Shown here: piece by piece, positions 1-64,000 of the stretch | Position numbering within the stretch: the stretch's first letter is position 1 | How the letters are laid out: each line of letters opens with the position of its first letter | Source: Pseudomonadota bacterium | Lineage (GTDB): Bacteria > Pseudomonadota > Gammaproteobacteria > Burkholderiales > Burkholderiaceae_C | NCBI GenBank assembly: GCA_020161065.1 | Contig: JAIUPH010000007.1 | Location: 434,001 to 498,000 of the forward strand | Length of the DNA stretch: 64,000 nucleotides | Direction: 5' to 3' | Notes under the pieces: model-generated | Seen by the model: only the letters and a program-made list of their open reading frames with translations | The model's database searches: none | Told to the model about the DNA's origin: nothing | Position numbers and translations under genes: made by a program

Positions 1-238
1 CGGCGGCCGCGGCCTTGATACCGTCGGCCAGGCGGCCCACGGCGGTGCGTGCCGCGTCCACGCGCAGCGCCGCATCGGCCGCATCGGCGCCCACTCGATC
101 GAGCCCGCCCTGCGCCGCGGCGTCGCGCCCGGCCTGGCCCACCTTGCCCAGCTTGGCGGCAATGGCGTCCAGGTCGCGCGCGGCCTGCTGCATCTGCGAT
201 TGCAGGCGCAGTGCGACGACGACTTCACGGGTGGCCAT
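1..238 (-). CDS. tail tape measure protein, N-terminal part (cut by window edge)
   Basis: An open frame starts with ATG at 238 and remains open at base 1, giving 79 residues. The protein begins MATREVVVALRLQSQ and continues as an Ala-, Gln- and Asp-rich helix (QQAARDLDAIAAKLG), as the N-termini of phage tape measure proteins do. Position supports the call: it directly follows the frameshifted tail chaperone pair, which precedes the tape measure in nearly all long-tailed phages. Tape measures set tail length and help DNA ejection. The rest lies to the left of the window, so length and C-terminal domains are unknown. Confidence 0.7.
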   Translation of the reverse strand, partial: MATREVVVALRLQSQMQQAARDLDAIAAKLGKVGQAGRDAAAQGGLDRVGADAADAALRVDAARTAVGRLADGIKAAAA

Positions 239-243
239 GTTGC

Positions 244-908
244 TCAGCGCTCTTCGGTCAGGCTGTTGATGCGGTCGCGGGCGTGCTTGCCGCCGGCGAA
301 GCCGGCATTGACGTCAGCGATACGGGTGGCCGATGCCCGCGCATCGCGGCGCTGCGCCTCGCGCCAGAACAGCTTCAACTGGCGCTCGGTCATCGCATCG
401 ATCGCGGCTCGCGCGTGGCCGTGCGCGATCAGGCAGGCGTAGATCTCGCCGTATCCGACCCGGCCTGCACCGCCGCGCGCGCCTGGCGCTCCTGCCGCCG
501 CACCGCCACGCGGTTCAGCGCGCGGCCGACGAAAAAACGGCCGTTGGCGCCCCACCACGCCATCAGCACCAGCTCGCCGTCGTCGGGAGGCAGTGCCGCG
601 TAGTCGTCGAGGTCGAGGTCGCAGGCCTGCGCGATCAGAGGCGCCAGCGCGTCGATGTTGCCCGCCAGGCAGGCAAGCGCCTCCTCATACGTAGGGTCGC
701 GGCCTTGCTCCAGCGCCGCCGCGATCGACGCCACCAGCGGCTCGGCCGGCGCCAGCAGCCGCAGCCATTCGACGTGCGCGTACTCGCGCACCATCAGCCG
801 GCGGCCGCCGCGCAGCGTGACGACACGCTCGGGGTGCAGCACCTCCAGCTCGTTCTCCGGCGGCGGCGGCATTGCCGCGGCCGCCGGCCGCGTGATCTTG
901 CGGGCCAT
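244..908 (-). CDS. tail assembly chaperone, -1 frameshift product (G-T-like)
   Basis: The frame ending at 244 overlaps the upstream chaperone frame from 558 to 429 and lies exactly in its -1 frame. At 537-531 the minus strand reads T TTT TTC in the zero frame, a canonical X XXY YYZ slippery heptamer. Slipping there joins residues 1-126 of the short chaperone to the downstream frame, which continues FFRRPRAEP, then GYGEIYACLIAHGHARAAID and ends SLTEER. The fused protein would be 221 residues. The downstream frame has no well-placed start of its own, and frameshifted chaperones directly before the tape measure are a general tailed-phage feature. Slippage itself is inferred. Confidence 0.65.
429..908 (-). 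CDS. tail assembly chaperone, short form (G-like)
   Basis: This is a 159-residue acidic protein starting MARKITRPAAAAMPPPPENE, with residues such as LEVLHPERVVTLRGG and WLRLLAPAEPLVASI that resemble tail assembly chaperones of the Mu gp41/TAC kind. It lies between the tail tube gene (7 nt upstream) and the tape measure start, the canonical place for a G/GT pair. The known role of the family is to bind the tape measure and recruit tube subunits during tail assembly. The last 34 codons (after 531) are read only when ribosomes do not slip at the site at 531-537. Confidence 0.65.
   Translation of the reverse strand: MARKITRPAAAAMPPPPENELEVLHPERVVTLRGGRRLMVREYAHVEWLRLLAPAEPLVASIAAALEQGRDPTYEEALACLAGNIDALAPLIAQACDLDLDDYAALPPDDGELVLMAWWGANGRFFVGRALNRVAVRRQERQARAAVQAGSDTARSTPA
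531..537 (-). promoter_or_regulatory. slippery heptamer T TTT TTC for -1 frameshifting
   Basis: The plus strand shows six A residues at 532-537 after a G at 531, so the minus strand is TTTTTTC. In the chaperone zero frame the codons are TTT TTC preceded by T. Both tRNAs can re-pair after a one-base backward slip. The -1 frame then stays open to 244. Confidence 0.7.
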
Positions 909-914
909 GATGCG

Positions 915-1685
915 TCAGACTGCCGCGAGCTGCAGGATGCGGCCGAACTGGCCCAGCGCGCCGGTGGCGGACTTGGTGCTGTCGATCAGCGCGGCCATGG
1001 TGATCTGCGCGCCGCTCAGGTTGGTGTCGTTGTTGATCAGCGCCAGCTCCTGCAGCGGGTCGGTGCCCATGCGGTAGATCTCGACGATCTGCGGCGCGTT
1101 GCTCTCCGCCAGGTTGATGCCCTCGTAGCGGAACTCCACGATGGGCTGCGCCTGCGTCAGGAAGTTCACCTGCTTGGCCGCCAGGTGGCTGTACGCGGCC
1201 TTCAGCGGCATCGTCGGCGCCGGCGACGACGGCAGGCCCGTGAACTCCAGCGAGCCGAAGCGCTCGTCCAGCACGTAGTTGCCGGCGGCGATGGTGGCCG
1301 CCGTGGGCACCGTGCTGTCGGTGATCACCAGCGCGCTGACGCCCGCGTAGTCCAGCTTCAGCACGTCACCCACGGCCACCGTGCCCAGGTCCTCGCCGAC
1401 CACCGCGCCGGCCGCGATGGCGCTGGTGGCGCCGTACACGGTCTCGGCCAGCGAGTCGGTGTCGAGTTGGTGCACCGTGGCGGTGAGCTTCAGCGCCTTG
1501 CTGGTCGGGAACGACCGCGCGATGCCCTTGTTGCCGCTGTAGCTCTCCTTGTGCTCGAGCTTCTCGATCTCCATCGCGATGGTCAGCGACGACACGTCGC
1601 CCCACCAACGCCACTTGCCGCCCCCCACATTGAGCCGGCGGCTCCACACCTTGCCCTGGCCGTAGTAGTAGTACTCGGTGGTCAT
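915..1685 (-). CDS. major tail tube protein
   Basis: This 256-residue protein starts MTTEYYYYGQGKVWSRRL and contains beta-rich stretches (YVLDERFGSLEFTGLP, QPIVEFRYEGINLAES, APQIVEIYRMGTDPLQ) typical of tail tube proteins. It sits between the DUF1834 protein and the chaperone pair, where Mu has sheath L and tube M. No separate sheath gene is present, so a non-contractile tail is likely. The start ATG at 1685 is followed closely upstream by the DUF1834 stop. Tube subunits polymerise around the tape measure to form the DNA channel. Confidence 0.7.
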   Translation of the reverse strand: MTTEYYYYGQGKVWSRRLNVGGGKWRWWGDVSSLTIAMEIEKLEHKESYSGNKGIARSFPTSKALKLTATVHQLDTDSLAETVYGATSAIAAGAVVGEDLGTVAVGDVLKLDYAGVSALVITDSTVPTAATIAAGNYVLDERFGSLEFTGLPSSPAPTMPLKAAYSHLAAKQVNFLTQAQPIVEFRYEGINLAESNAPQIVEIYRMGTDPLQELALINNDTNLSGAQITMAALIDSTKSATGALGQFGRILQLAAV

Positions 1686-1694
1686 CGTCGTCCT

Positions 1695-2180
1695 TCAGGT
1701 CGTTGCCCCGGCCAAGCCGAAGCGGGTGGAGAAATGCGCCCGCGCCAAGAACGCGAGCGGGTAGTAAGCGAAGCGGCCGCCGGGGCTGTAGTACGGCCGC
1801 GGCGGCGTGGTCGGAATCAGGCCGTGCGTGTGGCCCGGCAGCAGCAAGCCGTGCAGCGCCTGCCACACGGCGGCCATGTAGCGGCCGCCTTCGGCGTTGC
1901 GCGGCGCGGCCTCGCGCGGCTGCTCGGCGCTGGCCACGGCGATCACGGCCAGCCAGCGGTGCGCCAGGTTGGCGCGCTGCTCGTCGGCGTCGTAGACCAT
2001 CGGGCCGTCGTAGACGACGTAGACCGCCGGCGCGATCTGCATTTCTTCGGCCACGGTGGCCAGGTAGTCGCGCGTGCCGATCTTGCGGCACCAGGCGTCG
2101 GGCCCGGTCTGCGTGGCCTGCTGCAGCCGCTGCACGATGCCGCTCTCGGCCGCCAGCAGGTTGAGGTCCGGCGAGCCCAT
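1695..2180 (-). CDS. DUF1834 (Mu gp37-like) tail-completion protein
   Basis: The protein has 161 residues from an ATG at 2180 that overlaps the preceding stop as TGATG, which fixes the start and implies translational coupling. It starts MGSPDLNLLAAESGIVQRL and contains WCRKIGTRDYLATVAE and QIAPAVYVVYDGP, matching the style of the Mu gp37/DUF1834 family. It follows the gp36-like gene and precedes the tube, as in Mu. The family is thought to act at the head-tail junction or tail terminus; the exact role is not established. Confidence 0.65.
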   Translation of the reverse strand: MGSPDLNLLAAESGIVQRLQQATQTGPDAWCRKIGTRDYLATVAEEMQIAPAVYVVYDGPMVYDADEQRANLAHRWLAVIAVASAEQPREAAPRNAEGGRYMAAVWQALHGLLLPGHTHGLIPTTPPRPYYSPGGRFAYYPLAFLARAHFSTRFGLAGATT

Positions 2181-2671
2181 CAGCCGAAGTCCCGCAGCGT
2201 CTCGTCGGTGATCGCGCGCGGGCCGAAGCAGTACTGCGTCTCCGCGCTGCCGCTCTGCGCATCGGCGCCGAGCAGCTCGCCTGGGCTGCCGCCCCACGGG
2301 CACGCCAGCTGCGCGCGCCCTTCGGCGATGGCCTCCAGCTCGGCCACCGCGGCCTTGTAGCGGCGGTACACCTCGTGCTCGGGCGCGAGATCGTCGTAGA
2401 GGTAGTAGCGCGCCAGGTCGCAGGCCAGGCGCGTCAGCACCGGCGGCGGCACGAACACGCTGTTGCCGCTGGCGTCGGGCTTCTCGCAGCCGCGCAGCGG
2501 CAGCCGGTACACCTGGCCGATGTAGCCGTCGACGAAGGCCGCAGCGTCGTCGAGCTTCAGCTGCACGCGCACCGGGTTCACCATCGCCGGCGGCACCTCG
2601 CAATCGGTCAGCTCGGCAAGCTCGCGCTCGCCGAACCGGGCCGTCATGTCGGTGATCGTGGCGTAGGCCAT
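2180..2671 (-). CDS. DUF1320 (Mu gp36-like) head completion protein
   Basis: This 163-residue protein begins MAYATITDMTARFGERELAE, the characteristic opening of DUF1320/gp36 proteins (aspartate- and tyrosine-rich, with FVDGYIGQVYRLPL and RLACDLARYYLYDD following). It is helix-rich like the gp6/HK97 connector family and is expected to form a ring under the portal. It overlaps the downstream DUF1834 start by one base. An insertion-like acidic loop near residues 60-75 (CEKPDASGNSVF) does not interrupt the fold motifs. Confidence 0.8.
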   Translation of the reverse strand: MAYATITDMTARFGERELAELTDCEVPPAMVNPVRVQLKLDDAAAFVDGYIGQVYRLPLRGCEKPDASGNSVFVPPPVLTRLACDLARYYLYDDLAPEHEVYRRYKAAVAELEAIAEGRAQLACPWGGSPGELLGADAQSGSAETQYCFGPRAITDETLRDFG

Positions 2672-2702
2672 GCCAGGCGCGCGGGTGGGTCAGCCGCCGG
2701 CG

Positions 2703-3083
2703 TCAGGCGTGGACGTGCGTCTGCAGCCGCACCTCGACGAGCTGTCCCGCCGCAGTGGTGGCGCCCAGCGCCTGGCCGCACCGGTCGGTGAGCGAGCCGA
2801 CCACTGCGCGGCCGGTGCCGTCCGTCGCAGTCTTGACGTAAGCGCCGGCCGCGATGGCGCCGGCGCACTCCACCAGCTCGCTGTAGCCGGTGGTCAGCGC
2901 CAGCGCCTGGCCGGCGTCGGCATTGGACTGGCTGACGCCTTGCACGTCCTTCGCGCCGCCGGCAACGCTGGGGTAGCCGCCGTCGTAGGCGACAAAGCGA
3001 TTGGCCAGCAGCGCCACGCTGGCGACGATGGTCACCGCGTGCTGCACGTCGGCCTGCCGGCCGGGGTTGTTCTGAGCTGCCAT
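2703..3083 (-). CDS. capsid decoration-like protein (DUF2190-like)
   Basis: This 126-residue protein starts MAAQNNPGRQADVQHAVTIV and has the small, Gly/Ala-rich beta pattern of DUF2190 capsid cement proteins (TVPAGAYVKT-type strand here as IAAGAYVKTATDGTG, then VVGSLTDRCGQALGAT). Such proteins bind the outside of the capsid lattice and stabilise it. Its position two genes downstream of the major capsid gene fits. Family assignment rests on pattern and context, not on a strong motif. Confidence 0.5.
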   Translation of the reverse strand: MAAQNNPGRQADVQHAVTIVASVALLANRFVAYDGGYPSVAGGAKDVQGVSQSNADAGQALALTTGYSELVECAGAIAAGAYVKTATDGTGRAVVGSLTDRCGQALGATTAAGQLVEVRLQTHVHA

Positions 3084-3122
3084 GAAGTTGGGCTCCGTTC
3101 AGGTTGCGCGTCAGGCCGCGGG

Positions 3123-3383
3123 TCAGGCCTTCGTGGACTCGGCCGCGGCCACCGCCGCTTCCTTGGCCTGCTTGAAGTCGGCCTGCGCCGCCTTGTCGGC
3201 GCGCGCCTCGGCCTTGGCTTCGGCGGCTTCGGCCTCGGGGTCGCGGATGGCCTTCATGGCCAGCAGCTGCTGCACGTCGTGCCCCGACAGCTCGGGCACC
3301 GGCTCGCCGGGCTGCACGTCCACGCGCTGGCCGTCGACGTGGCACGTCACCAGCACGGCGGCGATGTAGGTCTTCTTGCTCAT
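3123..3383 (-). CDS. Mu gp35-like small head/tail-region protein
   Basis: An 86-residue protein starts MSKKTYIAAVLVTCHVDGQR and continues PGEPVPELSGHDVQQLLAMKAI, then a charged Ala/Glu/Lys-rich coiled tail (about residues 48-86). This layout, a short beta hairpin followed by 'all residues after the GHD' helix, recalls the Mu gp35/HI1506-related group found between capsid and gp36. Its function is not known. It is 27 nt from the capsid stop and clearly cotranscribed. Confidence 0.5.
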   Translation of the reverse strand: MSKKTYIAAVLVTCHVDGQRVDVQPGEPVPELSGHDVQQLLAMKAIRDPEAEAAEAKAEARADKAAQADFKQAKEAAVAAAESTKA

Positions 3384-3410
3384 GCAATGGGCTCCTGCGC
3401 TCGTGGCGCG

Positions 3411-4370
3411 TTACTTGGGGTTCTGGAACAGGAAGCCGGCGCTGTTGTAGGCCACGTTGGCGCGGCGCTCGTAGGTGGCGCCGTAGACCCAGCTCTTGGT
3501 GCCGTTGTCGAAGTACGGGGTCTCGCTGTACGGATGGCCTTCCATCACGTTGGTGAAGCCGAAGCCGGGCTCCGCCAGACTGATGTCGGCGCCGCTGCCG
3601 CCGATCTTGGGCACGTAGGCCAGCACGGCGTTGTTGCCCCAGCAGTCCGAAACCACGTCGGCCTCGTCCTTCCAGACCGCGTCGCCGACGAAGATGTTGT
3701 CGATCTCCAGGATGGTCTGCAGCTGCTGCAGCGACGCCACGCCGAGCTGGGTGGACGGCAGGTAGCCCTTCACCTCGGCATTGCCGGCCAGCGCGAACGC
3801 GGCATCGGCCGACAGCGCCAGCGCGTTGGGCCGCTTGCCGATCTTCTTGCGGATGACCTCGCGCGCGGCGCGGATGTCGGTCACCGGCGTGCCGGTGCTG
3901 GCGCTCCACTTGGTGGCGCCAGCCAGCGCCTGCACGTTGCCCGCGGCATAACTCGCCGGGTCAACGGCCAGCGCGGACACCTCGATCTCGTAGTCCAGGC
4001 CAAGGATGTCGTTGGCCGTGGTCATCGCGACGCGGCTGATGTCCAGGTAGTTGCCGACGTGCAGGCGGCGCGACTCGTCGGCCTCGCGGAGCAGCTCGCG
4101 CGGGATCGGCACCTCTACCGAGTACTGGTTGACCTCGTAGGTCTTGCCCTCGTACTTGATCTGCACGCGCTTGGTGGCGCTGCCGGGCGCGCGGCGCAGG
4201 TTGTAGCGGCGGAAGCGCTCGTCGCCGAGCTGCGCCAGCGTCACGCTGGACAGCGCCTGCGGCAGCCGCGGGAACAGCCGTTCGGCCACGAGCGTGCCCT
4301 GGCCCATGCCCAGCAGCAGGCTGGTGAGGATGGGGTTTTGCTTGAGCCGAATCTCGGCGGCGGTCATCAT
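3411..4370 (-). CDS. major capsid protein
   Basis: This 319-residue protein follows the protease/scaffold gene. It has the expected features of an HK97-type capsid subunit: an N-terminal helical arm (MTAAEIRLKQNPILTSLLLG), an E-loop-like strand pair (VQIKYEGKTYEVNQYSVEVP), a spine helix (IRAAREVIRKKIGKRPNALA) and C-terminal strands with an aromatic patch (KSWVYGATYERRANVAYNSA). It does not resemble Mu gpT, so the head module is not of the Mu type itself. A second ATG two codons in is a possible alternative start. Confidence 0.75.
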   Translation of the reverse strand: MMTAAEIRLKQNPILTSLLLGMGQGTLVAERLFPRLPQALSSVTLAQLGDERFRRYNLRRAPGSATKRVQIKYEGKTYEVNQYSVEVPIPRELLREADESRRLHVGNYLDISRVAMTTANDILGLDYEIEVSALAVDPASYAAGNVQALAGATKWSASTGTPVTDIRAAREVIRKKIGKRPNALALSADAAFALAGNAEVKGYLPSTQLGVASLQQLQTILEIDNIFVGDAVWKDEADVVSDCWGNNAVLAYVPKIGGSGADISLAEPGFGFTNVMEGHPYSETPYFDNGTKSWVYGATYERRANVAYNSAGFLFQNPK

Positions 4371-4398
4371 CGTGATGGACTCCTGTGGTCAGGCCGGG

Positions 4399-4878
4399 TC
4401 AGGCCGTGAAGGCGACGACGCGGTTCAGCGCCTCGGCGTATGCGACGTTGTGCTTGGCCGCGTAGGCCTTCGCGTCGGCGTCGATCTCGGCGTCGGTCTT
4501 GCCCTTCGAGCTGCCGCCGCCGGAGTTGCCGGCCAGGTCGGCGCGCTCGCTGAAGCTGGCCAGCGGCGCCGCGCGGTCGATCACGCGCTTGATGAAAGCC
4601 ACCGGCACCAGCGGCCGCTCGGCGCCGGCCTCGCCGAACTGCACGACCTCGGCCGCGGCGGCCTGGTCGAGCACGGCCACCAGCTCGACGACTTCGGGCT
4701 TGGTGATGTGGCCCTTGCCGAGCTGCGCTTCGGCGAAGGCCACGTGGTCGGCGTGCTGCGCGTCGCGGTGCGCCTTCTGCATTGCCTGCAGGCGCGCCGT
4801 GGCGTCGCGCTCCTTCTGCTCAGCCGCAGCCTTGGCCGCGTTGGCGGCGTCGATCTGCTCCTGGAGATCCTTGTCCAT
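4399..4878 (-). CDS. putative internal-start scaffold protein (Mu Z-like)
   Basis: An in-frame ATG at 4878 (codon 171 of the protease gene) begins MDKDLQEQIDAANAAKAAAE and would give a 159-residue scaffold protein. A purine-rich stretch AAAGGGACG precedes it by about 6 nt and can serve as a ribosome binding site. In Mu, scaffold Z is translated from an internal start in gene I, which is the model used here. Independent production is inferred. Confidence 0.5.
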   Translation of the reverse strand: MDKDLQEQIDAANAAKAAAEQKERDATARLQAMQKAHRDAQHADHVAFAEAQLGKGHITKPEVVELVAVLDQAAAAEVVQFGEAGAERPLVPVAFIKRVIDRAAPLASFSERADLAGNSGGGSSKGKTDAEIDADAKAYAAKHNVAYAEALNRVVAFTA

Positions 4879-5388
4879 GCGATCGTCCCTTTCAGGGGTG
4901 GTCAGGGGTTCGGAGAAACAGGCGAGGCCTTGCCCGCCATCGGAGAACTGGGGCAGCCGCGGCAGGTCCGCCAGGCCGCGCACGGCCGGCGGCTGCGCAC
5001 CGAGAAAGCCCACGTGCCGCACGTACCACGCGCCTGGCTTGGGGTTCTGCGGGTGCGTCGGCGGATAGAACGCCGTGCTGCGCTTGGGGAAGCGCCGCAT
5101 CAGCACGGCCTCGGCGAAGGCCGGCTGCACGTCGGCGGCGGCCATGGTCAGCACGCGCTTGCCGTCCGGGCCGTCCACCGCCTGCAGGGCGCTAACACCG
5201 CCGTAGCGCGGCTCGTCGAGCGCCGGGTGGCCGATGGTCAGCGGCGCATCGTGCAGCTGCGCGTCGTAGGCCGCGGCCATCGCGTCGATGTCGGCGCGGC
5301 CGAAGTCGCGGCGCACGCCGGCATCGTCGACGTGCTGGCCCTCACGGAAGATCTCGATGCCCTGCGGCAGCGTGGTGTTGTCACCCAT
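4399..5388 (-). CDS. Mu gpI-like head maturation protease with C-terminal scaffold
   Basis: From ATG at 5388 the protein has 329 residues. The N-terminal half (about 1-165; GIEIFREGQHVDDAGVRRDF, APLTIGHPALDEPRYGGVSA, RFPKRSTAFYP) matches the Mu I protease type, with a GHP motif and a later serine in KRSTAF as plausible catalytic elements. The C-terminal half is an acidic, Ala/Glu/Lys coiled coil (DLQEQIDAANAAKAAAEQKE) as in a scaffold. The frame is open further upstream to 5610, but the GIEIF motif makes 5388 the best start; no good Shine-Dalgarno is seen there. The 23-bp element at 5416-5438 lies 27 nt upstream. Confidence 0.75.
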   Translation of the reverse strand: MGDNTTLPQGIEIFREGQHVDDAGVRRDFGRADIDAMAAAYDAQLHDAPLTIGHPALDEPRYGGVSALQAVDGPDGKRVLTMAAADVQPAFAEAVLMRRFPKRSTAFYPPTHPQNPKPGAWYVRHVGFLGAQPPAVRGLADLPRLPQFSDGGQGLACFSEPLTTPERDDRMDKDLQEQIDAANAAKAAAEQKERDATARLQAMQKAHRDAQHADHVAFAEAQLGKGHITKPEVVELVAVLDQAAAAEVVQFGEAGAERPLVPVAFIKRVIDRAAPLASFSERADLAGNSGGGSSKGKTDAEIDADAKAYAAKHNVAYAEALNRVVAFTA

Positions 5389-5415
5389 GCAGCCATCTTG
5401 CGGCGCATGCGGCGA

Positions 5416-5438
5416 TGCGCGCGAGCCAAGCGCTTGGC
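5416..5438 (-). promoter_or_regulatory. 23-bp late-operon element, copy 1 (dyad GCCAAGCGCTTGGC)
   Basis: Positions 5425-5438 are a perfect 14-bp palindrome, GCCAAGCGCTTGGC. Reading toward the protease gene it is followed by TCGCGCGCA. The same 23 bases with one difference occur at 19,167-19,189, pointing toward the rightward late genes. It lies 27 nt upstream of the protease start, at the boundary between regulatory and head genes. It is a candidate binding site for the Mor-family activator. Confidence 0.6.
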
Positions 5439-5711
5439 CTAGTCGTTTGGCGTGCTGGTGGCCGGCGGCCAGCTTACCGGCAGCGCGGCCGGCGGTGGTG
5501 ACGTTCGGTATCGGCCGGGCCTGCTGCGGTCCATGTCGTGATAGCACGCCTTGCAGCAGAAGAACAGCTCGTTGCGCCGGCGCCAGAAGAACTCGCCGTC
5601 CGCGGGCCACCAGTCGTCGCAGCGCGGGCAGTATTTCTCCGGCCCCTCGGGCGCCTGGCGCAGGCGCACGGCCGGCGGCACGGCGGCGGGCGGGTTCTGG
5701 AACAGGCCCAT
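5439..5711 (-). CDS. small zinc-finger-like phage protein
   Basis: This 90-residue protein has two Cys pairs, CPRC (about residues 28-31) and CKAC (about 53-56, preceded by another Cys), with an aromatic linker DWWPADGEFFWRRRNELFF. This looks like a zinc ribbon or treble clef. It begins MGLFQNPPAAVPPAVRL. It lies just upstream of the protease operon. Mu has a zinc-binding regulator, Com, elsewhere in its genome, but no specific similarity to Com is apparent. Function unknown; DNA or RNA binding is plausible. Confidence 0.55.
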   Translation of the reverse strand: MGLFQNPPAAVPPAVRLRQAPEGPEKYCPRCDDWWPADGEFFWRRRNELFFCCKACYHDMDRSRPGRYRTSPPPAALPVSWPPATSTPND

Positions 5712-5716
5712 CGCGC

Positions 5717-5959
5717 CTACTTCAGCAGGTGCCGCGTGACGCCGGGCGGCAGCTTCGATGGGTCGGCCGGCGGTTCGATGAAGCTGCTCTGGCTGCCATC
5801 GGTGGCGCGCAGATAGTCGACCTCGACTTTGGCGGTGTCGACCAAGGTCCTGCCGATCTCGTTGATGGCGCGCGCCTTGTCCAGGTCCATGGTGCCGCTC
5901 TTCACGGCCTCCAACGCCTCGAACAAAACCGAGCGCAGGTCATCCAGCGTCTTGCTCAC
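5717..5959 (-). CDS. small conserved phage protein
   Basis: The likely start is GTG at 5959, giving 80 residues (SKTLDDLRSVLFEALEAVKS at the N-terminus, then ARAINEIGRTLVDTAKVEVD). GAGG placed 6 nt upstream of this GTG supports it over upstream codons. The sequence is helical and resembles a small protein common in the regulatory regions of transposable phages (LDDLR...LFE...G..DL.KA..INEI...L..TAKVEV). Its function is unknown. It overlaps the end of the HNH-like gene by 20 nt. Confidence 0.6.
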   Translation of the reverse strand: MSKTLDDLRSVLFEALEAVKSGTMDLDKARAINEIGRTLVDTAKVEVDYLRATDGSQSSFIEPPADPSKLPPGVTRHLLK

Positions 5960-6650
5960 GGTCAGCCTCTTCCTTGGCTTGCTTGTTGATGGCCCGCCGC
6001 AGCTGCGCACGCAGGCGGATCACGTCGGCCAGCTCGGGCGGGTAGTTGCGGATGCTGTTGCGTCGCAGCAGCTCGGCGCGATCGACGACCTCCAGCGCAT
6101 CCACGGTGATCAGCGCGGGGTCGGTGGTGGCGCGGCCCGGCTTGAACACCACCACGCTGCCGGCGGGCAGCTCGCGGCCCGCCTCGGCCCAGACGATCTG
6201 GGTCACCGGCTTCCAGCGCACGTCCGAGCGGCCCGGCAGGTCGTTGACCTTGCGCTGCAGCTGGCCTTCGACGACGCGCAAGCTGCCGATCGGCCGCGTG
6301 GTCTGCGGCTTGTTGCCCGGCTTGAACTGCCCCTCTCGCATGCGGCCGGCGTGCCAGCCTGGCCGGCGCACGCCCTTGTTCACCGGCACGTGGCCCTTTT
6401 GCCAGCGGTACGCCTGGCTGCCATGGCCAGGTGCCGACGAACGCTCGCGCGCGATTGCGGACACCAGCTCGGGGCTCTTGCGCAAGCCCAGCTGGTTGGC
6501 CTTCGCCAGCACGCGCCGCTGCGTGCGGCCCAGCACCGCGGCGATGGCCTCGGTCAAGTAGTCGGCGTAGTAGAGGCGCAAGAACTCTACTTCCCAGGCC
6601 AGCCACCACTTGTCGTGCGGCACGCACAGCAGGTCGCGCGGGCGGGTCAT
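5940..6650 (-). CDS. HNH-endonuclease-like protein with degenerate active site
   Basis: This 236-residue protein starts MTRPRDLLCVPHDKWW. The N-terminus carries a helix-turn-helix (LTEAIAAVLGRTQRRVLAKA, GLRKS) and the middle has the GSLRVVEG, LQRKVND and VVVFKPGR blocks of a phage HNH-like family. Members I know have His in the VHRLVW and GHVVVF blocks; here these read PVTQIVWAEAG and GSVVVFKPG, so both His are replaced. It may have lost nuclease activity and kept DNA binding. The start overlaps the preceding stop (ATGA). Confidence 0.65.
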   Translation of the reverse strand: MTRPRDLLCVPHDKWWLAWEVEFLRLYYADYLTEAIAAVLGRTQRRVLAKANQLGLRKSPELVSAIARERSSAPGHGSQAYRWQKGHVPVNKGVRRPGWHAGRMREGQFKPGNKPQTTRPIGSLRVVEGQLQRKVNDLPGRSDVRWKPVTQIVWAEAGRELPAGSVVVFKPGRATTDPALITVDALEVVDRAELLRRNSIRNYPPELADVIRLRAQLRRAINKQAKEEADREQDAG

Positions 6651-6880
6651 GGCTGCAGCTCCGCCGTCGGCTCGGGCGGCATGGCCGCGCGCTGGCCGGC
6701 GCGCCAGGTCACCGGCGCCCAGGCCACGCCGTCCTGGCCGGGCGGGCACAGGCGCTCGGCGGCGTGCATGCGCTCGATGCCGATGGCGTGGTAGCGCGCG
6801 CAGGTGTCGCGCATCACGCACCAGCCGCCCATGCAGGCGTGGGGGAGCCAGGCGGTGGCGAAGGTGTAGCGGCCGGTCAT
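6647..6880 (-). CDS. small Cys-rich phage protein
   Basis: A 77-residue protein starts MTGRYTFATAWLPHACMGGW. Four Cys are arranged as C-x4-C-x5-C and a later RLCPPGQDG; Cys and His (CARYHAIGIERMHAAERLC) may bind metal. It is coupled on both sides by 4-base overlaps with the Mor gene and the HNH-like gene. No family was recognised. Confidence 0.55.
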   Translation of the reverse strand: MTGRYTFATAWLPHACMGGWCVMRDTCARYHAIGIERMHAAERLCPPGQDGVAWAPVTWRAGQRAAMPPEPTAELQP

Positions 6881-7350
6881 GCGCCGTCGTCCTCGTCGTT
6901 GTCAGCCGGCCCCAGCGGCAGCTCGCCCTGCAGCTCGGCCAGCTCGGCCGCCTCGGCGCGGCGGCGCTCGGCCTGCGGCACGGCCACGATCTGGCGCGCG
7001 CGCTCGACACTCAAGCCGTACTGGCGCGCCAGCGCCGCGGTGTTGCCGCCGTCCCACTGGGCGCGGATCTGGTCCGCACGGACGCGCGCTTCGAAGAAGG
7101 TGCCGCGCGTCATGTACACCCGCTGGCCGCCGATCTCGCGGCGCACCGCCTCGGTCAGCACGTAGGCCAGGCGCGCCGCGCCGTCGCCGTCGTGCTGCTG
7201 GTTGAGCAGCTCGACGAAGATCACCTGCGCGAAGTCCAGCAGCACCGGCGGATAGCCGGCGGCGAACTGCTCGAGCAGCGGCTGCAGCTCGTCCTGAGAC
7301 AGGTGCTCCAGGCGGCGCGCCCGGCGCTCGGGCTCAGCGGCCGCCATCAC
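6877..7350 (-). CDS. mor: Mor family transcription activator
   Basis: This 157-residue protein contains the Mor/C signature: an N-terminal dimerisation region (YPPVLLDFAQVIFVELLNQQ), YMTRGTFFEARVRADQIRAQ, and a helix-turn-helix NTAALARQYGLSVERARQIV. In Mu, Mor activates the middle promoter and its relative C activates four late promoters, both through dyad sites. Only one Mor-family gene is visible here, so it may fill both roles; the shared dyads at 5425 and 19,167 are candidate targets. The start is MMAAAEPERR or one codon later, overlapping gemA by 17 nt. Confidence 0.85.
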   Translation of the reverse strand: MMAAAEPERRARRLEHLSQDELQPLLEQFAAGYPPVLLDFAQVIFVELLNQQHDGDGAARLAYVLTEAVRREIGGQRVYMTRGTFFEARVRADQIRAQWDGGNTAALARQYGLSVERARQIVAVPQAERRRAEAAELAELQGELPLGPADNDEDDGA

Positions 7351-7834
7351 CCGTCTCCGCCGTCGTCGTCATCATGTCGTGGCCGCGGCGCAGCCACGCT
7401 TTCAGCGCCTCGATCACCTGGTCTTCCCCCTTGCCGCCCAGCCAGGCCTTGTTGTCCACGCGGCCGCCCGGCCAGGTGCGGCGGGTGATCCACGCATCGA
7501 GCGCCGCCATGCGCCGGTCTTTGACCAGGCCGGCATCCGCCAGCTGCTGCCACACGGAGAACATCTTGCGTTGCCGCGGCGTCAGCGACGGCAACGGTAA
7601 CCGCTGAGGTCGGGCGTCAGCACCTGCGAAGTTTCCAAGTTGACGCATCAGCCCTTGCAGGTGTAGGACAAAGCGCTGGCGCTGCGCATCGTCCAGCGCC
7701 GTGCTGCTGCGCGCGCCGTTGAACAGCGAACCGATCAGGTCGCGGTAGGCATCCTCGTCCATGCCCAGCCGGCCGCGCAGCACGTGGATGCGCTTGATGT
7801 CGCTGGCGCGGCGGGTGACGGGGGCTGCGGGCAT
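7334..7834 (-). CDS. gemA: regulatory protein GemA (DUF1018)
   Basis: This 166-residue protein starts MPAAPVTRRASDIKRIHVLR and continues LGMDEDAYRDLIGSLFNGA, the GemA/DUF1018 signature (I..IH...R.LGM.ddaYR.ll). Its C-terminal half has SLTPRQRKMFSVWQQLADAG and the conserved WITRRTWPGG segment. In Mu, GemA modulates host gene expression and supercoiling. It lies directly before mor, as in Mu. Confidence 0.85.
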   Translation of the reverse strand: MPAAPVTRRASDIKRIHVLRGRLGMDEDAYRDLIGSLFNGARSSTALDDAQRQRFVLHLQGLMRQLGNFAGADARPQRLPLPSLTPRQRKMFSVWQQLADAGLVKDRRMAALDAWITRRTWPGGRVDNKAWLGGKGEDQVIEALKAWLRRGHDMMTTTAETGDGGR

Positions 7835-7842
7835 GGTGGCGG

Positions 7843-8418
7843 TCAGCCGCGGGTGTCCAACTTCACCGTGGCCAAGTAGTCGCGCAGCTCCAGCCAGTGC
7901 CCGAGCTTGATGCGCGCTTCCAGGTACGGCAACTGGATGAGCAACTCACCGGTGTTCAGCACGCCGCACACCAGGCGCTCGTCGGCGGCCGGCGTCTCGG
8001 CTGCCGGCTCAGCGATGGCGGCAGGGCGAGCGACGCGCCCGCCCTTGCGCCGCGGTGGCGCAGGCTGCACGACGCCGTCGCGCGCCAACGCGTAGGCCCG
8101 CTGTCCGTCGGCGTTCAAGGTGCGCACGAGCAGGTTGCCACCCTTCGTGCATGACAGCTCTGACGCGATGATGGTCGCACGTCTGCGATCGACGGCGAGC
8201 GCCGTTGCCAACTGCTTTGCGGTCAACGGGCCGCACGCGGCGATCGACTTGAGCACCCTCGTCTTCAACGGTAGGGCAAATTTCGAGGGCGCCTGCGGCG
8301 TGTCGCCAAGCGCGAACACGCTGCTGACCGCCGACGTTGTCGGCGCTGCGCTGCTGCCCGCTGGCACGGTGCGCTGCACGATCGGATCGTCGTCGTCGGA
8401 ATGCGTGGCCGCGTTCAT
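7843..8418 (-). CDS. winged-helix-like phage protein
   Basis: This 191-residue protein has a likely DNA-binding centre (about residues 48-95: LPLKTRVLKSIAACGPLTAK, QLATALAVDRRRATIIASEL), an order seen in winged-helix regulators, followed by a basic linker (PAPPRRKGGRVARP) and a C-terminal ELLIQLPYLEARIKLGHWL region. The N-terminal 45 residues are low complexity. No named family was recognised. It overlaps the Gam-like gene upstream by 4 nt. Confidence 0.55.
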   Translation of the reverse strand: MNAATHSDDDDPIVQRTVPAGSSAAPTTSAVSSVFALGDTPQAPSKFALPLKTRVLKSIAACGPLTAKQLATALAVDRRRATIIASELSCTKGGNLLVRTLNADGQRAYALARDGVVQPAPPRRKGGRVARPAAIAEPAAETPAADERLVCGVLNTGELLIQLPYLEARIKLGHWLELRDYLATVKLDTRG

Positions 8419-8972
8419 GCCACACCCCCTTCATCCTCGCCCTCGGTCAGCGCGTCGCTGGCTTCCTTCAGCAGCGCCTGCACCATCTTCTCGACGGCGC
8501 CGTCCACGGCCTTGACGATGACCTCGTCGTTGCCCGCGGTGAGCTTGCAGCCCAGCCGCTGGAGGTCGGCTTCCGGCAGCTTGGCCAGCGCCTCCTTGTT
8601 CGGCTTCTCTTCTTTGTGGATCAGCAGCTCGGCCCGCTCGGGCATCAGGCGCTTGATGCGCTCCAACACGCGCGCGGGCTTGTCGATGCCGAGCCGGGGC
8701 TTGGTCTTCTGGTAGCCGATCTTCGTGCCGTGCATCACCAGCGTTCTGGGCTTGGCAAAGCTCTGTGGGTGCGCCTGCACCAGAGCGCGCAGCCGCGCCT
8801 CGATGTCGGCCGCCTTGTTCAGCGCACGGCGGATGCCAGGCAGCTGGTCGCGCGCCAGCGCCGCCAGGCCCTGCTGGTAGGCGCCCACGCGCTCGGCCAG
8901 CAGCAGCCGGGCCTGCTCGTGCAGCTTGGCTTCGGCCTCGATGTCGGCCAGGGGGGTGGTGACGGTGGTCAT
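8415..8972 (-). CDS. Gam-like DNA-end protection protein (host nuclease inhibitor-like)
   Basis: This 185-residue protein begins MTTVTTPLADIEAEAKLHEQ, with a long N-terminal coiled helix and a core KPRTLVMHGTKIGYQKTKPR followed by NKEALAKLPEADLQRLGCKL. This helix plus T(L/V)...G.IG(W/Y)(R/Q)K pattern is that of Mu Gam and the related DUF3164 group. Mu Gam binds DNA ends and blocks exonucleases. The position between transposase B and gemA agrees with Mu. Gam versus DUF3164 cannot be separated by eye. Confidence 0.6.
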   Translation of the reverse strand: MTTVTTPLADIEAEAKLHEQARLLLAERVGAYQQGLAALARDQLPGIRRALNKAADIEARLRALVQAHPQSFAKPRTLVMHGTKIGYQKTKPRLGIDKPARVLERIKRLMPERAELLIHKEEKPNKEALAKLPEADLQRLGCKLTAGNDEVIVKAVDGAVEKMVQALLKEASDALTEGEDEGGVA

Positions 8973-9289
8973 CGGGGTTCTCTCTCAGGCAGCGAATGGC
9001 CCGCCAAGGCGCAGGAAGGCCGTTCAAATCGTTCCAAATCGCTCGGGTGGTCCAAGGGGACCAGCACGGGCGCGAAGTCGTCCGCGCGCGGGCTCACCAG
9101 CGCGGCCTGAATCTGGTCGCCGGCGCCGCGCTGCACCTGCACGTCGCCGGCCGCTTCCAGGAAGCCGAGCTGCATGCGTACGGGCTCCTCGGCCACGGCC
9201 ATGAAGCGCGCCAGCTCGGCCACCGGCACCCACTGGCCGGGCTCGGCGCGCAGGCGCAGCAGCGCCAGGGCGGTGATGGCGTAGCTCAT
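8969..9289 (-). CDS. small winged-helix-like phage protein
   Basis: The 106-residue protein starts MSYAITALALLRLRAEPGQW and reads like a small winged helix: ALALLRLRAEPGQWVPVAEL, ARFMAVAEEPVRMQLGFLEA, AGDVQVQRG. It overlaps both neighbours by 4 nt in the early operon. The C-terminal 40 residues are unstructured-looking. Role unknown; early transcriptional regulation is plausible. Confidence 0.5.
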   Translation of the reverse strand: MSYAITALALLRLRAEPGQWVPVAELARFMAVAEEPVRMQLGFLEAAGDVQVQRGAGDQIQAALVSPRADDFAPVLVPLDHPSDLERFERPSCALAGHSLPEREPR

Positions 9290-9627
9290 GGCCGCCTCAC
9301 CAGGTGCAGCGAGCCAGGCGTGGGACAGGCCTGCATGCGGCCTTCGGCCAGGCCAAGCTGGTAGGCATCTGCCAGGCGCGCGTCCACCTGGTGCGTGAGC
9401 GTCTGCCGGGTCTGCGCCCGGCCTTCGAGAAAGCCGCCCAGCCAGGCGGCCTGCTCGTCCAGCGCCTGCTGCGCCAGCAGCTCGTCGTCGCCCAGGCGCA
9501 GCGCGTAGCCCAGGCCGGCCAGGGCCAGCAGCGCGGCGGCCAGGGCCGTCAGCAGCACGGTCTGGTGCCGGCGGGCTTGCCGCAGGCCCGGCAGCGGCGT
9601 GGGGCGGTGCGTGAAGATGTTGCGCAT
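9286..9627 (-). CDS. small single-pass membrane protein
   Basis: This 113-residue protein has a basic N-terminus (MRNIFTHRPTPLPGLRQARR), one hydrophobic segment at about residues 24-44 (VLLTALAAALLALAGLGYAL), and a soluble Gln/Ala-rich helix after it. The topology is N-in. It lies between transposase B and the DNA-binding genes, where Mu carries kil and other host-interaction genes, but no sequence match to Kil is claimed. Confidence 0.5.
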   Translation of the reverse strand: MRNIFTHRPTPLPGLRQARRHQTVLLTALAAALLALAGLGYALRLGDDELLAQQALDEQAAWLGGFLEGRAQTRQTLTHQVDARLADAYQLGLAEGRMQACPTPGSLHLVRRP

Positions 9628-9631
9628 GGCA

Positions 9632-10879
9632 TCAGCTCCCCGCGACCACTTGCGCGTCGACCTTGGGCCAGCCGGCCAGGGCCGCGGCGTTCATCGCGCG
9701 GGCCACGTGGTTGTTCACCACCAGCGGGTAGCAGATGCTGTAGGCGTCGCGCGCGGTGCCGCCGCGCGGGATCTGCACCAGCCGCGCGCGCAGCGCGTCG
9801 TAGGCGTCGTCGGCCAGCACGTCGGCCGCGTTGGCACCGACGCGGGCGAACTTCAGCTGCAGGTAGGCCTGCAGGTGCTCGTCCAGCGGCTCCATGTGCA
9901 CCTTCTCGCAGCGCTGCACGATCTCGCGGATCTCGGGCTGCGTCTCGCTCAGGCGGCTGTCCAGCTCGGGCTGGCCCACCAGGCACACGCCCAGCAGGCG
10001 GCGCAGGCCGTCTTTCAGCTCCATCCAGCCCTTCAGGTGCTTCAGCGTGGCCAGCGGCATGCGGTGCGCTTCTTCGATCACCAGCACGTGCCGGTGGCCG
10101 GCGCGGGCCGAGTCGCGCAGCAGCTCGTGCACCTGGCGGAAGCGCGCCTCGGGGCTGCTGCGCAGCTGCACGCTGGGCGCCAGCGCGTGGGCGATGGCCT
10201 CGGCGATCTGGCCGCTCTTCATCTGCTTGCCCTTCACGTCGTTCGGCTCCATGGCCAGCGTGTAGGGCTTGATGACGACGACGGGGCGCTGCTCGTCGAG
10301 GATGCGCTGCTCGAGGTCTTCGCGCAGCGTGGTCTTGCCCGAGCCCGATTCGCCGATGAGGGCGATGAAGCCGTGGTGCATGGCGCAGTCCAGCAGCGCG
10401 GCGCGCACGCGGCGCGTGGCGGGCGATGCGAACACGTCGTCGCGCGACGACACGTCGTCGGCGAACGGGCTTCGCGCCAGGCCCCAGGCCTTGCGGGCCT
10501 GGTCGGTGAGCGGGGTGCATTCCAGTAGCATGGAGTCCTCCAGGGGTTGTTCAGCGGCTTCGGGGGTTGCAGGTGATGGGGCCTCGCCGAGGTGCGAACT
10601 CGGCGGGGCCTTTCTGCTCATGGGGGCCAGCAGGCGGTCGACGTACAGGCCTGCGGCACGGAAGGCGGCCCAATGCTTCGCGGGGGCGCGGCGCTCGGCC
10701 AGCAACGCGGCCACACGCTGCTGCACGACCGTGGCGCTGCGCGTGGGCCACTTGCCGGTGGTGACCAGGCGGTGCGCGCTGCCCTTGCTGGCGCCGATGG
10801 CGCGGGCGAAGGCGCCCAGCGTGAGGCCCAGGTCGGCCAGCACCGGCACCAGGTCGACATCGAGCGTAGCGGCGGTCAT
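9632..10879 (-). CDS. transposition protein B (AAA ATPase, target selection)
   Basis: From ATG at 10,879 the protein has 415 residues. Residues 1-85 form a helix-turn-helix region (LGLTLGAFARAIGASKGSAH). Residues about 118-415 are the ATPase with Walker A GESGSGKT (176-183) and Walker B HVLVIEEAH (264-272). MuB-type ATPases coat target DNA, deliver it to transposase A and give target immunity. The ATG overlaps the transposase A stop as ATGA, which fixes the start. The architecture matches the BcepMu type more than Mu itself. Confidence 0.9.
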   Translation of the reverse strand: MTAATLDVDLVPVLADLGLTLGAFARAIGASKGSAHRLVTTGKWPTRSATVVQQRVAALLAERRAPAKHWAAFRAAGLYVDRLLAPMSRKAPPSSHLGEAPSPATPEAAEQPLEDSMLLECTPLTDQARKAWGLARSPFADDVSSRDDVFASPATRRVRAALLDCAMHHGFIALIGESGSGKTTLREDLEQRILDEQRPVVVIKPYTLAMEPNDVKGKQMKSGQIAEAIAHALAPSVQLRSSPEARFRQVHELLRDSARAGHRHVLVIEEAHRMPLATLKHLKGWMELKDGLRRLLGVCLVGQPELDSRLSETQPEIREIVQRCEKVHMEPLDEHLQAYLQLKFARVGANAADVLADDAYDALRARLVQIPRGGTARDAYSICYPLVVNNHVARAMNAAALAGWPKVDAQVVAGS

Positions 10880-12675
10880 TGCGCGTCGCCCCCGCCCACC
10901 ACGCGCAGCGTGGCGCGCACGGTCAGCCGGCGCTGCAGATCGTCCAGCTCGGCCTCGGGCACGCCGTCGGGGTACCAGGCGCGGATCTGCGCGTTGCGCT
11001 CGGGCGTCAGCTCCAGCCCGCGACGCACCAGCTCGCCGGCGGCCTGGAAGAGGGTCAGCACCACCTGCTGCGGCTGGGGCACGGAGACCTTTGGCGCCAG
11101 CGGCGTGCCGCGGCGCGGCAGCCAGGCGGGCGCGCCGGCGTCGTCGGCCTCGATGCGCTTGAACGGGTCGATGCGGCCGCCGAAGGGCACCGCCTTGGCC
11201 TTGCGCTGCGCGGCGGCCTGCTCCAGCGAAACGGCATCCATGGCCAGGCGCTCGACGGCCTTGCGGTTGACGTCGGCCAGCGTGTCGGGCGCGCGGCCGA
11301 AGTCCTCGCCGATCACGTTGCCGGTGACGGCGAAGCCGGCGTCGTCGCGCTCGACCAGCGGCACGCGCGTCAGGCGCTCCTGGCCGTCGGCGTCGCTGTC
11401 CACCACGATGGCGCTGCGCAGGCTGCCGTCGGCGGCCACGTCGTAGGGGTTGTAGGTGACCTGCAGCCACTCGCCCACCATCACGCCGGGCACGGCGCTG
11501 ACATCGAAGTCGCCGCGGCCCATGAAAGGCACGCGCAGCTGGTCGATGACCTGGCGCCGCTCGGGCGCATGGGTCAGCAGCTCGCGGCACAGCGCCGGCG
11601 GCGGCGCCAGGCGCAGCTGCTCGGCGCCGATGGTCTGCCACATGGCGTAGCGCGTCTGCCCGTGCCGGCTGTGCAGCTGCGTGCCGTTGAACCAGCGCAT
11701 CCAGCGGCGCGCCAGGCCGTTCAGCTCGTCGAGGTTGGCCACCGGCCGCAGCTTCAGGCCGGACTCGAAGCTGCGCTCGATGATGTCGCGCGCCTTCTCC
11801 ACGGCGCCGGTGGCGCGCGCGTTGCCGGCCTTGTGCGCGATGGGCTTCACCTGCAGGCGGCGGAACAGGTTCATCGCCAGCGCGCCCACGTTGCCGCCGC
11901 CGGGGTCTGTCATCACGATGAAGGGCACGCCGTGGAAGGGCTCGCCTTCGCGCGCCTGCAGCGCCTCGATGAAGGCGTGCGTCATGTTCTCGCCGCTCTC
12001 GGCGCCGAGCACGTAGACGACGAAGATGCAGCCGCTGTAGTGGTCGGTGACCTCGTAGCTCCAGACGCGGTCGTGCTCGATGCGCTTCAAGTTGCGCGGC
12101 TTGTTCTTGTAGAACTTGTCGCGCTCCATCACCTGCAGGCCGGCATGCTTGGGGTCGGCGGTCTCCAGGTAGTACAGCACGCACAGGCTGGCGTCGATCT
12201 GCCACACGTGGTTGGGGTGCAGGCTGCGCAGCTCCACCGCCGGCGCCGGGCGTGACAGCTGGTCAGGGTGCAGCGCATGCACGCGCAGCGCGCGGCCGAT
12301 GGCGCTGTCGCTCAAGGGGCGGATCACGCCATCGGCATCCACGCCCTCGGCACGCACCAGGCCGTTGTCGCGCAGGGTCTGCACGGCCTGGGTGATGGAC
12401 ATCAGCCGCTTGTTGTTCTTGCGGTGGCTCTCCATCAGCAGCGCGCTGATGAGCATGGCCTCTTCTCGCGGCAGCGCCACGGCGCCGGCGTCGCTGCGGC
12501 GCTTGCGCTGCGGGCGCACCGAGACGGCGTGCAGGTGGCGCTGCAGCGTGCCGCGGCTCAGGCCCAGCTCGGCACAGGCGGCCGCGTACAGCGCTTCCTT
12601 GGCGCCGTGCGGCACCTTGGCCAGGTCGGCCGCCAGCTGCACCAGGCGCTGGGTGATGGCGGGGGTGAGCGGCAT
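10876..12675 (-). CDS. DDE transposase A (Mu/BcepMu type)
   Basis: The start ATG at 12,675 gives 599 residues. The N-terminus has DNA-binding helices (ELGLSRGTLQRHLHAV). The integrase core has the triad D161 (HVWQIDASL), D257 (IVMTDPGGG) and E293 (GAVEKARD); D257 and E293 are separated by exactly 35 residues. A MuA-like beta-barrel domain follows (about 400-500), then a C-terminal segment likely to contact protein B. It pairs phage ends and performs strand transfer during lysogenic integration and replicative transposition. It overlaps B by 4 nt. Confidence 0.95.
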   Translation of the reverse strand: MPLTPAITQRLVQLAADLAKVPHGAKEALYAAACAELGLSRGTLQRHLHAVSVRPQRKRRSDAGAVALPREEAMLISALLMESHRKNNKRLMSITQAVQTLRDNGLVRAEGVDADGVIRPLSDSAIGRALRVHALHPDQLSRPAPAVELRSLHPNHVWQIDASLCVLYYLETADPKHAGLQVMERDKFYKNKPRNLKRIEHDRVWSYEVTDHYSGCIFVVYVLGAESGENMTHAFIEALQAREGEPFHGVPFIVMTDPGGGNVGALAMNLFRRLQVKPIAHKAGNARATGAVEKARDIIERSFESGLKLRPVANLDELNGLARRWMRWFNGTQLHSRHGQTRYAMWQTIGAEQLRLAPPPALCRELLTHAPERRQVIDQLRVPFMGRGDFDVSAVPGVMVGEWLQVTYNPYDVAADGSLRSAIVVDSDADGQERLTRVPLVERDDAGFAVTGNVIGEDFGRAPDTLADVNRKAVERLAMDAVSLEQAAAQRKAKAVPFGGRIDPFKRIEADDAGAPAWLPRRGTPLAPKVSVPQPQQVVLTLFQAAGELVRRGLELTPERNAQIRAWYPDGVPEAELDDLQRRLTVRATLRVVGGGDAQ

Positions 12676-12680
12676 GCGGC

Positions 12681-13652
12681 TCAGGCCTTGCTGCCGCGGC
12701 CGGCCTTGTGCTGCACGTCGAGCTGCTTGGCGACGGGATCGTCCTGCAGCCAGTCGGGCAGGCCGGGGTCGGCCACGTCGGCCAGGCCGAAGTCTTGGCG
12801 CACCTGGTCCAGCTGGTGCTGGATCTCGGCCAGCAGCCCGGCCAGGAAGCGGTCGTGCAGGCCGCGCTCTTCGCCGTGGTTGCCGATCTCGGCGCACGCC
12901 TGGCGCAGGCCGCCGGCGATGCCGCCGCGCACGTCGTTCATCATCGCCACGGCGCGGCGCTGCATTTCAGCCAGCTGCTCGGCCGGCGTGGCCTTGTTGT
13001 AGCGGCGGCGCTCGGCTTCGAGCTTGTCGATGCGGGTCTGCTGCTTCTGGCGGGCGGTGTTGGCCACCTGCAGCTCGGCGTCCTTGTCCTGCAGCTGCTC
13101 TTCGACCTGTGCGACCTTGGCGGCGAGGTCTTCGATGACCGACATGACTTCGGCCTTGGCGGCGCCGTCGGCGATGGCGCGCTGGACCTTGGACACTTGG
13201 TCTGGCGGCAGCGCGCGCACGGCGCGCAGCGCAGCATGGTTCAGGCCGAGGCGGACAGCGATCTCGTAGGCCTGCTCGCCCAGCATCTGGAAGTTCTGGG
13301 TGTGCTCGGCCATCGTGCTGTACGAGCGGCCAAACACGATCTGGCAAAACTCGCTGAGCGTCTCCGACGGCCGGAGAGAGCCATCGGGCCGTGGCAGCGC
13401 TAAGTCCTTGTATTTCTTGGATTCGCGCAGTTGGGTGAAGAGTCGAATCTCCGACGCCTCGGAGAAATTGCGATGGACGCGCGACATCATGATCCCGCCG
13501 ACCTGCTGCCCGAGCTGGAAGATCGCCAGCTCGCGTTCGGCTCGTTCCGACGCCAGCGCTCCGCGCCCAGCCGCCAGCACGCTGGCGGCGGCGTCCGTGT
13601 TGATGCCCTCGGTTTCGGCCGGCACGATGGCTCGGCTGGGTGGTCTTCCCAA
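12681..13652 (-). CDS. phage early coiled-coil protein of unknown function
   Basis: This 323-residue protein starts MGRPPSRAIVPAETEGINTD. Residues about 60-150 are helical (RESKKYKDLALPRPDG, CQIVFGRSYSTMAEHTQNF), and residues 165-225 form a clear coiled coil (VIEDLAAKVAQVEEQLQDKD). A ParB-like reading order of helix-turn-helix (ALPPDQVSKVQRAIADG) is suggestive but not conclusive. It is the gene just upstream of the transposase, as in the BcepMu early operon. The frame is intact. Confidence 0.55.
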   Translation of the reverse strand: MGRPPSRAIVPAETEGINTDAAASVLAAGRGALASERAERELAIFQLGQQVGGIMMSRVHRNFSEASEIRLFTQLRESKKYKDLALPRPDGSLRPSETLSEFCQIVFGRSYSTMAEHTQNFQMLGEQAYEIAVRLGLNHAALRAVRALPPDQVSKVQRAIADGAAKAEVMSVIEDLAAKVAQVEEQLQDKDAELQVANTARQKQQTRIDKLEAERRRYNKATPAEQLAEMQRRAVAMMNDVRGGIAGGLRQACAEIGNHGEERGLHDRFLAGLLAEIQHQLDQVRQDFGLADVADPGLPDWLQDDPVAKQLDVQHKAGRGSKA

Positions 13653-13664
13653 GATGGCTCCTCG

Positions 13665-14018
13665 TCAGTTTTCGGGTGTGAAGCGCGGGCGCAGCGGTGC
13701 GCCGTCGCCGGCGGCCGTAGAGATGCGCGCGCGGGTGTCCTGCACGCGCCGTTCGGCGCGGTCGATCGCGGCCCACACGCGCACCGCTTGCTGCGGCAGG
13801 CGCGGCGTCAGCCGCCAGTGGCCGGTCTCTTCGTCGCGCTCGGCCAGGCCGGCCGTGCGCAGGTTGTCCAGGTCGCGGGTGATGACCTGCGGGCTGCAGG
13901 CCACGGCACGCGCCAGCGCGCTGGGCGCGTAGCCGTTGACCACGTCGCCGAACAGGGCCAGCACCACCTTCAGCAGGCGCTGCTGCGCGGCGTTGGTGTA
14001 GTCGGTGGCGCGGGTCAT
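13665..14018 (-). CDS. IclR-like winged-helix DNA-binding protein
   Basis: From ATG at 14,018 (ATGA overlap with the upstream gene) the protein has 117 residues. It shows the winged helix of the IclR N-domain: RLLKVVLALFGDVVNGYAPS, ALARAVACSPQVITRDLDNL, RTAGLAERDEETGHWRLTP. No effector domain follows. It probably regulates early phage transcription. Confidence 0.7.
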   Translation of the reverse strand: MTRATDYTNAAQQRLLKVVLALFGDVVNGYAPSALARAVACSPQVITRDLDNLRTAGLAERDEETGHWRLTPRLPQQAVRVWAAIDRAERRVQDTRARISTAAGDGAPLRPRFTPEN

Positions 14019-14380
14019 GCGGGCGCCTGCTCGCGGCCAAGGCCGTGCGGTCGGAAGCGCTTGGCCAGCGGGTCCCAGTTGGCGCAGCCGCACATGCGGG
14101 CGTCGTGTGCCAGGTCGGTGAGCTGCGTCGACACCGCCGCGATCTGGCCCGTGATCTCGGCTTCCGCCACCGGGTCACCCAGGTGCAGCGCCAGCGTGGC
14201 CAGCTCGTGGAAGCCGCCGACCTGGTCGAACAGCGTGTCGATCATGGCGGCCCAGGGCCGGCCGCGTTCGCCCGCCTCGCGCAACGCGCTGGCGTGGTAG
14301 CGCTCCGCCTGGTCGACGATCGACGACAGGCGTTGCCGCGCGAAGGCGAACACCGTTGTGCCGTTGGTGGCGCGGCTCAT
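14015..14380 (-). CDS. small helical early phage protein
   Basis: The 121-residue protein starts MSRATNGTTVFAFARQRLSS at 14,380. It is helical and acidic, with a C-terminal MCGCANWDPLAKRFRPHG patch containing two close Cys. It is coupled by 4-nt overlaps to both neighbours. No family recognised. Confidence 0.5.
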   Translation of the reverse strand: MSRATNGTTVFAFARQRLSSIVDQAERYHASALREAGERGRPWAAMIDTLFDQVGGFHELATLALHLGDPVAEAEITGQIAAVSTQLTDLAHDARMCGCANWDPLAKRFRPHGLGREQAPA

Positions 14381-14577
14381 GCGATTTCTCCTTCCTTGAT
14401 GCCCAGCAGCACGGCCACCGTGTGGCCCTGGCCGCGCAGGCCTTTGCAACGGCCGTCCAGCACGCGCCGGGTCGCTGCGACCGAAACCTGGTGCTGCCGC
14501 GCCCAGGCGGCGACGGCCACGCCGCGTCGCGCCAGCAGTTCCTTCGCTTGTTTGGGGGAGAGCAACTTTTCCTTCAC
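14377..14577 (-). CDS. Ner-like small DNA-binding early regulator
   Basis: The GTG at 14,577 is preferred to the ATG at 14,604 because GAGAGG lies 7 nt upstream of it, and the ATG lies inside a palindrome (14,598-14,610). The 66-residue protein reads KEKLLSPKQAKELLARRGVA, then a helix-turn-helix AAWARQHQVSVAATRRVLDG. As first gene of the leftward early operon, opposite the repressor, it corresponds in place to Mu ner. Confidence 0.7.
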   Translation of the reverse strand: MKEKLLSPKQAKELLARRGVAVAAWARQHQVSVAATRRVLDGRCKGLRGQGHTVAVLLGIKEGEIA

Positions 14578-14597
14578 CTCGTATCCTCTCGAAGCAG

Positions 14598-14654
14598 TCA
14601 CCATTGGTGACGTTGAGTCAGATCATAGGTGGAGTATTTCCACCTGTAAAGGTG
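14598..14654. promoter_or_regulatory. early operator region with three inverted repeats
   Basis: Three dyads fill the space between the divergent early genes: TCACCATTGGTGA at 14,598-14,610, AGGTGGAGTATTTCCACCT at 14,627-14,645 (7-bp arms, 5-bp spacer), and CACCT/AGGTG at 14,641-14,654. All contain a (A)GGTG half-site. They are candidate sites for the repressor and the Ner-like protein. Confidence 0.65.
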
Positions 14655-14659
14655 CCTCT

Positions 14660-15094
14660 GTGATTTCTTCACTTTTGCGTTCCGTGATGGAGACGTGCGG
14701 CCTCAAGCAGGCCGACATGGCGCAGTTGCTTGATGTCAACCTCGATCGCGTCAAGAGCCTCACCGCAGGTCGCGTCAAGAAGCTCGCGCCGGAAGAGATG
14801 GAGGCGCTGGTCACCAAGCTGCGCATCAGCCCGGACTGGATCGTCAGCGGCGGCCAAGGGGAGATGTTCATGCCGCAGCTCGAGCACGCGCGATGGCTTG
14901 CCGCGCACGCCACCCAGAAGGCGCAGCGTGCCGAGATTTGGCGTGTGCAAGAAAGGGCCTTGGCCTGGCCGGAACCTGGGCCACCGCGCAACCGGGCCGA
15001 GGCCGAGCTGCTGGCCCACTGGCGGGCCTGCACGAAGCGGGACCGCGAGACGATCAGCGACCTAGCCGCCCGGCTGGCGCCGCCGACGGCATGA
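14660..15094 (+). CDS. phage repressor (CI/c-like, HTH)
   Basis: A GTG at 14,660, 5 nt after AAAGGTG, gives 144 residues. An N-terminal helix-turn-helix spans about residues 6-60 (TCGLKQADMAQLLDVNLDRV, then KSLTAGRVKKLAPEEM, ISPDWIVSGG); the rest is a helical domain. It is the only rightward gene of the control region and is opposite the Ner-like gene, so it is probably the lysogenic repressor. ATG at 14,687 is an alternative start. Confidence 0.7.
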   Translation: MISSLLRSVMETCGLKQADMAQLLDVNLDRVKSLTAGRVKKLAPEEMEALVTKLRISPDWIVSGGQGEMFMPQLEHARWLAAHATQKAQRAEIWRVQERALAWPEPGPPRNRAEAELLAHWRACTKRDRETISDLAARLAPPTA

Positions 15095-15158
15095 CCTGCA
15101 CGATGCAAGTGCGGCTACACCCACACCTGCCCCATCCACCATGTTCTGGAGACCCACG

Positions 15159-15494
15159 ATGAACCAACCCACACGCCGGACCTTCATCAGCGTCGCGGCG
15201 ATCACGATCGCGCTGGCGGGGTGCGCCACCACTGGGAACGACACCTGGTCTGCGGCCCTGCCACGCCTGCAGCCTGGCCAAAGCACGGCGGCCGAAGTGG
15301 CCTCCATGCTCGGCGGGCCGCCACGCAACATCATGACGACGGCCAAGGGCAACCAGCTCCACCAGTGGCTTGACGCTGGCCGATCACTGAGCATGGTCTT
15401 CGACAAGCAAGGGCGCCTGCTGAGCGTGGTGCAGACCCTCAACGTGCCGATCAGCGAAGCCGACCGCAAGCGGCTGTTCCTGCCGCCGGCTTGA
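15159..15494 (+). CDS. SmpA/OmlA-like lipoprotein
   Basis: ATG at 15,159 with GGAG 8 nt upstream gives 111 residues. A signal peptide ends in the lipobox IALAGC. The mature part has the SmpA/BamE-like beta layout: LPRLQPGQSTAAEVASMLGG then a strand pair HQWLDAGRSLSMVFDKQGRL. It is probably an outer-membrane lipoprotein expressed from the lysogen, i.e. a conversion gene. The role is unknown. Confidence 0.65.
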   Translation: MNQPTRRTFISVAAITIALAGCATTGNDTWSAALPRLQPGQSTAAEVASMLGGPPRNIMTTAKGNQLHQWLDAGRSLSMVFDKQGRLLSVVQTLNVPISEADRKRLFLPPA

Positions 15495-15548
15495 GCCAAG
15501 CGCTCGAACTACCGTCTCGTCACGCTTCTGGGCTTCGTCGCCGCGCCC

Positions 15549-15577
15549 TTGACACACACGCTAAAGCGTGTATGCTA
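15549..15577 (+). promoter_or_regulatory. sigma-70 promoter with operator inside the spacer
   Basis: TTGACA (15,549-15,554) and TATGCT (15,571-15,576) are separated by 16 bp. The spacer is a near-complete palindrome, ACACGCTAAAGCGTGT (15,556-15,571; 7-bp arms). A protein bound there would block the promoter. It would start the operon at 15,643-17,924, whose last gene encodes a KorA/TrfB-like DNA-binding protein. Confidence 0.8.
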
Positions 15578-15642
15578 CGGCTCATGCGCTGAAAAGTTGG
15601 CGCAACGCCCCGGCGGCTTCCGGAATTCGAATAGAGAACGCG

Positions 15643-16002
15643 ATGAGCGACTACAGCAAGATTTGGCACCGCGACTACGCTGCTGAAACGATCAAGCGCT
15701 ACGAGTCGGATCGCTGGCTCTCCGAGAAAGCCGATTTCAACTTTGCGACGTACCTGATGACCTGCGCGCAGGGTGTCGAGCTTGCCGCGAGCGTTGGCCG
15801 CGAGATCGGCAACGACAAGATCGTCTCGATCGCTCAGACCGTGCTCGACACGATCAACGGCAGCAACAAGTATCGCAAGATCACCCCCGCTCAGCAGAAG
15901 GCGCTGGCCGTCGCGCTGGTGGAGAAGTTCGGAACTGCCCGTCAGATTGCGGCTGAGATCTGGGGCCTGACGCCTGCTGAGATCGACGCGGCGGACGCAT
16001 GA
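15643..16002 (+). CDS. accessory operon gene 1, unknown helical protein
   Basis: The 119-residue protein starts MSDYSKIWHRDYAAETIKRY about 66 nt after the strong promoter. It is helical (SEKADFNFATYLMTCAQGVE, NKYRKITPAQQKALAVALVE) and ends EIWGLTPAEIDAADA. A C-terminal helix-hairpin is likely. No family was recognised. It is coupled to the next gene by ATGA. Confidence 0.6.
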   Translation: MSDYSKIWHRDYAAETIKRYESDRWLSEKADFNFATYLMTCAQGVELAASVGREIGNDKIVSIAQTVLDTINGSNKYRKITPAQQKALAVALVEKFGTARQIAAEIWGLTPAEIDAADA

Positions 16003-16577
16003 CCGAGCTCGACTTCAGCGGCCTGACCGACGACCAAGTCGTCGACCTGGCTCGCGCCGCGGCGCGGGAAGCGGTCATGCGCAACCCGGCTGCCCGCGCC
16101 GCGCTGGCCAGCGCAGTGGCATCCGACGCGGAGCAGCTCGCGGCCCAGGCCGCCGGCGGCGCCGCGGCAAAGCAGCGCGTGCTGGACAGCATTCGCGCGC
16201 GCGCCGAGCGGGAAGGGATCGAGCGTCACGCCGCTCGCGAGCAGCAGCGCTGGCAAGAAAGCTTGCGCGGTCATCTGATCAGCGCCGCGGCTATCGTCGG
16301 CCGCGGGCCGCACGAATTGACGATCTCAGACTACGACGACGGCTCGGGCCAACGTGTTCGGATCGTGCTCGGGGCAAACCCAGCCGGGCCGGGCTGGTGC
16401 TTCGTGCAGTATGACTTGCGCAGAGACCGCATCACGATGTCGCCGGCGCTCAAGCCGAAGGAACTCGAAGCGCGCGCCTGGGCTTTGGCGTTTCATGCCG
16501 CGACGCGCGACCCCAATGGCGTGCATCGTCGAACGATTTTGAGGGGAGCAGAACTGTGTCCGCAAAACGCGACTTGA
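15999..16577 (+). CDS. accessory operon gene 2, unknown protein
   Basis: This 192-residue protein has an N-terminal Ala-rich helical half (LTDDQVVDLARAAAREAVMR) and a C-terminal half with alternating strands (QRVRIVLGANPAGPGWCFVQ, YDLRRDRITMSPAL). It may package a small alpha/beta domain. It overlaps both neighbours (4 nt and 22 nt), so the operon is tightly translated. No family was recognised. Confidence 0.55.
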   Translation: MTELDFSGLTDDQVVDLARAAAREAVMRNPAARAALASAVASDAEQLAAQAAGGAAAKQRVLDSIRARAEREGIERHAAREQQRWQESLRGHLISAAAIVGRGPHELTISDYDDGSGQRVRIVLGANPAGPGWCFVQYDLRRDRITMSPALKPKELEARAWALAFHAATRDPNGVHRRTILRGAELCPQNAT

Positions 16578-17143
16578 CAAACCCGCTGCAAGGGGTCCTG
16601 CGGGCGGCTGCTCGCACGCTGCCGGCAACGACTGGCCGCGTCGCGGCGCAGCAGCAGCGCATCGACCGCCGGCGCGGCGCAGCTGTGATTCTGGCCGACA
16701 TTTCGGCAAGCATGGCAGGCGCGGCGTGGGGCGGTCAGCGCAAGATCGACGTGCTGCGCGAGGCCGTCTCTGGCGCGCAGCAGCAGCGCACGGCGCGACT
16801 GGTGGTCTTCAGCTCGGCGCCGCGCGATGCATCGGCAGTGCCGGAACCGGAGAGCAATACCGACCTGGCCGCAGCATTGACGTTCGCCTCGGCCGCGGAC
16901 CCGGGCGTAACGCTCGTGATCAGCGACGGTCATCCGGACAACCCGGCCGCGGCGCTCGCTGTTGCGCAGACATTTCGGGGCGCGATCGATGTGCTGTACG
17001 TCGGCCCCGAGTCCGACCACGCGGCCATCGACTTCATGCGCAAGCTCGCCGCAGCCGCCGGCGGCGATACGCTGCGACACGACATCGGCGCGCTCGGCAA
17101 TGCGCGGTTGCTGCAGACGAAGATTGCGGGGCTCCTCACATGA
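16556..17143 (+). CDS. von Willebrand factor A (vWA) domain protein with intact MIDAS
   Basis: A GTG at 16,556 with GAGGGGAG upstream starts a 195-residue protein. It has a full metal-ion-dependent adhesion site: D48-x-S50-x-S52 (ILADISASM), T102 (ESNTDLAAAL) and D124 (LVISDGHPD), in a Rossmann-like alternation of strands and helices. Cytoplasmic vWA proteins usually act as metal-dependent protein-interaction modules, often with MoxR-type ATPases; none is encoded here. It is the recognisable core of a five-gene prophage operon of unknown purpose. Confidence 0.85.
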   Translation: MSAKRDLTNPLQGVLRAAARTLPATTGRVAAQQQRIDRRRGAAVILADISASMAGAAWGGQRKIDVLREAVSGAQQQRTARLVVFSSAPRDASAVPEPESNTDLAAALTFASAADPGVTLVISDGHPDNPAAALAVAQTFRGAIDVLYVGPESDHAAIDFMRKLAAAAGGDTLRHDIGALGNARLLQTKIAGLLT

Positions 17144-17703
17144 CAGTCGTTAGCCAGTTTTTGATCGAGCACGATCCCGTCGACGTGCTCGACGCCTGCG
17201 GCTACTGGGCTCCGGTCGAACTGTCGGCCGACGGCATCCGGCAGATTCACGCTGCCGCGCTGGCCGCGGCGGCCGAACAGCCATCTATTCGTGCCGGCGT
17301 GCAGCATGTATCCGACGCGCTGCGTCAGGCGCGACTGACGCCGCTGGGCAAGGACCATGCCGCGGCGATTCGCAGCGCCATCGTCTGGGCCAAAGCGCTG
17401 GCGCTGCACTCAGATCGGGCCCAGGCATCGGCTTGGTTTGATGGGCACGAGCACTTTTGCGACGGAGCGGGTCACGACCTGGGGCCGTACTGGGTGGCCG
17501 AGGAACAATTTGCGGCGTGGGAGGCTGGCCGCGACGCGAGCCCCGACTATCCGCTGCACAAAGCAGCGCAGTCCGAGGCGACCGAGTATCTGGCCAGCCG
17601 GTTCAACGGTTTGCGCGAGTTGACTACCAAAAAGGCTAACGCCTGCTGGGTGCGCGGATACCGCCGCGCGCTTGACCGGCTGTACGCACGGAGCTCGTCA
17701 TGA
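17140..17703 (+). CDS. accessory operon gene 4, unknown protein
   Basis: The 187-residue protein (MTVVSQFLIEHDPVDVLDAC at the start) is helical, with aromatic-rich central segments (AWFDGHEHFCDGAGHDLGPY, WVAEEQFAAWEAG) that include several His, Cys and Asp. A metal site is possible. Its C-terminus is basic (KKANACWVRGYRRALDRLYA). Overlaps by 4 nt couple it to the vWA gene and the KorA-like gene. No family recognised. Confidence 0.55.
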   Translation: MTVVSQFLIEHDPVDVLDACGYWAPVELSADGIRQIHAAALAAAAEQPSIRAGVQHVSDALRQARLTPLGKDHAAAIRSAIVWAKALALHSDRAQASAWFDGHEHFCDGAGHDLGPYWVAEEQFAAWEAGRDASPDYPLHKAAQSEATEYLASRFNGLRELTTKKANACWVRGYRRALDRLYARSSS

Positions 17704-17924
17704 CAGCGGCTCAGTTCGAGGCCTTGGCCGACCTGCTGCGCCTGCGCGCCGGGCCGGCGCAGGTGGCCGCACATCTGGTGCTCGTCGGCGGGCTGACTGT
17801 CGCAGAGGCCTCGCGGCAGGCTGGCCTGTCCGCCCAGGCCGCGAGCAATGCCGTGCAGCGCGCACGCGCCGGCCTGCGGCTGGTGCGCATCGCGGCGGGC
17901 CAGGAAGCGCCCGCCGAGGCCTGA
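17700..17924 (+). CDS. KorA/TrfB-like DNA-binding protein
   Basis: This 74-residue protein carries a helix-turn-helix LTVAEASRQAGLSAQAASNA followed by VQRARAGLRLV, the pattern of the TrfB/KorA family of plasmid and phage repressors. KorA binds dyads with a GCTAAA core; the operator in the operon's promoter contains CGCTAAAGCG. Autoregulation is inferred from that. It ends the accessory operon, 69 nt before the convergent lysis-side gene. Confidence 0.75.
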   Translation: MTAAQFEALADLLRLRAGPAQVAAHLVLVGGLTVAEASRQAGLSAQAASNAVQRARAGLRLVRIAAGQEAPAEA

Positions 17925-17993
17925 ATCCGCCCGCTGGCGCTGCGATCGGCGCGCGGGTGATGGCGAGGTGGCTTGACGCAGAGCGGGGCCTGT

Positions 17994-18218
17994 CTACTGC
18001 CCGCTTGATTCCGTCACGGAATCAACCGCCGCCTTGCGCGCCACCATGTACGCCGCCCAGCGCTCGGCTTCGGTGGCGGGCGTGGACGCCAGGTAGGCGC
18101 GCCAGCGGCGCCACACCACTTGCTGCACGGCGCGCGGCACCTGGCGCCAGTGCGGCCAGCACATCAGCCGCGTGGAGTCGACGACGCGGGCGCATCCTGG
18201 TGCGGCGCAGCTGGGCAT
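17994..18218 (-). CDS. small Cys/His (zinc-finger-like) phage protein
   Basis: From ATG at 18,218 (TGATG overlap with the upstream gene) the protein has 74 residues, MPSCAAPGCARVVDSTRLMC at the N-terminus followed by WPHWRQVP. The C-x4-C ... C-x2-H arrangement is a small treble-clef finger seen in phage proteins of this size. It is the last gene of the reversed lysis cassette. Function unknown. Confidence 0.6.
   Translation of the reverse strand: MPSCAAPGCARVVDSTRLMCWPHWRQVPRAVQQVVWRRWRAYLASTPATEAERWAAYMVARKAAVDSVTESSGQ
18004..18024. repeat. perfect inverted repeat at convergent gene ends
   Basis: TTGATTCCGT (18,004-18,013) and ACGGAATCAA (18,015-18,024) are perfect 10-bp arms around one base. 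The repeat overlaps the last codons of the zinc-finger-like gene, opposite the end of the accessory operon. No T-tract follows, so classical termination is unproven. Confidence 0.6.
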
Positions 18219-18550
18219 CACACGGCGCCGAAGGTAGAGTCGGCAATCTGCCGGCGAATCTGCTCTTCGCGCGCGCGGGCCGTCAGGCGGATCTCCTGCA
18301 TTTCGCTGCGCTCGCGGTCGATCACGGCCAGCAGCTCGGCGCGCTGCGCGCGGTAGCGCGCTTGCGTGCGCTGCCAGGCGGCCTTGTTGATCTCGTCCTG
18401 CGCCACCAGGCGGTTGATCTCGCGCGTCATCACGCGCACCTGGCGCTGCGTGATCGTGTCCAGCCAGATCCACACGGCGCCGAACGTCCCGGCGCAGATG
18501 CCGACGGTGACGCCGGCGGCCAGCAGCACGGACAGCGGCAGCATGTGCAT
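18218..18550 (-). CDS. spanin-like membrane-anchored coiled-coil protein
   Basis: The 110-residue protein has an N-terminal hydrophobic segment (MHMLPLSVLLAAGVTVGICA, continuing to about residue 28) followed by a charged helix (VRVMTREINRLVAQDEINKA through EEQIRRQIAD). This is the layout of an inner-membrane spanin subunit (Rz-like). It follows the transglycosylase gene, as expected for a lysis cassette. No embedded outer-membrane partner was found; the lipoprotein at 19,596 is a possible partner. Confidence 0.55.
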   Translation of the reverse strand: MHMLPLSVLLAAGVTVGICAGTFGAVWIWLDTITQRQVRVMTREINRLVAQDEINKAAWQRTQARYRAQRAELLAVIDRERSEMQEIRLTARAREEQIRRQIADSTFGAV

Positions 18551-18558
18551 CGCCGTCG

Positions 18559-19107
18559 TCAACCGACGTTCTCCGCGCGCAGGCCGAGATCGAGCATGCG
18601 GTGCACGCGCGCGGCGCACTCGGCCTTGGTGATGACGCCGTCGCGGTTGTAGTCGAGGCCGGCGTTCTGGATGTACAGCTTGGGCCGGCGCGGGTCTTCG
18701 CGGCGGAAGAGCACCGCGTCGTCGGCGCGGCCGATCGCGGCCGGCCACAGGATGGCCATGTACACGTCGGCCAGGTCGTGCAGGCGCTTGGCCCACGGCC
18801 GCAGGTACTGCTCGACGTAGACGAGCTGCTGCTCGGCCGTCAGCGCCTCCAGCCGCGCGGTGCTGGTGCCCAGCGCCGCCGCCGTGGCGGGCATGAACTG
18901 GATGAGGCCGACCGCTCCGCTGCCGGCAGCATTGCGGATGTCGGGCCGGAAGGTGGCGCCGGTCTCGAAGGCGATGCAGGCCATCAGCCAGTCGGGCTGC
19001 ACTTGCAGGCGCCGCGCCATCGAGCGCACCGCCGCGCGAAAGGTGGCGCTGACGCGCCCGCCCCAAGCCAGCGGCGCCGGCGGATCAGTGTGCGTGGGTG
19101 GTGTCAT
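18559..19107 (-). CDS. lytic transglycosylase-type endolysin with EF-hand-like loop
   Basis: This 182-residue protein has the SLT goose-lysozyme-like core: CIAFETGATFRPDIRNAAGS (catalytic Glu in FETG), GAVGLIQFMPATAAALG and a C-terminal AILWPAAIGRADD. Residues about 153-164 form an EF-hand-like loop, DYNRDGVITKAE, so calcium may tune it. It cleaves peptidoglycan during phage lysis. The cassette is opposite in direction to the flanking late genes. A perfect hairpin sits directly before the start. Confidence 0.85.
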   Translation of the reverse strand: MTPPTHTDPPAPLAWGGRVSATFRAAVRSMARRLQVQPDWLMACIAFETGATFRPDIRNAAGSGAVGLIQFMPATAAALGTSTARLEALTAEQQLVYVEQYLRPWAKRLHDLADVYMAILWPAAIGRADDAVLFRREDPRRPKLYIQNAGLDYNRDGVITKAECAARVHRMLDLGLRAENVG

Positions 19108-19111
19108 GCCA

Positions 19112-19136
19112 GGTGACCATGCTTCGCATGGTCACC
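19112..19136 (-). promoter_or_regulatory. perfect hairpin directly upstream of the lysis gene start
   Basis: GGTGACCATGC (19,112-19,122) and GCATGGTCACC (19,126-19,136) are perfect 11-bp arms with a 3-nt loop. On the minus strand the stem ends 4 nt before the lysin ATG at 19,107. No other ribosome binding site is visible, so the stem may control translation of the lysis gene, or it may be a protein-binding dyad. Confidence 0.65.
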
Positions 19137-19166
19137 AGTCTGCTGCGCCTGGGCGCAAGCAGACAA

Positions 19167-19189
19167 GCCAAACGCTTGGCTCGCGCGCA
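19167..19189 (+). promoter_or_regulatory. 23-bp late-operon element, copy 2
   Basis: The plus strand reads GCCAAACGCTTGGC followed by TCGCGCGCA. It matches the copy at 5,416-5,438 in 22 of 23 positions, there in minus orientation. It lies in the divergent region between the lysis cassette and the rightward late genes. Confidence 0.6.
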
Positions 19190-19337
19190 ATGGCCCAGCC
19201 CTTCGATGATGGCATTGCCCTGCCCGGTGGTCTACCGGGCGCCACTGACCAGCACACGCATGGACGTCGCCAAGTTTCTGCAACTCGAAACGCATCGAAG
19301 CCTTGCGCACGCGGTCGCAACCTTGACGGACCTTCTG

Positions 19338-19562
19338 ATGACCACCAAGACCCAACTGGCCGCTGACCTGGCCGGCGTCGCCGAACAGGTGACCAAGATC
19401 GGCGCGGAGACGCGCACGCTGCTGAGCAAGATCGACGCGCTCGCCACGCAGCTGGCCACCGCCGACCAGATCGGCGATGAGGCCGAGGCCGCGCTGGCCG
19501 CGCTGAAGGACCAGGCCCGCGTCGTCGACGAGCTGGTGCCCGACGAGCCCGCCCAGGGCTGA
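19338..19562 (+). CDS. small coiled-coil phage protein
   Basis: The protein MTTKTQLAADLAGVAEQVTK has 74 residues from ATG at 19,338; an upstream ATG at 19,260 would add 26. It is a continuous amphipathic helix with heptads (VTKIGAETRTLLSKIDALAT), as in small phage structural or chaperone proteins. It is the first gene rightward of element copy 2. Function unknown. Confidence 0.55.
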   Translation: MTTKTQLAADLAGVAEQVTKIGAETRTLLSKIDALATQLATADQIGDEAEAALAALKDQARVVDELVPDEPAQG

Positions 19563-19595
19563 CCGGCCGCGGCAGCAGCAGCGGCGGCGACCGAC

Positions 19596-19868
19596 ATGAA
19601 CACCACGCATCGCCGCCTGCTGCGCGCAGCGGCCCTGGCCTGCACCCTGCCGCTGGCGGGGTGCATCACGATGCCCGAGACCGGCGGCTGGCTCACCAAC
19701 TCGGTGGTCACCACGGTGGACGGCAAGGCGTGCATGAGCGCGAGCCGATGGGGACCGGTGACCATCACCGGCGACATCAACGCGTCGGAGTGCAAGGCCA
19801 TCCTCGAAGGCCAGGCGCTGCGCGCCGCGGCCAAGGCGAAGCCGGCAACGGGCTCGGCAACGAACTGA
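19596..19868 (+). CDS. small phage lipoprotein
   Basis: A 90-residue protein has a signal peptide with basic start (MNTTHRRLLRAAALACTLPL) and lipobox LPLAGC. The mature part (TTVDGKACMSASRWGPVTIT, GDINASECKAI) has two more Cys that may pair. It could be the outer-membrane spanin partner of the Rz-like protein at 18,218-18,550 or a conversion lipoprotein; the sequence does not decide. Confidence 0.6.
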   Translation: MNTTHRRLLRAAALACTLPLAGCITMPETGGWLTNSVVTTVDGKACMSASRWGPVTITGDINASECKAILEGQALRAAAKAKPATGSATN

Positions 19869-19883
19869 ACTTTCGGAGCAGCC

Positions 19884-20375
19884 ATGGCAGCGACGGTACA
19901 AATCGTGGAGAAGAACGGCGCCGGCGGCACGGCGACGGACAAGACCGGCGGGACGGTTCGCTTCAAGAACGCGGACAACTCGACGGTGGACCTGGCTAAC
20001 CCGATGGTCAAGCCCACCAGCGGCAGCGACTGGTCGTTCCAGAAGTGGCTGCGGCTGTACATCGCCGGCGGCACGTTCACGCAGATCAGCAACGTGCGCG
20101 CCTACACGGACGGCAGCTCGGGCATGGGCGCCGGCATCAACCTGTGGGGCAAGGCGGTTGCGGCGTACGCCACGCCGATCGAGGAGACCGCTTCCGCCGG
20201 CTATGCCAACCTGTTCACCTACACCAGCGCGGCGCCGCTGTCGCTCGGCGCCGGCCCGTTCACCGGCACCGGCGAGAAGGGCGACCACCTGGTGATGGCC
20301 TGCGAGGTCACCGCCGCGGCCAGCGGCGGGCTCACGCCGAGCGAGACGCTGACGATCGCCTGGGACGAGATCTGA
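19884..20375 (+). CDS. phage structural protein (fibre-block gene 1)
   Basis: The 163-residue protein starts MAATVQIVEKNGAGGTATDK. It is Gly/Thr/Ala-rich with beta-strand pattern (DWSFQKWLRLYIAGGTFTQI, GAGINLWGKAVAAYATPIEE), typical of small virion decoration or fibre-associated subunits. It is the first of five overlapping genes leading to the fibre protein. No family recognised. Confidence 0.55.
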   Translation: MAATVQIVEKNGAGGTATDKTGGTVRFKNADNSTVDLANPMVKPTSGSDWSFQKWLRLYIAGGTFTQISNVRAYTDGSSGMGAGINLWGKAVAAYATPIEETASAGYANLFTYTSAAPLSLGAGPFTGTGEKGDHLVMACEVTAAASGGLTPSETLTIAWDEI

Positions 20376-20752
20376 TGTCGCAGCAGCAGCCGATCGCCTT
20401 CGAAACGGTCATCGGGCCGGACGGCACCGCGGTGGCCAGCAACGGCCAGCTGCGCGTGATCGTGCCCGGCGGCTCCGGCGGGCGGCTGTTCCGCCGCCGC
20501 GGCCTGCGCGGCCTGGCCATGAAGACTGCGGCCGAGCAGCTGGTGCCGCAGCTCAACGCACTGGCCGGCGAGCTGCTGCAGCACCCAGGCATGCCGGCGC
20601 AAGAAGCCGTTGGGCGGCTGCTCGCCCTGGCCGGCACCGTGCACGTGGACGAGCCGCAGCGCGTGGAGTGGGTCGTCGCCGAGCTGAACGGCGTGCGCGT
20701 CTACGCCGACGGCGTGAGCGTGATCGTCACGACGCAGGACTTGACGCCATGA
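20375..20752 (+). CDS. unknown phage protein (fibre-block gene 2)
   Basis: From ATG at 20,375, overlapping the preceding stop as TGATG, the protein has 125 residues (MSQQQPIAFETVIGPDGTAV). It has an N-terminal strand-rich part, a basic patch (GGRLFRRRGLRGLAMK) and a C-terminal strand pair (WVVAELNGVRVYADGVSVIV). No family recognised. Confidence 0.5.
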   Translation: MSQQQPIAFETVIGPDGTAVASNGQLRVIVPGGSGGRLFRRRGLRGLAMKTAAEQLVPQLNALAGELLQHPGMPAQEAVGRLLALAGTVHVDEPQRVEWVVAELNGVRVYADGVSVIVTTQDLTP

Positions 20753-21234
20753 CGCCGAAGCAGCAGTCCGCGCTCGAAGCGCTGGCCGGCCGCACGCTCA
20801 GCGTGGTCGAGGTCGAGCAGATCGATGCTGCGCTGGCCGCAGGTGACCTGGCCGCCGTGGCCACGTTGCTGTCGGTCGACCGCAAGCGCCTTGCACCGCG
20901 GATCCTCAGCGCCCGCGGCCTCGCCGAGCAGGTACCGGGCGGGCCCATTGCCGCCGAGATCATCCTGATGAAGCTCGAAGGCGCCCGCGACAAGATGCTC
21001 GAGAGCAGCGACCCGCAGCAGCGCGTGATGGGGTCGCTGCTGCGCCGACAGCTGGGCTTTCTTGCCGGCGATGGCCTGGACTTCGGGTCACCCCAGTTGC
21101 GCGGCATGCTCGATCAGTTCGCGGCGCTGGGCATCCTGGACCAGTCCGAGGTTGACGGGTTGCAACGCATTGCGCTTGTCGATGACCCGATCACCTGGCG
21201 GCAGGTGGCCGACGCGGTGCAGGGAGTCGAATGA
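20749..21234 (+). CDS. unknown phage protein (fibre-block gene 3)
   Basis: The 161-residue protein (MTPKQQSALEALAGRTLSVV) is helical, with EVEQIDAALAAGDLAAVATL, a ...GPIAAEIILMKLEGARDKML segment and a conserved-looking C-terminus (LDQSEVDGLQRIALVDDPIT). It resembles small phage proteins encoded with tail fibres, but no named family was recognised. It overlaps the previous gene by 4 nt. Confidence 0.5.
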   Translation: MTPKQQSALEALAGRTLSVVEVEQIDAALAAGDLAAVATLLSVDRKRLAPRILSARGLAEQVPGGPIAAEIILMKLEGARDKMLESSDPQQRVMGSLLRRQLGFLAGDGLDFGSPQLRGMLDQFAALGILDQSEVDGLQRIALVDDPITWRQVADAVQGVE

Positions 21235-21620
21235 TGCTCGGCCACACCTATCGGTACCAGGTCTACAACAGCACCGGCGTTAGCGTCACGGTGGTCGTGA
21301 AGAGCCGCCGCTGGAAGTTTGCTTCCGACGGCTCGCGCACCGATGACAGCGAAAGCACGCCGATCGCGTCGGTCAGCGTCGCCGCCGGTGCTTACAGCAA
21401 CGGCAGCACGATCGACAACAGCGCGGACAAGTACCTCGGCGCGCACCTCGTCGCCTCATTCACGCCATCGGCTTCTGCCACTGGATTGGTTCGAGTGGTG
21501 CGGCAGATGTCGACCGACGGTGGCACGACCTGGCCGAGCAACGGCAACGGCGAGCACATTTGCGCGGTGAGCTTCGCCGCATCAAGTACGGCGCAGATCG
21601 CCCAAGGCGAGGCTGGCTGA
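21231..21620 (+). CDS. unknown phage beta-rich protein (fibre-block gene 4)
   Basis: A 129-residue protein starts MMLGHTYRYQVYNSTGVSVT. Alternating polar/hydrophobic stretches (VTVVVKSRRWKFASDG, LVRVVRQMSTDGGTTWPSNG) suggest a beta-sandwich virion protein. The start overlaps the preceding stop (ATGA). No family recognised. Confidence 0.5.
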   Translation: MMLGHTYRYQVYNSTGVSVTVVVKSRRWKFASDGSRTDDSESTPIASVSVAAGAYSNGSTIDNSADKYLGAHLVASFTPSASATGLVRVVRQMSTDGGTTWPSNGNGEHICAVSFAASSTAQIAQGEAG

Positions 21621-23267
21621 ATGTCGCTGATCCCGCTTGTCCGGCCGTGGCGGCGGCAGCCGCTGCCGTCGGCCGGCGTCGGCCGCAGTCCGCTGGTCGA
21701 AGGCCTTGCGCTGCTGTTCAACGCTGCCGGCAGCCACGAGGTGTTTCGTGGGCTGGGCCCGACCACGCTGAACTCGATCGCCTCGCCCGATGGCACTGCC
21801 TACGCCACCGCTGGCAACTCCGCCGGCTGGCAACTGTCGTCGGGCCCGCTGCCGAACGGCTCTGATGAGCTGTCGATCATCGTGTGGGGCTACAACGGCG
21901 AGAACGTCAACGTCAGCGCCGAGACCACGCTACTGACGGCGGGCGCTGCAGGATCTGGCGCGGCAAGTGGGCTGCAGGTAGCGACGTATGCAGGCGGTGC
22001 TCCGCGGGCGTTCGTCTACTACTACCCGAACTACAACGGCAGTGCGTTGGTCAACAGCCCAGCGCCGCTTTCGCCCAACAGCCCGCATGTCGTCGGGATG
22101 CGGTTCGTGCGCAACTCCATGCTCGAACTTTGGGTTGATGGCGACATGGTTGCCTCCACGGCTGCCTCGAACTTCGCGGCCGGCTTGCGCGCCACTGGCT
22201 CTGGGATCAACGTCTCGGTGGGCTCGCAGGCGCGCTCGCTCGCAATCGCCGGCGGCGCGATGTGGCTGCGCGACATCGGCCCTGACGCTATGCGCTTGCT
22301 CACTGCAAGCCCGCAAGCACCATGGCAGCTCTTTGACAACCAGCGCATCTGGGCACCTGCTTCAGCGGGCGCGGGCGCATCGACGATCACACTGTCCGCA
22401 AGCCTCGGCGCGGTGGTGCAGCGCGCACTTTCCGCGAGCGCAGGCAGCTCGGCCGCGGTGCAGGCCGCCGGCGCGTCGACCAGCAGCGTTGGCCTTGCCG
22501 TGCAGGCCGCGCGCAGCGGCCAGGCGCAGCTGGAAGCGGCGGTGCAGGCCGCCGGCGTCGCGGTCAGCAGCTTGCAAGCTGCCGTGCAGGTCAGCGGGCA
22601 GCAGTCGGCGTCGCTCGACGCGGCCCTGCAGCTCGCGCGCAGCGCCGCGGCCGCGCTCGACCTGGCCGTGCAGGCGCAGGGCGCGCAGACCGCTTCGCTG
22701 TCGGCGCAGGTGCAGGCCGATCAAAGCGTGGCCACCGGGCTGAGCACGTACGTGCAGGCCGGCATCAGCGCGCAGGTGGCGCTGAGCGCGGCGGTGCTGC
22801 ACCAGGCGCTGGCGGCGGCGGGCATCGACACGGCCGTGCAGCTGCCTGGGCAGACCGCCATCACGGGCGTGGGCGCGGCGCTGCAGCAAGCCGGCGCGGC
22901 GGCGGCGGCGATCGAGCTGGCCGTGTCGCAGGCGCGCAGCGCGGGCGCGGCGCTCGACGTGCAGGTGCAAGGTGGGTCGATGGCCTTCGGTGCTGTGGAC
23001 GCCGCGCTGCAGGCGCTGGCCACCGCCAGCGCCGGCATCACCACGGCCGTGGCCGAGGTGGGCTCGGCGCAGGCGTCGCTCAATGCCGCGGTGGCGATGC
23101 GCGCTTCGGTGCAAGCCGCGCTGCAGGCCGCGACGCAGGACATGCGCCAGCTGTGGGCGGCGCTGTCGCTGTACATCGCCGATGGCCTGGTGGTCATCGT
23201 GGCCGCGCCGCTGCGCCTGCGCTTCAGCTTCGCGGCACGGCACATCACCTTCAAGTGGTCGGCATGA
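21621..23267 (+). CDS. tail fibre protein with lectin-like domain and 14-residue repeats
   Basis: The 548-residue protein has two parts. Residues about 25-250 look like a concanavalin/LamG-type jelly roll (ELSIIVWGYNGENVNV, SMLELWVDGDMVASTAASNF, GGAMWLRDIGPDAM). Residues about 255-510 are Ala/Gln/Ser-rich repeats with a 14-residue period anchored on (A)VQ and Leu, such as AVQAAGVAVSSLQA, AVQVSGQQSASLDA and ALQLARSAAAALDL. The C-terminus is hydrophobic and basic (LRLRFSFAARHITFKWSA). It probably forms a trimeric receptor-binding fibre. Confidence 0.65.
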   Translation: MSLIPLVRPWRRQPLPSAGVGRSPLVEGLALLFNAAGSHEVFRGLGPTTLNSIASPDGTAYATAGNSAGWQLSSGPLPNGSDELSIIVWGYNGENVNVSAETTLLTAGAAGSGAASGLQVATYAGGAPRAFVYYYPNYNGSALVNSPAPLSPNSPHVVGMRFVRNSMLELWVDGDMVASTAASNFAAGLRATGSGINVSVGSQARSLAIAGGAMWLRDIGPDAMRLLTASPQAPWQLFDNQRIWAPASAGAGASTITLSASLGAVVQRALSASAGSSAAVQAAGASTSSVGLAVQAARSGQAQLEAAVQAAGVAVSSLQAAVQVSGQQSASLDAALQLARSAAAALDLAVQAQGAQTASLSAQVQADQSVATGLSTYVQAGISAQVALSAAVLHQALAAAGIDTAVQLPGQTAITGVGAALQQAGAAAAAIELAVSQARSAGAALDVQVQGGSMAFGAVDAALQALATASAGITTAVAEVGSAQASLNAAVAMRASVQAALQAATQDMRQLWAALSLYIADGLVVIVAAPLRLRFSFAARHITFKWSA

Positions 23268-23578
23268 GAGTGGTGGCCGAACAATCGACCGCAGTGCTGT
23301 CGGCAACGTTCACCGATCGGTACCGCGCGCCGGCGGCGCCGGCATCGGTGAAGTACCGCATCGACTGCCAGACCACCGGCGTAGAGGTGCGCGGCTGGAC
23401 CGACCTGGCTGCCGCCGAGGCGGTCGACATCGTGCTGACCCCGGCGGACACCGCGCTGATCGATCAAGCCCACGAGAGCGAGCGCCGCCTGGTGACCGTG
23501 GTGGCGACCTACGGCGCTAACGACCAGGTGCAGGACGCCTGCGACTACTACATCCGAAACCTCGAACACGCGAGCTGA
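23264..23578 (+). CDS. unknown phage protein (fibre-associated)
   Basis: The 104-residue protein (MRVVAEQSTAVLSATFTDRY) reads as a small immunoglobulin-like beta-sandwich: PASVKYRIDCQTTGVEVRGW, AAEAVDIVLTPADTALID, RLVTVVATYGANDQVQD. It starts inside the fibre stop (ATGA) and may be a fibre-attached subunit or assembly factor. Confidence 0.5.
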   Translation: MRVVAEQSTAVLSATFTDRYRAPAAPASVKYRIDCQTTGVEVRGWTDLAAAEAVDIVLTPADTALIDQAHESERRLVTVVATYGANDQVQDACDYYIRNLEHAS

Positions 23579-23586
23579 GCCCTCCC

Positions 23587-23940
23587 ATGAACATCGTGCA
23601 GGTCGAACTCTGGCAGCTGGTGCTGCTGCTCATCACCTTCCTGGGCGCCGCCGCTGGCACGGGCAAGCTGCTGCTGTCGCAGACGCAGACGCACATCGAG
23701 GGCCAGATCGGCGCGCTGGCCGAGCGGCTGGGCTCGATCGAGGAAGCCAACCTGCGCGAGGTCGGGCAGTGGCAGCGCGTGGAGAGGGAGTTGATGAAGC
23801 TGCAAGCCGACCTGCCGCTGCACTACGTGCGCCGCGAGGACTACATCCGCGGGCAGAGCGTCATCGAGGCCAAGCTCGACAGCCTGGCACTGCGGATCGA
23901 GAACATGCAGCTGCGCGGAGGCAAGCATGACGCAGATTGA
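23587..23940 (+). CDS. DUF2730 (Mu gp25-like) membrane-anchored protein
   Basis: This 117-residue protein has one N-terminal membrane segment (about 8-30: LWQLVLLLITFLGAAAGTGK) and a helical tail with LSQTQTHIEGQIGALAERLG and a C-terminal LHYVRREDYIRGQSVIEAKL, the DUF2730 signature. In Mu it lies just before the terminase genes, as here. Its function is unknown. Confidence 0.75.
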   Translation: MNIVQVELWQLVLLLITFLGAAAGTGKLLLSQTQTHIEGQIGALAERLGSIEEANLREVGQWQRVERELMKLQADLPLHYVRREDYIRGQSVIEAKLDSLALRIENMQLRGGKHDAD

Positions 23941-24238
23941 CCAGGCTCGAATCCGGCGCGAGGCACTGCGCTGGCTGATCCTGTTGACGCTGAACACCGC
24001 GCGCCCGCTGGGCGCGTACGAAGGCCCGGTGCTGGCCGTGGCGCAGAGCGAGTACCCGGACGCCACGGCGCACGAGCTGCGGCGCGAGCTGGACTACCTG
24101 GTCGGCCGTCACCTGGTGCTGGTGACCAAGGAGCCGAGCGGCCGCTGGTTCTGCGAGCTGACGCGGCACGGCACGGACGTGGCCGAGTACACCGTCGACG
24201 TCGAGCCCGGCATCGCGCGGCCGGCGAAGTACTGGTGA
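23927..24238 (+). CDS. Mu gp26-like winged-helix protein
   Basis: The 103-residue protein reads as a winged helix: ARIRREALRWLILLTLNTAR, TAHELRRELDYLVGRHLVLV, SGRWFCELTRHGTDVAEYTV. Proteins of this size and position in transposable phages correspond to Mu gp26. It overlaps DUF2730 by 14 nt. A DNA-binding role next to the terminase is plausible. Confidence 0.65.
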   Translation: MTQIDQARIRREALRWLILLTLNTARPLGAYEGPVLAVAQSEYPDATAHELRRELDYLVGRHLVLVTKEPSGRWFCELTRHGTDVAEYTVDVEPGIARPAKYW

Positions 24239-24242
24239 GACG

Positions 24243-24815
24243 ATGTCGCGCAAGAGCAGCGTCAGCCGGCTGCCGGCGGAGATCAAGAGCTACATCGAGG
24301 CCATGCTCGCCACCGGCGCGCAGACGCTCGACGAGCTGATCGCCGACCTGCAGCAGCGCTACCCCGCCGAGGCCAGCGCCGGCAAGCTGCCGAGCCGCAG
24401 CGCCATCGGCCGCTACGGGCAGAAGCTGGATCGGCGGTTGGCGGCCATCAAGGCCAGCACCGACGCGGCCCGCCTCATCCACGAGCAGGTGGGTGATGAG
24501 TACGCGTCGCTGAGCGGCGCGGTGATGAAGCTGGTGCAGACCGAGATGTTCGAAGCCATCGTCACCTTGCAAGAGGCCGACGATCCCGACACCGACCCCG
24601 GCGAGCGCCTCACGCTGCTGAGCAAGGCCGCGAAGAACATCGCCACGCTGGCGCGCAGCGACGTGCACCTGAAGAAGTTCCAGGCCGAGGTGGAAGAGCG
24701 CGTGCGCACGCGTCTCCTCGAAGAGCAGAAGGCCAAGCTGGACCTGGTGGCCAAGGCCGAAGGCGTGACGCCGGCGACGCAGGCGGCCATTCGGCAGGCG
24801 CTGGGGATCGAATGA
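24243..24815 (+). CDS. DUF3486 (Mu gp27-like), probable small terminase subunit
   Basis: The 190-residue protein starts MSRKSSVSRLPAEIKSYIEA, with the LP.E....I (helix-turn-helix-like) opening and ELIADLQQRYPAEASAGKLP, SRSAIGRYGQKLDRRLAAIK typical of DUF3486. Residues 70-190 are helical. In Mu-like phages it precedes the large terminase and is taken as the DNA-recognition subunit. It overlaps the terminase start by 4 nt. Confidence 0.75.
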   Translation: MSRKSSVSRLPAEIKSYIEAMLATGAQTLDELIADLQQRYPAEASAGKLPSRSAIGRYGQKLDRRLAAIKASTDAARLIHEQVGDEYASLSGAVMKLVQTEMFEAIVTLQEADDPDTDPGERLTLLSKAAKNIATLARSDVHLKKFQAEVEERVRTRLLEEQKAKLDLVAKAEGVTPATQAAIRQALGIE

Positions 24816-26233
24816 AGCGCCGCGGCAACGCCAAGGTGATCCCGGCCAACCCGGAGGCCATCTTCCTGCCCTACCAGTCGCGGTGGATCAAGGACAAGAG
24901 CCGGCTCAAGCTGATGGAGAAGAGCCGGCAGGTCGGCCTGTCGTGGTGCACGGCCTACGACGTGATCGAGGACGTGTCCGCGCAAGGCCGCCGTTACGAC
25001 GAGTGGGTGAGCAGCCGCGACGACATCCAGGCCCGGCTGTTCCTCGAGGACGCCAAGCTGTGGGCAGGCGTATCCAACCTGGCCGCGCAAGACCTCGGCG
25101 AGCAGGTGCTCGATCTCGGCAACGGCGAGAAGGCAACGGCCTACGTGCTGACGTTCGCCAACGGCCGGCGCCTGCACAGCATGTCGAGCAACGCCGACGC
25201 CCAGGCCGGCAAGCGCGGCGGCCGCACGCTCGACGAGTTCGCGTTGCACAAGGACCAGCGCAAGCTGTGGGCCATCGCCTACCCCGGCATCACCTGGGGC
25301 GGCAGCCTGCGCGTCGTCAGCACCCATCGCGGCAGCAACAGCTTCTTCAACGCCCTGGTGCGCGAGATCCGCGAGAAGGGCAACCCGAAGAAGATCAGCC
25401 TGCACCGCGTGACGCTGCAGGACGCGCTGGACCAGGGCTTCCTGTTCAAGCTGCAGCAGGCGCTGCCGGCCGACGACCAGCAGCAGGCCATGGACGAGGC
25501 GCAGTACTTCGACTTCGTGAAGGCCGGCACGGCCGACGCGGAGAGCTTCGATCAGGAGTACATGTGCATCGCCTCGGACGACGATTCGAAATTCATCGAG
25601 TACGAGCTGATCACGGCCTGCGAGTACCTGGCCACCGAGCCGTGGCAACGCGCGCTGGACGAGCCGGTGCAAGGCCAGCTGTATGCCGGGGTGGACATCG
25701 GCCGCAAGAAAGACCTCACGGTGCTGTGGATCGTCGAGCGGCTGGGCGACGTGTTCTACACGCGGCACGTCGAGTCGATGGCGCGCATGCGCAAGAGCGC
25801 GCAGGAGGCCATCATGTGGCCGTGGTTCGAGCGCTGCGAGCGCATCTGCATCGACGCCTCGGGCCTGGGCATCGGCTGGGCCGATGACGCGCAGGACCGC
25901 TTCGGCGAACACCGCGTGGAGGCGGTGACCTTCACGCCGCAGGTCAAGGAGGCGCTGGCCTATCCGCTGCGTGGCGCGATGGAAGACCGCAAGCTGCGCA
26001 TCCCCGATGACCCGGTGATCCGCGCCGACCTGCGCAAGGTGCAGAAACAGGTGACGGCCGCCGGCAACGTGCGCTTCGTCGCCGAGAGCACGCCCGACGG
26101 CCACGCCGACCGCTTTTGGGCGCTGGCGCTGGCGCTGCATGCGGGGTCGGTGCCGTTCTCGCCGATCGAATTCCAGTCGGCCGGCAGTGTGGGCGCTGCA
26201 CCGCGAGACCTGTCGGGCTTCCTCTATGGCTGA
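24812..26233 (+). CDS. large terminase (Mu gp28-like)
   Basis: The 473-residue protein has an ATPase domain with a deviant Walker A (EKSRQVGLSW, residues 37-46), Walker B/motif RTLDEFALH (138-146) and a coupling motif VVSTHRGSNSFF. The C-terminal nuclease of RNase-H fold shows an acidic start YAGVDIGRKKDLTVL (Asp295) and ICIDASGLGIGWADDA. It packages phage DNA with flanking host DNA by the headful mechanism in Mu-type phages. The start overlaps gp27. Confidence 0.85.
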   Translation: MKRRGNAKVIPANPEAIFLPYQSRWIKDKSRLKLMEKSRQVGLSWCTAYDVIEDVSAQGRRYDEWVSSRDDIQARLFLEDAKLWAGVSNLAAQDLGEQVLDLGNGEKATAYVLTFANGRRLHSMSSNADAQAGKRGGRTLDEFALHKDQRKLWAIAYPGITWGGSLRVVSTHRGSNSFFNALVREIREKGNPKKISLHRVTLQDALDQGFLFKLQQALPADDQQQAMDEAQYFDFVKAGTADAESFDQEYMCIASDDDSKFIEYELITACEYLATEPWQRALDEPVQGQLYAGVDIGRKKDLTVLWIVERLGDVFYTRHVESMARMRKSAQEAIMWPWFERCERICIDASGLGIGWADDAQDRFGEHRVEAVTFTPQVKEALAYPLRGAMEDRKLRIPDDPVIRADLRKVQKQVTAAGNVRFVAESTPDGHADRFWALALALHAGSVPFSPIEFQSAGSVGAAPRDLSGFLYG

Positions 26234-27809
26234 AACCACCAAGACCCGCCGCGCCGCCAAGGCGCCTGCCGCGCTGCCCGAGCCGCAGCTCGACACCGAG
26301 ATTGCATCGCGGCTGCTCGACCCGTTCGAGACGCTGTACATGGGTCTCGTGCGCACCAACGATCCGCTGCTGCTCGAGAAGGGCAGCGCGGCCAGCGGGG
26401 CCGACCTGTACCGCGACCTTAAGCGCGACGGCAAGGTGTTCAGCGCGCTGCAGAAGCGTGTGCTGGCGCTGGTGGGCCGACCCTACCAGGTGGTGCCGGT
26501 GCAGGACGGCGGGCGCGGCAAAGCCGACGCCGAGGTGCTGCAGGACATCCTCAAGCGCAGCGGCTTCGACAAGCTGTGCAGCGAGCTGCTCGAAGCGCTG
26601 CTGACCGGCGCGGCGATCAACGAGATCGTGATGACGATCCGCGACGGGCGCTACGAAGTGGCCCGCGCGCCGCAGCGCGCGCTGCGCCGCTTTGCGTTCG
26701 TGCAGCCGGATGACGGCGGCCCGCCGGAGCTGCGCATGCTCACGCGCGCCAACCTGCTGACCGGCGAGCCGCTGCCGCCGCGCGCGTTCGTCGTCCACCG
26801 CGTCAACCCGCAGGACGACAACCCCTGGGGCCTCGGCCTGGGCCTGCAGCTCTACTGGGCCGTGTTCTTCAAGCGCAAGGCCATGATCAGCTGGAACAAG
26901 CTGAACGACCGCGCCGGCGTGCCAGTGCCGTGGGGCAAATACCCGCGCGGGGCCGGGCCGAAAGAGAAGGGCACGCTGTTCGATGCCCTGAAAGCACTCA
27001 GCAACGACGGCGTGATCATGACGCCCGAGGGCACGATGATCGAGCTGCTGGAGAGCAAGCTCGCGTCGGGCTCGATCACCTCGCAGCAGGCGCTGTGCGA
27101 GTACTGCGACGACTGGATCGACGCGGTGCTGCTGGGCCAGGAAGCACGCAGCAAGAGCGGCGGGGCGCTGGCCAGCGCGAGCAAAGAGCGCAGTTCGGTC
27201 AGGCTCGACCTGGTGCAGGCCGACAGCAACCTGCTGAGCGAGACGCTCAACGCCACCCTCATCCAGTGGCTGTGCGAGCTGAACGGCTTGGTGCCCTGCA
27301 CGGTCGAGCGCGTCATCAAGGAGGAGGAGGACCTCAAGATGTCCGCCGACACCGACAAGGTGGTCAGCGACATGGGCTTCGAGCTGGACGAAGAGACCGT
27401 GCATGCGCGGTACGGCGAGGGCTGGCGCAAGAAGGCGGCAGCGCCAGCGGCACCACCGCTTGCGCCTGGTGCTGGCGCCGGCGATGCACCGCCGGGCGCG
27501 GCGGCTGAGCCGAAGCCTGGCGCGGTGCAGTTCGCCGAGGCCGCGCAGCGCGATGGCCAGGCCGCGATCGACGCCGCGATCGACGCGGTCGACGACGCCG
27601 AGCTGCAGGCCGCGATGCGTGGCCTGCTGGACCCACTGATGGCCGCGATCGACGCGGCCGACACCTACGAGGACGCCCTGGCCGCCGCCGAGGCGGCCTA
27701 CCCGCGCATGGACAAGGCGCGGCTGCAGTCGCTGTTGGCGCGCGCGATGTTCGGTGCCGAGACCTTCGGCCGGACCGAGCGTGACGACGCGAAACCTTCG
27801 CCGGCGTGA
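26226..27809 (+). CDS. portal protein (DUF935, Mu gp29-like)
   Basis: From ATG at 26,226, overlapping the terminase end by 8 nt, the protein has 527 residues. Characteristic DUF935 segments are DLYRDLKRDGKVFSALQKRV, NPWGLGLGLQLYWAVFFKRK, DRAGVPVPWGKYPRG and ITSQQALCEYCDDWIDAVLL. The C-terminal 120 residues are Ala-rich (AAIDAAIDAVDDAELQAAMR). It forms the dodecameric DNA entry ring of the head. Confidence 0.85.
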   Translation: MAETTKTRRAAKAPAALPEPQLDTEIASRLLDPFETLYMGLVRTNDPLLLEKGSAASGADLYRDLKRDGKVFSALQKRVLALVGRPYQVVPVQDGGRGKADAEVLQDILKRSGFDKLCSELLEALLTGAAINEIVMTIRDGRYEVARAPQRALRRFAFVQPDDGGPPELRMLTRANLLTGEPLPPRAFVVHRVNPQDDNPWGLGLGLQLYWAVFFKRKAMISWNKLNDRAGVPVPWGKYPRGAGPKEKGTLFDALKALSNDGVIMTPEGTMIELLESKLASGSITSQQALCEYCDDWIDAVLLGQEARSKSGGALASASKERSSVRLDLVQADSNLLSETLNATLIQWLCELNGLVPCTVERVIKEEEDLKMSADTDKVVSDMGFELDEETVHARYGEGWRKKAAAPAAPPLAPGAGAGDAPPGAAAEPKPGAVQFAEAAQRDGQAAIDAAIDAVDDAELQAAMRGLLDPLMAAIDAADTYEDALAAAEAAYPRMDKARLQSLLARAMFGAETFGRTERDDAKPSPA

Positions 27810-27834
27810 GCCGGCTGCGAACGGAGATCGACCC

Positions 27835-28101
27835 ATGATTCCAACGATCGGCCGCGACGTGATCCTGCACGGCCACCATGCGAACGGCTCGCTCAACCAC
27901 CCGGCCAAGATCACCCGCGTGTGGAGCGCCAACACCGACACCGCCAACGGCCCGGTGTGCGTCAACCTGATCGTCTTCGGCGACAACGAGGTGCCGCATG
28001 TGCGCACGTCGGTGATGCTCTACGAGAGCCGCGACGAGGCGTTCGCCGCCTGCGCCGGCGTGATGGGCGGCTGCGCGGCGCACTGGCCCGTGCGGGCCTG
28101 A
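27835..28101 (+). CDS. small phage protein between portal and Dam
   Basis: An 88-residue protein starts MIPTIGRDVILHGHHANGSL. The beta-rich layout (HPAKITRVWSAN, GPVCVNLIVFGDNEVPHVRT, SVMLYESRDEAFA) resembles small phage proteins that begin with (P)xIGRxVxY and lie in cargo positions. No function is known. Confidence 0.5.
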   Translation: MIPTIGRDVILHGHHANGSLNHPAKITRVWSANTDTANGPVCVNLIVFGDNEVPHVRTSVMLYESRDEAFAACAGVMGGCAAHWPVRA

Positions 28102-28296
28102 CGCCGGATGAACTTCGGGCCTGCGTTGACGTTCCGGTGCTCGGCGCCGGTCGGACGCACGCCCAGCAAAAAAGACAGGGCGACGGCCACGGGTGCGCGA
28201 ACACCCGCAGTCGACGCCTCCTCCGTGTTATGCGCACGGGATCGGCCGAAGACCCTGCCACCTGTACAGGCCGGGTCAGTGTATCGGAGCCCCCTC

Positions 28297-29085
28297 GTGC
28301 AAGGACCCATCATTCCGTGGATCGGCGGCAAGCGGCGCCTGGCTGACTTGCTGATCCCGCGCTTCCCGCAACACCACTGCTACGTCGAGCTGTTCGCCGG
28401 CGGCGCCGCGCTCTACTTCCTGCGGCCGCCGGCGCCGGTGGAGGTGATCAACGACGTCAACGGCGACCTGGTCAACCTGTACCGCGTCGTCAAGCACCAC
28501 CTCGAAGAATTCGTCAGGCAGTTCAAGTGGGCCTTGTCGAGCCGCGAGCTGTTCCGCTGGCTGCAAGACACGCCGCCCGACACGCTGACTGATGTGCAGC
28601 GCGCGGCGCGCTTCTACTACCTGCAGCACCAGTGCTTCGGCGGCAAGGTCGCAGGCCAGACCTGGGGCACCGCGACCACCGCGCCGCCGGTGAACCTGCT
28701 GCGCATCGAAGAGCAGCTGAGCGCCGCCCACCTGCGCCTGCAGGCGACCTACATCGAGCGCATGCACTGGCTCGAATGCCTGCAGCGGTACGACCGCGAG
28801 CACACCTTCTTCTATCTCGATCCGCCGTACTGGCAGACCGAGGGTTATGGCGTCGGGTTCGGCTTCGACAACTACGAGGCCATGGCCACCGCGCTGCGCA
28901 CGCTGAAGGGCAAAGCGCTGGTGAGCATCAACGACCACCCCGACATCCGGCGCGTCTTCGACGGCTTCCACATGGAGAGCCTGGACATCAGCTACACGGT
29001 AGGCGGCGGCGACAAGGCCGCGGCGCGCAAGGAGCTGGTGATCTGGTCGTGGGACCAGGCGGCCGAGCCGGCGGGGCTCTTCTGA
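28297..29085 (+). CDS. D12-class N6-adenine DNA methyltransferase (Dam-like)
   Basis: A GTG at 28,297 with GGAG 8 nt before it gives 262 residues. Motif X/I appear as IIPWIGGKRRLADLL and ELFAGGAALYF; the catalytic motif IV is DPPY (175-178, in FFYLDPPYWQTEGYG). It transfers a methyl group from S-adenosylmethionine to adenine, probably to protect phage DNA from restriction. It stands with two small genes between portal and gp30-like genes, which are adjacent in Mu, behind a 195-nt gap that holds a CCTGTACAGG palindrome (28,261-28,270). Confidence 0.85.
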   Translation: MQGPIIPWIGGKRRLADLLIPRFPQHHCYVELFAGGAALYFLRPPAPVEVINDVNGDLVNLYRVVKHHLEEFVRQFKWALSSRELFRWLQDTPPDTLTDVQRAARFYYLQHQCFGGKVAGQTWGTATTAPPVNLLRIEEQLSAAHLRLQATYIERMHWLECLQRYDREHTFFYLDPPYWQTEGYGVGFGFDNYEAMATALRTLKGKALVSINDHPDIRRVFDGFHMESLDISYTVGGGDKAAARKELVIWSWDQAAEPAGLF

Positions 29086-29093
29086 GGACCGAC

Positions 29094-29396
29094 ATGCAAA
29101 TCTCGATGGATCCCGCGCAACCCGGCGGCGACACGACGATGTTCTGGGTCGTGCAAGCCGTGATCGGCGACGGCTGGCGCTGCCGTGGCGTCTTCTCGGT
29201 GGAGGCGGAGGCCGATGCCCTAGTGGCCAGCCTCAACGAGCGCCCGGAGATCTTTGGCTCGGCCTGCCGCGTGCGCATGAGCTACGAGGTACTGGCGGAC
29301 CAAATCTTCGAGGACCGCCTGGGCCGGCTGGCGCCGCTGCTCAAGCTGATCGAAGGCCTCCAGCAAGCCGTCATCGCCGCAAACGAGCAAGGCTGA
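29094..29396 (+). CDS. small phage protein downstream of Dam
   Basis: The 100-residue protein starts MQISMDPAQPGGDTTMFWVV (a later ATG at 29,139 is an alternative). It shows a beta-alpha pattern: FWVVQAVIGDGWRCRGVFSV, EADALVASLNERP, RVRMSYEVLADQIFED. It ends 4 nt before the head morphogenesis gene. No family recognised. Confidence 0.45.
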   Translation: MQISMDPAQPGGDTTMFWVVQAVIGDGWRCRGVFSVEAEADALVASLNERPEIFGSACRVRMSYEVLADQIFEDRLGRLAPLLKLIEGLQQAVIAANEQG

Positions 29397-29400
29397 GCTG

Positions 29401-30735
29401 ATGGCCATCGCGGCGCGCCTGGACCTTGAGCCCGCCGATGCGGTGCGCTTTTTCGCCGCCAAGGGCGAGGCGCGGAGCTGGGACTACACGGACACCTGGC
29501 GCGAAGCCAACGTGCACGCCTTCACCGTGGCCAAGGCCACGACGACGGAGGTGCTGCGCACGATCCGCGCCGAGGTGGCCAAGTCGATCGGCGAGGGCCA
29601 GACCTTCGAGGCCTTCAAGAAGGCGCTGCGCCCGCGCCTGGAAGAGCTGGGCTGGTGGGGCCGCCAGCAAGTACTCGACGGCGACACCGGCGAGGTGAGC
29701 AGCGTGCAGCTGGGCAGCAACCGCCGGCTGCGCACGATCTACCAGACCAACGTGCAGACGGCCTACATGGCCGGCCGCTACAAGCGCTACCTGGACAACG
29801 TGGCCGACCGGCCGTACTGGCAGTACGTGGCGGTGATGGACAGCCGCACGCGGCCCGAGCACGCGGCGCTGAACGGCAAGGTGTGGCGCTGGGACGATCC
29901 GATCTGGGAGGTGATCTGGCCGCCCAACGGCTGGGGCTGTCGCTGCCGCAGCGTGGCCCTGACCGAGGCCGAGTTCCAGGCGCTGGGCGTGGCGCTGGAG
30001 CGCGGCGCCGACGCCATCGTCGAGCTGCAGGTGCCCGTCGGCCGCGAAGGCCGAACGGTGACCGTGCAGGGCGTGCGCTACCTCGATTCGACCGGCAAGG
30101 AGCAGGTGTTCCGGCCCGATCCGGGCTGGGACTACAACCCGGGCGCCGAGTGGTCGCGGTTCGATCCGGCGGGCTTCAGGTCGGAAGCCGACGCCGGCCG
30201 ATCGCTGACGGCAGCGCCGGCCGCGAAGCCGATTCGGTCGATCGCCGGCATCCCCACCTGGCAGGACGTCGGCCGGCCGGACCTGCGCCTGCTCGATCCG
30301 GCCTGGCGGCTGCCGGATCCCGGCGAGCTGCCGGCCGCGAGCGACCGCGACACCGCGCATCGCATGATGGTCGACGTGCTGCTGGCGGGCGCGTCGACGC
30401 GCACCGTGAAGACACCGATCGAGGACGTGGTCATCCGGCGCGAGCTGCTACCGCACGTGACGGAGAAAGAGCAGGACGCGCGCGAGCGCTACGCCAACTA
30501 CGTGCTGCCGGCGCTGCAACAGCCCTTCGAGGTGTGGTTGACGCCGTACGAGGACGGCACCTACCGAAAGCGCTACATCGGCCTGTTCCAGGCCAAGAAC
30601 GATTTGCTGGTGGTAGTGCGCGAGAACCGCGACGGCGCGCTGAGCTGGGACGTCTACAACCTGATGCACGGCACCGCGAAGCGCCTGAATAAGCTCCGCG
30701 TCGGCACGCTGCTGTTCAGCGAGCTTGGCAGGTAG
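29401..30735 (+). CDS. Mu F-like head morphogenesis protein fused to a PBECR-type nuclease domain
   Basis: The 444-residue protein has the Mu F/SPP1 gp7-type N-terminal domain (VAKSIGEGQTFEAFKKALRP, IYQTNVQTAYMAGRYKRYLD, DSRTRPEHAALNGKVWRWDD, then WPPNGWGCRCRSVALTEAE). After a Pro-rich linker (about 240-300), residues about 315-440 form a second domain (IEDVVIRRELLPHVTEKEQD, FEVWLTPYEDGTYRKRYIGL, NLMHGTAKRLNKLRVGTLLF) that I read as a phage Barnase/EndoU/ColicinE5-RelE-like (PBECR2) nuclease. Such domains are carried into the cell with the virion. The nuclease call is by pattern only. Confidence 0.75.
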   Translation: MAIAARLDLEPADAVRFFAAKGEARSWDYTDTWREANVHAFTVAKATTTEVLRTIRAEVAKSIGEGQTFEAFKKALRPRLEELGWWGRQQVLDGDTGEVSSVQLGSNRRLRTIYQTNVQTAYMAGRYKRYLDNVADRPYWQYVAVMDSRTRPEHAALNGKVWRWDDPIWEVIWPPNGWGCRCRSVALTEAEFQALGVALERGADAIVELQVPVGREGRTVTVQGVRYLDSTGKEQVFRPDPGWDYNPGAEWSRFDPAGFRSEADAGRSLTAAPAAKPIRSIAGIPTWQDVGRPDLRLLDPAWRLPDPGELPAASDRDTAHRMMVDVLLAGASTRTVKTPIEDVVIRRELLPHVTEKEQDARERYANYVLPALQQPFEVWLTPYEDGTYRKRYIGLFQAKNDLLVVVRENRDGALSWDVYNLMHGTAKRLNKLRVGTLLFSELGR

Positions 30736-30743
30736 GAGCGAAG

Positions 30744-30854
30744 GTGCGCGCCGGTCTCATGCTCTGGCTTGTGGCGGCTGCCTCGGCATCCCTAACGCCG
30801 GTCGACGGGGCTCGTCCCTATCGGGTTCGCGCGGCGCGCACGCAAGGAGTGTAG
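30744..30854 (+). CDS. possible 36-residue peptide with hydrophobic N-terminus
   Basis: A GTG at 30,744, preceded by GGAG at 5-nt spacing, opens a 36-codon frame ending at 30,854. It reads VRAGLMLWLVAAASASLTPV, then DGARPYRVRAARTQGV. The hydrophobic start looks like a signal or membrane anchor. It fills the whole gap between head morphogenesis and gpG genes. Expression is unproven. Confidence 0.35.
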   Translation: MRAGLMLWLVAAASASLTPVDGARPYRVRAARTQGV

Positions 30855-30857
30855 GCC

Positions 30858-31487
30858 ATGCAGAAATTCGAGGTCGACCCCGGCGGCAAGGCCGCCGCGC
30901 AGCTCAGCAAAGCCGCCCAGCAGCTCGCCGACGCCACGCCGCTGTTTCGCTCCATCGCCGGCCTACTGGAGCGGGAGACCGAGGCCAACTTCGCGGCCCA
31001 GGGCCGGCCGAGCTGGGTGCCGTTGTCGGCGAGCACAAAGGCCGAGCGGCTGCGGCGCAACAAAGGCGGCTCTGTGCTGAAGATCCTGCAGGACCGCGGC
31101 ATCCTGGCGGCCAGCATCAGCAGCGCGCACGGGCCTGACTTCGCGCTCGTTGGCGCCGGCGGCGCCGCGAAGGACTACGCGGCGATCCACCAGTTCGGCG
31201 GCACCGTCGATGTGCCGGCCCACTCGGTCAAGACGCGCCTGCGCACCGACGCCAAGGGCGGCCTGGTGCGGCAGCAGGGCCACCAGAACCTGGCGGTGTT
31301 CGCCAAGGAGGGCCACAAGCGCGTCCGCGAGAGCTGGTCGACCGTCGACGCGCACAAGGTTCAGATCCCGGCGCGGCCCTATCTGCCGTTCAGCGGCCCG
31401 GCCGAGAGCGCCACCCTGCAGCCCGAGGTCGAGGGGTCGCTGCTCGACCTGATCGAGCGCCACCTGCAGGCCTCGACGGGCGGCTGA
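30858..31487 (+). CDS. virion morphogenesis protein (Mu gpG-like)
   Basis: The 209-residue protein begins MQKFEVDPGGKAAAQLSKAA and has the gpG/phage-tail-S signature: FAAQGRPSWVPLSASTKAER, LKILQDRGILAASISSAHGP, YAAIHQFGGTVDVPAHSVKT and a C-terminal IPARPYLPFSGP. Proteins of this type act in tail-terminus or head-tail joining. In Mu the protease and capsid follow; here transcription ends in a terminator and those genes are on the other strand 26 kb away. Confidence 0.8.
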   Translation: MQKFEVDPGGKAAAQLSKAAQQLADATPLFRSIAGLLERETEANFAAQGRPSWVPLSASTKAERLRRNKGGSVLKILQDRGILAASISSAHGPDFALVGAGGAAKDYAAIHQFGGTVDVPAHSVKTRLRTDAKGGLVRQQGHQNLAVFAKEGHKRVRESWSTVDAHKVQIPARPYLPFSGPAESATLQPEVEGSLLDLIERHLQASTGG

Positions 31488-31506
31488 GAGCGCCCGAGCG
31501 CCCCGA

Positions 31507-31529
31507 AAAACGGACCGCGCGGCCGTTTT
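31507..31529 (+). terminator. terminator-like hairpin after gpG
   Basis: AAAACGG (31,507-31,513) pairs with CCGTTTT (31,523-31,529), and the loop contains CCGCGCGG. The stem ends in a T-run. It lies 20 nt after the gpG stop and closes the rightward late operon; it reads in both directions. Confidence 0.7.
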
Positions 31530-31568
31530 GCGTCATGCGCAAGGCCTTTGCATAGTAGGTCCCTCAGA

Positions 31569-31595
31569 ATCCCGGTCGATCCCGCCCCATCCCGG
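31569..31595. repeat. three ATCCCG repeats at exact 10-bp spacing
   Basis: ATCCCG occurs at 31,569, 31,579 and 31,589, on the same face of the helix. The first and third extend to ATCCCGG. The cluster lies in the presumed right end of the prophage and may be transposase-binding sites; that role is inferred from place and phasing only. Confidence 0.45.
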
Positions 31596-31597
31596 AT

Positions 31598-32623
31598 TTA
31601 TCGCGCTCGACCGCCTGTGAATATCTCAGCTCCCCTCACGACGGCCACCGTCCGCAGGTAGTCCCTGTCACCCGAGCCCTCCTGGTAGGGGTAGCCGCAA
31701 ATCTCGTCGAAAACTGCGGCGGGCAGGGCGTCGATGTCGTTGAGCAGGTCCAGGTGGCCCCAGCCTCGCAGCGCTGGGTAGAACCTGTCGACGAATACAT
31801 CGGCGGGCAGGGCGCGCTTGGCGTCCTCGAGTACGCGGCGCCACTCGGCACGCAGCGTGTTGTCGATGCGCTTGCGCTGCCGGTCTTCGTCGATCAGCTT
31901 GTCGCGATCGGGCAGCCGGGCCATGAACTGGCGCGGATCGAGGTGCAGCACGTTCGCGCGCTCCGACCAGTGGTAGATCGGGCGCAGCACGCAGAAGCCC
32001 TGCAGATAGACCAGGGTGTCGTGGCTGTGCTCGCCGTTGCGCGTGCCGCACAGGCGCAGGCCGCCGACGGGTGTCGCGGTGAGCGCCAGGTGCTCGGGGG
32101 CATGCGGGCGCTCGAGTGGCTTGCCGTTGAAGCACACCGGCACGGGGAAGCCCGCGCACAGCGTGGCGATGCGCGATGCCAGGTCGGGCAGGTCGACGCC
32201 GTGCAACTCGATCTGCGTGCCTTCGGAAGACGCCTCGACCAGTTCGATGACGTCGATCGGCGTTCGGGCGAGCGCCGCTTCGGTGTCGAAGTCCGCGCGC
32301 TGACCGCGTGAGCGGACGATGCAGCGCGACGCGGCGTAGAGGCACTTCGAGAACCCGACGCCGAACGGGTTCTCGGCGTCGCAGGTGGTTTCATCCCAGC
32401 CCGACTCGTTGAAGGTCAGCAGCTTCTGGAAGTCGTCGATGCCGCGGCCGTTGTCGCGGACGGTCAGCGTCCTGGTCTCGGCGTCGTGGTCGACAGTGAT
32501 GAACGTGGCGCCCGCGCGTCGGGCGTTCTGGAGCAGTTCCGACACGAGGGTGAATCGGTCGGTGAAGGCGAAGCGCTGGTTGCGCAGCGCGCCTTCCTCG
32601 TTGATGCGGACTTGAATCTGCAT
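31598..32623 (-). CDS. GHKL (HSP90/histidine-kinase-fold) ATP-binding protein
   Basis: The 341-residue protein starts MQIQVRINEEGALRNQRFAF at 32,623. It has the GHKL nucleotide-binding motifs: SELLQNARRAGA (N box), TVRDNGRGIDDF (G1) and ENPFGVGFSKCL (G2). A second domain of unknown type follows (about 170-341). There is no histidine-kinase H-box. Similar ATPases occur in integrative conjugative elements with unknown roles. The C-terminus lies at the inferred prophage junction, so the protein may be truncated by the insertion. Confidence 0.75.
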   Translation of the reverse strand: MQIQVRINEEGALRNQRFAFTDRFTLVSELLQNARRAGATFITVDHDAETRTLTVRDNGRGIDDFQKLLTFNESGWDETTCDAENPFGVGFSKCLYAASRCIVRSRGQRADFDTEAALARTPIDVIELVEASSEGTQIELHGVDLPDLASRIATLCAGFPVPVCFNGKPLERPHAPEHLALTATPVGGLRLCGTRNGEHSHDTLVYLQGFCVLRPIYHWSERANVLHLDPRQFMARLPDRDKLIDEDRQRKRIDNTLRAEWRRVLEDAKRALPADVFVDRFYPALRGWGHLDLLNDIDALPAAVFDEICGYPYQEGSGDRDYLRTVAVVRGAEIFTGGRAR

Positions 32624-32682
32624 GGTGGTTCTCCGGTATGGCGGGTGCCCCCGAAGGGACGCCCGCCTTTGGGGTGGATGAG

Positions 32683-33009
32683 TCAACCGCGCGGCGAGTC
32701 GAACTCGATCGGCGCGGTGAAGAGCTGGCCGGCATGCAAGGCCTCCAGCAGCGGGTGGTCGAGGAACTCGAACAGCAGCAGTTGCTGCACGTGCAGCGCG
32801 CGGCCGCGGCTGTCGAGCCGCTCGACCTGGAAGCCGAGCGGATGCCACTGCAGCCGGTAGGCAAGGCGGTCGGCGCCGGCGATCACGAAGGTGCGGCCGG
32901 GCCGGCCGGTGACGATCTCGCTCTCCTTGACGAGGTACTCGAGATCCTCCGGCGCGCGCACCGGCAGCAACAGCGCCGCGACACGCCCGGTCTGGGAAAC
33001 GATGTGCAT
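32683..33009 (-). CDS. hypothetical protein (integrative-element type)
   Basis: A 108-residue protein starts MHIVSQTGRVAALLLPVRAP. It has a compact alpha/beta look: EDLEYLVKESEIVTGRPGRT, FVIAGADRLAYRLQWHPLGF, QVERLDSRGRALHVQQLLLF. It is 59 nt upstream of the GHKL gene in the same direction, so the two are probably cotranscribed. No family recognised. Confidence 0.5.
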   Translation of the reverse strand: MHIVSQTGRVAALLLPVRAPEDLEYLVKESEIVTGRPGRTFVIAGADRLAYRLQWHPLGFQVERLDSRGRALHVQQLLLFEFLDHPLLEALHAGQLFTAPIEFDSPRG

Positions 33010-33018
33010 GGCGGCTCC

Positions 33019-33162
33019 TCAGCGGACCGGCGTGGCGCCGGGCAGGCGATGGCCTTCGGCGCGCGAGGGCGGCGAAGGCGAATCGGTGGCGTCCAGGTGG
33101 GCGCCGAGTACGTGCAATGCGAGAACGGCCAGCACGCCGGCCGCGCGATAGAAGCGGGACAT
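33019..33162 (-). CDS. possible small secreted or membrane protein
   Basis: The 47-residue frame begins MSRFYRAAGVLAVLALHVLG, a signal-peptide-like start, followed by a short polar tail. It lies between two element genes on the same strand. It is too short for any assignment. Confidence 0.4.
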   Translation of the reverse strand: MSRFYRAAGVLAVLALHVLGAHLDATDSPSPPSRAEGHRLPGATPVR

Positions 33163-33215
33163 GGTGTGTTCCTTGAGGTGGTGGTCGCCGCGGTGTGGCG
33201 GCGGCCGTTGATGGC

Positions 33216-33758
33216 TCAGGCGAACAGGTCGCCTTGCAGGGCGACCGCGCGGACCTGCTGGTTGATCCACTGCGGATTGCGGGCGAGTTGCAGCTCGACC
33301 CACTCCGGGTTGCGCGCAACGGCCTCGCGCACCCACTCGGGGTAGCGCGTCAGCGTGGCTTCCAGCCACTGCTTCACGTCATGCCGGATGCGGCTGCGAA
33401 TCTCTTCGGCGTCGACGAGGCCGCAGTAGGCAATCGGCGACAGCGGGCTGCAGCCGACGACGCGCAGGCAGTTCACGAACGAGAACGGCCGCGAGTCCTT
33501 CTCGCGCTCGGTGAACACCCAGCGCAGCGTGTCGAGCTTCGCTTCGAGCGGTGTCTCGGGGTCCGACAGCGCCTCGACTTCCTGCAGCAGGCGCCAGTGC
33601 AGGAACACCACGTCCTGCTCGGTCCAGTCGATGGCCTCTGCGCCACCTTGGGCGGTGTCGTCGTCCTCGGTCGGGACGTCGTCAAACGAATCACGGTAGG
33701 TGCCCGCCGTGAAGAGGGGTGCGCGGGAACGTTCGAGCGATGCTCGGGGGTGTGGCAT
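33216..33758 (-). CDS. hypothetical protein (integrative-element type)
   Basis: The start at 33,758 (MPHPRASLERSRAPLFTAGT) is chosen because GGAGG lies 5 nt upstream; upstream ATGs lack this. The 180-residue protein has an acidic N-terminus, a helical middle (TEQDVVFLHWRLLQEVEALS) and three near repeats at the C-terminus ending in W: LTRYPEWVREAV, VARNPEWVELQL, LARNPQWINQQV. The repeats suggest a small helical repeat fold. No function known. Confidence 0.55.
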   Translation of the reverse strand: MPHPRASLERSRAPLFTAGTYRDSFDDVPTEDDDTAQGGAEAIDWTEQDVVFLHWRLLQEVEALSDPETPLEAKLDTLRWVFTEREKDSRPFSFVNCLRVVGCSPLSPIAYCGLVDAEEIRSRIRHDVKQWLEATLTRYPEWVREAVARNPEWVELQLARNPQWINQQVRAVALQGDLFA

Positions 33759-34223
33759 GTTGGCCTCCATGGAGAACGCGGAGGCCATGACCGCCCGTGG
33801 GGCGATGGCCCCACGGGGTGACGAATGCCGGCTGAGAGCCGGCGGCTGACTTCAAGGGCTGGCTGGACGCGACGCATGCCGCGTGATCGGGATGCCAGCG
33901 ACCGATCGAAGCGCGCGTTGCAGCCGTTGGCCACACGAGGCCCGTGCAATCAACGGCTCGAAAGCGCGCTCAGGGTGCGAAGCGGTCGAAGCGTTCGAGA
34001 CGCCCGCATGCGCACGAGGATCAACAGGGCTTGCCAAGGTGGACGCAGGGCCAGCTGCTGCGTGTGCGAAAGGTAGCGACGCGAGCGTCGGTGGTCAACG
34101 GGGTTGTGGCCGTGTGGCGCGGGCTGATGGCGAAACCACCGCCGCCGCGCGGCCGTTTCGGGTGGCGACGGGTGCCGAACGCGGCGAACACTGTTGCCAG
34201 CGCGTCCTTTGCGGGAGAGGCCC
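33759..34223. other. 465-base intergenic region with one small dyad
   Basis: No convincing gene is present. It separates two divergent element genes. A dyad CGACGC-GA-GCGTCG lies at 34,077-34,090. GGAGAGG before the next start marks its ribosome binding site. Clear promoter hexamers were not found. Confidence 0.5.
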
Positions 34224-35018
34224 ATGCACAACGATGTCCTGCCGACGACCACCAGCCTGCAGATCGTGCGGGTGGACCAGGGTGGCGTGAACGAGCGCAT
34301 CCTCGCGCGCGAGGCCAAGGTCGACTACCGGCGTGTCGAGGCGGCGAGCGTGAAGATGCCGGCCTGCTTCACCAGCGCCGAGGGCAAGCGCCTGTTCGTG
34401 CGCATGTTCGCGACGCTGCAGCTCAACGCGCACTTCATCTCGGTGATCGCACGCACGCGCCTGGACCCCGAGGACGTTGCGCGCGTCGAGACCGCGTTGC
34501 GCGAGCGGCTGGATGCCGTCTCGGCGGCGCTCGACCGCGCCATCGACGGCGCCGAAGCGCTCTTCAAGGCGCACGGGATCACGCGGGTGGCGACCTATGA
34601 CACGCGAGCGCTGGAGATCGAGGTGGGCGTGCTGTCGTCGAGCGGCCGGCGCTACCTGGAACTGCTCGGCAAGCTCGACCAGCTGATGCCCTTGCTGCAG
34701 ACGCTGGAGATCCACGAGGTCATCACCACGCGCGAGGTCGACAAGCAGCGTGCACTGGTGAAGCGCCAGGTGCGCGGCGTCGCCACCGCGGCACGCAACT
34801 TCGCGTCGGGGTTGCGGCGACGCATGAACGCACCGGAGGTCGAGATCGAGGGGCAGGGTGAATCGGTCGAAGAGACGACACCCGATGGCGCGAGTGTCCT
34901 GACCGGCGAGGACGCGCCGACCTCTGCCTTGCCGCCCGCCGCGCCGGTGGCCGAGGCTGGCGCATCTGGCGACGGCGAGAACGATGAGACCCCGGCGCCG
35001 CGAATCGCCACCGTGTAG
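34224..35018 (+). CDS. AcaB/DUF1845-like (PFL_4669-type) conjugative-element protein
   Basis: ATG at 34,224 follows GGAGAGG at good spacing and gives 264 residues. The helical core (about 30-210) reads CFTSAEGKRLFVRMFATLQL, VGVLSSSGRRYLELLGKLDQ, LMPLLQTLEIHEVITTREVD, KRQVRGVATAARNFASGLRR. I associate this order with the DUF1845/AcaB group encoded by PFGI-1-type integrative conjugative elements, where it regulates element genes. The C-terminal 60 residues are acidic and disordered. Assignment by pattern, medium certainty. Confidence 0.55.
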   Translation: MHNDVLPTTTSLQIVRVDQGGVNERILAREAKVDYRRVEAASVKMPACFTSAEGKRLFVRMFATLQLNAHFISVIARTRLDPEDVARVETALRERLDAVSAALDRAIDGAEALFKAHGITRVATYDTRALEIEVGVLSSSGRRYLELLGKLDQLMPLLQTLEIHEVITTREVDKQRALVKRQVRGVATAARNFASGLRRRMNAPEVEIEGQGESVEETTPDGASVLTGEDAPTSALPPAAPVAEAGASGDGENDETPAPRIATV

Positions 35019-35400
35019 CGCCCGCGCGAGGCCACCGTTTTGCAGGCGCCCGCTGCACTCGACGTGCATTCACTGATCGCCGGCGCTACGGTCTCACGCA
35101 GGCGCATGGCGGCTCCACGGGTCGCAGCGCTTCTCCCATCGAAGGTCGATGGCGTCGCAGTCGACACCTGCCTTGAATCCGCTTGAGGCGACCAGCTACA
35201 ACGCTGGCATCCCGCCATCAGCAACCACCTTTTCAGGGCCGGGCATCAGCGCCGGTCCGCACGAACCGCCAGTTGGGAACGCACCGGCGGTTGATCTGGA
35301 GTCTTCGCGTTCCTTTCCGCAGCGATCCGACCGTGACCCTTCGCTGTCGCAACGAGCTGGTCATGCCTTCCGGCGGAGCCGTCCGCCGCGGAGACCGAAC
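35019..35400. other. 382-base intergenic region
   Basis: No gene is supported, although a frame open with the next gene extends back to 35,149 with no good start. A dyad AACCGCC ... GGCGGTT with a 15-base loop occurs near 35,269-35,296. The GGAG before 35,401 is the next gene's ribosome binding site. Confidence 0.45.
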
Positions 35401-35676
35401 ATGCCCATGCGAACATCCTTGCCCGGTAGCGCCGCTGCTGCCACGCCCTTGCGCGCGACCGAGTCCGGCGCGGCCAACAACCCCTCACCCTGCTTGCCCG
35501 ACACGGGCTTCCTGCGCCAACGTCAGGTGCTCGCGTTCGTGCCGATCTCGAAGTCCACGCTGTGGCGTCAGGTCCGTGCGCGCTCGTTTCCAAGCCCGGT
35601 GAAGCTGTCGGCAGGGGTGACGGCCTGGCGCGCCGAAGATGTACGGCGATGGATCACCGAGCAGGGCGGCAGCTAG
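35401..35676 (+). CDS. AlpA-like excisionase/regulator
   Basis: ATG at 35,401 with GGAG 7 nt upstream gives 91 residues. The C-terminal part is the AlpA helix-turn-helix: DTGFLRQRQVLAFVPISKST, LWRQVRARSFPSPVKLS, VTAWRAEDVRRWITE. AlpA proteins control excision or transcription of integrated elements. The N-terminal 35 residues are low complexity. It supports an integrative-element origin for 31.6-35.7 kb. Confidence 0.75.
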   Translation: MPMRTSLPGSAAAATPLRATESGAANNPSPCLPDTGFLRQRQVLAFVPISKSTLWRQVRARSFPSPVKLSAGVTAWRAEDVRRWITEQGGS

Positions 35677-36095
35677 ACGGCGGGCCGCGCCGAGGGGCGC
35701 GGCGGTGCCGAAATCGACGCCAGCACCTTCAGTGCCTGCTGCGAGTGACGCGTCGGCACGAACAGGTGATCGTGGTGGTAGCCCGCGACGACGTTGCAGG
35801 GGATGTCGGCGTCGGCCAGCCGGCCGGCCAGCGTCGCGATGAAACCCACGGCGTCGAGGGCCGAATGCACCGTGAGGGTGATGAGGTGCGATTCGAAGAC
35901 GTAGGGCACGGCCGAGTCTTCGGCCTGGGCTTTCTCGACGATCGCGGTCACCCCCTCGGCCTCGCGAAAGGTGCAGATCGGCTCCAGGCCAGGTGGGATG
36001 CGGAAGTCCGGAAAACTGCAGTAGACGAAGGTCTCGGGGTGCAACTGCGGGGCCATCTCGCGCCGCAGGGTATCGAGGTCGCGTTCGCCACTCAT
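35673..36095 (-). CDS. ACT-domain protein
   Basis: The 140-residue protein MSGERDLDTLRREMAPQLHP carries YVFCSF-type and ESHLITLTVHSALDAVGF, IATLAGRLADADIPCNVVAG, YHHDHLFVPTRHSQQALKVL segments of the small stand-alone ACT_7/DUF2241 family, which bind amino acids or similar ligands. It overlaps the AlpA-like gene end by 4 nt on the opposite strand. Chromosomal housekeeping rather than element cargo is likely. Confidence 0.75.
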   Translation of the reverse strand: MSGERDLDTLRREMAPQLHPETFVYCSFPDFRIPPGLEPICTFREAEGVTAIVEKAQAEDSAVPYVFESHLITLTVHSALDAVGFIATLAGRLADADIPCNVVAGYHHDHLFVPTRHSQQALKVLASISAPPRPSARPAV

Positions 36096-36213
36096 CCGAG
36101 GCTCTCCTTGCGTGTGTGGGAAGGCTGGTTTCTGTAACTGATTATGAGGACTCGGCGAGGTATCTCGCGGCTCGACGTTGCGGTTTAGCGAAGCTCACCG
36201 AGGGCCAAAGTTG

Positions 36214-36246
36214 CTAAACGCCCCCTGAGCAGCGCGGCGCGCTGCT
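36214..36246. promoter_or_regulatory. candidate LysR site and hairpin upstream of the desaturase
   Basis: CTAAACGCC (36,214-36,222) and CCCCCTGAGCAGCG (36,221-36,234) recur as CTAAACGCC (39,518-39,526) and CCCCCTGTTCAGCG (39,481-39,494) next to the LysR gene start. A perfect dyad AGCAGCGCG-G-CGCGCTGCT covers 36,228-36,246. Confidence 0.45.
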
Positions 36247-36341
36247 AGCGTCGATACCCGGGCCTTTGCAAAGGCGTTTCCACTGGCGCGTAGCCGGTGG
36301 CACACGCAACGCGAAGCTGCCCGGGGAAGGAGTTTCCGGAC

Positions 36342-37286
36342 ATGTTGACGCATTCGGAAGTCCTCGGGGACCAGTCGGCACTGCGCGCGCAGTTGCATCG
36401 CGACGGCGACGCGCACCGCGAGTTGCTTCGACTGAACTGGGCGCGGCCACTCGGCGACATTGCCTTCGATTGGGTCGCCAGCTTGGCCGCGACGGCGGCC
36501 GTGGTGTGGGTCGGGTTGGAGACGCTGCCACTGGCGCTGCTCGTCATCGCCAACCGGCAGCGCGCCCTGGGCAACATCCTGCACGATGCCGGGCACCGCA
36601 ACCTCTGCCGAACGCTGCGCGTGAACGATGCCGTCGCGGGGCTGCTCGTCGCGCCTTTGGTGTTCGCATCGCTCGAGAGCTATCGAGCGGATCACTTCAA
36701 GCACCACATGCAGCTTGGCGCGGCAGGTGGTGATCCCGACCTGATGGATCCACCGGCCGCACTGCCGGACCATTGGCTGGGGAGCTATCTGCGCCAGGTC
36801 CTTTCGCTGCGAGCCTGGTGGGGCAACTTCCTCGGGCACCTCGGGGCCGTGGGCGTGTCATGGTCGGGCCGGATCGGCATCGTGGTCTGGTGGTTCGGGG
36901 CGCTGACGCTGCTGTTCGAGTTCACGGGCGCGCAGTTCACGCTGACGTTTGTCGGGTTGTGGATGCTGGCGCGGGCCACGGTCTTTCACCTGATCACGAC
37001 ACTGCGCGAGATGTGCGACCACTTCGGCCTGCGGCCGGGCGGCATCCTGAGCTTCACGCGCGACATGGCTGTGCGCGGCCCTGCGCGCTGGCTGATCCAC
37101 CCGCGCAACAACGGCTACCACCTGACCCATCACCTGCTGCCGGCCGTTCCCTACTACCACCTGCCGCGAGCGCATGCGCACTTCCGGCGCCTGCCCGCGT
37201 ACCGGGAGCATGGGACGGTCTCTGACGCGTATTTCACCGGTCCCACCGCGGTCGTACGGGCCTGGGAGCGGGGGGCCAGATCATGA
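36342..37286 (+). CDS. fatty acid desaturase family protein
   Basis: ATG at 36,342 with AAGGAG 9 nt before it gives 314 residues. Three histidine boxes are present: HDAGH (81-85), HFKHH (118-122) and HLTHH (260-264), which bind the di-iron centre. Hydrophobic segments flank them. The enzyme would introduce a double bond (or hydroxyl) into an acyl chain at the membrane; the substrate is not predictable. It overlaps the next gene by 4 nt. Confidence 0.8.
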   Translation: MLTHSEVLGDQSALRAQLHRDGDAHRELLRLNWARPLGDIAFDWVASLAATAAVVWVGLETLPLALLVIANRQRALGNILHDAGHRNLCRTLRVNDAVAGLLVAPLVFASLESYRADHFKHHMQLGAAGGDPDLMDPPAALPDHWLGSYLRQVLSLRAWWGNFLGHLGAVGVSWSGRIGIVVWWFGALTLLFEFTGAQFTLTFVGLWMLARATVFHLITTLREMCDHFGLRPGGILSFTRDMAVRGPARWLIHPRNNGYHLTHHLLPAVPYYHLPRAHAHFRRLPAYREHGTVSDAYFTGPTAVVRAWERGARS

Positions 37287-38551
37287 CGACGCGGGTGCTC
37301 GGCACGCTGCAAGTGGCAGCCCTGCTGGTCTCGGCCAGCTACGGCATCGGCTTCCTGTTCGGGTCGGGCGAGATGGCGCTGTCGCACGGCATGGCGGGCG
37401 GTCTGTACGGTGTCGCGTCCGCGCTGGGCATGCTCGCGCTTGCGACCTTTGCGGGCAGGTTGTGGAAGCTCGGCGTACCGGTCTGGGAACTGTTCGGGCA
37501 GGCCTTCGGCCAGCCGATCCAGCGCGCCGTCGCGTTCCTGTCCCTGGTCTGGATGAGCGGTGTCCTGGCGGCCCAGATCGCGGGCGGCGTCGCCATTGCG
37601 CGAGTGATCGGCCTGCCGGAGTACTTGTCCCAGGCGCTGGTGCTGGCGCTGATCCTCGGCGCGTCCAGGCTCGACTTGCGCGTGGCGTCCCGCCTGTTCG
37701 CCGCCTGCCTGCTGGCGAGCGCGCTGGTGCTGCTGTACGCGCTGGCTGACGCGGGCGGCCTGGCGCTGTATGCGCAGGCGGTGCCACGGTTCGTGAGCGA
37801 CCTGGGCGGGTTCAGCACGTCGCGGCTGGTGTCCATCGTGCTGGCGGTCGGGCTGCTCGTGTGCCTGGGCGCGGACTACCACCAGTTCGTGCTGGCTGCG
37901 CGCCGTCCGCTGGTCGCCGCAGCGGGCTGCGCACTGGCGGGTGTGGTCCTGATCGCCATCGCTTTCCTGTCGCCAGCCCTGGTGCTGGCGCTGCGGGGCA
38001 CGGGCGAATTGGACGGGCTCACCGACGCGAAACAGGTGATCCCGTTTGCGCTGGGGCGCGCCGCGGATGGGCTGTGGCCCGGGTCGCAATCGCTGCTGCT
38101 CGCCGCGCTCTCGACGGCCGCACTGGGTTCGGGCGCGGCGATCGTGCGCGCCATGGCCAGCGCAATGGCGGCTGCGGTGCCAGGCGCGCGCGATACGAAT
38201 CACCTCGGCTGGTCGATTGCCGCGCTGGCCGCCGGGGGCCTGCTGGCCGCTCGCGGGCAGGGCATCGTGGAGACGATGGTGTCAGTCAACGTGGTCTACC
38301 TCGCCAGTGTCGGTTGGCTGTTCGTGCTGCTGCTGCGCGGGGCGACGCTTCCGGCGATCCAAGCCGGACTGGTGATGGGTTCGGGCTTGGCCGCGTCAGG
38401 GGCTGCCTATCTGGCGGGCTGGGCGGGGTGGATCGAAGGCGACGCCGACACTGTGTCGCTGGTCGGCGGGCTCGGCGCTTCGGCCGTCGTGGGATTGCTT
38501 TGCGCGGCGGGTGGCCCCAGATCAATGGGCGTCGGCGGCCTTCGGCGTTGA
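37283..38551 (+). CDS. multi-pass inner membrane transporter-like protein
   Basis: The 422-residue protein has about ten to twelve hydrophobic segments (LGTLQVAALLVSASYGIGFL, LVSIVLAVGLLVCLGADYHQ, AAGCALAGVVLIAIAFLSPA and others). The early glycine-rich GIGFLFGSGEM resembles the first helix of LeuT-fold transporters, but a named family cannot be assigned. It is coupled to the desaturase gene (ATGA). It overlaps the convergent LysR gene by 30 nt. Confidence 0.6.
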   Translation: MTTRVLGTLQVAALLVSASYGIGFLFGSGEMALSHGMAGGLYGVASALGMLALATFAGRLWKLGVPVWELFGQAFGQPIQRAVAFLSLVWMSGVLAAQIAGGVAIARVIGLPEYLSQALVLALILGASRLDLRVASRLFAACLLASALVLLYALADAGGLALYAQAVPRFVSDLGGFSTSRLVSIVLAVGLLVCLGADYHQFVLAARRPLVAAAGCALAGVVLIAIAFLSPALVLALRGTGELDGLTDAKQVIPFALGRAADGLWPGSQSLLLAALSTAALGSGAAIVRAMASAMAAAVPGARDTNHLGWSIAALAAGGLLAARGQGIVETMVSVNVVYLASVGWLFVLLLRGATLPAIQAGLVMGSGLAASGAAYLAGWAGWIEGDADTVSLVGGLGASAVVGLLCAAGGPRSMGVGGLRR

Positions 38552-39472
38552 CGCCGCCGCATCGGACGGCTGCTCGGCGCGCGGCAGCAGTTGCGCCTGA
38601 GCGTGTCGGACCACGAGGTCCGTGATCTCGCGCGAGAGAGGCGGCTCCAGTTCCCAGTGATGCCAGTGCAGGTCGACGAGCACTGGTTCATCGGGCGCGA
38701 GATCGACGAGTTCTCCGCGCACGGCCGCCGAAGCGGCTTGCAGGCTCGGCACCAGCCCATAGCCGATCCCGGCGGCAACACCCTCCATCAGGATCATCGG
38801 CGAGGGCAGGTAGTGGCGCGGGTAGCGGTCGACGGCGAAGCCGAAGCGCCGCTTCAGAAAGTCATCGTGAAGCGAGTCCTTGCGGTTGAACAGGATGGCC
38901 GGCGCGACGAGCACGGCCTGCACGTTCAGTCCGTTCGGAAAGTACTCCGCCGCAAAGGCCGGTGTGGCGTAGCAGCGGTACTCCATCGCGCCGAGACATT
39001 CGGCCAGAAAGCCGCCCGCGGGCTTGGCGTCGGTGGAGACGCAGCCGATGACCTCGCCACGTGCAAGGCGCCCCGACGTGTGGTCCTGGTCGTCGGTGAC
39101 GATCTCCAGCGCGACCTGCCTTCGCAGCAGCAACTCCCACAAGGCGCGCGGAAACCAGGTCGCGAGCGAGTCGGCATTGACCGCGATGGCCAGCGGAACG
39201 GGCACGTGCGGGCCGGCCTGGGGTTTGAGTTCGTTCAGCGTCGCGCCTTCGAGAAGACGCAGCGCCTTGACGTGGCGCAACAGGACCTCGCCCGCGGCAG
39301 TCGGTACCACGGGCTTCTCGCGGACGAGCAGAACCGTCGTCAATGACTCCTCGAGGGCCTTGATGCGTTGTGACACCGCCCCGCGTGTGATGTTGAGCAA
39401 TGCCGCGGCGCGTTCGAAGCTGTGCGCCTCGGCCACCGTCGCGAAGGTTTCCAGCTGATCGCGATCGAGCAT
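38522..39472 (-). CDS. LysR family regulator (ArgP/LysG-like)
   Basis: The 316-residue protein begins MLDRDQLETFATVAEAHSFE with the LysR helix-turn-helix (RAAALLNITRGAVSQRIKAL). The effector domain has VPLAIAVNADSLATWFPRAL, a signature of the ArgP/LysG subgroup, and AILFNRKDSLHDDFL. ArgP normally controls an arginine/lysine exporter gene; none is adjacent. Shared motifs suggest that it controls itself and the desaturase operon. Confidence 0.8.
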   Translation of the reverse strand: MLDRDQLETFATVAEAHSFERAAALLNITRGAVSQRIKALEESLTTVLLVREKPVVPTAAGEVLLRHVKALRLLEGATLNELKPQAGPHVPVPLAIAVNADSLATWFPRALWELLLRRQVALEIVTDDQDHTSGRLARGEVIGCVSTDAKPAGGFLAECLGAMEYRCYATPAFAAEYFPNGLNVQAVLVAPAILFNRKDSLHDDFLKRRFGFAVDRYPRHYLPSPMILMEGVAAGIGYGLVPSLQAASAAVRGELVDLAPDEPVLVDLHWHHWELEPPLSREITDLVVRHAQAQLLPRAEQPSDAAASTPKAADAH

Positions 39473-39798
39473 TCTTCTAGCCCCCTGTTCAGCGTTTCTG
39501 CGTGCCGACGAAACTCCCTAAACGCCGATCGGCTGCGGCGCCTTCAACCTAGCATTTCGATACCGACGTTCCCATGGAGTGGCTCGTTGATATTGGCGCA
39601 GGAAACAGCGCGATGTGCGCGCTCGGGTTGCACCCGGTAACTAAACCGCTAATTGCTTGCCATTGAAGATTGATTGACAGCGGCTGACGTTGAATGAGCC
39701 AGTGCCGATACCACGGGCCAGGCCGCATGGTTTTGGCTGTCCGCGCAGGGATCTCTTGGGAACGATGGACATGTTCGACAGCAGTCGGAGGGCATGCC
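39473..39798. other. 326-base intergenic region with LysR-type motifs
   Basis: No gene is supported. CCCCCTGTTCAGCG (39,481-39,494) and CTAAACGCC (39,518-39,526) match sequences upstream of the desaturase. GGAGGG at 39,786-39,791 is the ribosome binding site for the integrase-like gene. A TTGACA at 39,674-39,679 has no good -10. Confidence 0.5.
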
Positions 39799-40737
39799 AT
39801 GGAAGACGATGAACCAGGTTCCACGGGGGCTGCCGCGATACAGGCGGTGGCCATGCTGCGTGCGGTGATCGACGGCCGCACCTACGATTCGGTGGCCGCG
39901 GATTTCGGTATCACGCGCACCGCCGTCGAGCGGCGCGTCAAGGCAGTCGCGATCCGACTGTGTAGGGAGGTGGGCATCGAAGGGATGAACGACGGTGCCA
40001 CCGCTTTCGTGCGGCGCCTGCGCGAGCGACGCGACGCCATCCTGCACGCCCTGGAGCGTTTCGAGCCAGCCGCGGGTCACGCTCCGAAAGGGGATCGGGT
40101 GGTGAGCGTCGACGAGATCGCCCGGGCGGTGTTGCGCATCCGCGGCCGCAGCGGCCAGCCCACCCGCGACGTGGCCTTGTTCTACACGCTGTTCGTCACC
40201 GGCGCGCGCCCGCTCGAAATCGTGCGGCTGCGGGTCTGTGACTACCTGCAGGCCGATGGTGAGGTACGCCGAGAGTCGGAATTGCCGGCGAGTGCCAGCA
40301 TCTCCGGGAAATCCAGACCGCTCTACTTCGCCAGCCGCAAGTTGGACGACGCACTGGACGCCTACCTCGCGGAACGAGTGGCTCGGGGTCATGGCGTCGC
40401 CGACGGCGGCGCCTACCGCGGCCTCGATCCGGACAGCCCCTTGTTCCTGAGTGCGACGGGCGAGGGCTTCCGCATCACGCAGTACGGCGCCGAGGGCCGG
40501 CGGCGCTGCCTCTGCCGCCCGATCCTCGAGACCTACCGCAAGCTGTTCCGCTACGCGGAACTGGAGTGGGCGACACCGCTGTCGATCCGCCGCACGGTGG
40601 TCGCTCGCCTGTATGACCGCGGCGCCGACGAGGAGCAAGTCGGCCTGGTGCTCGGCATCAGCGAAAGAAGCGCGGTGCGCGAGCAGTTCCCGCGTGCGAG
40701 GCCCACCATGGCGAGCCTCGTGCAGGAACTGGTCTGA
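39799..40737 (+). CDS. tyrosine-recombinase-like protein lacking the catalytic tyrosine
   Basis: ATG at 39,799, 8 nt after GGAGGG, gives 312 residues. An N-terminal helix-turn-helix (YDSVAADFGITRTAVERRVK) precedes a phage-integrase-like domain with Arg I in VTGARPLEIVRLRVCDY, a Lys strand ISGKSRPLYF and box II LSIRRTVVARLYDRGADEEQ. The box II His is replaced by Ser, and after LGIS the usual Tyr is absent (ERSAVREQFPRARP). It is probably catalytically dead or strongly altered. Its site next to the metal island suggests a former mobile element or a DNA-binding regulator. Confidence 0.65.
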   Translation: MEDDEPGSTGAAAIQAVAMLRAVIDGRTYDSVAADFGITRTAVERRVKAVAIRLCREVGIEGMNDGATAFVRRLRERRDAILHALERFEPAAGHAPKGDRVVSVDEIARAVLRIRGRSGQPTRDVALFYTLFVTGARPLEIVRLRVCDYLQADGEVRRESELPASASISGKSRPLYFASRKLDDALDAYLAERVARGHGVADGGAYRGLDPDSPLFLSATGEGFRITQYGAEGRRRCLCRPILETYRKLFRYAELEWATPLSIRRTVVARLYDRGADEEQVGLVLGISERSAVREQFPRARPTMASLVQELV

Positions 40738-40754
40738 GCGCCGCGCAGCGCTGC

Positions 40755-41099
40755 TTATCGGCGGTTCGACGGGTTGCGGCCGACGTACACGACGAAGGGC
40801 GTGCCAGCGAAGCCGGCCGGTGCGATCTGGCCGACATCGACGGACCTGCGGTCGAGCCCGTCGAAGGTCCACGAGAACTGCTTCGCGCCGCTGCGGAACG
40901 TCACGCTCTCGCCGTAGGCAACGTTGAGCCGGTCGGTGGACGCCAGGTCCACGACGCGCACTGGCGCGCCCTGCGCCGCCGGCTGCCCATAGATCGACTG
41001 GCCGTTCATGAACGTATTGCCGCTGGCGGCGAAGCCCGCGAGGGGAAGCACGGCCAGGGCAACGAGGGCAGCGGTGCGGAGTCGGCGAGTCGATTGCAT
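40755..41099 (-). CDS. CzcE-like periplasmic metal-binding protein
   Basis: The 114-residue protein starts MQSTRRLRTAALVALAVLPL, a signal peptide ending AGFAA. The mature part has VAYGESVTFRSGAKQFSWTF, DGLDRRSVDVGQIAPAGFAG, TPFVVYVGRN, which follows the CzcE layout (GE.V.F..G.K.F.W.FD .. L..IAP .. VYV). CzcE of Cupriavidus binds copper and zinc in the periplasm. AAAGGA precedes the start. Its promoter has the layout shared with the genes at 49,276 and 58,502. Confidence 0.75.
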   Translation of the reverse strand: MQSTRRLRTAALVALAVLPLAGFAASGNTFMNGQSIYGQPAAQGAPVRVVDLASTDRLNVAYGESVTFRSGAKQFSWTFDGLDRRSVDVGQIAPAGFAGTPFVVYVGRNPSNRR

Positions 41100-41168
41100 G
41101 TTCAGTCCTTTCGATGTGGGAGGGGTGCCGCCGGCGCGCGATCGCGCGCTGGGCCGGCATCGAAAGGA

Positions 41169-41227
41169 ACTGTAGAAACCGCTTTCCAACAGCCGCTGAA
41201 CGGGAACATGACAGCCTCGTCATGTTC
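41169..41227 (-). promoter_or_regulatory. metal-regulon promoter 1 (czcE-like gene)
   Basis: On the minus strand CTGTCAT (41,214-41,208) is followed by 15 nt, CTGTTG (41,192-41,187), 12 nt, and TACAGT (41,174-41,169), then a 69-nt leader to the ATG. CTGTCAT is part of a perfect dyad, GAACATGAC/GTCATGTTC (arms 41,204-41,212 and 41,219-41,227). Confidence 0.7.
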
Positions 41228-41241
41228 GCCGCGGCAGGGCC

Positions 41242-41685
41242 TCAGTGCGTACCGCGGATGTGGCGATGTGGCGACGCGGAAGTTGACTGAGCGGCGGCGG
41301 TGTCGAGCTCGTTCAGGATGCCGCACTGCTCGATCGCATGCGGCGAGCCGCACCTCGCGCGCAGCGCCTTCAGATCCTTCTGCAGCGTCCGAAGTTCGCG
41401 GATGCGGTGGGTGACGTGCCCGATGTGCTCGTCGAGCAGTGCGTTGACCTCGCCGCAGTCCTGCGAGGGCGCATCGCGCAGCCGCAGCAGCGTCCGGATC
41501 TCGTCCAGCGTCATGTCCAGGTTGCGGCAATGGCGGATGAACGCCAGCCGCTCGGCGTGGGCGGCCGTGTACACGCGGTAGTTGTTGTCTGCGCGCTGCG
41601 CCGCGGGGATCAGGCCCTCGCGCTCGTAGAAGCGGATGGTCTCGACCGCCGTGCCGGTCGATTCCGCCAGGTCGCCGATGCGCAT
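41242..41685 (-). CDS. cadR: Cd(II)/Pb(II)-responsive MerR-family regulator
   Basis: The 147-residue protein starts MRIGDLAESTGTAVETIRFY with the MerR helix-turn-helix and NNYRVYTAAHAERLAFIRHC. Metal ligands expected for CadR/PbrR are present: C77 (APSQDCGEV), C112 (ARCGSPH) and C121 (IEQCGIL). The His-rich tail SPHRHIRGTH resembles the second site of CadR. It is divergent from cadA and would distort the 19-bp-spacer promoter when metal is bound. Confidence 0.9.
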   Translation of the reverse strand: MRIGDLAESTGTAVETIRFYEREGLIPAAQRADNNYRVYTAAHAERLAFIRHCRNLDMTLDEIRTLLRLRDAPSQDCGEVNALLDEHIGHVTHRIRELRTLQKDLKALRARCGSPHAIEQCGILNELDTAAAQSTSASPHRHIRGTH

Positions 41686-41713
41686 CGTCTTTTTCCGTGG
41701 TGGATCGAGGGTC

Positions 41714-41744
41714 TTGACTCTACACCGACTTCAGGGTTTGCAAT
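41714..41744 (+). promoter_or_regulatory. MerR-type cadA promoter
   Basis: TTGACT (41,714-41,719) and TGCAAT (41,739-41,744) are 19 bp apart, the long spacer used by MerR-family regulators. The spacer holds an imperfect dyad around CTCTACACCGACTTCAGGG, the expected CadR/PbrR operator. Confidence 0.7.
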
Positions 41745-41771
41745 GGCGGCCATGAGTCAAGGAACGCACCC

Positions 41772-44039
41772 GTGAGCACCACCCACACCCATGCCGATAC
41801 CCACGCCTCGCCCGCCGCGGGCAGCAAGCCCGCCGATGCCTGTTGCGCTCACGATGGGCACGCCGCAGCGTCGGTGCCGGCGGGCACTGCCGCGCCTGCC
41901 GGCTGGGCCCGGTTCCGCGTGCCGACGATGGACTGCGCCAGCGAGGAGTCGGAGATCCGGCGCGCGGTCGAGCACATCGCAGGCATCCGCGCGATGACCT
42001 TCCAGCTCGGTCAGCGCACGATGGCCATCGATGCGCCGCCTGCGTCCGTCGAACAGGCCGTTGCCGCGATCCGCAAGGCCGGCTTCGAACCGCAGCCGGT
42101 GCCGGAGAAGGCTGCCGAGTCGTCGAGCACGGGAGCCGGATCGGAGGACCATGATCACGGCGCCGGATCGGGAGGGGCGTGGCGGCTCGGCGGCGCCCTG
42201 CTGCTGGCTATCGGTGCTGAGGTGCTCGGCTTCTTCGCTCCGGACACGCAGATCTGGAAAGGCGCGGGTCTCGCCTTGGCGGCCGCGGCGATCTGGCTGG
42301 CCGGCTTCGACGTCTACAAGAAGGGTCTGACGGCGCTGCGCCATGGGCGGCTGAACATCAACGCCCTGATGACCGTGGCCGTCACAGGCGCGTTCGTGAT
42401 CGGCCAGTGGCCCGAGGCGGCCATGGTGATGGCGCTGTACGCCATCGCCGAAGCGATCGAGGCGCGTGCGGTCGATCGCGCCCGCAACGCGATCAAGGGC
42501 TTGCTGGCCATGGCGCCCGAGGAAGCCTCGGTGCGGCAGGCCGATGGCAGCTGGGCGAACGTGCCAGTCGCGTCGGTGGCGCTGGGCGCCGTCGCGCGGG
42601 TGCGGCCCGGCGAGCGCGTGCCGATGGACGGCGTGGTATCCGCCGGGAGTTCGAGCATCAACCAGGCGCCGGTGACCGGCGAGAGCATCCCGGTGGACAA
42701 GGCGGTCGGTGACCCGGTGTTCGCCGGCACGATCAACGAGACCGGCACCTTCGAGTTCGAGGTCAACGCGCTGGCGTCGAACTCGACACTCGCGCGCATC
42801 ATCCACGCCGTGGAGGAAGCGCAGGGCACGCGCGCGCCCACGCAGGGCTTCGTCGACCGCTTCGCCGCCGTGTACACGCCAGCGGTCTTCGTGATCGCGC
42901 TCGCCGTGGCGCTGCTCGGCCCCTGGCTGTTCAGCTGGACCTGGATGCAGGCGGTCTACAAGGCGCTGGTGCTGCTGGTCATCGCCTGCCCCTGCGCGCT
43001 GGTGATCTCGACCCCGGTGACGATCGTCAGCGGTCTGGCGGCCGCGGCGCGGCGCGGCATTCTGATCAAGGGCGGGATCTACCTGGAGGAAGCACGCAAG
43101 CTCAAGGCCATCGCGCTGGACAAAACCGGCACGATCACCGAGGGCAAACCCAAGCTGGTGGCCTGGGAGGTGCTCGGTCCGGGGACCGATGCTGCCGCCG
43201 CCGAGCACATCGCCGCGGCGCTGGCAGGCCACTCCGACCATCCGGTCTCGCGTGCCATCGCTGCGGGCCTGCGGCCCAACAGCGTCGAAGCGAAGGACTT
43301 CAAGGCCATCGCCGGTCGCGGTGTCCAAGCCGACATCGGCGGCACCGTCTATGTGCTGGGCAACCATCGGCTGATCGAGGAGCGTGGCCAATGCTCCCCG
43401 GGGCTCGAGGCCACCTTGCGCACGCACGAGGAAGCGGGCCGCACGGTCAGCCTGCTGGCCTCCGAGGCGGGCCCAGTCGCCTTGTTCGCCGTCGCCGACA
43501 CGATCAAGTCGTCGTCGCGCGAAGCGGTGGCATCGCTCAAGGCACTCGGCATCACGCCGGTGATGCTGACCGGAGACAACCAGGCCACGGCCACGGCCAT
43601 CGCGCACGAGGCCGGCATCGATGAGGCTCAGGGGAACCTGCTGCCCGAGGACAAGCTCGAAGCGATCAAGGCGCTGCAGGCAAAACATGGTCTGACCGCG
43701 ATGACCGGCGATGGGATCAATGACGCGCCGGCGCTGGCCCAGGCCGACATCGGCGTGGCGATGGGCGCAGCCGGCACCGACACCGCGATGGAAGCGGCGG
43801 ACGTGGTGGTGATGAACGACGATCTGCGCCGCATCGCCGAAACCGTGCGGCTGTCGCGGTCCACGCATGCGGTGCTGTGGCAGAACATCACGCTGGCGCT
43901 GGGCATCAAGGCGGTGTTCCTGGTCATGGCGGTGTTCGGCAACGCCTCGATGTGGATGGCGGTGTTCGCCGACATGGGGGCGAGCCTGCTGGTCGTGGTG
44001 AACGGCCTGCGGCTGTTGAGAAAAGGGGAGGGTAAGTAG
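41772..44039 (+). CDS. cadA: Cd/Zn/Pb-exporting P1B-type ATPase
   Basis: A GTG at 41,772 gives 755 residues. The N-terminus is His/Cys-rich, then a heavy-metal-associated domain with MDCASEE (53-59), the form typical of Zn/Cd/Pb pumps, and a second His/Asp patch (EDHDHG). Core motifs are the CPC metal site (406-408), the phosphorylated Asp450 in DKTGT, MLTGDNQAT, and GDGINDAPALAQADIG. It pumps divalent metal from cytoplasm to periplasm. It is the first gene of a seven-gene operon. Confidence 0.95.
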   Translation: MSTTHTHADTHASPAAGSKPADACCAHDGHAAASVPAGTAAPAGWARFRVPTMDCASEESEIRRAVEHIAGIRAMTFQLGQRTMAIDAPPASVEQAVAAIRKAGFEPQPVPEKAAESSSTGAGSEDHDHGAGSGGAWRLGGALLLAIGAEVLGFFAPDTQIWKGAGLALAAAAIWLAGFDVYKKGLTALRHGRLNINALMTVAVTGAFVIGQWPEAAMVMALYAIAEAIEARAVDRARNAIKGLLAMAPEEASVRQADGSWANVPVASVALGAVARVRPGERVPMDGVVSAGSSSINQAPVTGESIPVDKAVGDPVFAGTINETGTFEFEVNALASNSTLARIIHAVEEAQGTRAPTQGFVDRFAAVYTPAVFVIALAVALLGPWLFSWTWMQAVYKALVLLVIACPCALVISTPVTIVSGLAAAARRGILIKGGIYLEEARKLKAIALDKTGTITEGKPKLVAWEVLGPGTDAAAAEHIAAALAGHSDHPVSRAIAAGLRPNSVEAKDFKAIAGRGVQADIGGTVYVLGNHRLIEERGQCSPGLEATLRTHEEAGRTVSLLASEAGPVALFAVADTIKSSSREAVASLKALGITPVMLTGDNQATATAIAHEAGIDEAQGNLLPEDKLEAIKALQAKHGLTAMTGDGINDAPALAQADIGVAMGAAGTDTAMEAADVVVMNDDLRRIAETVRLSRSTHAVLWQNITLALGIKAVFLVMAVFGNASMWMAVFADMGASLLVVVNGLRLLRKGEGK

Positions 44040-44398
44040 TGGCGACGACGGGATCACGGCGGATCGAGGCCTTCGAGGCGGCCATGGCCGAGGCCGCCCG
44101 GCACCGGTCCGCCGGTGACGCCAAGGGCGCGTTCGAAGCGCTCGAGCGCGCGCATGTGCTCGGGCAACTCGACTTCGTGCCGCATGTGCGGGTGCACTGG
44201 CAGATGCTTCGTGTCGGCTGGGCCGCGGGCGACCGGCGTGAAGTGGCGGGCCAACTGCTGCGCATCGCACTGGTGCCGGTGGGCCATCTGGTCGGCCGCC
44301 TGCCGGTCGGCAACACCGGCGGTTCGAACGTCAGTGCGTTCAAGCCGATGGCAATCCCGCCCGATCTCAAGCGGCTGATTGAGGACCGCGACCGATGA
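44039..44398 (+). CDS. DUF3703 protein
   Basis: The GTG start at 44,039 overlaps the cadA stop (TAGTG), with GGAGGG upstream. The 119-residue protein reads FEAAMAEAARHRSAGDAKGA, FEALERAHVLGQLDFVPHVR, VHWQMLRVGWAAGDRREVAG and ends VGNTGGSNVSAFKPMAIPPD, the DUF3703 signature. The family is common in Burkholderiales metal-resistance operons; function unknown. It probably acts in the cytoplasm, as no signal peptide is seen. Confidence 0.8.
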   Translation: MATTGSRRIEAFEAAMAEAARHRSAGDAKGAFEALERAHVLGQLDFVPHVRVHWQMLRVGWAAGDRREVAGQLLRIALVPVGHLVGRLPVGNTGGSNVSAFKPMAIPPDLKRLIEDRDR

Positions 44399-44946
44399 CG
44401 CCCGCATCCGTCGGCCTTGTCGCACCACGCGCGGCGGCTGCGGCCTCACGGGGCCGCTGGTGGCTGCTGATGGGCGTCGCCGCTTTGCTCCTCGTGCTGG
44501 ACCAGAGCGCCAAGTGGGTGGTCGCCGCGAACCTGCCTCTAGGCCAGGGCATCACCGTCACCGCCTGGTTCAACCTTGTGCATGTCCTCAACCCTGGCGC
44601 GTCGTTCTCGTTCCTCGCCGACGCGGGCGGCTGGCAGCGCCACGCGCTCACGGCAGTCGGCATAGCCGTCAGCGTAGCGCTCGCTGTGCTGCTGTGGCGC
44701 GGCGTTCGCAGCCGACTCGAAAAGGCTGCCTACGTTGGTCTGATCGGCGGCGCGCTGGGCAACGTCGTCGACCGGCTGCGCATCGGCGCCGTGGTCGACT
44801 ACCTCGACCTGCATTGGCGCGGCATGCACTGGCCCGCCTTCAATCTGGCGGACATCTTCATCGTCGGCAGCGCCGCGCTGCTCATGCTGGCCTCGTTCGG
44901 GCCAAGGCCGGATTCGCGCGGGGTCAACCGAGGAGTTGCGACGTGA
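44395..44946 (+). CDS. lspA: signal peptidase II (lipoprotein signal peptidase)
   Basis: The 183-residue protein has four membrane segments and the LspA signatures NPGASFSFLA, GALGNVVDRLRIGAVVDYLD (catalytic Asp) and FNLADIFIVGSAAL (second catalytic Asp). It removes signal peptides from prolipoproteins. Such an extra copy within a Cd/Pb operon resembles the LspA part of PbrB/PbrC systems. It overlaps the previous gene by 4 nt. Confidence 0.9.
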   Translation: MTPASVGLVAPRAAAAASRGRWWLLMGVAALLLVLDQSAKWVVAANLPLGQGITVTAWFNLVHVLNPGASFSFLADAGGWQRHALTAVGIAVSVALAVLLWRGVRSRLEKAAYVGLIGGALGNVVDRLRIGAVVDYLDLHWRGMHWPAFNLADIFIVGSAALLMLASFGPRPDSRGVNRGVAT

Positions 44947-44981
44947 GTCCGCAAGCGCCTCCAACGGGTCTCCGGACGAGA

Positions 44982-45452
44982 ATGACGGCGATGAGCTTTT
45001 CTCTTCCGAATCGTCTGTTGTTCCGCTGCCTCGCTGCGCTGCTCACTGTGGGTGCGGCGTCGGGGGTCCATGCGCAGGTGACCGTCGATGGAGCCTGGGC
45101 GCGCACCACCGTGCCGAACCAGTCGGCCACCGGTGCCTTCATGCGGCTGACCGCCCAGAAGGATGTCGTGCTGACGGGCGCCAGTTCGCCGGTCGCCGAC
45201 ATCGTCGAAGTGCACGAGATGTGGATGGACAGGGGCATCATGCGGATGCGGCCCGCCGATCGCGTGCCCTTGAAGGCCGGCCAGACGATCGAGCTGAAGT
45301 CGGGCGGTCTGCACGTCATGATGATGGACCTGAAAAAGCAGATCAAGGCGGGCGAGCGCGTGCCCCTGACGCTCTCGTTCACGGCGGCCGACGGCAGCGT
45401 GTCGACGGTCGAGGTGAACGCGACGGCTGCCTTCGCGCCACCGACACGATGA
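44982..45452 (+). CDS. PCu(A)C-type periplasmic copper chaperone
   Basis: The 156-residue protein (MTAMSFSLPNRLLFRCLAAL at the start, with ATG at 44,991 as alternative) has a signal peptide ending VHAQ. The copper-ligand pattern is present: VEVHEMWMDRGIMRMRP and ELKSGGLHVMMMDLKKQ, i.e. His/Met pairs of the H-M-x10-M-x21-H-x-M type. PCu(A)C proteins bind Cu(I)/Cu(II) and deliver it to cytochrome oxidase. Its presence in a cadmium/lead operon is unusual. Confidence 0.85.
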   Translation: MTAMSFSLPNRLLFRCLAALLTVGAASGVHAQVTVDGAWARTTVPNQSATGAFMRLTAQKDVVLTGASSPVADIVEVHEMWMDRGIMRMRPADRVPLKAGQTIELKSGGLHVMMMDLKKQIKAGERVPLTLSFTAADGSVSTVEVNATAAFAPPTR

Positions 45453-45907
45453 GCGAAGATCAGCCGGTTGCCCCGCATGGCAACGGCCGGAACGCCGCGT
45501 TCTGGCTGCCGCTGTTCCTGGCCTGGTTGCTGGCGCTTCTGGCCACGGCTGGCGCGTTGTTTCTGGGCGAGGTGATGGGCAAGACGCCATGCGTGCTGTG
45601 CTGGTACCAGCGCATCGCGATGTTCCCGCTGGTGTTGGTGCTCGGCATGGGCCTGTTCGTGTCGGACGCGCGCAGCGTTCGTTATGCACTGCCGCTGGCC
45701 GGCGTGGGGTGGGGCATCGCCGCCTACCACCTGTTGGTCTTCTGGGGCATGGTGTCCGAAGGGCTGGTGCCGTGCGGCAAGGGGTCGTCCTGCGCCGACG
45801 CCGATGTCCAGGTGGCCGGCGTGGTGCCGATTCCTTTGCTGTCGCTCGCGGCGTTCACGGGAATCCTGGTTGCGTTGTGGGTGGCAAGAAGAAGGGCAAG
45901 AACATGA
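45449..45907 (+). CDS. dsbB: disulfide bond formation protein DsbB/BdbC-like
   Basis: The 152-residue membrane protein has four hydrophobic segments, a first redox pair in TPCVLCWYQRIAMFP and a second periplasmic pair in VPCGKGSSC. It would re-oxidise the DsbA-like protein encoded next and pass electrons to quinone. It is coupled to both neighbours by ATGA overlaps. Confidence 0.9.
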   Translation: MSEDQPVAPHGNGRNAAFWLPLFLAWLLALLATAGALFLGEVMGKTPCVLCWYQRIAMFPLVLVLGMGLFVSDARSVRYALPLAGVGWGIAAYHLLVFWGMVSEGLVPCGKGSSCADADVQVAGVVPIPLLSLAAFTGILVALWVARRRART

Positions 45908-46560
45908 GCAGGAAATGGATCGTGCTGGGCACCGTCGCGGCGGTGGTTCTGGCTTTCGTGGCCGGCGTCGTGGTCTTCACGAACCGCTCGAGCCAGGAAG
46001 TGAAGCAGGCGGCGCAGACCCATAGCGATGCACTGGTCAGGCCGCACTCGCCCGTCTTCGGCAATCCGGCGGCCAAGGTGACGATCGTCGAGTTCTTCGA
46101 CCCGTCCTGCGAGACCTGCCGGGCCTTCTATCCGATCGTCAAGCAGATGGTCAACGCGAGCTTCGGCCAGGTCAGGCTGGTGGTGCGCTATGCACCGCTG
46201 CACCACGGGTCCGACACAGCGGTCAAGATCCTCGAGGCGGCGCGGCAGCAGGGCAAGTACTGGGAGGCGCTCGAGCGCGCCCTGGCTGCACAGCCGCAGT
46301 GGGCTGCGCACGATCGACCGCAGCCGCAGATGATCTGGGATCTCATCGGTGACATTGGGCTCGACATGACAAAGGCCAGGGCGGATGCCGACGGCCCGGG
46401 CGTCGCCCAGGTGCTGCGGCAGGACATTGCCGACATGCAAGCCCTGAAGGTCGATCGGACGCCGGGCTTCTTCGTCAACGGCACGCCGTTGCGTGAGTTC
46501 GGCGAGGCGCAGCTCAAGGCGCTCGTCGATCAGGAGATCAAGAAGGCTGGCACGCCCTGA
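45904..46560 (+). CDS. DsbA-like thioredoxin-fold oxidoreductase
   Basis: The 218-residue protein has an N-terminal anchor (MSRKWIVLGTVAAVVLAFVA), then a thioredoxin fold with active site DPSCETCRAFYP and a cis-Pro loop VDRTPGFFVNGTPL. It belongs to the DsbA/DSBA-like group paired with BdbC-type DsbB. Together they could keep metal-exposed periplasmic thiols oxidised. It ends the cad operon, convergent with the next gene. Confidence 0.9.
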   Translation: MSRKWIVLGTVAAVVLAFVAGVVVFTNRSSQEVKQAAQTHSDALVRPHSPVFGNPAAKVTIVEFFDPSCETCRAFYPIVKQMVNASFGQVRLVVRYAPLHHGSDTAVKILEAARQQGKYWEALERALAAQPQWAAHDRPQPQMIWDLIGDIGLDMTKARADADGPGVAQVLRQDIADMQALKVDRTPGFFVNGTPLREFGEAQLKALVDQEIKKAGTP

Positions 46561-46572
46561 ACAGTCGGCGGT

Positions 46573-46956
46573 TCAAGGGGTGATCCGCACCCGGATGTTC
46601 ACGGGTTCGGCACCGGGGTTGGACCACAACCAGCAGTAGTCATGGCTTGCGCTTGGCGCGAGGCGGCCTCTTGCCGCCGTGATCGCCGAGAGGCCTTCCG
46701 GGTACTTCACGGCACCGCCCTCGTGGAGGTGGGTGTTGAATGCGACGGGTGCTTCGGATTCGAAGGCCCAGTCGAGCGCTCGTCCGGGCTGCAGCCTGGT
46801 GCACAGTTCGACGAACTCGCCCGGTGGCGCCGTCAACTGGCGGACCAGAGGGCGGTCGTTCGGCAGCGTCACTTCGACGAGCTGGCGCTGCGCCGGACTG
46901 GCCTCCGCCATGCACGCAAGGATGGCGACGGAGAGCAGGCGCGCTGAGCACGGCAT
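46573..46956 (-). CDS. periplasmic protein of unknown function
   Basis: ATG at 46,956 with GAGGAG 7 nt upstream gives 127 residues. A signal peptide (MPCSARLLSVAILACMAEAS) is followed by a beta-sandwich-like region: VEVTLPNDRPLVRQLTAPPG, ALDWAFESEAPVAFNTHLHE, HDYCWLWSNPGAEPVNIRVR. His residues in NTHLHEG could bind metal. It is read together with the sensor kinase direction, 78 nt upstream of nothing else. No family recognised. Confidence 0.55.
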   Translation of the reverse strand: MPCSARLLSVAILACMAEASPAQRQLVEVTLPNDRPLVRQLTAPPGEFVELCTRLQPGRALDWAFESEAPVAFNTHLHEGGAVKYPEGLSAITAARGRLAPSASHDYCWLWSNPGAEPVNIRVRITP

Positions 46957-47033
46957 TGCAGACTCCTCAACTCTGGCCCGTCCGATTTGGCGGCCGCGCA
47001 TCGGCACTTGGATGCCGGATCGGGCTGCGGCGT

Positions 47034-48434
47034 TCAATGCCCTGGAGAGCCGGTTCTTGCTGTGGAGGAGGTGGCCGGCGCCGACAAGCCGGTCTCGTCG
47101 GTCCCCGCGTCCCGCAAGCTCATGCCGATCGCCGAAGTCCCGCCTGACGAATTTGCCAAGGGCCGCCCTCCGTGCATGCGCGCGATGGCCGCAACGATGG
47201 ACAGTCCGAGCCCGTGGTTGCGATCGGCGTCGCTGCGGGAGGCATCGCCGCGGTAGAAGCGGTCGAACAGGCGCGGAAGATCGTCGGGCCCGATGGTGAC
47301 GCCGCGATTCACCACCTTCAACCGCACCTCGCCGGCCGCTTCAGCAGTGATCTCCACGCGCACGGTCGACCCGCGCTGCGCATAGCGCGTGGCGTTGCCG
47401 ATCAGATTGGACAGGGCGCGCTGCAGCAGCGGGGTGTCGAAGCTGCCCTCGGCATCGCCGACGATCTCCAGCGCCAGGCCGGCATCGACAAGTGCCGCCT
47501 CATGGTAGTTGCACACCTGCCGCGCCAACGCGGCGAGGCTCGGAGTCGGGACGCGTCGAGCTGAGGCGCCGCGATCGGCCTGCGACAGGAACAGCATGTC
47601 GTGCACGATGCTGGCGACGCGCTGCAGTTCCTCCAGGTTCGAGCCGAGCACCTCGCGCAGTTCGTCAGCGTCACGGGCTTTGCGCAATGCGAGCTCGGTG
47701 CTGCCGATCAGCGTCGCCAGCGGCGTGCACAGTTCGTGGGCCACGTCTGCGTTGAAGCCTTCCAGCTGAGCGTAGGCCAGCTCCAGCCGGCCGAGCAACT
47801 CGTTGAACTGCGCGATCAGCGGCTCGAGTTCCTCCGGCTGCGCGGAGCCGTCCAGCCGGCGATGCAGGGTATCGGCCGCGAGTTGCCGGGTCTGGTTCAC
47901 CAGATCGCGCAGCGGGCGCAGGCCAAGGCGCACGAGCACGAAGCCGCCGGCCGACACGAGCAGCGCGCCGGCGAGAGCGGCCACCGCGAGCGTGAGTCCG
48001 ATGCGGCGCAGCAGCGCGGCATCTTCCCGGATGTCCAGTGCCAGGACGGCATCGAGCGATCCTTGCTCGGGCGCCGGCGCAGGCAGTGCGAACCGTGCGA
48101 CGCGCACGTCGCCCGTCGGTGTTGGCGAGGAGCGCCGATAGAACTCCGATCCGTCGGCGGCGCGCGTCAGCGCCAAAGCCATGTCGGGATGGCCGATGAA
48201 GAAGTCGTCGAGCTTGTGCTTCAGCGTCGCCACGTCACCGTCGTGCGACGACTCCGCGAGCAGGTGGCGAAGCTGCACCTGCTTCTGCACCAGTTCCTCC
48301 GACTGGCGGGCCTGGAAGCCCAGATGCGTGGCGCCGTAGACCGCCGCACACACCACGACAAGGCCGGCCAGGCTCTGCAGGGCCAGCCAGTACGACAGCC
48401 GGCGGCCGAGCGACCCGATGCGGCTGCGGCTCAT
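47034..48434 (-). CDS. heavy-metal sensor histidine kinase
   Basis: From ATG at 48,434 the protein has 466 residues. Two membrane segments (about 15-40 and 145-170) border a periplasmic sensor domain. A HAMP region is followed by the H-box [18 protein letters not shown] (His233), the N-box [16 protein letters not shown], and [18 protein letters not shown]. This is the CusS/CopS/CzcS type. It overlaps the response regulator gene by 4 nt, so the pair is cotranslated. Confidence 0.9.
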
Positions 48435-49117
48435 TCGTCGCGTGACTCCATCACGTAGCCCATGCCGCGCACAGTGTGCAGCAAGGTGCGCTCGAAGGGC
48501 GCATCGAGCTTGTTGCGCAGACGGCGAATGGCGACGTCGATGACGTTCGTCGCGCTGTCGAAGTTCATGTCCCACACCTGCTCGGCGATCTCGGTGCGTG
48601 ACAGCACCTCGCCTTGCCGGCGCACGAACAGCGCGAGCAGGCCGAACTCTTGCGCAGTGAGCTCGAGTCGGCGGCCGGCGCGAACCGCCTTGCGGCGGAT
48701 CAGGTCGATCTCGAGATCCGCCAGCCCGAGCACGGTCGCGCCGTCGTTGGCGCGGGCAGGGCGTGCGCGGCGCAGCAGCACCTGGATCCGCGCCAGCAGT
48801 TCAGAGAAGGCGAAGGGCTTGACGAGGTAGTCGTCAGCGCCGCTCTGCAGCCCGCGCACCCGGTCCTCGACACGCACACGGGCGGTCAGCATCAGCACCG
48901 GCGTCTGCTTGCTCTGGCGCAACGCCGCGAGCAGGCCCAGGCCATCGATGCCCGGCAGCATGCCGTCGAGCACGATCAGTTCGTAGTCGGACTCCATCGC
49001 GAGGTGCAGGCCATCGACACCGTTGTGGGCGAGGTCCACCACGAAGCCTTCCTCGGTCAGTCCCTTGCGCAGGTACTCGGCCAGCTTGACCTCGTCGTCG
49101 ATCACCAGCAGCTTCAT
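48431..49117 (-). CDS. heavy-metal response regulator (OmpR family)
   Basis: The 228-residue protein starts [20 protein letters not shown] at 49,117. The receiver domain has Asp51 ([13 protein letters not shown]), Thr in MLTARV and Lys in [16 protein letters not shown]. The C-terminal winged helix reads [20 protein letters not shown] and [16 protein letters not shown]. It belongs to the CusR/CopR/CzcR group. It is the best candidate to bind the three shared promoters in the island. Confidence 0.9.
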
Positions 49118-49151
49118 GCGCAAAGGGCCCCGATGCGGCAGCTCAGCCAGC

Positions 49152-49206
49152 CTGTCCAATCTGTCATTGGTTCGACCCGTTTCTGTTGGTGCGCGGTTTC
49201 TAGATT
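49152..49206 (+). promoter_or_regulatory. metal-regulon promoter 2 (DUF4148 gene)
   Basis: CTGTCAT (49,161-49,167), 15 nt, CTGTTG (49,183-49,188), 12 nt, TAGATT (49,201-49,206), then a 69-nt leader. An extra CTGTC lies 9 bp upstream (49,152-49,156). GCGGTTTC before the -10 is identical to promoter 1. Confidence 0.7.
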
Positions 49207-49275
49207 GGCGGTCATGCCGTCAGGCATCCCGCGGCAGGCTGCCTGCGGGAACTCCCCAGGAAAGGAATAGACACC

Positions 49276-49614
49276 ATGCGCTTCGACAAGTTCGCCATCG
49301 CCACCGTCGCCGCCATCTCCACCCTCTCGTTGCCCGGTCTGTCGCAGGCCGCGTCGACCTATCACGCCGCCGGCGGCGAAGCGGGGTTCACGTACCACCC
49401 GGATCACGCCACGAACGGCAAGGCACGCGCCGAGGTGCTGGCCGAACTCGAGGCCGCGCGCAAGGACGGCACGCTGGCGCTGATCCAGCGCGGTGCGCCC
49501 CTGCCGATCAAGAACGCCGGCCCGGCCAAGACGCGCCAACAGGTCATCGACGAGATGCGCAACGAGTCGCCCGAACAGCGTCGCGCGCGCATGGAACTGA
49601 CGGCCGGCGGCTGA
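49276..49614 (+). CDS. DUF4148 small periplasmic protein
   Basis: The 112-residue protein has a signal peptide (MRFDKFAIATVAAISTLSLP, ending SQA) and a mature helix region with KARAEVLAELEAARKDGTLA, the DUF4148 hallmark, and a C-terminal TRQQVIDEMRNESPEQRRAR. AAGGAA precedes the start. It is divergent from the response regulator and follows a promoter of the shared type. Function unknown; members are metal- or stress-induced in Burkholderiales. Confidence 0.85.
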   Translation: MRFDKFAIATVAAISTLSLPGLSQAASTYHAAGGEAGFTYHPDHATNGKARAEVLAELEAARKDGTLALIQRGAPLPIKNAGPAKTRQQVIDEMRNESPEQRRARMELTAGG

Positions 49615-49624
49615 GCATCGGGCC

Positions 49625-49873
49625 TCATCCGTGGCGGCGTGGCGGGCTCTTTGCGGAGCCGCCTTGCCGCTTGCGCTTCGTGGCGCCCTGGTTCTTCGCG
49701 AGTCGCTGTTCCAGGCGCTGGCTGTAGCTGCGCTTGGGCTCGGGGACCGGGGGCGGATGGCGCTTGCGCCAGTACCGGTAGGCAAACCAGACCACGACAC
49801 CGGCGACGAGAAAGCCCAGCCACAGCCAGGCGATCGTCTGGGCCAGATCGGTGTCGAGATACTTTCGGCCCAT
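49625..49873 (-). CDS. small single-pass membrane protein
   Basis: The 82-residue protein starts MGRKYLDTDLAQTIAWLWLG, with a membrane segment at about 12-34 and a very basic C-terminal tail (YRYWRKRHPPPVPEPKRSYS, then ...KRKRQGGSAKSPPRRHG). Convergent with DUF4148. No family recognised. Confidence 0.5.
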   Translation of the reverse strand: MGRKYLDTDLAQTIAWLWLGFLVAGVVVWFAYRYWRKRHPPPVPEPKRSYSQRLEQRLAKNQGATKRKRQGGSAKSPPRRHG

Positions 49874-49942
49874 GCCAAGTCCTCGAACGGGGATCGAAGG
49901 GACTGCGGGAACGCAACCGACAGCCGCCCGACGCGCCGTTCC

Positions 49943-50485
49943 TCATCTGATATCGGCCACGAGCCGCAGCGACATCGCGCGTTGGCGGGACTCCGCGGCA
50001 TCGCCGCGTTCAAGTCGATAGTCGCTGCCCCACACCCAGACGCTGCCGATCACCTCGACAAAGACCACTTCCCCCGCGGCGCCGGCGATGTCCATAGTGG
50101 CCGAACCCTCCGGCCACGTGACGGCGAGGCGGTGACTGCCCGCAGGCAGGCGCCAGCGGGCGAAGGACTCCGGCACCGTATCGACGGACGAAGTGCCATC
50201 GCTGCTGACCCGCACGACGTTCTTGGCATCGCCCCAGCGTTTGCGAACCAGGTAGACCGTCAGCTTGCCGGGTGCGGGTTCAAAGCGCTTCGCATCGGCC
50301 TCGATCGATTCCGAAGGGATAGCCGATGGTGTGCAGGTGAGCGTCGGGCGGTAACTCTTGCCGATGCGGAAGCAGTAGGTGCCGTCGGCGTTCGCGGGCC
50401 GCACCGGCTTGGTCATGCAGCCTGCCGTCAGCAACGCGGAGCCGCCCACGGCGAAGAGCAGGGCGCGTCTGCGTACGAGATTCAT
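49943..50485 (-). CDS. DUF2846-like lipoprotein, paralogue 2
   Basis: The ATG at 50,485 is favoured over 50,491 because GGGA stands 7 nt before it. The 180-residue protein has a lipobox LLTAGC and then SIEADAKRFEPAPGKLTVYL, VRKRWGDAKNVVRVSSDGTS, SFARWRLPAGSHRLAVTWPE. This is the DUF2846 layout. It is a diverged tandem duplicate of the gene at 50,526-51,077: both have an AIP-type or EPV-type S..IEADAKRFE block and a (Y)RL..(D/S)A tail. Function unknown. Confidence 0.65.
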   Translation of the reverse strand: MNLVRRRALLFAVGGSALLTAGCMTKPVRPANADGTYCFRIGKSYRPTLTCTPSAIPSESIEADAKRFEPAPGKLTVYLVRKRWGDAKNVVRVSSDGTSSVDTVPESFARWRLPAGSHRLAVTWPEGSATMDIAGAAGEVVFVEVIGSVWVWGSDYRLERGDAAESRQRAMSLRLVADIR

Positions 50486-50525
50486 GGTCATATCCCATTC
50501 GGTTCAGTTGAGTCCGGTCGCCGTG

Positions 50526-51077
50526 TCATCGCGGTGCAGAGGTGGTCCACTGCGCGTCCGCGATCAGCCTTGTCGTGCGCGCGCGCAGCTTCGCTCCTGC
50601 GGGATCGGCGTCTGACCAGTGGTAGGGACGATCCAGTGGCACAGACGATCCCGCAAGTTCGACGATGCGCAGCTCCCCAGCCTCTCCTCTGACATCGAAG
50701 CCGTGGACCCGCTCGTTCCGCTCGAACGCGAGTTGATGCGCACCCGGCGCCAAGCGAAGCCGGATCAATGAACGCGGCAGCGTTCCGATCTGCGAGTCCC
50801 CATCGACGATGACGGTCAGCGGTCGAACCGCATCCACCCACGCGGATCGCACCACGTACACCGTGAGCACGCCGGGCGTCGCCTCGAAACGCTTGGCGTC
50901 GGCCTCTATCGCAGCGCTGGGTACGGGCTCGGGCGTGCAGACCGTGCGCTTCGTGCGTGGCGTCGACATGCAATAGGTCCGGCGGTCGCCTGTGCTCCGC
51001 TCAGGGGCACTGGCACACCCTGCCAAGACTCCAGACGAGGCAATGGCGCCTAGCAAAAGTTGTCTGCGCGAGACCAT
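50526..51077 (-). CDS. DUF2846-like lipoprotein, paralogue 1
   Basis: The 183-residue protein (MVSRRQLLLGAIASSGVLAG at the start, lipobox VLAGC) continues VPSAAIEADAKRFEATPGVL, TVYVVRSAWVDAVRPLTVIV, LIRLRLAPGAHQLAFERNER. AGGAG precedes the ATG. It has the same block order as its downstream paralogue, 41 nt away, and both carry a paired Cys motif (RTYC...TVCTPEP). They probably reside in the outer membrane or periplasm. Confidence 0.65.
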   Translation of the reverse strand: MVSRRQLLLGAIASSGVLAGCASAPERSTGDRRTYCMSTPRTKRTVCTPEPVPSAAIEADAKRFEATPGVLTVYVVRSAWVDAVRPLTVIVDGDSQIGTLPRSLIRLRLAPGAHQLAFERNERVHGFDVRGEAGELRIVELAGSSVPLDRPYHWSDADPAGAKLRARTTRLIADAQWTTSAPR

Positions 51078-51165
51078 TCGGTTCTCCTGATCTGTTCATG
51101 TCATGGCCTGCAGCGCCGCCAGAGCGGCTCGGTGAGGCCGCAGCGCCAATGCTCGGGAACGCCGC

Positions 51166-51537
51166 CTACTTCAGCGTGAACCGCGCGGCCACGGCTGGCT
51201 TCCCATTCAATGCCACATCCGCCAGCACCTTGGTACCGGCGCCGACCTTGAAGCTGCCCTTGGCTTCGAGCTTGTCGCCAGCCAGCGCCAGCGGCGCCTC
51301 GGTCTTGTCGTTGCCGTTGAACACCGTGACCTTGCCGGTGGCGCTGGTCAGTTTCATGGGTTTGCCGTGGTCGCTGACGTGGATCACGATCAGGTCCGCC
51401 TTGGCGACGAGTTCCATGTCGCCGGCCTTGGTTTCGACGACGACGCCGCCATGCTTCGGCGCGTGGTCCTCAGCGGCGAACGCGGGCGCTGCCGCGGCGG
51501 CGGCGGAGATCAGGAGGGTCGTGAGAAGGTGCTTCAT
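51166..51537 (-). CDS. small periplasmic protein of czc operon
   Basis: The 123-residue protein has a signal peptide (MKHLLTTLLISAAAAAAPAF, ending AFA) and a mature beta domain with His/Met/Asp-rich EDHAPKHGGVVVETKAGDME and VIHVSDHGKPMKL. The layout is that of an uncharacterised protein often encoded at the end of HME-RND operons. Metal binding by its N-terminal His is likely. It lies 35 nt after the PII-like gene. Confidence 0.65.
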   Translation of the reverse strand: MKHLLTTLLISAAAAAAPAFAAEDHAPKHGGVVVETKAGDMELVAKADLIVIHVSDHGKPMKLTSATGKVTVFNGNDKTEAPLALAGDKLEAKGSFKVGAGTKVLADVALNGKPAVAARFTLK

Positions 51538-51572
51538 CGTGAGTCCTTGGTGGGTTGAAAGAACGGGGGGGT

Positions 51573-51911
51573 TCAGTGGATGGGCGTCGCGCTGACCACA
51601 TCGATGACGGTGATCCATCCGGCGATCGCCTGGCCAGTGCGGGCGGCGTCGGTGAGCGCTGCCGAGAGGGCCTCGACCTCGCTGTCCTCGCACAGCAGCT
51701 CCAGCTTGTATTCGTTGACGACTTCGTCGCCGAGGTCCATCGCATAGTGCTTCTCGTCGCTGTCCAGCGGCAGCAGCGAGCCCTTCACGATGTAGACGGC
51801 GAGGTTGTGGCGGCGGCCTCCGCGGGCGCCGCCCCACGCCGGGCTGTCCTTCAGTGCCGCGATCACGTCGGCGATGCGGCTGCGATGCACGTAGGCCTTG
51901 ATTTCCTTCAT
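51573..51911 (-). CDS. PII-like signalling protein (czc-associated)
   Basis: The 112-residue protein starts MKEIKAYVHRSRIADVIAAL, then AVYIVKGSLLPLDSDEKHYA, LELLCEDSEVEALSAALTDA, GWITVIDVVSATPI, a ferredoxin-like beta-alpha-beta repeat as in PII/CutA trimers. No conserved T-loop Tyr is apparent. It overlaps the czcA stop by 4 nt. PII-NG type proteins adjacent to CzcA may sense nucleotides or metal to adjust efflux. Confidence 0.75.
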   Translation of the reverse strand: MKEIKAYVHRSRIADVIAALKDSPAWGGARGGRRHNLAVYIVKGSLLPLDSDEKHYAMDLGDEVVNEYKLELLCEDSEVEALSAALTDAARTGQAIAGWITVIDVVSATPIH

Positions 51912-54900
51912 GGCGTCTCCTGGGTGGGTTGCGGTAGCGCGACGCCTTGCGGTTGTTCGGCGTCTTCTTCGGCCGCGTCACGCGCGCGCTGTTTGGCTTC
52001 GGCGCGCGATTCCGACCATTCGTAGATCAGCGGCAGCAGCAGCAACGTCAGCAGCGTCGAGGTGATCAAGCCGCCGATCACCACGGTGGCCAGCGGGCGC
52101 TGGGTCTCGGCCCCGACACCTGTGGAAATCAGCATCGGCACGAGGCCGAGGATCGCCACCGAGGCCGTCATCAGCACCGGCCGCAGGCGCAGCGCGGCGC
52201 CCTGGCGCACGGCATCGCGTATCGACAAGCCGTGCTTGCGCTGGTCGTTGAGGAACGAGACCAGCACGATGCCGTTCAGCATCGCGACCCCGAACACGGC
52301 GATGAAGCCGATCGCCGACGGAACCGACAGGTACTGCCCGGTGATGAACAGCCCGACGATCCCGCCGATGATCGCGAACGGGACGTTCGCAATGATCAGC
52401 GTGGCGTGGCGTACCGAGTTGAACGCCGTGTACAGCAGGATGAAGATCAGGCCGATCGTGAGCGGGACGATGATGCCCAGTCGTTCCATCGCACGCTGCT
52501 GGTTTTCGAAGGCGCCTCCCCATTCCACCCAGTAGCCCGTGGGCATCTTGACTTTCGCCTGGATCGCGGCGTTCGCGTCCTTGACGAAGCTGTCGACGTC
52601 GCGGCCCTGCACGTCCATCTGCAGCACGGCGTAGCGCTGCAAGGCCTCGCGCCGGACGAAGGTGTAGCCCTCGGCAAGTTCGATCTTCGCCACCTGGGCG
52701 AAGGGCACGATCGCGCCTTCGGACGTGCGGATGGGAATGGCGGCGATGGCCGATGGGCTGTTGCGGAACTCCTCGGGCAGCCGCACCGAGATATCGAAGC
52801 GGCGTGTGCCTTCGATCAGCGTCGAGACAGTCTCGCCGCCGATGCCGGCCTGGACGATGGCCAGGATGTCGTCGGCGTTCAGGCCGTAGCGGGCCGCCGC
52901 CTGGCGATCCACCTTGATGACCATCTGCGGCTTGCCCTTGTTGGCTTCCGCCGACAGGTCGGCCACGCCGGGAACGCCACCGACCACGCCCTTGAGCTGC
53001 GCGGACAGCTCCTCGAGCTTGTCCAAATCCTCGCCGTAGACCTTCAGCGCCAGCGTTGCGCGCACGCCGGAGATCAGTTCCTCCACGCGCATCTGGATCG
53101 GCTGCGTGGCGCCGAAGACAGCGGTCTGCACCTCGCCTTCGAGGAATTCCTGCATCTCCCGGCCGAGAGCGGCATACGACTGCTTCGTCGGCCACTCGTC
53201 CTTGGGCTTCATGTCGAGCAGGACTTCCATGTAGTTCACATCGGCCGTCTCGCCCTTTTCGGCGCGGCCGATGGTGGCCAGCACCGAGTTCACCTGCGGG
53301 TACTTCTGGCGCAGGGCGGCGTCCATCACATTCGCCACGCGGACCGATTCCTCGAGCGATGTCGAGGGAATGCCGACGACGCGGAACATGATCGCGTCCT
53401 CCTGCAGCGTCGGCATGAACTCCTTGCCGAGCAGAGGGAAGAGGGCGAGGGCGCCGACGAGCAGTGCGATCGCCGCGCCGATGACGGTCTTCTTGCGGTC
53501 GAGCGCCCAGTCCAGCATCGGCAGGTAGAGCTTCTTCGCGCCGCGCACCAGCCAGGTGTCCTTCTCCTCCTTGGGCTTGAGGATCAGCGCCGCCAGCACC
53601 GGCACCAGCGTCAGCGACAGCAGCAGCGAGCCGGCCATCGCGAACGTGATGGTCAGCGCCATCGGTTTGAACAGCTTGCCTTCCAGCCCCGTCAGCGAGA
53701 ACAGCGGCAGGAACACGACGATGATGATCATGATCGCGAAGGCGATCGGGTTCGCCACTTCGCGCGCCGCTTCGAGCACCACGTGGGTCCGGTTGATCGG
53801 CCGGCCCGACTCGCGAGCATGCGCGAGCAGGCGGAAGGCGTTCTCCACCATCACCACCGCGCCGTCGACCATCATCCCGATGCCGATCGCCAGTCCGGCC
53901 AGCGACATCAGGTTGGCCGACATGCCGAAGCGCTGCATGCAGATGAACGCGAACAGCATCGCCAGCGGCAGCGTGACGATCACGACGATGGCGGAGCGAA
54001 ACTCGCCGAGGAACAGGAACAGGATCACCGCGACCAGGATCGAGCCTTCGATGAGGGCGTTGGTCGAGGTCGCCAGCGCCTTGTCGACGATCTCGGTGCG
54101 GTCGTAGGCCGCCTTCAGCTCGATGCCCTTGGGCAGCGCGGCTTGCGCGATGGCCAGCTTCTCCTTGACCGCCTTCACCACGGAGGCCGAGTTCTCGTGG
54201 ATGCGCGCCAGCGCGATGCCGAGCACGGTCTCCTGGCCGTTGCGCGTGACTGCGCCGAAGCGCACGGCCGGCGCCTCCTTGACGTCGGCGATGTCGCGCA
54301 CGTAGACCGGCGAGCCCTTGCGCTCGGCGACGACGATGGTGCCGATGTCGGCGGCGTTGCTGACCAGCCCCAGGCCGCGCACGAGGTACTGTTCGACGCC
54401 GATGTTCAGGAACTGCCCGCCGACCTGCTTGTTGTTGGCCGCCAGTCGCTCCATCACCTCCTTGAACGACAGCCCGTATTTGACCAGTCGCCGCGGGTCG
54501 ATCTGCACCTGGTACTGCTTTTCGTGGCCTCCCCAGGTCGTCACGTCATCGACACCCGCGGCCGTGCGCAGGATGAGCCGCACCGTCCAGTCCTGCAGCG
54601 TGCGCAAGTCCATCGCGCTGAGCTTCTTGTCGGCGTCTTCGATCGTGTACCAGAACACCTGGCCCAGGCCCGAGCTGTTGGGGCCGAGTTCGGGCTCGCC
54701 GTAGCCGGCGGGCAAGCGGCCTTTCACCTCCTGCAGCTTTTCACCCACCAAGCGGCGCGCGAAGTAGATGTCGACGCTGTCCTTGAAGTACACGCCGACG
54801 TAGGACAGGCCGAACAGCGAGACCGAGCGGACGACTTCCACGTCCGCCAGGCCCGCCATCGCGGCTTCGATCGGAACGGTGAGCAGCTTTTCGATGTCTT

Positions 54901-55075
54901 CGGCGGCGACGCCGGGGGACTCGGTGTAGATGTTCACCTGCGCCGGCGTCACGTCGGGGAAGGCGTCCACCGGCACCTGCCGGTAGGCCATGGCCCCGAG
55001 GCCGATGAGCACGGCGAAGGCCACCAGCACCAGCACTTTGTAGCGCAGGCTGGCATCAACGATTGCATTGAGCAT
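51908..55075 (-). CDS. czcA: heavy-metal efflux RND pump CzcA
   Basis: The 1055-residue protein begins MLNAIVDASLRYKVLVLVAF and has the twelve-segment RND layout with two large periplasmic loops (about 35-330 and 560-860). The transmembrane helix 4 motif reads GIGMMVDGAVVMVEN, of the CzcA (Co/Zn/Cd) rather than the CusA type. FPDVTPAQVNIYTESPG is the classic N-terminal block. It uses proton motive force to export divalent metal through CzcC. It is coupled to czcB (15-nt gap) and to the PII-like gene. Confidence 0.95.
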   Translation of the reverse strand: MLNAIVDASLRYKVLVLVAFAVLIGLGAMAYRQVPVDAFPDVTPAQVNIYTESPGVAAEDIEKLLTVPIEAAMAGLADVEVVRSVSLFGLSYVGVYFKDSVDIYFARRLVGEKLQEVKGRLPAGYGEPELGPNSSGLGQVFWYTIEDADKKLSAMDLRTLQDWTVRLILRTAAGVDDVTTWGGHEKQYQVQIDPRRLVKYGLSFKEVMERLAANNKQVGGQFLNIGVEQYLVRGLGLVSNAADIGTIVVAERKGSPVYVRDIADVKEAPAVRFGAVTRNGQETVLGIALARIHENSASVVKAVKEKLAIAQAALPKGIELKAAYDRTEIVDKALATSTNALIEGSILVAVILFLFLGEFRSAIVVIVTLPLAMLFAFICMQRFGMSANLMSLAGLAIGIGMMVDGAVVMVENAFRLLAHARESGRPINRTHVVLEAAREVANPIAFAIMIIIVVFLPLFSLTGLEGKLFKPMALTITFAMAGSLLLSLTLVPVLAALILKPKEEKDTWLVRGAKKLYLPMLDWALDRKKTVIGAAIALLVGALALFPLLGKEFMPTLQEDAIMFRVVGIPSTSLEESVRVANVMDAALRQKYPQVNSVLATIGRAEKGETADVNYMEVLLDMKPKDEWPTKQSYAALGREMQEFLEGEVQTAVFGATQPIQMRVEELISGVRATLALKVYGEDLDKLEELSAQLKGVVGGVPGVADLSAEANKGKPQMVIKVDRQAAARYGLNADDILAIVQAGIGGETVSTLIEGTRRFDISVRLPEEFRNSPSAIAAIPIRTSEGAIVPFAQVAKIELAEGYTFVRREALQRYAVLQMDVQGRDVDSFVKDANAAIQAKVKMPTGYWVEWGGAFENQQRAMERLGIIVPLTIGLIFILLYTAFNSVRHATLIIANVPFAIIGGIVGLFITGQYLSVPSAIGFIAVFGVAMLNGIVLVSFLNDQRKHGLSIRDAVRQGAALRLRPVLMTASVAILGLVPMLISTGVGAETQRPLATVVIGGLITSTLLTLLLLPLIYEWSESRAEAKQRARDAAEEDAEQPQGVALPQPTQETP

Positions 55076-55090
55076 GGTCCGTGGTCCTTC

Positions 55091-56323
55091 TCAATGCCCG
55101 TGGCCGAGCTGGGATTTCAGCTTGCGTGCCTTGAGCGCATAGGCTCCGGAGGTGACCACCTGGTCGCCGGCCTTGATGCCCGACTTGAGCAGCGTGCGGC
55201 CGCCCACCCGTTCACCCGGCTCGACCTGGCGCGCTTCGTACGCGCCTTGCTCGTAGACGAATACGGTCGGCTGGCCCTCGAGCAGCACGATGGCCGCGTC
55301 GGGCAAGCTGATGACATCACGCTTGTCGTCGCCCGCCTCGATGGTCGCGGTGGCGAACATCTCGGGCTTCAGGCGGCCGTCCGCGTTGGCGACCTCGATG
55401 CGGGCCGCGATCGTGCGGGTGTCCTTGTCGAGCATCGCGCCGATGTGGCCGACCCGCCCGCTGAAGGTCTCCCCGGGGTAGGCCGGCACCGTCACCTTGG
55501 CGTTGGCCCCGATGCGGACCTTGGCCAGCGCAGCCTCGGGCAGGTCGGCCTGGATCCAGACACGGCTCAGGTCGGCGATGGTGAACATCGATTCGCTCGG
55601 GCTGCCCAGTTCGCCCAGCGTCACTTTCTTCTCGATCACGGTACCGGCAAACGGCGCCGTGACGGCAAAGCCGGCGACGCCGCTGCCGCTGGCCGCTTGC
55701 GCGCCGCCGAGCAGGCGCAGCCGATCGGCGGCGTTGCGCACAGCGGCGGTCGCCTTGTCGCGGTCGGCCTGGGCGCGCAGGAAGTCCTTGCGCGGGATGA
55801 TTTCCTCCGCGTTCAGCGACTCGGCGCGCTTGAAGTCGGCATCGGCGATCCGCAGTTCGGCCTGGGCCTGGGTCCAGGTGGCATGAGCTTCAGCAACATC
55901 GACGCTGTCGAGCGTGGCCAGTGTCTGCCCGGCGCGCACGCGGTCACCCAGCTTCGCCGGGGCCGAAGTGATGCGGCCTTCGATTCGGGGTGCGACACGG
56001 GCCAGACGGTCCTGGTCGGGCCGGATCGTTGCGGTGACCTGAAGCGTCTCGCCAAGTGCTTCCGCCTTGATCGCTTCGACCTTCACGCCGGCGCGTTCCG
56101 CCTCCTCGGCGGTGAGGGTCAGTTCCTCTGAGCCTTCCTTGTGCTCGTCCTTCTTTTCGCCGGCATGCTCGGCATGTTTGTCGCCTTCAGCGGCGTGCTC
56201 GTCCTTGGCTCCGCCCTTGCCGCAGGCGGCAAGCGAGACAGCGACGGCCAGTGCCAGGGCGACTTTGGTCGCCAGCCCGGCCAGGCGCTTCGGACGCCCT
56301 GTGTCGTCTTGCAGCGTGATCAT
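55091..56323 (-). CDS. czcB: CzcB membrane fusion protein
   Basis: The 410-residue protein has a lipobox VSLAAC and a His/Lys/Glu-rich segment (EHAAEGDKHAEHAGEKKDEH) that may bind metal. The adaptor core follows: lipoyl halves VRAGQTLATLDSVDVAEAHA and VTAPFAGTVIEKKVTLGELG, a helical hairpin and the beta barrel. The His-rich N-terminus is of the CzcB type. The start overlaps the czcC stop (ATGA). Confidence 0.95.
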   Translation of the reverse strand: MITLQDDTGRPKRLAGLATKVALALAVAVSLAACGKGGAKDEHAAEGDKHAEHAGEKKDEHKEGSEELTLTAEEAERAGVKVEAIKAEALGETLQVTATIRPDQDRLARVAPRIEGRITSAPAKLGDRVRAGQTLATLDSVDVAEAHATWTQAQAELRIADADFKRAESLNAEEIIPRKDFLRAQADRDKATAAVRNAADRLRLLGGAQAASGSGVAGFAVTAPFAGTVIEKKVTLGELGSPSESMFTIADLSRVWIQADLPEAALAKVRIGANAKVTVPAYPGETFSGRVGHIGAMLDKDTRTIAARIEVANADGRLKPEMFATATIEAGDDKRDVISLPDAAIVLLEGQPTVFVYEQGAYEARQVEPGERVGGRTLLKSGIKAGDQVVTSGAYALKARKLKSQLGHGH

Positions 56324-57594
56324 TGCGAGGTTCCTTCCCGCGACCAGCCGGCCGCGTTTTCGAGTTCGATTCGGGTGGTGTGGAATTCGGCCAGCGCGTC
56401 GTTCAGATCGCGTTCGGCGTCCAGGGCCTGGCGATTCACGAGCAGTTGATCGAGCAGGCCGATCTGGCCGGCCTGCCGCGACTTCGCGGCGAGTTGCTGG
56501 TTGTCGGCCGAGGCGGCGACCATCGCGCGCTGCAGGCGCGCCACGCGCTCGCGCTGGCTGTCGAGCCGGCTCCAGAGGCGCCGCACCTGGGCCTGGCCGT
56601 CGCGCGTCGCGGCGGCACGTTCGATTTCAGCCTGCGTTGCATCGCTCATGGCCTGGCCGATGGCCGCGTCGTTGCGCTTGAAGAGCGGCAGCGGCACGGA
56701 AAGGGTCAGCGTGGTGACGCGCTCGCGACCGTCGGCCGGACCCTCGCGGCCGACGTTCAGCCCGACCGTCACGTCCGGGTAGCGGCTGGCCCGCTCGACG
56801 CCGACCCGTGCGCGGGCGGCGTCTTCGCGTGCAGCCAGCGCGCGCTGCCTGGGCAAGGCCTGCGCCGATGCGAGCAGTTGATCGAGGCCATAGGGCAGTG
56901 GCGCGCCATTCGGCACGCCGAGGTCGCCGATCACCTCCGGCACGGCGGACGGCGGCAACTGCAGGGCTGTGGCGAGGTCGGCCTTGGTGTCCTGCAGATG
57001 CTCTTGCGACACCGCCAGCGCATTGCGGGCGCGTTCGGCCTCGATCAGGGCGACGTTGGCATCCAGGCGGGTGTCCTCGCCCGCGCTGCGCCGCCTGGCG
57101 ACGGCCTGCGCAGTGCCGTCAAACAACTCGACCGAACGCTGTTCGAGCCGCACCCGCCGCTGCGCGGCAAGCACGGCGTGGAATCGCAGCGACGCTTCGG
57201 CGCGTGCCTGGCGCCGCGCATCTTCGATCTCGGCGCGCAAGGCCTCCAGCGATGCGGACGCGGCCTCGCGGCGGCGCGCCTGCTGGCCACCGATCTCGAT
57301 CGGCTGCGCGATGCCCAGGCCCCACTCGCGGGCGTTGCCATCGGGAGTCGCGGCGCTGCGTCGCGTGCGCTCCACGCTGAGCTCGGGGTTGTTGAAGAGC
57401 AGTGACGCGGCTTCGCGGCGGGAGCCTTCGGCGGCCACCAACTGGGCCTCGCGCGCACGCACGGTGGGGCTGGCGGCTTCTGCCAGCCGCAGCGCCTCCG
57501 CAAGCGTCAGCGGGCCCGAGCCCGCGGTCTGCGCACTCGCGGGAACGGTCGAGGCAGCCAGCACGAAGGCCAGCGCCAGGAGTGGGAATCGCAT
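56320..57594 (-). CDS. czcC: CzcC outer membrane efflux protein
   Basis: The 424-residue protein has a signal peptide (MRFPLLALAFVLAASTVPAS) and the duplicated OMF layout: LTLAEALRLAEAASPTVRAR and ELSVERTRRS, GLGIAQPIEIGGQQARRREA in the first half, DVTVGLNVGREGPADGRERV and LSVPLPLFKRNDAAIGQAMS in the second. It is the outer membrane channel for the CzcBA pump. Confidence 0.95.
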   Translation of the reverse strand: MRFPLLALAFVLAASTVPASAQTAGSGPLTLAEALRLAEAASPTVRAREAQLVAAEGSRREAASLLFNNPELSVERTRRSAATPDGNAREWGLGIAQPIEIGGQQARRREAASASLEALRAEIEDARRQARAEASLRFHAVLAAQRRVRLEQRSVELFDGTAQAVARRRSAGEDTRLDANVALIEAERARNALAVSQEHLQDTKADLATALQLPPSAVPEVIGDLGVPNGAPLPYGLDQLLASAQALPRQRALAAREDAARARVGVERASRYPDVTVGLNVGREGPADGRERVTTLTLSVPLPLFKRNDAAIGQAMSDATQAEIERAAATRDGQAQVRRLWSRLDSQRERVARLQRAMVAASADNQQLAAKSRQAGQIGLLDQLLVNRQALDAERDLNDALAEFHTTRIELENAAGWSREGTSQ

Positions 57595-57655
57595 CGAATC
57601 ATCCTTCTGGTCTCACGACAGAAGCGATTCGCCGGCGATGTGGAGATGTTGTCAG

Positions 57656-58066
57656 TCAGTCCGCGAGCGAGACCATCACCACGTCGCCGCCGGATCGCGC
57701 GGCAGGGATGGAGTGGGCTCGATCCGGGCGCAGGGGGCTGGCCGGAATGTGGGAGTCGTAGCGGGGTTCTGGCTGCCGCATGGCGTCGCCATGCGGCAGA
57801 GCGTCGACAGCGGAGGTTGGCGCGGGCATGAACGCGGAACAGCCCAGATGGCAGGTTTCGCAGTCCGTGTGATATGCGCCCGCAGTGTCGTCAGCATCTT
57901 GGGCGGCCGAGGCGATCTCGCCATCGGCCTGATGCTTGTGTTCATGGTGGCCGAAGTGCTTCTTGGTCGAGACACCGGTTTCGTGCGCGCAATACGGTGC
58001 CGCCGCGCCCCAGACCAACTGAAACGGCACGACGAACAACAGAAAAGCGAACACCCAACGACGCAT
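57656..58066 (-). CDS. czcI: CzcI-like periplasmic metal-resistance protein
   Basis: ATG at 58,066 gives 136 residues. A signal peptide (MRRWVFAFLLFVVPFQLVWG, ending AAA) leads to PYCAHETGVSTKKHFGHHEH and YHTDCETCHLGCSAFMPAP. The His cluster and CETCHLGC signature match CzcI. CzcI precedes czcCBA in Cupriavidus metallidurans and influences its expression. A TAGAAT -10-like box occurs before the start. Confidence 0.9.
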   Translation of the reverse strand: MRRWVFAFLLFVVPFQLVWGAAAPYCAHETGVSTKKHFGHHEHKHQADGEIASAAQDADDTAGAYHTDCETCHLGCSAFMPAPTSAVDALPHGDAMRQPEPRYDSHIPASPLRPDRAHSIPAARSGGDVVMVSLAD

Positions 58067-58214
58067 GATTGAGATTCTAGACTGGCAGTGTCTGGCCCGG
58101 CCCACGGCACTGGCGGGTCAAACCGCGACATTTTCCGATTCAGCATGGGCTGCTGCTTCGAGCTTGGTTGATTCGAGCGCTCCGAAACCGGTCCGGCCGG
58201 GGAGCGGCCCTGGT

Positions 58215-58502
58215 TCAAAGCCGCTTGGCGAACGCCATCGGGATGCCAGTCAACGCCCGATCGGACGCTGATGTCCGGTCGGACTGCGTCGAAACGCCGT
58301 GACGTGTTGCCATGGCCATGGGGACTCCCGAGAGCGTCGTCGGCCGCGTCAGGCCGTCGGAAGGCGTGCGGGTGTCGAGCCGTTTGGCGACGTTCATCGA
58401 GACGCCGGTGAACGGCACATCCGACGCCGCAGGCGCTGCGTGCGCGTAGGTGCCCAGCGTCAGCGTCAGGGCAAGGGTCAGAATAAGGGCAGTGAATTGC
58501 AT
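58215..58502 (-). CDS. 95-residue periplasmic protein with triple repeat
   Basis: ATG at 58,502 starts a signal peptide (MQFTALILTLALTLTLGTYA, ending HAA). The mature part has three near repeats: FTGVSMNVAKRLDTRT, LSGVPMAMATRHGVST and LTGIPMAFAKRL (consensus (T/S)G(V/I)(S/P)MxxAxR). The Met and His residues may bind copper. The promoter has the shared layout found also at 41.2 and 49.2 kb. No family recognised. Confidence 0.6.
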   Translation of the reverse strand: MQFTALILTLALTLTLGTYAHAAPAASDVPFTGVSMNVAKRLDTRTPSDGLTRPTTLSGVPMAMATRHGVSTQSDRTSASDRALTGIPMAFAKRL

Positions 58503-58576
58503 GGGGATCTGTCCGGCAGGACGGGGCGCCGACACGCAGCGGTGCCGAACCCGCGTCGGGTTTGGAGACCGGCCGC

Positions 58577-58631
58577 AATCTACGGAGCCGCAATCAACAG
58601 AACTCTGTCGGGAACATGACAGGCCTGTCAT
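58577..58631 (-). promoter_or_regulatory. metal-regulon promoter 3 (95-residue protein gene)
   Basis: On the minus strand CTGTCAT (58,622-58,616), 15 nt, CTGTTG (58,600-58,595), 12 nt, TAGATT (58,582-58,577), then a 74-nt leader. CTGTCAT is half of a perfect palindrome, ATGACAGGCCTGTCAT (58,616-58,631). CGGGAACATGACAG (plus strand 58,609-58,622) is identical to 41,201-41,214. Confidence 0.7.
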
Positions 58632-58749
58632 CTTTCGTCGCCGCACGTTTGAGTCGATGACACGGTATCGTGCGAACTCGCGGCTTTCGACCTTCTGGCG
58701 AACGGGTCACCGTGCTCCGCAAAGTGACGGGCTGCTGTAAAGTTCAGGC

Positions 58750-59190
58750 ATGGGTTTGTTGATCAGAACGCTTCTGATTTGGTTGCTGGTGTTGGCGGTT
58801 CCTGCGCAAGGGGCTGCTGCCGCGACCATGGCGTTTTGCGGCCCGAATCACCATGGTGGCGAGTCGACGTCGACGCGCTCCGAACTGAGTTCGAACGCTT
58901 CCGAGCATTCGCATCATGGCGATGCTGCGCCTGCGCATGAGGTCGATGCAGACGCAGCGGCCGATGCGGCCATCGCTGACGATGCGTCGATGATGGTGAA
59001 GGCTGGCCATGCGGCCAAGCAGAAGTGCAGCGCCTGCGCCTCCTGCTGCTCGCTGGGCGCCATCCTGACCACGGTGCCGGTCATTCCGGTCACCGACTCG
59101 GCTCCGACGGTGTTCGCCACCGTCGTGCCGACCGTCGACGCATTCGCCGCCGACGGACCTGACCGTCCTCCTCGAAACGTCCTCGCGTAA
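58750..59190 (+). CDS. His/Cys-rich metal-resistance protein (DUF2946-like)
   Basis: The 146-residue protein has an N-terminal signal or anchor (MGLLIRTLLIWLLVLAVPAQ) and His-rich segments (CGPNHHGG, SEHSHHGDAAPAHEVDADAA), then QKCSACASCCSLGAILT, a Cys cluster typical of DUF2946-type proteins in copper and Co/Zn/Cd clusters. It probably binds metal at the periplasmic side. It is divergent from the repeat protein and is the first gene of the copper module. Confidence 0.65.
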   Translation: MGLLIRTLLIWLLVLAVPAQGAAAATMAFCGPNHHGGESTSTRSELSSNASEHSHHGDAAPAHEVDADAAADAAIADDASMMVKAGHAAKQKCSACASCCSLGAILTTVPVIPVTDSAPTVFATVVPTVDAFAADGPDRPPRNVLA

Positions 59191-59300
59191 CTGGCCCGGG
59201 CTGACGCGCGTGTAGCGACGCGCGGCCCTGCGCCAGGTGCCGTTCCGTCCCCGCCGCGGCTGCGGCAGGGGGCGTCCCCAGACGTTCACGCGAGGATTTC

Positions 59301-59693
59301 ATGGTCCCAATCCCCACGCTCCGACGCAGGCCGCGCGCCCTGCCGAGCCTGCTGTTGACGGCGCTCCTGGCCGCGCAGGCACAGGCGCAGCCCACCACCA
59401 CTACCACCGTCCGCCCTGATCCGCTGGACCCGAAGGCCCAAGTGCCCGCGATGCGCTACGAGTCGTCGCTCGGGCAGTCTCGTCGCATCGGCGATGACAA
59501 GCCCGTGGCCTGGCGCGAAGCCAACGAGGCCGTCGCTCGCATCGGCGGCTGGCGGGTTTATGCCCGCGAGGCACAGCAACCCGATGCCCCTCCGACGACA
59601 CTGCCGGCGGTAGCTCCGGCGCAGTCTCCGGCGTCGACGCCGGCGGCCACCACGAAGCCGACGCCTGCCGGTCATGGTGGTCACAAGCCATGA
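59301..59693 (+). CDS. periplasmic protein of copper module
   Basis: The 130-residue protein starts MVPIPTLRRRPRALPSLLLT with a signal peptide ending AQAQA. The core DPKAQVPAMRYESSLGQSRR, WREANEAVARIGGWRVYARE recurs upstream of TolC-type genes in such clusters. A Pro/Ala/Thr tail and GHGGHKP end it. Function unknown; metal binding by the terminal His is possible. It overlaps the next gene by 4 nt if translation begins at 59,690. Confidence 0.6.
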   Translation: MVPIPTLRRRPRALPSLLLTALLAAQAQAQPTTTTTVRPDPLDPKAQVPAMRYESSLGQSRRIGDDKPVAWREANEAVARIGGWRVYAREAQQPDAPPTTLPAVAPAQSPASTPAATTKPTPAGHGGHKP

Positions 59694-59704
59694 AGGGCGG
59701 CGCA

Positions 59705-61147
59705 ATGAACGACGACATTCACGGCCCTTCGAAGCCGAGACGCGAACGCCGCCCGCTCCGCTTGTGGACACTGCTGGCCTCTGCCGCCCTGCTGGGCGGC
59801 TGCGCCAGTTTCAGCCCGGACGGTGGATTCGGCGCGGTGGAACAGACCGCCAAAGAACGGATCGGCAAGGACCTGCGCTGGGCGCGTACCGATGCCGACC
59901 GGGACAGCATCGACAAGCGTGTCGCGGAGTTGCTGGCCAAGCCTCTCACGGTGGATGACGCCGTGCAGGTCGCCTTGCTCAACAACCGCGGGCTGCAGGC
60001 CGACTTTCAGGAACTCGGCATCACCGAGGCCGAGGTCGTGCAGGCCGGACGCCTGCCGAACCCGGGCTTCAGCTTCGGGCGCATGAGCCGGGGTGACGAA
60101 CGCGAGATCGAGCGTGGGCTCCACTTCAACCTCGCGCGCCTGGTCGCGATGCCGCTCATCGGAAAGATGGAAGCGCGGCGTTTCGAGCAGACGAAGGCCC
60201 GCGTGGCGATGAGCGTGCTGGCACTGGCCGCCGACACGCGCAAGGCCTACTTCACCGCCTTGGCGGCGGAGGAGTCCGTTCGCTACATGCGGCAGGTGAA
60301 GCAGGCGGCCGATGCGAGTGCCGAACTGGCCCGGCGCATGGAGCAGGTCGGCAACTTCAACAAGCTGCAGCGCGCGCGGGAGCAGGCGTTCTACGCCAAC
60401 GCCGCCTTGCGCTTGGCCCAGGCGGAGCAGACGCAGCGGTCGACCCGCGAACGGCTGGTGCGCTTGCTCGGCGTCTGGGGGCCGCAGACCCAGTTCGCCT
60501 TGCCCGAGCGCCTGCCGGACGTGCCGACCTCGCCAGTCGAACTGCAGGACATCGAGCAGGTGGCATTGGCGCAGCGTCTGGACGTGCAGGGCGCCAAACT
60601 GGCGGCGCAGCAGACGGCAAGCAACCTCGGCCTGACGAAGACGACCCGTTTCGTCAACGTGCTGGAACTCGGCTTGCTGCGCAACAGCTCGAACGAGGCA
60701 CCCACGCAGCGCGGCTGGGAGATTGGCCTCGAGTTGCCGCTGTTCGATTGGGGCGGCGCGCGCGTCGCGCGTGCCGAGGCGGTGTACATGCAGACGCTGC
60801 ACCGCGCCGCGGAGACCGCGATCAACGCGCGGTCCGAGGTGCGCGAGGCCTACATGGGTTATCGCTCGGCCTACGACATCGCGCGTCACCACCGCGACGA
60901 GATCGTGCCGCTGAACCAGCGCATCGCCGAAGAGAACGTGCTTCGCTACAACGGCATGTTGATCGGCGTCTTCGAACTGCTCGCCGATGCCCGCACGCAG
61001 ATCGCCAGCGTCAACGCCTCCATCGAGGCGCTGCGTGATTTCTGGATCGCGCAGGCCGACCTCGACATGGCCCTGATCGGTAAGCCCAGCCTGAACGCCG
61101 CAGCGGGCCCCGCGATGGCGGCCGAAGCCGCCGGCGCAGGTCATTGA
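59705..61147 (+). CDS. TolC-family outer membrane efflux lipoprotein
   Basis: From ATG at 59,705 (AAGGGCGG upstream; an ATG at 59,690 is an alternative) the protein has 480 residues. After the signal region the lipobox LLGGC occurs. The OMF halves read LTVDDAVQVALLNNRGLQAD and NLARLVAMPLIGKM, then LELGLLRNSSNEAPTQRGWE and IGLELPLFDWGGARVARAEA. It is not accompanied by an RND pump, so it may work with CzcBA or a pump elsewhere, or serve periplasmic copper export. Confidence 0.85.
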   Translation: MNDDIHGPSKPRRERRPLRLWTLLASAALLGGCASFSPDGGFGAVEQTAKERIGKDLRWARTDADRDSIDKRVAELLAKPLTVDDAVQVALLNNRGLQADFQELGITEAEVVQAGRLPNPGFSFGRMSRGDEREIERGLHFNLARLVAMPLIGKMEARRFEQTKARVAMSVLALAADTRKAYFTALAAEESVRYMRQVKQAADASAELARRMEQVGNFNKLQRAREQAFYANAALRLAQAEQTQRSTRERLVRLLGVWGPQTQFALPERLPDVPTSPVELQDIEQVALAQRLDVQGAKLAAQQTASNLGLTKTTRFVNVLELGLLRNSSNEAPTQRGWEIGLELPLFDWGGARVARAEAVYMQTLHRAAETAINARSEVREAYMGYRSAYDIARHHRDEIVPLNQRIAEENVLRYNGMLIGVFELLADARTQIASVNASIEALRDFWIAQADLDMALIGKPSLNAAAGPAMAAEAAGAGH

Positions 61148-62589
61148 ACATGAAGGACTCTCACATGCTTTCCCGACGCAAGATGCTCGGCGGTGCTGGA
61201 GCCATCACAGCCGCCGCTGCCGCCGCCTCCGTCAGCAAAGTGGCCATGGCCGCACTGCCCGAGCCGGTCATCCAGACCAAGCCCGACACCATGCCGCCGC
61301 TGGTGCCGAACACAGGTCGCCCCTACAACCCCGTTGTCACGCTCAACGGCTGGACGCTGCCCTGGCGCATGAACAACGGCGTCAAGGAGTTCCACCTCGT
61401 CGCGGAGCCCGTGGTGCGCGAGATGAGCCCGGGCTTCAAGGCGCACCTGTGGGGCTACAACGGGCAGAGCCCGGGGCCGACGATCGAGGTGGTCGAAGGC
61501 GACCGCGTACGCATCTTCGTCACCAACAAGCTCGGCGAGCTCACCAGCATCCACTGGCACGGCCAGCGCCTGCCGAACGGCATGGACGGCGTGACAGGGC
61601 TGAACCAGCCGGGCATCGCACCCGGCAAGACCTACGTCTACGAGTTCGTTGCACGCCGCCCGGGCACCTTCATGTACCACCCGCACGCAGACGAGATGGT
61701 GCAGATGGCGATGGGGATGATGGGCTTCTGGATCACGCATCCGAAGGCGAAGCACCCGCTGATCGACGAGGTTGACCGTGACTTCGTGTTCCTGCTCAAC
61801 GCCTACGACATCGATCCCGGCGCCTACACGCCCAAGATCATGACGATGCTGGACTTCAACCTGTGGAGCTGGAACAGCCGCATCTTCCCGGGCATCGACC
61901 CGCTGGTGGTCAGGCACATGGACAAGGTGCGCATCCGCATCGGCAACCTGACGATGACCAACCACCCGATCCATCTGCACGGGCACGACTTCCTCGTCAC
62001 GGGCACCGACGGCGGGCCGACGCCCAAGTCCAGCCGGCAGTACGAGGTGACGACCGACGTTGCGGTGGGCCAGATGCGCCAGATCGACTTCCTGGCGGAC
62101 GAGGAGGGCGACTGGGCCTTCCACTGCCACAAGAGCCACCACACGATGAACGCGATGGGCCACGACGTCCCGACCATGATCGGCGTGGACCACCGCGGCG
62201 TGGCCAAGCAGATCACGAAATTGATCCCCGACTACATGGTGATGGGCGAGCGCGGCATGAAGGACATGACCGAGATGGAGATGCCGCTGCCCGACAACAC
62301 GGCCGCGATGATGACGGGCACCGGTCCCTTCGGCGCCGTCGGCATGGGCGGCATGTTCAGTGTCGTCAAGGTACGCAAGGACCAGAAGCCAGGCGACTAC
62401 GCCGACCCGGGCTGGTTCAAGCACCCGCCGGGCACGGTGGCCTACGAGTTCACGGGCGCGCTGCCCGACCCGGCGCGCTTCAAGGCCGACGCCAGCCCCG
62501 GGCCTGGCTCCATGCCACCAATGGCCAAGCCGTCGAAGGAGGTCGAGGTCAAGGTGCGCAAACCGGCGGGCGGCCACGGCGGCCATTGA
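61144..62589 (+). CDS. periplasmic multicopper oxidase (CueO-like role)
   Basis: The 481-residue protein starts MNMKDSHMLSRRKMLGGAGA, a Tat-like leader (SRRKM). All copper sites are present: HWHGQ and YHPHAD in the first domain, HPIHLHGH and HCHKSHHTMNAMGH in the last, i.e. HCH-x3-H-x4-M. An extra His and Met surround the type 1 site, and the C-terminus ends GGHGGH. It would oxidise Cu(I) to the less toxic Cu(II). It overlaps the TolC gene by 4 nt. Confidence 0.9.
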   Translation: MNMKDSHMLSRRKMLGGAGAITAAAAAASVSKVAMAALPEPVIQTKPDTMPPLVPNTGRPYNPVVTLNGWTLPWRMNNGVKEFHLVAEPVVREMSPGFKAHLWGYNGQSPGPTIEVVEGDRVRIFVTNKLGELTSIHWHGQRLPNGMDGVTGLNQPGIAPGKTYVYEFVARRPGTFMYHPHADEMVQMAMGMMGFWITHPKAKHPLIDEVDRDFVFLLNAYDIDPGAYTPKIMTMLDFNLWSWNSRIFPGIDPLVVRHMDKVRIRIGNLTMTNHPIHLHGHDFLVTGTDGGPTPKSSRQYEVTTDVAVGQMRQIDFLADEEGDWAFHCHKSHHTMNAMGHDVPTMIGVDHRGVAKQITKLIPDYMVMGERGMKDMTEMEMPLPDNTAAMMTGTGPFGAVGMGGMFSVVKVRKDQKPGDYADPGWFKHPPGTVAYEFTGALPDPARFKADASPGPGSMPPMAKPSKEVEVKVRKPAGGHGGH

Positions 62590-62625
62590 CCACTGATAAG
62601 CATCCCCCACTCGAAAGGACATCCC

Positions 62626-63138
62626 ATGCACCACAGCAAGCGTCAACTGCTCCTCGCCATCCCTGCCACCCTGCTCGGTGCCTCCGGGCTGGTGCGGGCG
62701 CACGGCGACGAAGACCACCCCAAGAAAGCCGGTCCGGTCAAGAAGGAGCAGAAGGACTGGGGCATCGCCGGCGATGCCAAAAGCGCCAAGCGCAGCATCG
62801 AGGTCGGCATGGCCGACAACATGCGATTCACTCCGGACAAGATCGCCGTGCGACAGGGCGAGACGGTGAAGTTCGTTGCGCGCAACACCGGCAAGGTGAT
62901 GCACGAGTTCGTCATCGGCACCAAGGCCGAGAACGGCAAACACGCTGAGATGATGGTGAAGTTCCCGACCATGGAACACGACGAGCCGTACATGGCCCAC
63001 GTGCCGCCCGGCAAGACCGGCGAGATCGTCTGGACCTTCAACCGCGCCGGCGAATTCGAGTTCGCCTGCCTGATCGCCGGTCACTACCAGGCCGGGATGG
63101 TGGGATCGATCACGGTGGCGGCGGCGGGCAAGGCATGA
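62626..63138 (+). CDS. cupredoxin (plastocyanin-like) periplasmic protein
   Basis: The 170-residue protein has a signal peptide (MHHSKRQLLLAIPATLLGAS, ending VRA) and a Lys-rich linker. The cupredoxin domain (about 60-168) has the ligands His in VMHEFVIG and C-x4-H-x4-M in FACLIAGHYQAGM. It probably donates or accepts electrons or copper for the adjacent multicopper oxidase. It overlaps the DUF411 gene by 4 nt. Confidence 0.9.
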   Translation: MHHSKRQLLLAIPATLLGASGLVRAHGDEDHPKKAGPVKKEQKDWGIAGDAKSAKRSIEVGMADNMRFTPDKIAVRQGETVKFVARNTGKVMHEFVIGTKAENGKHAEMMVKFPTMEHDEPYMAHVPPGKTGEIVWTFNRAGEFEFACLIAGHYQAGMVGSITVAAAGKA

Positions 63139-63617
63139 AGCGGCGTCGCGCACTGGCTTCGCTGCTCGGCGCTGCCGGGTGGCTGTCGATTCCCACTGCT
63201 CTGCAAGCGCAGAGTTCCGCGGTGCGGGTCGAGGTCTGGAAAAGCCCGACCTGCGGGTGTTGCAAGGACTGGATCACCCACCTCGAAGCCAACGGCTTCC
63301 AGGTCAAGGTCAACGATGTCGGCAACACCGCGGCCCGCGCCCGGCTGAAAGTGCCCATGAAGCTCGGTTCGTGCCACACAGCGTGGGTTGGCCGCTACGC
63401 CATCGAGGGGCACGTACCGGCGGCCGACATCCACCGTCTGCTGAAAGAGCGCCCCGACGCCATCGGCCTGGCCGTTCCCGGCATGCCGGTCGGCTCCCCA
63501 GGGATGGATGGTCCCGCCTACGACAACCGGCAGGACCCCTACGACGTGCTGCTGATCGCCCACGACGGCAGCACCCAGGTCTTCAACAGCTACTTCAAGC
63601 AAAAGGAACGTTCATGA
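63135..63617 (+). CDS. DUF411 metal-binding protein
   Basis: The 160-residue protein has a signal peptide (MKRRRALASLLGAAGWLSIP) and the DUF411 core: VWKSPTCGCCKDWITHLEAN with the CGCC metal site, MKLGSCHTAWVGRYAIEGHV and a C-terminal GMPVGSPGMDGP. DUF411 proteins are small periplasmic thioredoxin-like copper/silver binding proteins. It overlaps both neighbours by 4 nt. Confidence 0.9.
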   Translation: MKRRRALASLLGAAGWLSIPTALQAQSSAVRVEVWKSPTCGCCKDWITHLEANGFQVKVNDVGNTAARARLKVPMKLGSCHTAWVGRYAIEGHVPAADIHRLLKERPDAIGLAVPGMPVGSPGMDGPAYDNRQDPYDVLLIAHDGSTQVFNSYFKQKERS

Positions 63618-63976
63618 ACCACCAACGATTCTTCTTCCGCGCGACGGGCCTCGCGCTCGCGTTTTCGGCCTCGGCTGCGTTGCCGGCTTGGGCAGCAGGT
63701 GAACCCGGCGCGCCCGGCACGGTGATCGCGCAAGCCTCGACCACCGACATGACCGACGGCGAGGTGCGCAAGGTGAACAAGGAAGGCGGCACCCTGACCC
63801 TCAAGCACGGCGACATCAAGAACCTGGACATGCCGGGGATGACGATGGTGTTCGCGGTCAAGGACAAGGCGATGCTCGACAAGGTGAAGGCCGGCGACAA
63901 GATCAAGTTCAAGGCCATCAACGACGCGGGCAAGTTCACCGTCACCGAGGTGCAGGTGGTGCAGGTGGTGCAGTAG
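63614..63976 (+). CDS. CusF-like periplasmic copper-binding protein
   Basis: The 120-residue protein (MNHQRFFFRATGLALAFSAS at the start) has a signal peptide ending AWA and the OB-fold CusF core: GEVRKVNKEGGTLTLKHGDI, KNLDMPGMTMVFAVKD. The His and the two Met of MPGMTM are the known Cu(I)/Ag(I) ligands of CusF; the Trp of CusF is not obvious. It closes the visible copper module; only 24 bases follow in the window. Confidence 0.9.
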   Translation: MNHQRFFFRATGLALAFSASAALPAWAAGEPGAPGTVIAQASTTDMTDGEVRKVNKEGGTLTLKHGDIKNLDMPGMTMVFAVKDKAMLDKVKAGDKIKFKAINDAGKFTVTEVQVVQVVQ

Positions 63977-64000
63977 TCCGCCATGGGCCCGCCCGCCATG

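Follow-up and report, generated by a model that had tools for sequence, protein, structure and literature searches.

The E. coli CusR box has been given as AAAATGACAAnnTTGTCATTTT, and CopR, CusR and CzcR are described as cross-regulating at one site in Pseudomonas (PMC11195947); CzcR of P. aeruginosa is reported to have another motif, GAAABCTWHGVGYAAY, which is equally long (PMC13209446). Upstream of E. coli K-12 cusC, ATGACAATTTTGTCAT is followed by GTCA at +11 and by TAAAGT at offset 33 (that is, 33 nt downstream), and the regulator gene is divergent. AgrR of Cupriavidus metallidurans acts, according to footprint, interference and mutant data, on an inverted repeat combined with in-phase direct repeats at promoters with a poor −35 element (PMC7380067). 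The AgrR operators described there are 16-bp 6-4-6 sequences (ATKACANNNNTGTMAT) in which the promoter-proximal arm is better conserved, and they are accompanied by in-phase direct half-sites and a reasonable −10 box (PMC7380067). In the cop cluster of C. metallidurans, a 37-bp motif, a putative CopR1 site, is placed about 50 bp upstream of most starts (PMC7563307), and the czcP and czcN promoters of this organism are stated to need CzcR (PMC10127602). Direct half-sites 11 bp apart also make up the PhoB boxes of E. coli phoA, where two good direct repeats stand without an inverted upstream arm and the response is to phosphate.

The window considered here, a stretch of 64,000 nucleotides from a Burkholderiales genome of 6.29 Mb, holds three promoters that match the metal-regulator on-switch known from copper and zinc resistance genes elsewhere, so that their kind is already known. 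Very probably, they are activator-dependent σ70 promoters of one metal regulon, switched by the CusR-class regulator encoded at 48431-49117. The genes concerned are as follows.

40755-41099, minus strand: czcE-like gene (PF16986, E 3.2e-19), downstream of copy 1
41242-41685: cadR-like gene, upstream of copy 1
47034-48434, minus strand: cognate heavy-metal sensor kinase (TIGR01386, 346.9 bits, cutoff 292.55)
48431-49117, minus strand: heavy-metal response regulator, CusR/CopR/SilR subfamily (TIGR01387, 307.6 bits, cutoff 279.2)
49276-49614, plus strand: DUF4148 small protein gene (PF13663, E 6.9e-9), downstream of copy 2 and divergent from the response regulator gene
51908-57594, minus strand: czcC-czcB-czcA efflux operon (OEP, HlyD_D23, ACR_tran; CzcA above the cutoff of TIGR00914)
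57656-58066, minus strand: czcI-like gene (NF045614, 99.4 bits, just below the cutoff of 100)
58215-58502, minus strand: gene for a 95-aa putative exported protein, downstream of copy 3 and the first gene upstream of czcI-czcCBA

An initial annotation of the window had reported three exact copies of one promoter pattern with identical spacing, and a pattern search for CTGTCAT-N15-CTGTTG-N12-TAnAnT located all three, at 41214-41169 (minus strand), 49161-49206 (plus strand) and 58622-58577 (minus strand). With up to two mismatches allowed in the 13 fixed bases, CTGTCAT-N15-CTGTTG matched the window four times, against 0.75 ± 0.77 in 100 shuffled windows, none of which reached four matches. The genome-wide search that the annotation had proposed was also run; it returned only the three exact sites in 6.29 Mb and one further site with one mismatch on a different contig, and the reversed control pattern gave 0 in the same genome. 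When the −10 box was included and one mismatch tolerated, the search of the organism's own genome found exactly the three window sites, and seven more sites were found in 4 of 99 other genomes, all four of the same genus (reversed control, 0 in the own genome and the 99 others). The elements of each copy are listed below.

Copy 1, 41208-41223, minus strand: predicted operator, 6-4-6 inverted repeat ATGACGAGGCTGTCAT, in which 5/6 arm positions pair; predicted position −61 to −46
Copy 1, 41197-41202, minus strand: middle half-site CGTTCA, degenerate, at the in-phase position known from other sites
Copy 1, 41186-41191, minus strand: third half-site TGTTGG, 22 bp from TGTCAT
Copy 1, 41169-41174, minus strand: −10 box TACAGT, 4/6 to TATAAT, invariant in six aligned promoters
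Copy 2, 49152-49167, plus strand: predicted operator, right arm TGTCAT intact, left arm CTGTCC degenerate (3/6)
Copy 2, 49173-49178, plus strand: middle half-site CGACCC, degenerate
Copy 2, 49184-49189, plus strand: third half-site TGTTGG
Copy 2, 49201-49206, plus strand: −10 box TAGATT
Copy 3, 58616-58631, minus strand: predicted operator, perfect 6-4-6 inverted repeat ATGACAGGCCTGTCAT (6/6 arm positions)
Copy 3, 58605-58610, minus strand: middle half-site CGACAG, degenerate
Copy 3, 58594-58599, minus strand: third half-site TGTTGA
Copy 3, 58577-58582, minus strand: −10 box TAGATT

Judged by its sequence, the main operator takes the form of a 16-bp inverted repeat, ATGACnnnnnTGTCAT, with CTGTCAT as its promoter-proximal (right) arm; this is the operator type of the CusR/CopR/AgrR heavy-metal response regulators. 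The annotation had read CTGTCAT and CTGTTG as a pair of direct half-sites; their 22-bp phase holds, but the direct pair gives way to the inverted repeat as the main operator. CTGTTG is better taken as an additional putative half-site, two turns of the helix further on; a degenerate half-site lies between the two at +11. TGTTG stands at +22 bp in 3/3 copies, the +11 and +22 phasing occurs at other loci too, and in aligned homologue promoters ATGACnnnnnTGTCAT is followed by TGTYGG 22 bp after TGTCAT and then by TAnAnT. The palindromes earlier noticed around CTGTCAT in two copies are borne out in copies 1 (5/6 arm positions) and 3 (6/6), with 3/6 in copy 2. Against the AgrR-type consensus ATKACANNNNTGTMAT, copy 3 is a full match and copy 1 has one change; copy 2 has an intact right arm and three changes in the left. 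Among 13 aligned promoters orthologous to copy 2, the left arm is good, (A/G)TGAC, in eight and CTGTC(C/G) in five (its own included), and in six aligned czcE promoters both ATGAC and GTCAT are invariant. The likeness to cusC is one of repeat, +11 half-site, offset and divergent regulator gene; cusC differs in that it has no clear half-site at +22 (AATCAG) and belongs to a copper/silver system, not to a czc-type cluster. AgrR differs in that its box is centred near −43.5 or slightly further upstream, whereas the window copies are predicted at −53.5, and in that it is reported to act unphosphorylated in a silver-resistant mutant (PMC7380067).

The −10 boxes of the three copies match TATAAT at 4/6 positions, and no −35 hexamer was found in any of them (at most 2/6 matches at the spacers of 15-19 examined), which supports the annotation's view that the promoters would be activator-dependent. 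The start codons of copies 1, 2 and 3 lie 69, 69 and 74 nt from the respective −10 boxes, and transcription is predicted to begin near 41162, 49213 and 58570. What had been called a 69-74-nt leader is correct as this distance and about 6 nt too long as an RNA leader, since with the −10 box placed at −12 to −7 the RNA leaders come to about 63, 63 and 68 nt. No Rfam match up to E 1 was found between 40500 and 59500 that would place a known RNA element in the leaders. Folding of leaders relative to shuffled sequences was modest: z was below −2 in 5 of 23 (L097, L099, L107, L108 and L114) and ran from −1.95 to +0.84 in the remaining 18, in a scored set that includes identical pairs (L107 = L108), leaves out L102, L122 and L124, and contains four leaders (L093-L096) that are too short because of a wrong start codon. 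In the DUF4148 leaders (49207-49275, plus strand, and relatives L091-L107), a hairpin CATGCC-N4-GGCAT(G) is possible at the predicted start in 12 aligned leaders, L107 having an altered version, TGTGCC-CATC-GGCACA, shifted by one nucleotide, so that two of the aligned pairs differ on both sides and two others are disrupted. In the czcE leader (41168-41107, minus strand), an inverted repeat CCTTTCGATG...CATCGAAAGG, the 5′ arm of which begins upstream of the predicted start site, spans most of the leader and covers the AAGGA ribosome site; for the fold of alignment A2 the covariation term is unfavourable (+3.5), which leaves this stem unsupported by covariation. In the reverse direction at copy 2, which would serve autoregulation of the regulator gene, no −10-like box was seen by eye at the expected place.

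The annotation had placed a small periplasmic protein gene behind each promoter. CzcE (PF16986) and DUF4148 are matches at the family level, the 95-aa protein has no Pfam or NCBIfam match, and the putative periplasmic location was read by eye from the N-termini. The 95-aa protein was matched in 4 of 80 other genomes of the genus, in two of the four weakly; by eye, (S/T)G(V/I)(S/P)M-x-x-A(K/T)R(L/H) can be read in it three times as an imperfect repeat. Copy 3, this gene, the czcI-like gene and czcCBA follow one another on the same strand, and no terminator-like site was found between the 95-aa gene and czcI, the sole one in 57600-58750 overlapping the copy 3 operator; read-through from copy 3 into czcICBA is possible. 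Divergent from copy 3, at 58750-63976 (plus strand), lies a copper cluster with a CopL/CzcI-like protein (below cutoffs), an outer-membrane efflux protein, a multicopper oxidase and a CusF-like protein. For the cadR-like gene next to copy 1, the likely MerR/CadR-type operator would lie in the 41686-41771 gap towards a P-type ATPase.

The earlier assignment of these metal-regulon promoters to the response regulator at 48431-49117 remains the best one, as the protein scores above the curated cutoff of TIGR01387, and this regulator is likely the activator of all three. Its identity is 58% with E. coli CusR, 64% with the regulator of the C. metallidurans cop cluster and 59% with C. metallidurans CzcR, and its DNA-binding region is well conserved relative to the E. 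coli and C. metallidurans regulators; the closest plasmid-borne regulator among the matches listed, from Aquincola tertiaricarbonis, is 83% identical. The genome encodes a second heavy-metal regulator (C33:336622-337305, about 97 kb before the window) that is 67% identical, has nearly the same DNA-binding region and could bind the three promoters too. By eye, its gene adjoins a gmk-like gene. An inverted repeat two changes from the consensus lies beside it (L160:5491-5506), and TAnAnT is absent at offset 33 from this repeat in the flanks examined.

Conservation was followed in 32 upstream regions of homologues (17 of DUF4148, 10 of CzcE and 5 of the third gene), a set that includes the window's own copies and two identical pairs and is without the matches L103, L104 and L120. 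The layout, with no more than 5 of 17 fixed bases changed, is present in 25 of the 32, and in those 25 the next-best place within the same 300 nt has 6-9 changes; the rows that do not have it (4/10 CzcE, 2/5 third-gene and 1/17 DUF4148) are all among the more distant homologues. In the alignment of 13 DUF4148 promoters, the columns of TGTCAT have a mean identity of 1.00, those of TGTYGG 0.92 and those of the −10 box 0.87. The left arm and the middle half-site both average 0.77, the stretch before the −10 box 0.71, and the 5′ flank and three remaining spacers 0.51-0.63. The alignment of six CzcE promoters says less, because these are closer relatives and their spacers are conserved as well (up to 1.00). 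Across 81 genomes of the genus, a 45-nt version of the layout occurs at 28 sites in 17 genomes (reversed control, 0), and a homologue of the regulator (E ≤ 1e-60) was found in 42 genomes when candidates, at most 36 per genome, were scored. On that scoring all 17 layout-bearing genomes have a regulator homologue and none of the 39 regulator-less genomes has the layout (one-sided p 2e-6, relatedness ignored); where the regulator is at least 80% identical, 11/11 genomes carry the layout. Five further layout sites of the genus were looked at, three of which (L134, L136 and L147) precede proteins that by eye resemble DUF4148, of 155-161 aa, exported-looking and with repeated GGEAG-type motifs. This suggests that DUF4148-like exported-looking proteins are frequent targets of the regulon.

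The spacing was also examined in 87 named loci (80 genome contigs and 7 plasmid stretches, the window excluded), which span Burkholderiales, Pseudomonas and others and may include the window's own genus; most were fetched by regulator similarity, so that their link to the regulator is not independent. Searched with the published AgrR consensus at no more than one change, 43 of the 87 contain 54 inverted repeats, or 108 readings when each is read both ways. TAnAnT lies exactly 33 nt downstream of 26 of the 54; for the other 28 it does not, and the layout is not universal. Removal of near-duplicates dropped 5 readings, and in the remaining 103 TAnAnT occurs at offset 33 in 22 readings from 17 loci, compared with one at offset 32, none at 34 and on average 0.1 per remaining offset, apart from a second, smaller peak of five at offset 22, one helical turn closer. 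In columns that played no part in the selection, 20 of the 22 offset-33 sites have G at +11 and 21 have it at +22, compared with an average of 5.9 for other spacer columns, which indicates that the common operator is an inverted repeat with two in-phase direct half-sites. A scan of the named loci and the window for the full layout (no more than 5 of 21 fixed positions changed) gave 42 matches, three of them the window's, and one for the reversed pattern. The layout is not special to the present locus and recurs in other Proteobacteria.

Published transcription starts allow the predicted position to be compared directly. At czcJ of C. metallidurans, the operator centre lies exactly −53.5 from TSS_85892, which scores low (17 ± 5) and has a second czcJ start listed beside it (Table 4, PMC9045368). 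Of the five czc-region starts examined (two for czcJ and one each for czcP, czcE and czcI), one agrees with −53.5; at czcE the box is weaker, with its centre at −44.5, and the sequences upstream of czcP and czcN yielded no offset-33 site. At copA1, the copper-only start at 191,243 is reported as validated by 5′ RACE (PMC7563307), and the start predicted from the layout, 191,245, is 2 nt from it; the operator there has three changes from the consensus and the box is TACTCT, not TAnAnT.

The Pho motif of E. coli is likewise CTGTCAT (PMC4415409), and the boxes were for this reason also examined as possible Pho boxes, PhoB-bound 11-bp direct repeats just upstream of the −10 element. At phoA, 10 nt separate CTGTCAT-AAAG-TTGTCAC from TATAGT, which puts these half-sites within 1 bp of where the two direct half-sites lie here, and doubled CTGTCAT with no more than 3 of 14 changes has 78 places in the organism's own genome, copy 3 among them, against 25 for the reversed control. 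This explanation is nevertheless mainly rejected and very improbable: the best conserved elements are TGTCAT, its inverted arm and the half-site 22 bp on, whereas a Pho box would have two well-conserved 7-bp direct repeats 11 bp apart beside the −10 box, and the half-site at +11 from CTGTCAT is degenerate in 3/3 copies, only copy 3 reaching 3 of 14 changes. All three sites precede metal genes, one of them beside a metal two-component system, and the layout tracks the metal regulator, as the genus comparison above shows (17/17 against 0/39 genomes, at most 36 candidates scored per genome). What the phoA comparison does suggest is that the tandem part of the operator, its half-sites being within 1 bp of those bound by PhoB, replaces the −35 element. 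It is scarcely plausible that the identical layout merely reflects recent duplication of one promoter without functional constraint. Copies 1 and 3 do have CTGTCATGTTCCCG in common, and copies 1 and 2 GCGGTTTCTA; yet the downstream genes belong to different families where assigned, in the DUF4148 promoters it is the shared columns that are conserved, with flank and spacers varying, and other genera show this geometry too.

A subtler alternative leaves the operators as described and assigns the main activation to another regulator of the same class, for example the 67%-identical paralogue at C33:336622-337305, or to both. The presence of this paralogue, the near identity of its DNA-binding region and the cross-regulation described for CopR, CusR and CzcR at one Pseudomonas site (PMC11195947) speak for it. 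We regard it as unlikely, however, as copy 2 lies within the divergent intergenic region of the regulator gene 48431-49117 and the layout is present in all 11 genomes with a regulator at least 80% identical.

The assignment of the three promoters to the regulator at 48431-49117 is founded on features of the DNA, namely operator type, phasing, spacing, the missing −35 element, conservation and co-occurrence with the regulator; binding, phosphorylation, subunit arrangement and inducing metal are what we infer from them. Periplasmic metal would be sensed by the kinase encoded at 47034-48434, which would phosphorylate the response regulator. A regulator dimer would then occupy the 16-bp inverted repeat, from about −61 to −46, and further subunits would settle on the two half-sites in phase with it, a weak one near −40 to −35 and TGTTGG near −29 to −24. 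The bound subunits would stand in for the absent −35 hexamer and bring RNA polymerase to TAnAnT, as PhoB and AgrR do, and expression of czcE, of the DUF4148 gene and of the small gene in front of czcICBA would be turned on.

Three separate transcription units of the metal island would thereby be tied to one regulator, with their starts predicted to the base, and the distance from inverted repeat to −10 box would serve as a rule for finding part of the metal regulons, small exported-looking proteins such as CzcE and DUF4148 included. A broader and somewhat doubtful generalization, which we put forward tentatively, is that heavy-metal regulators from E. coli to Burkholderiales share one preferred geometry, with the repeat at −53.5 and two 11-bp-phased half-sites reaching to about −24. 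No statement of this layout as a family rule was found in the open-access literature searched, and its fixedness may, tentatively, be a new finding. If the generalization is true, the inverted dimer and the tandem pair act together, the tandem pair replacing the −35 element in the manner of PhoB; the operator would then be a hybrid with a stereotyped position, and metal regulons would be predictable from sequence alone.
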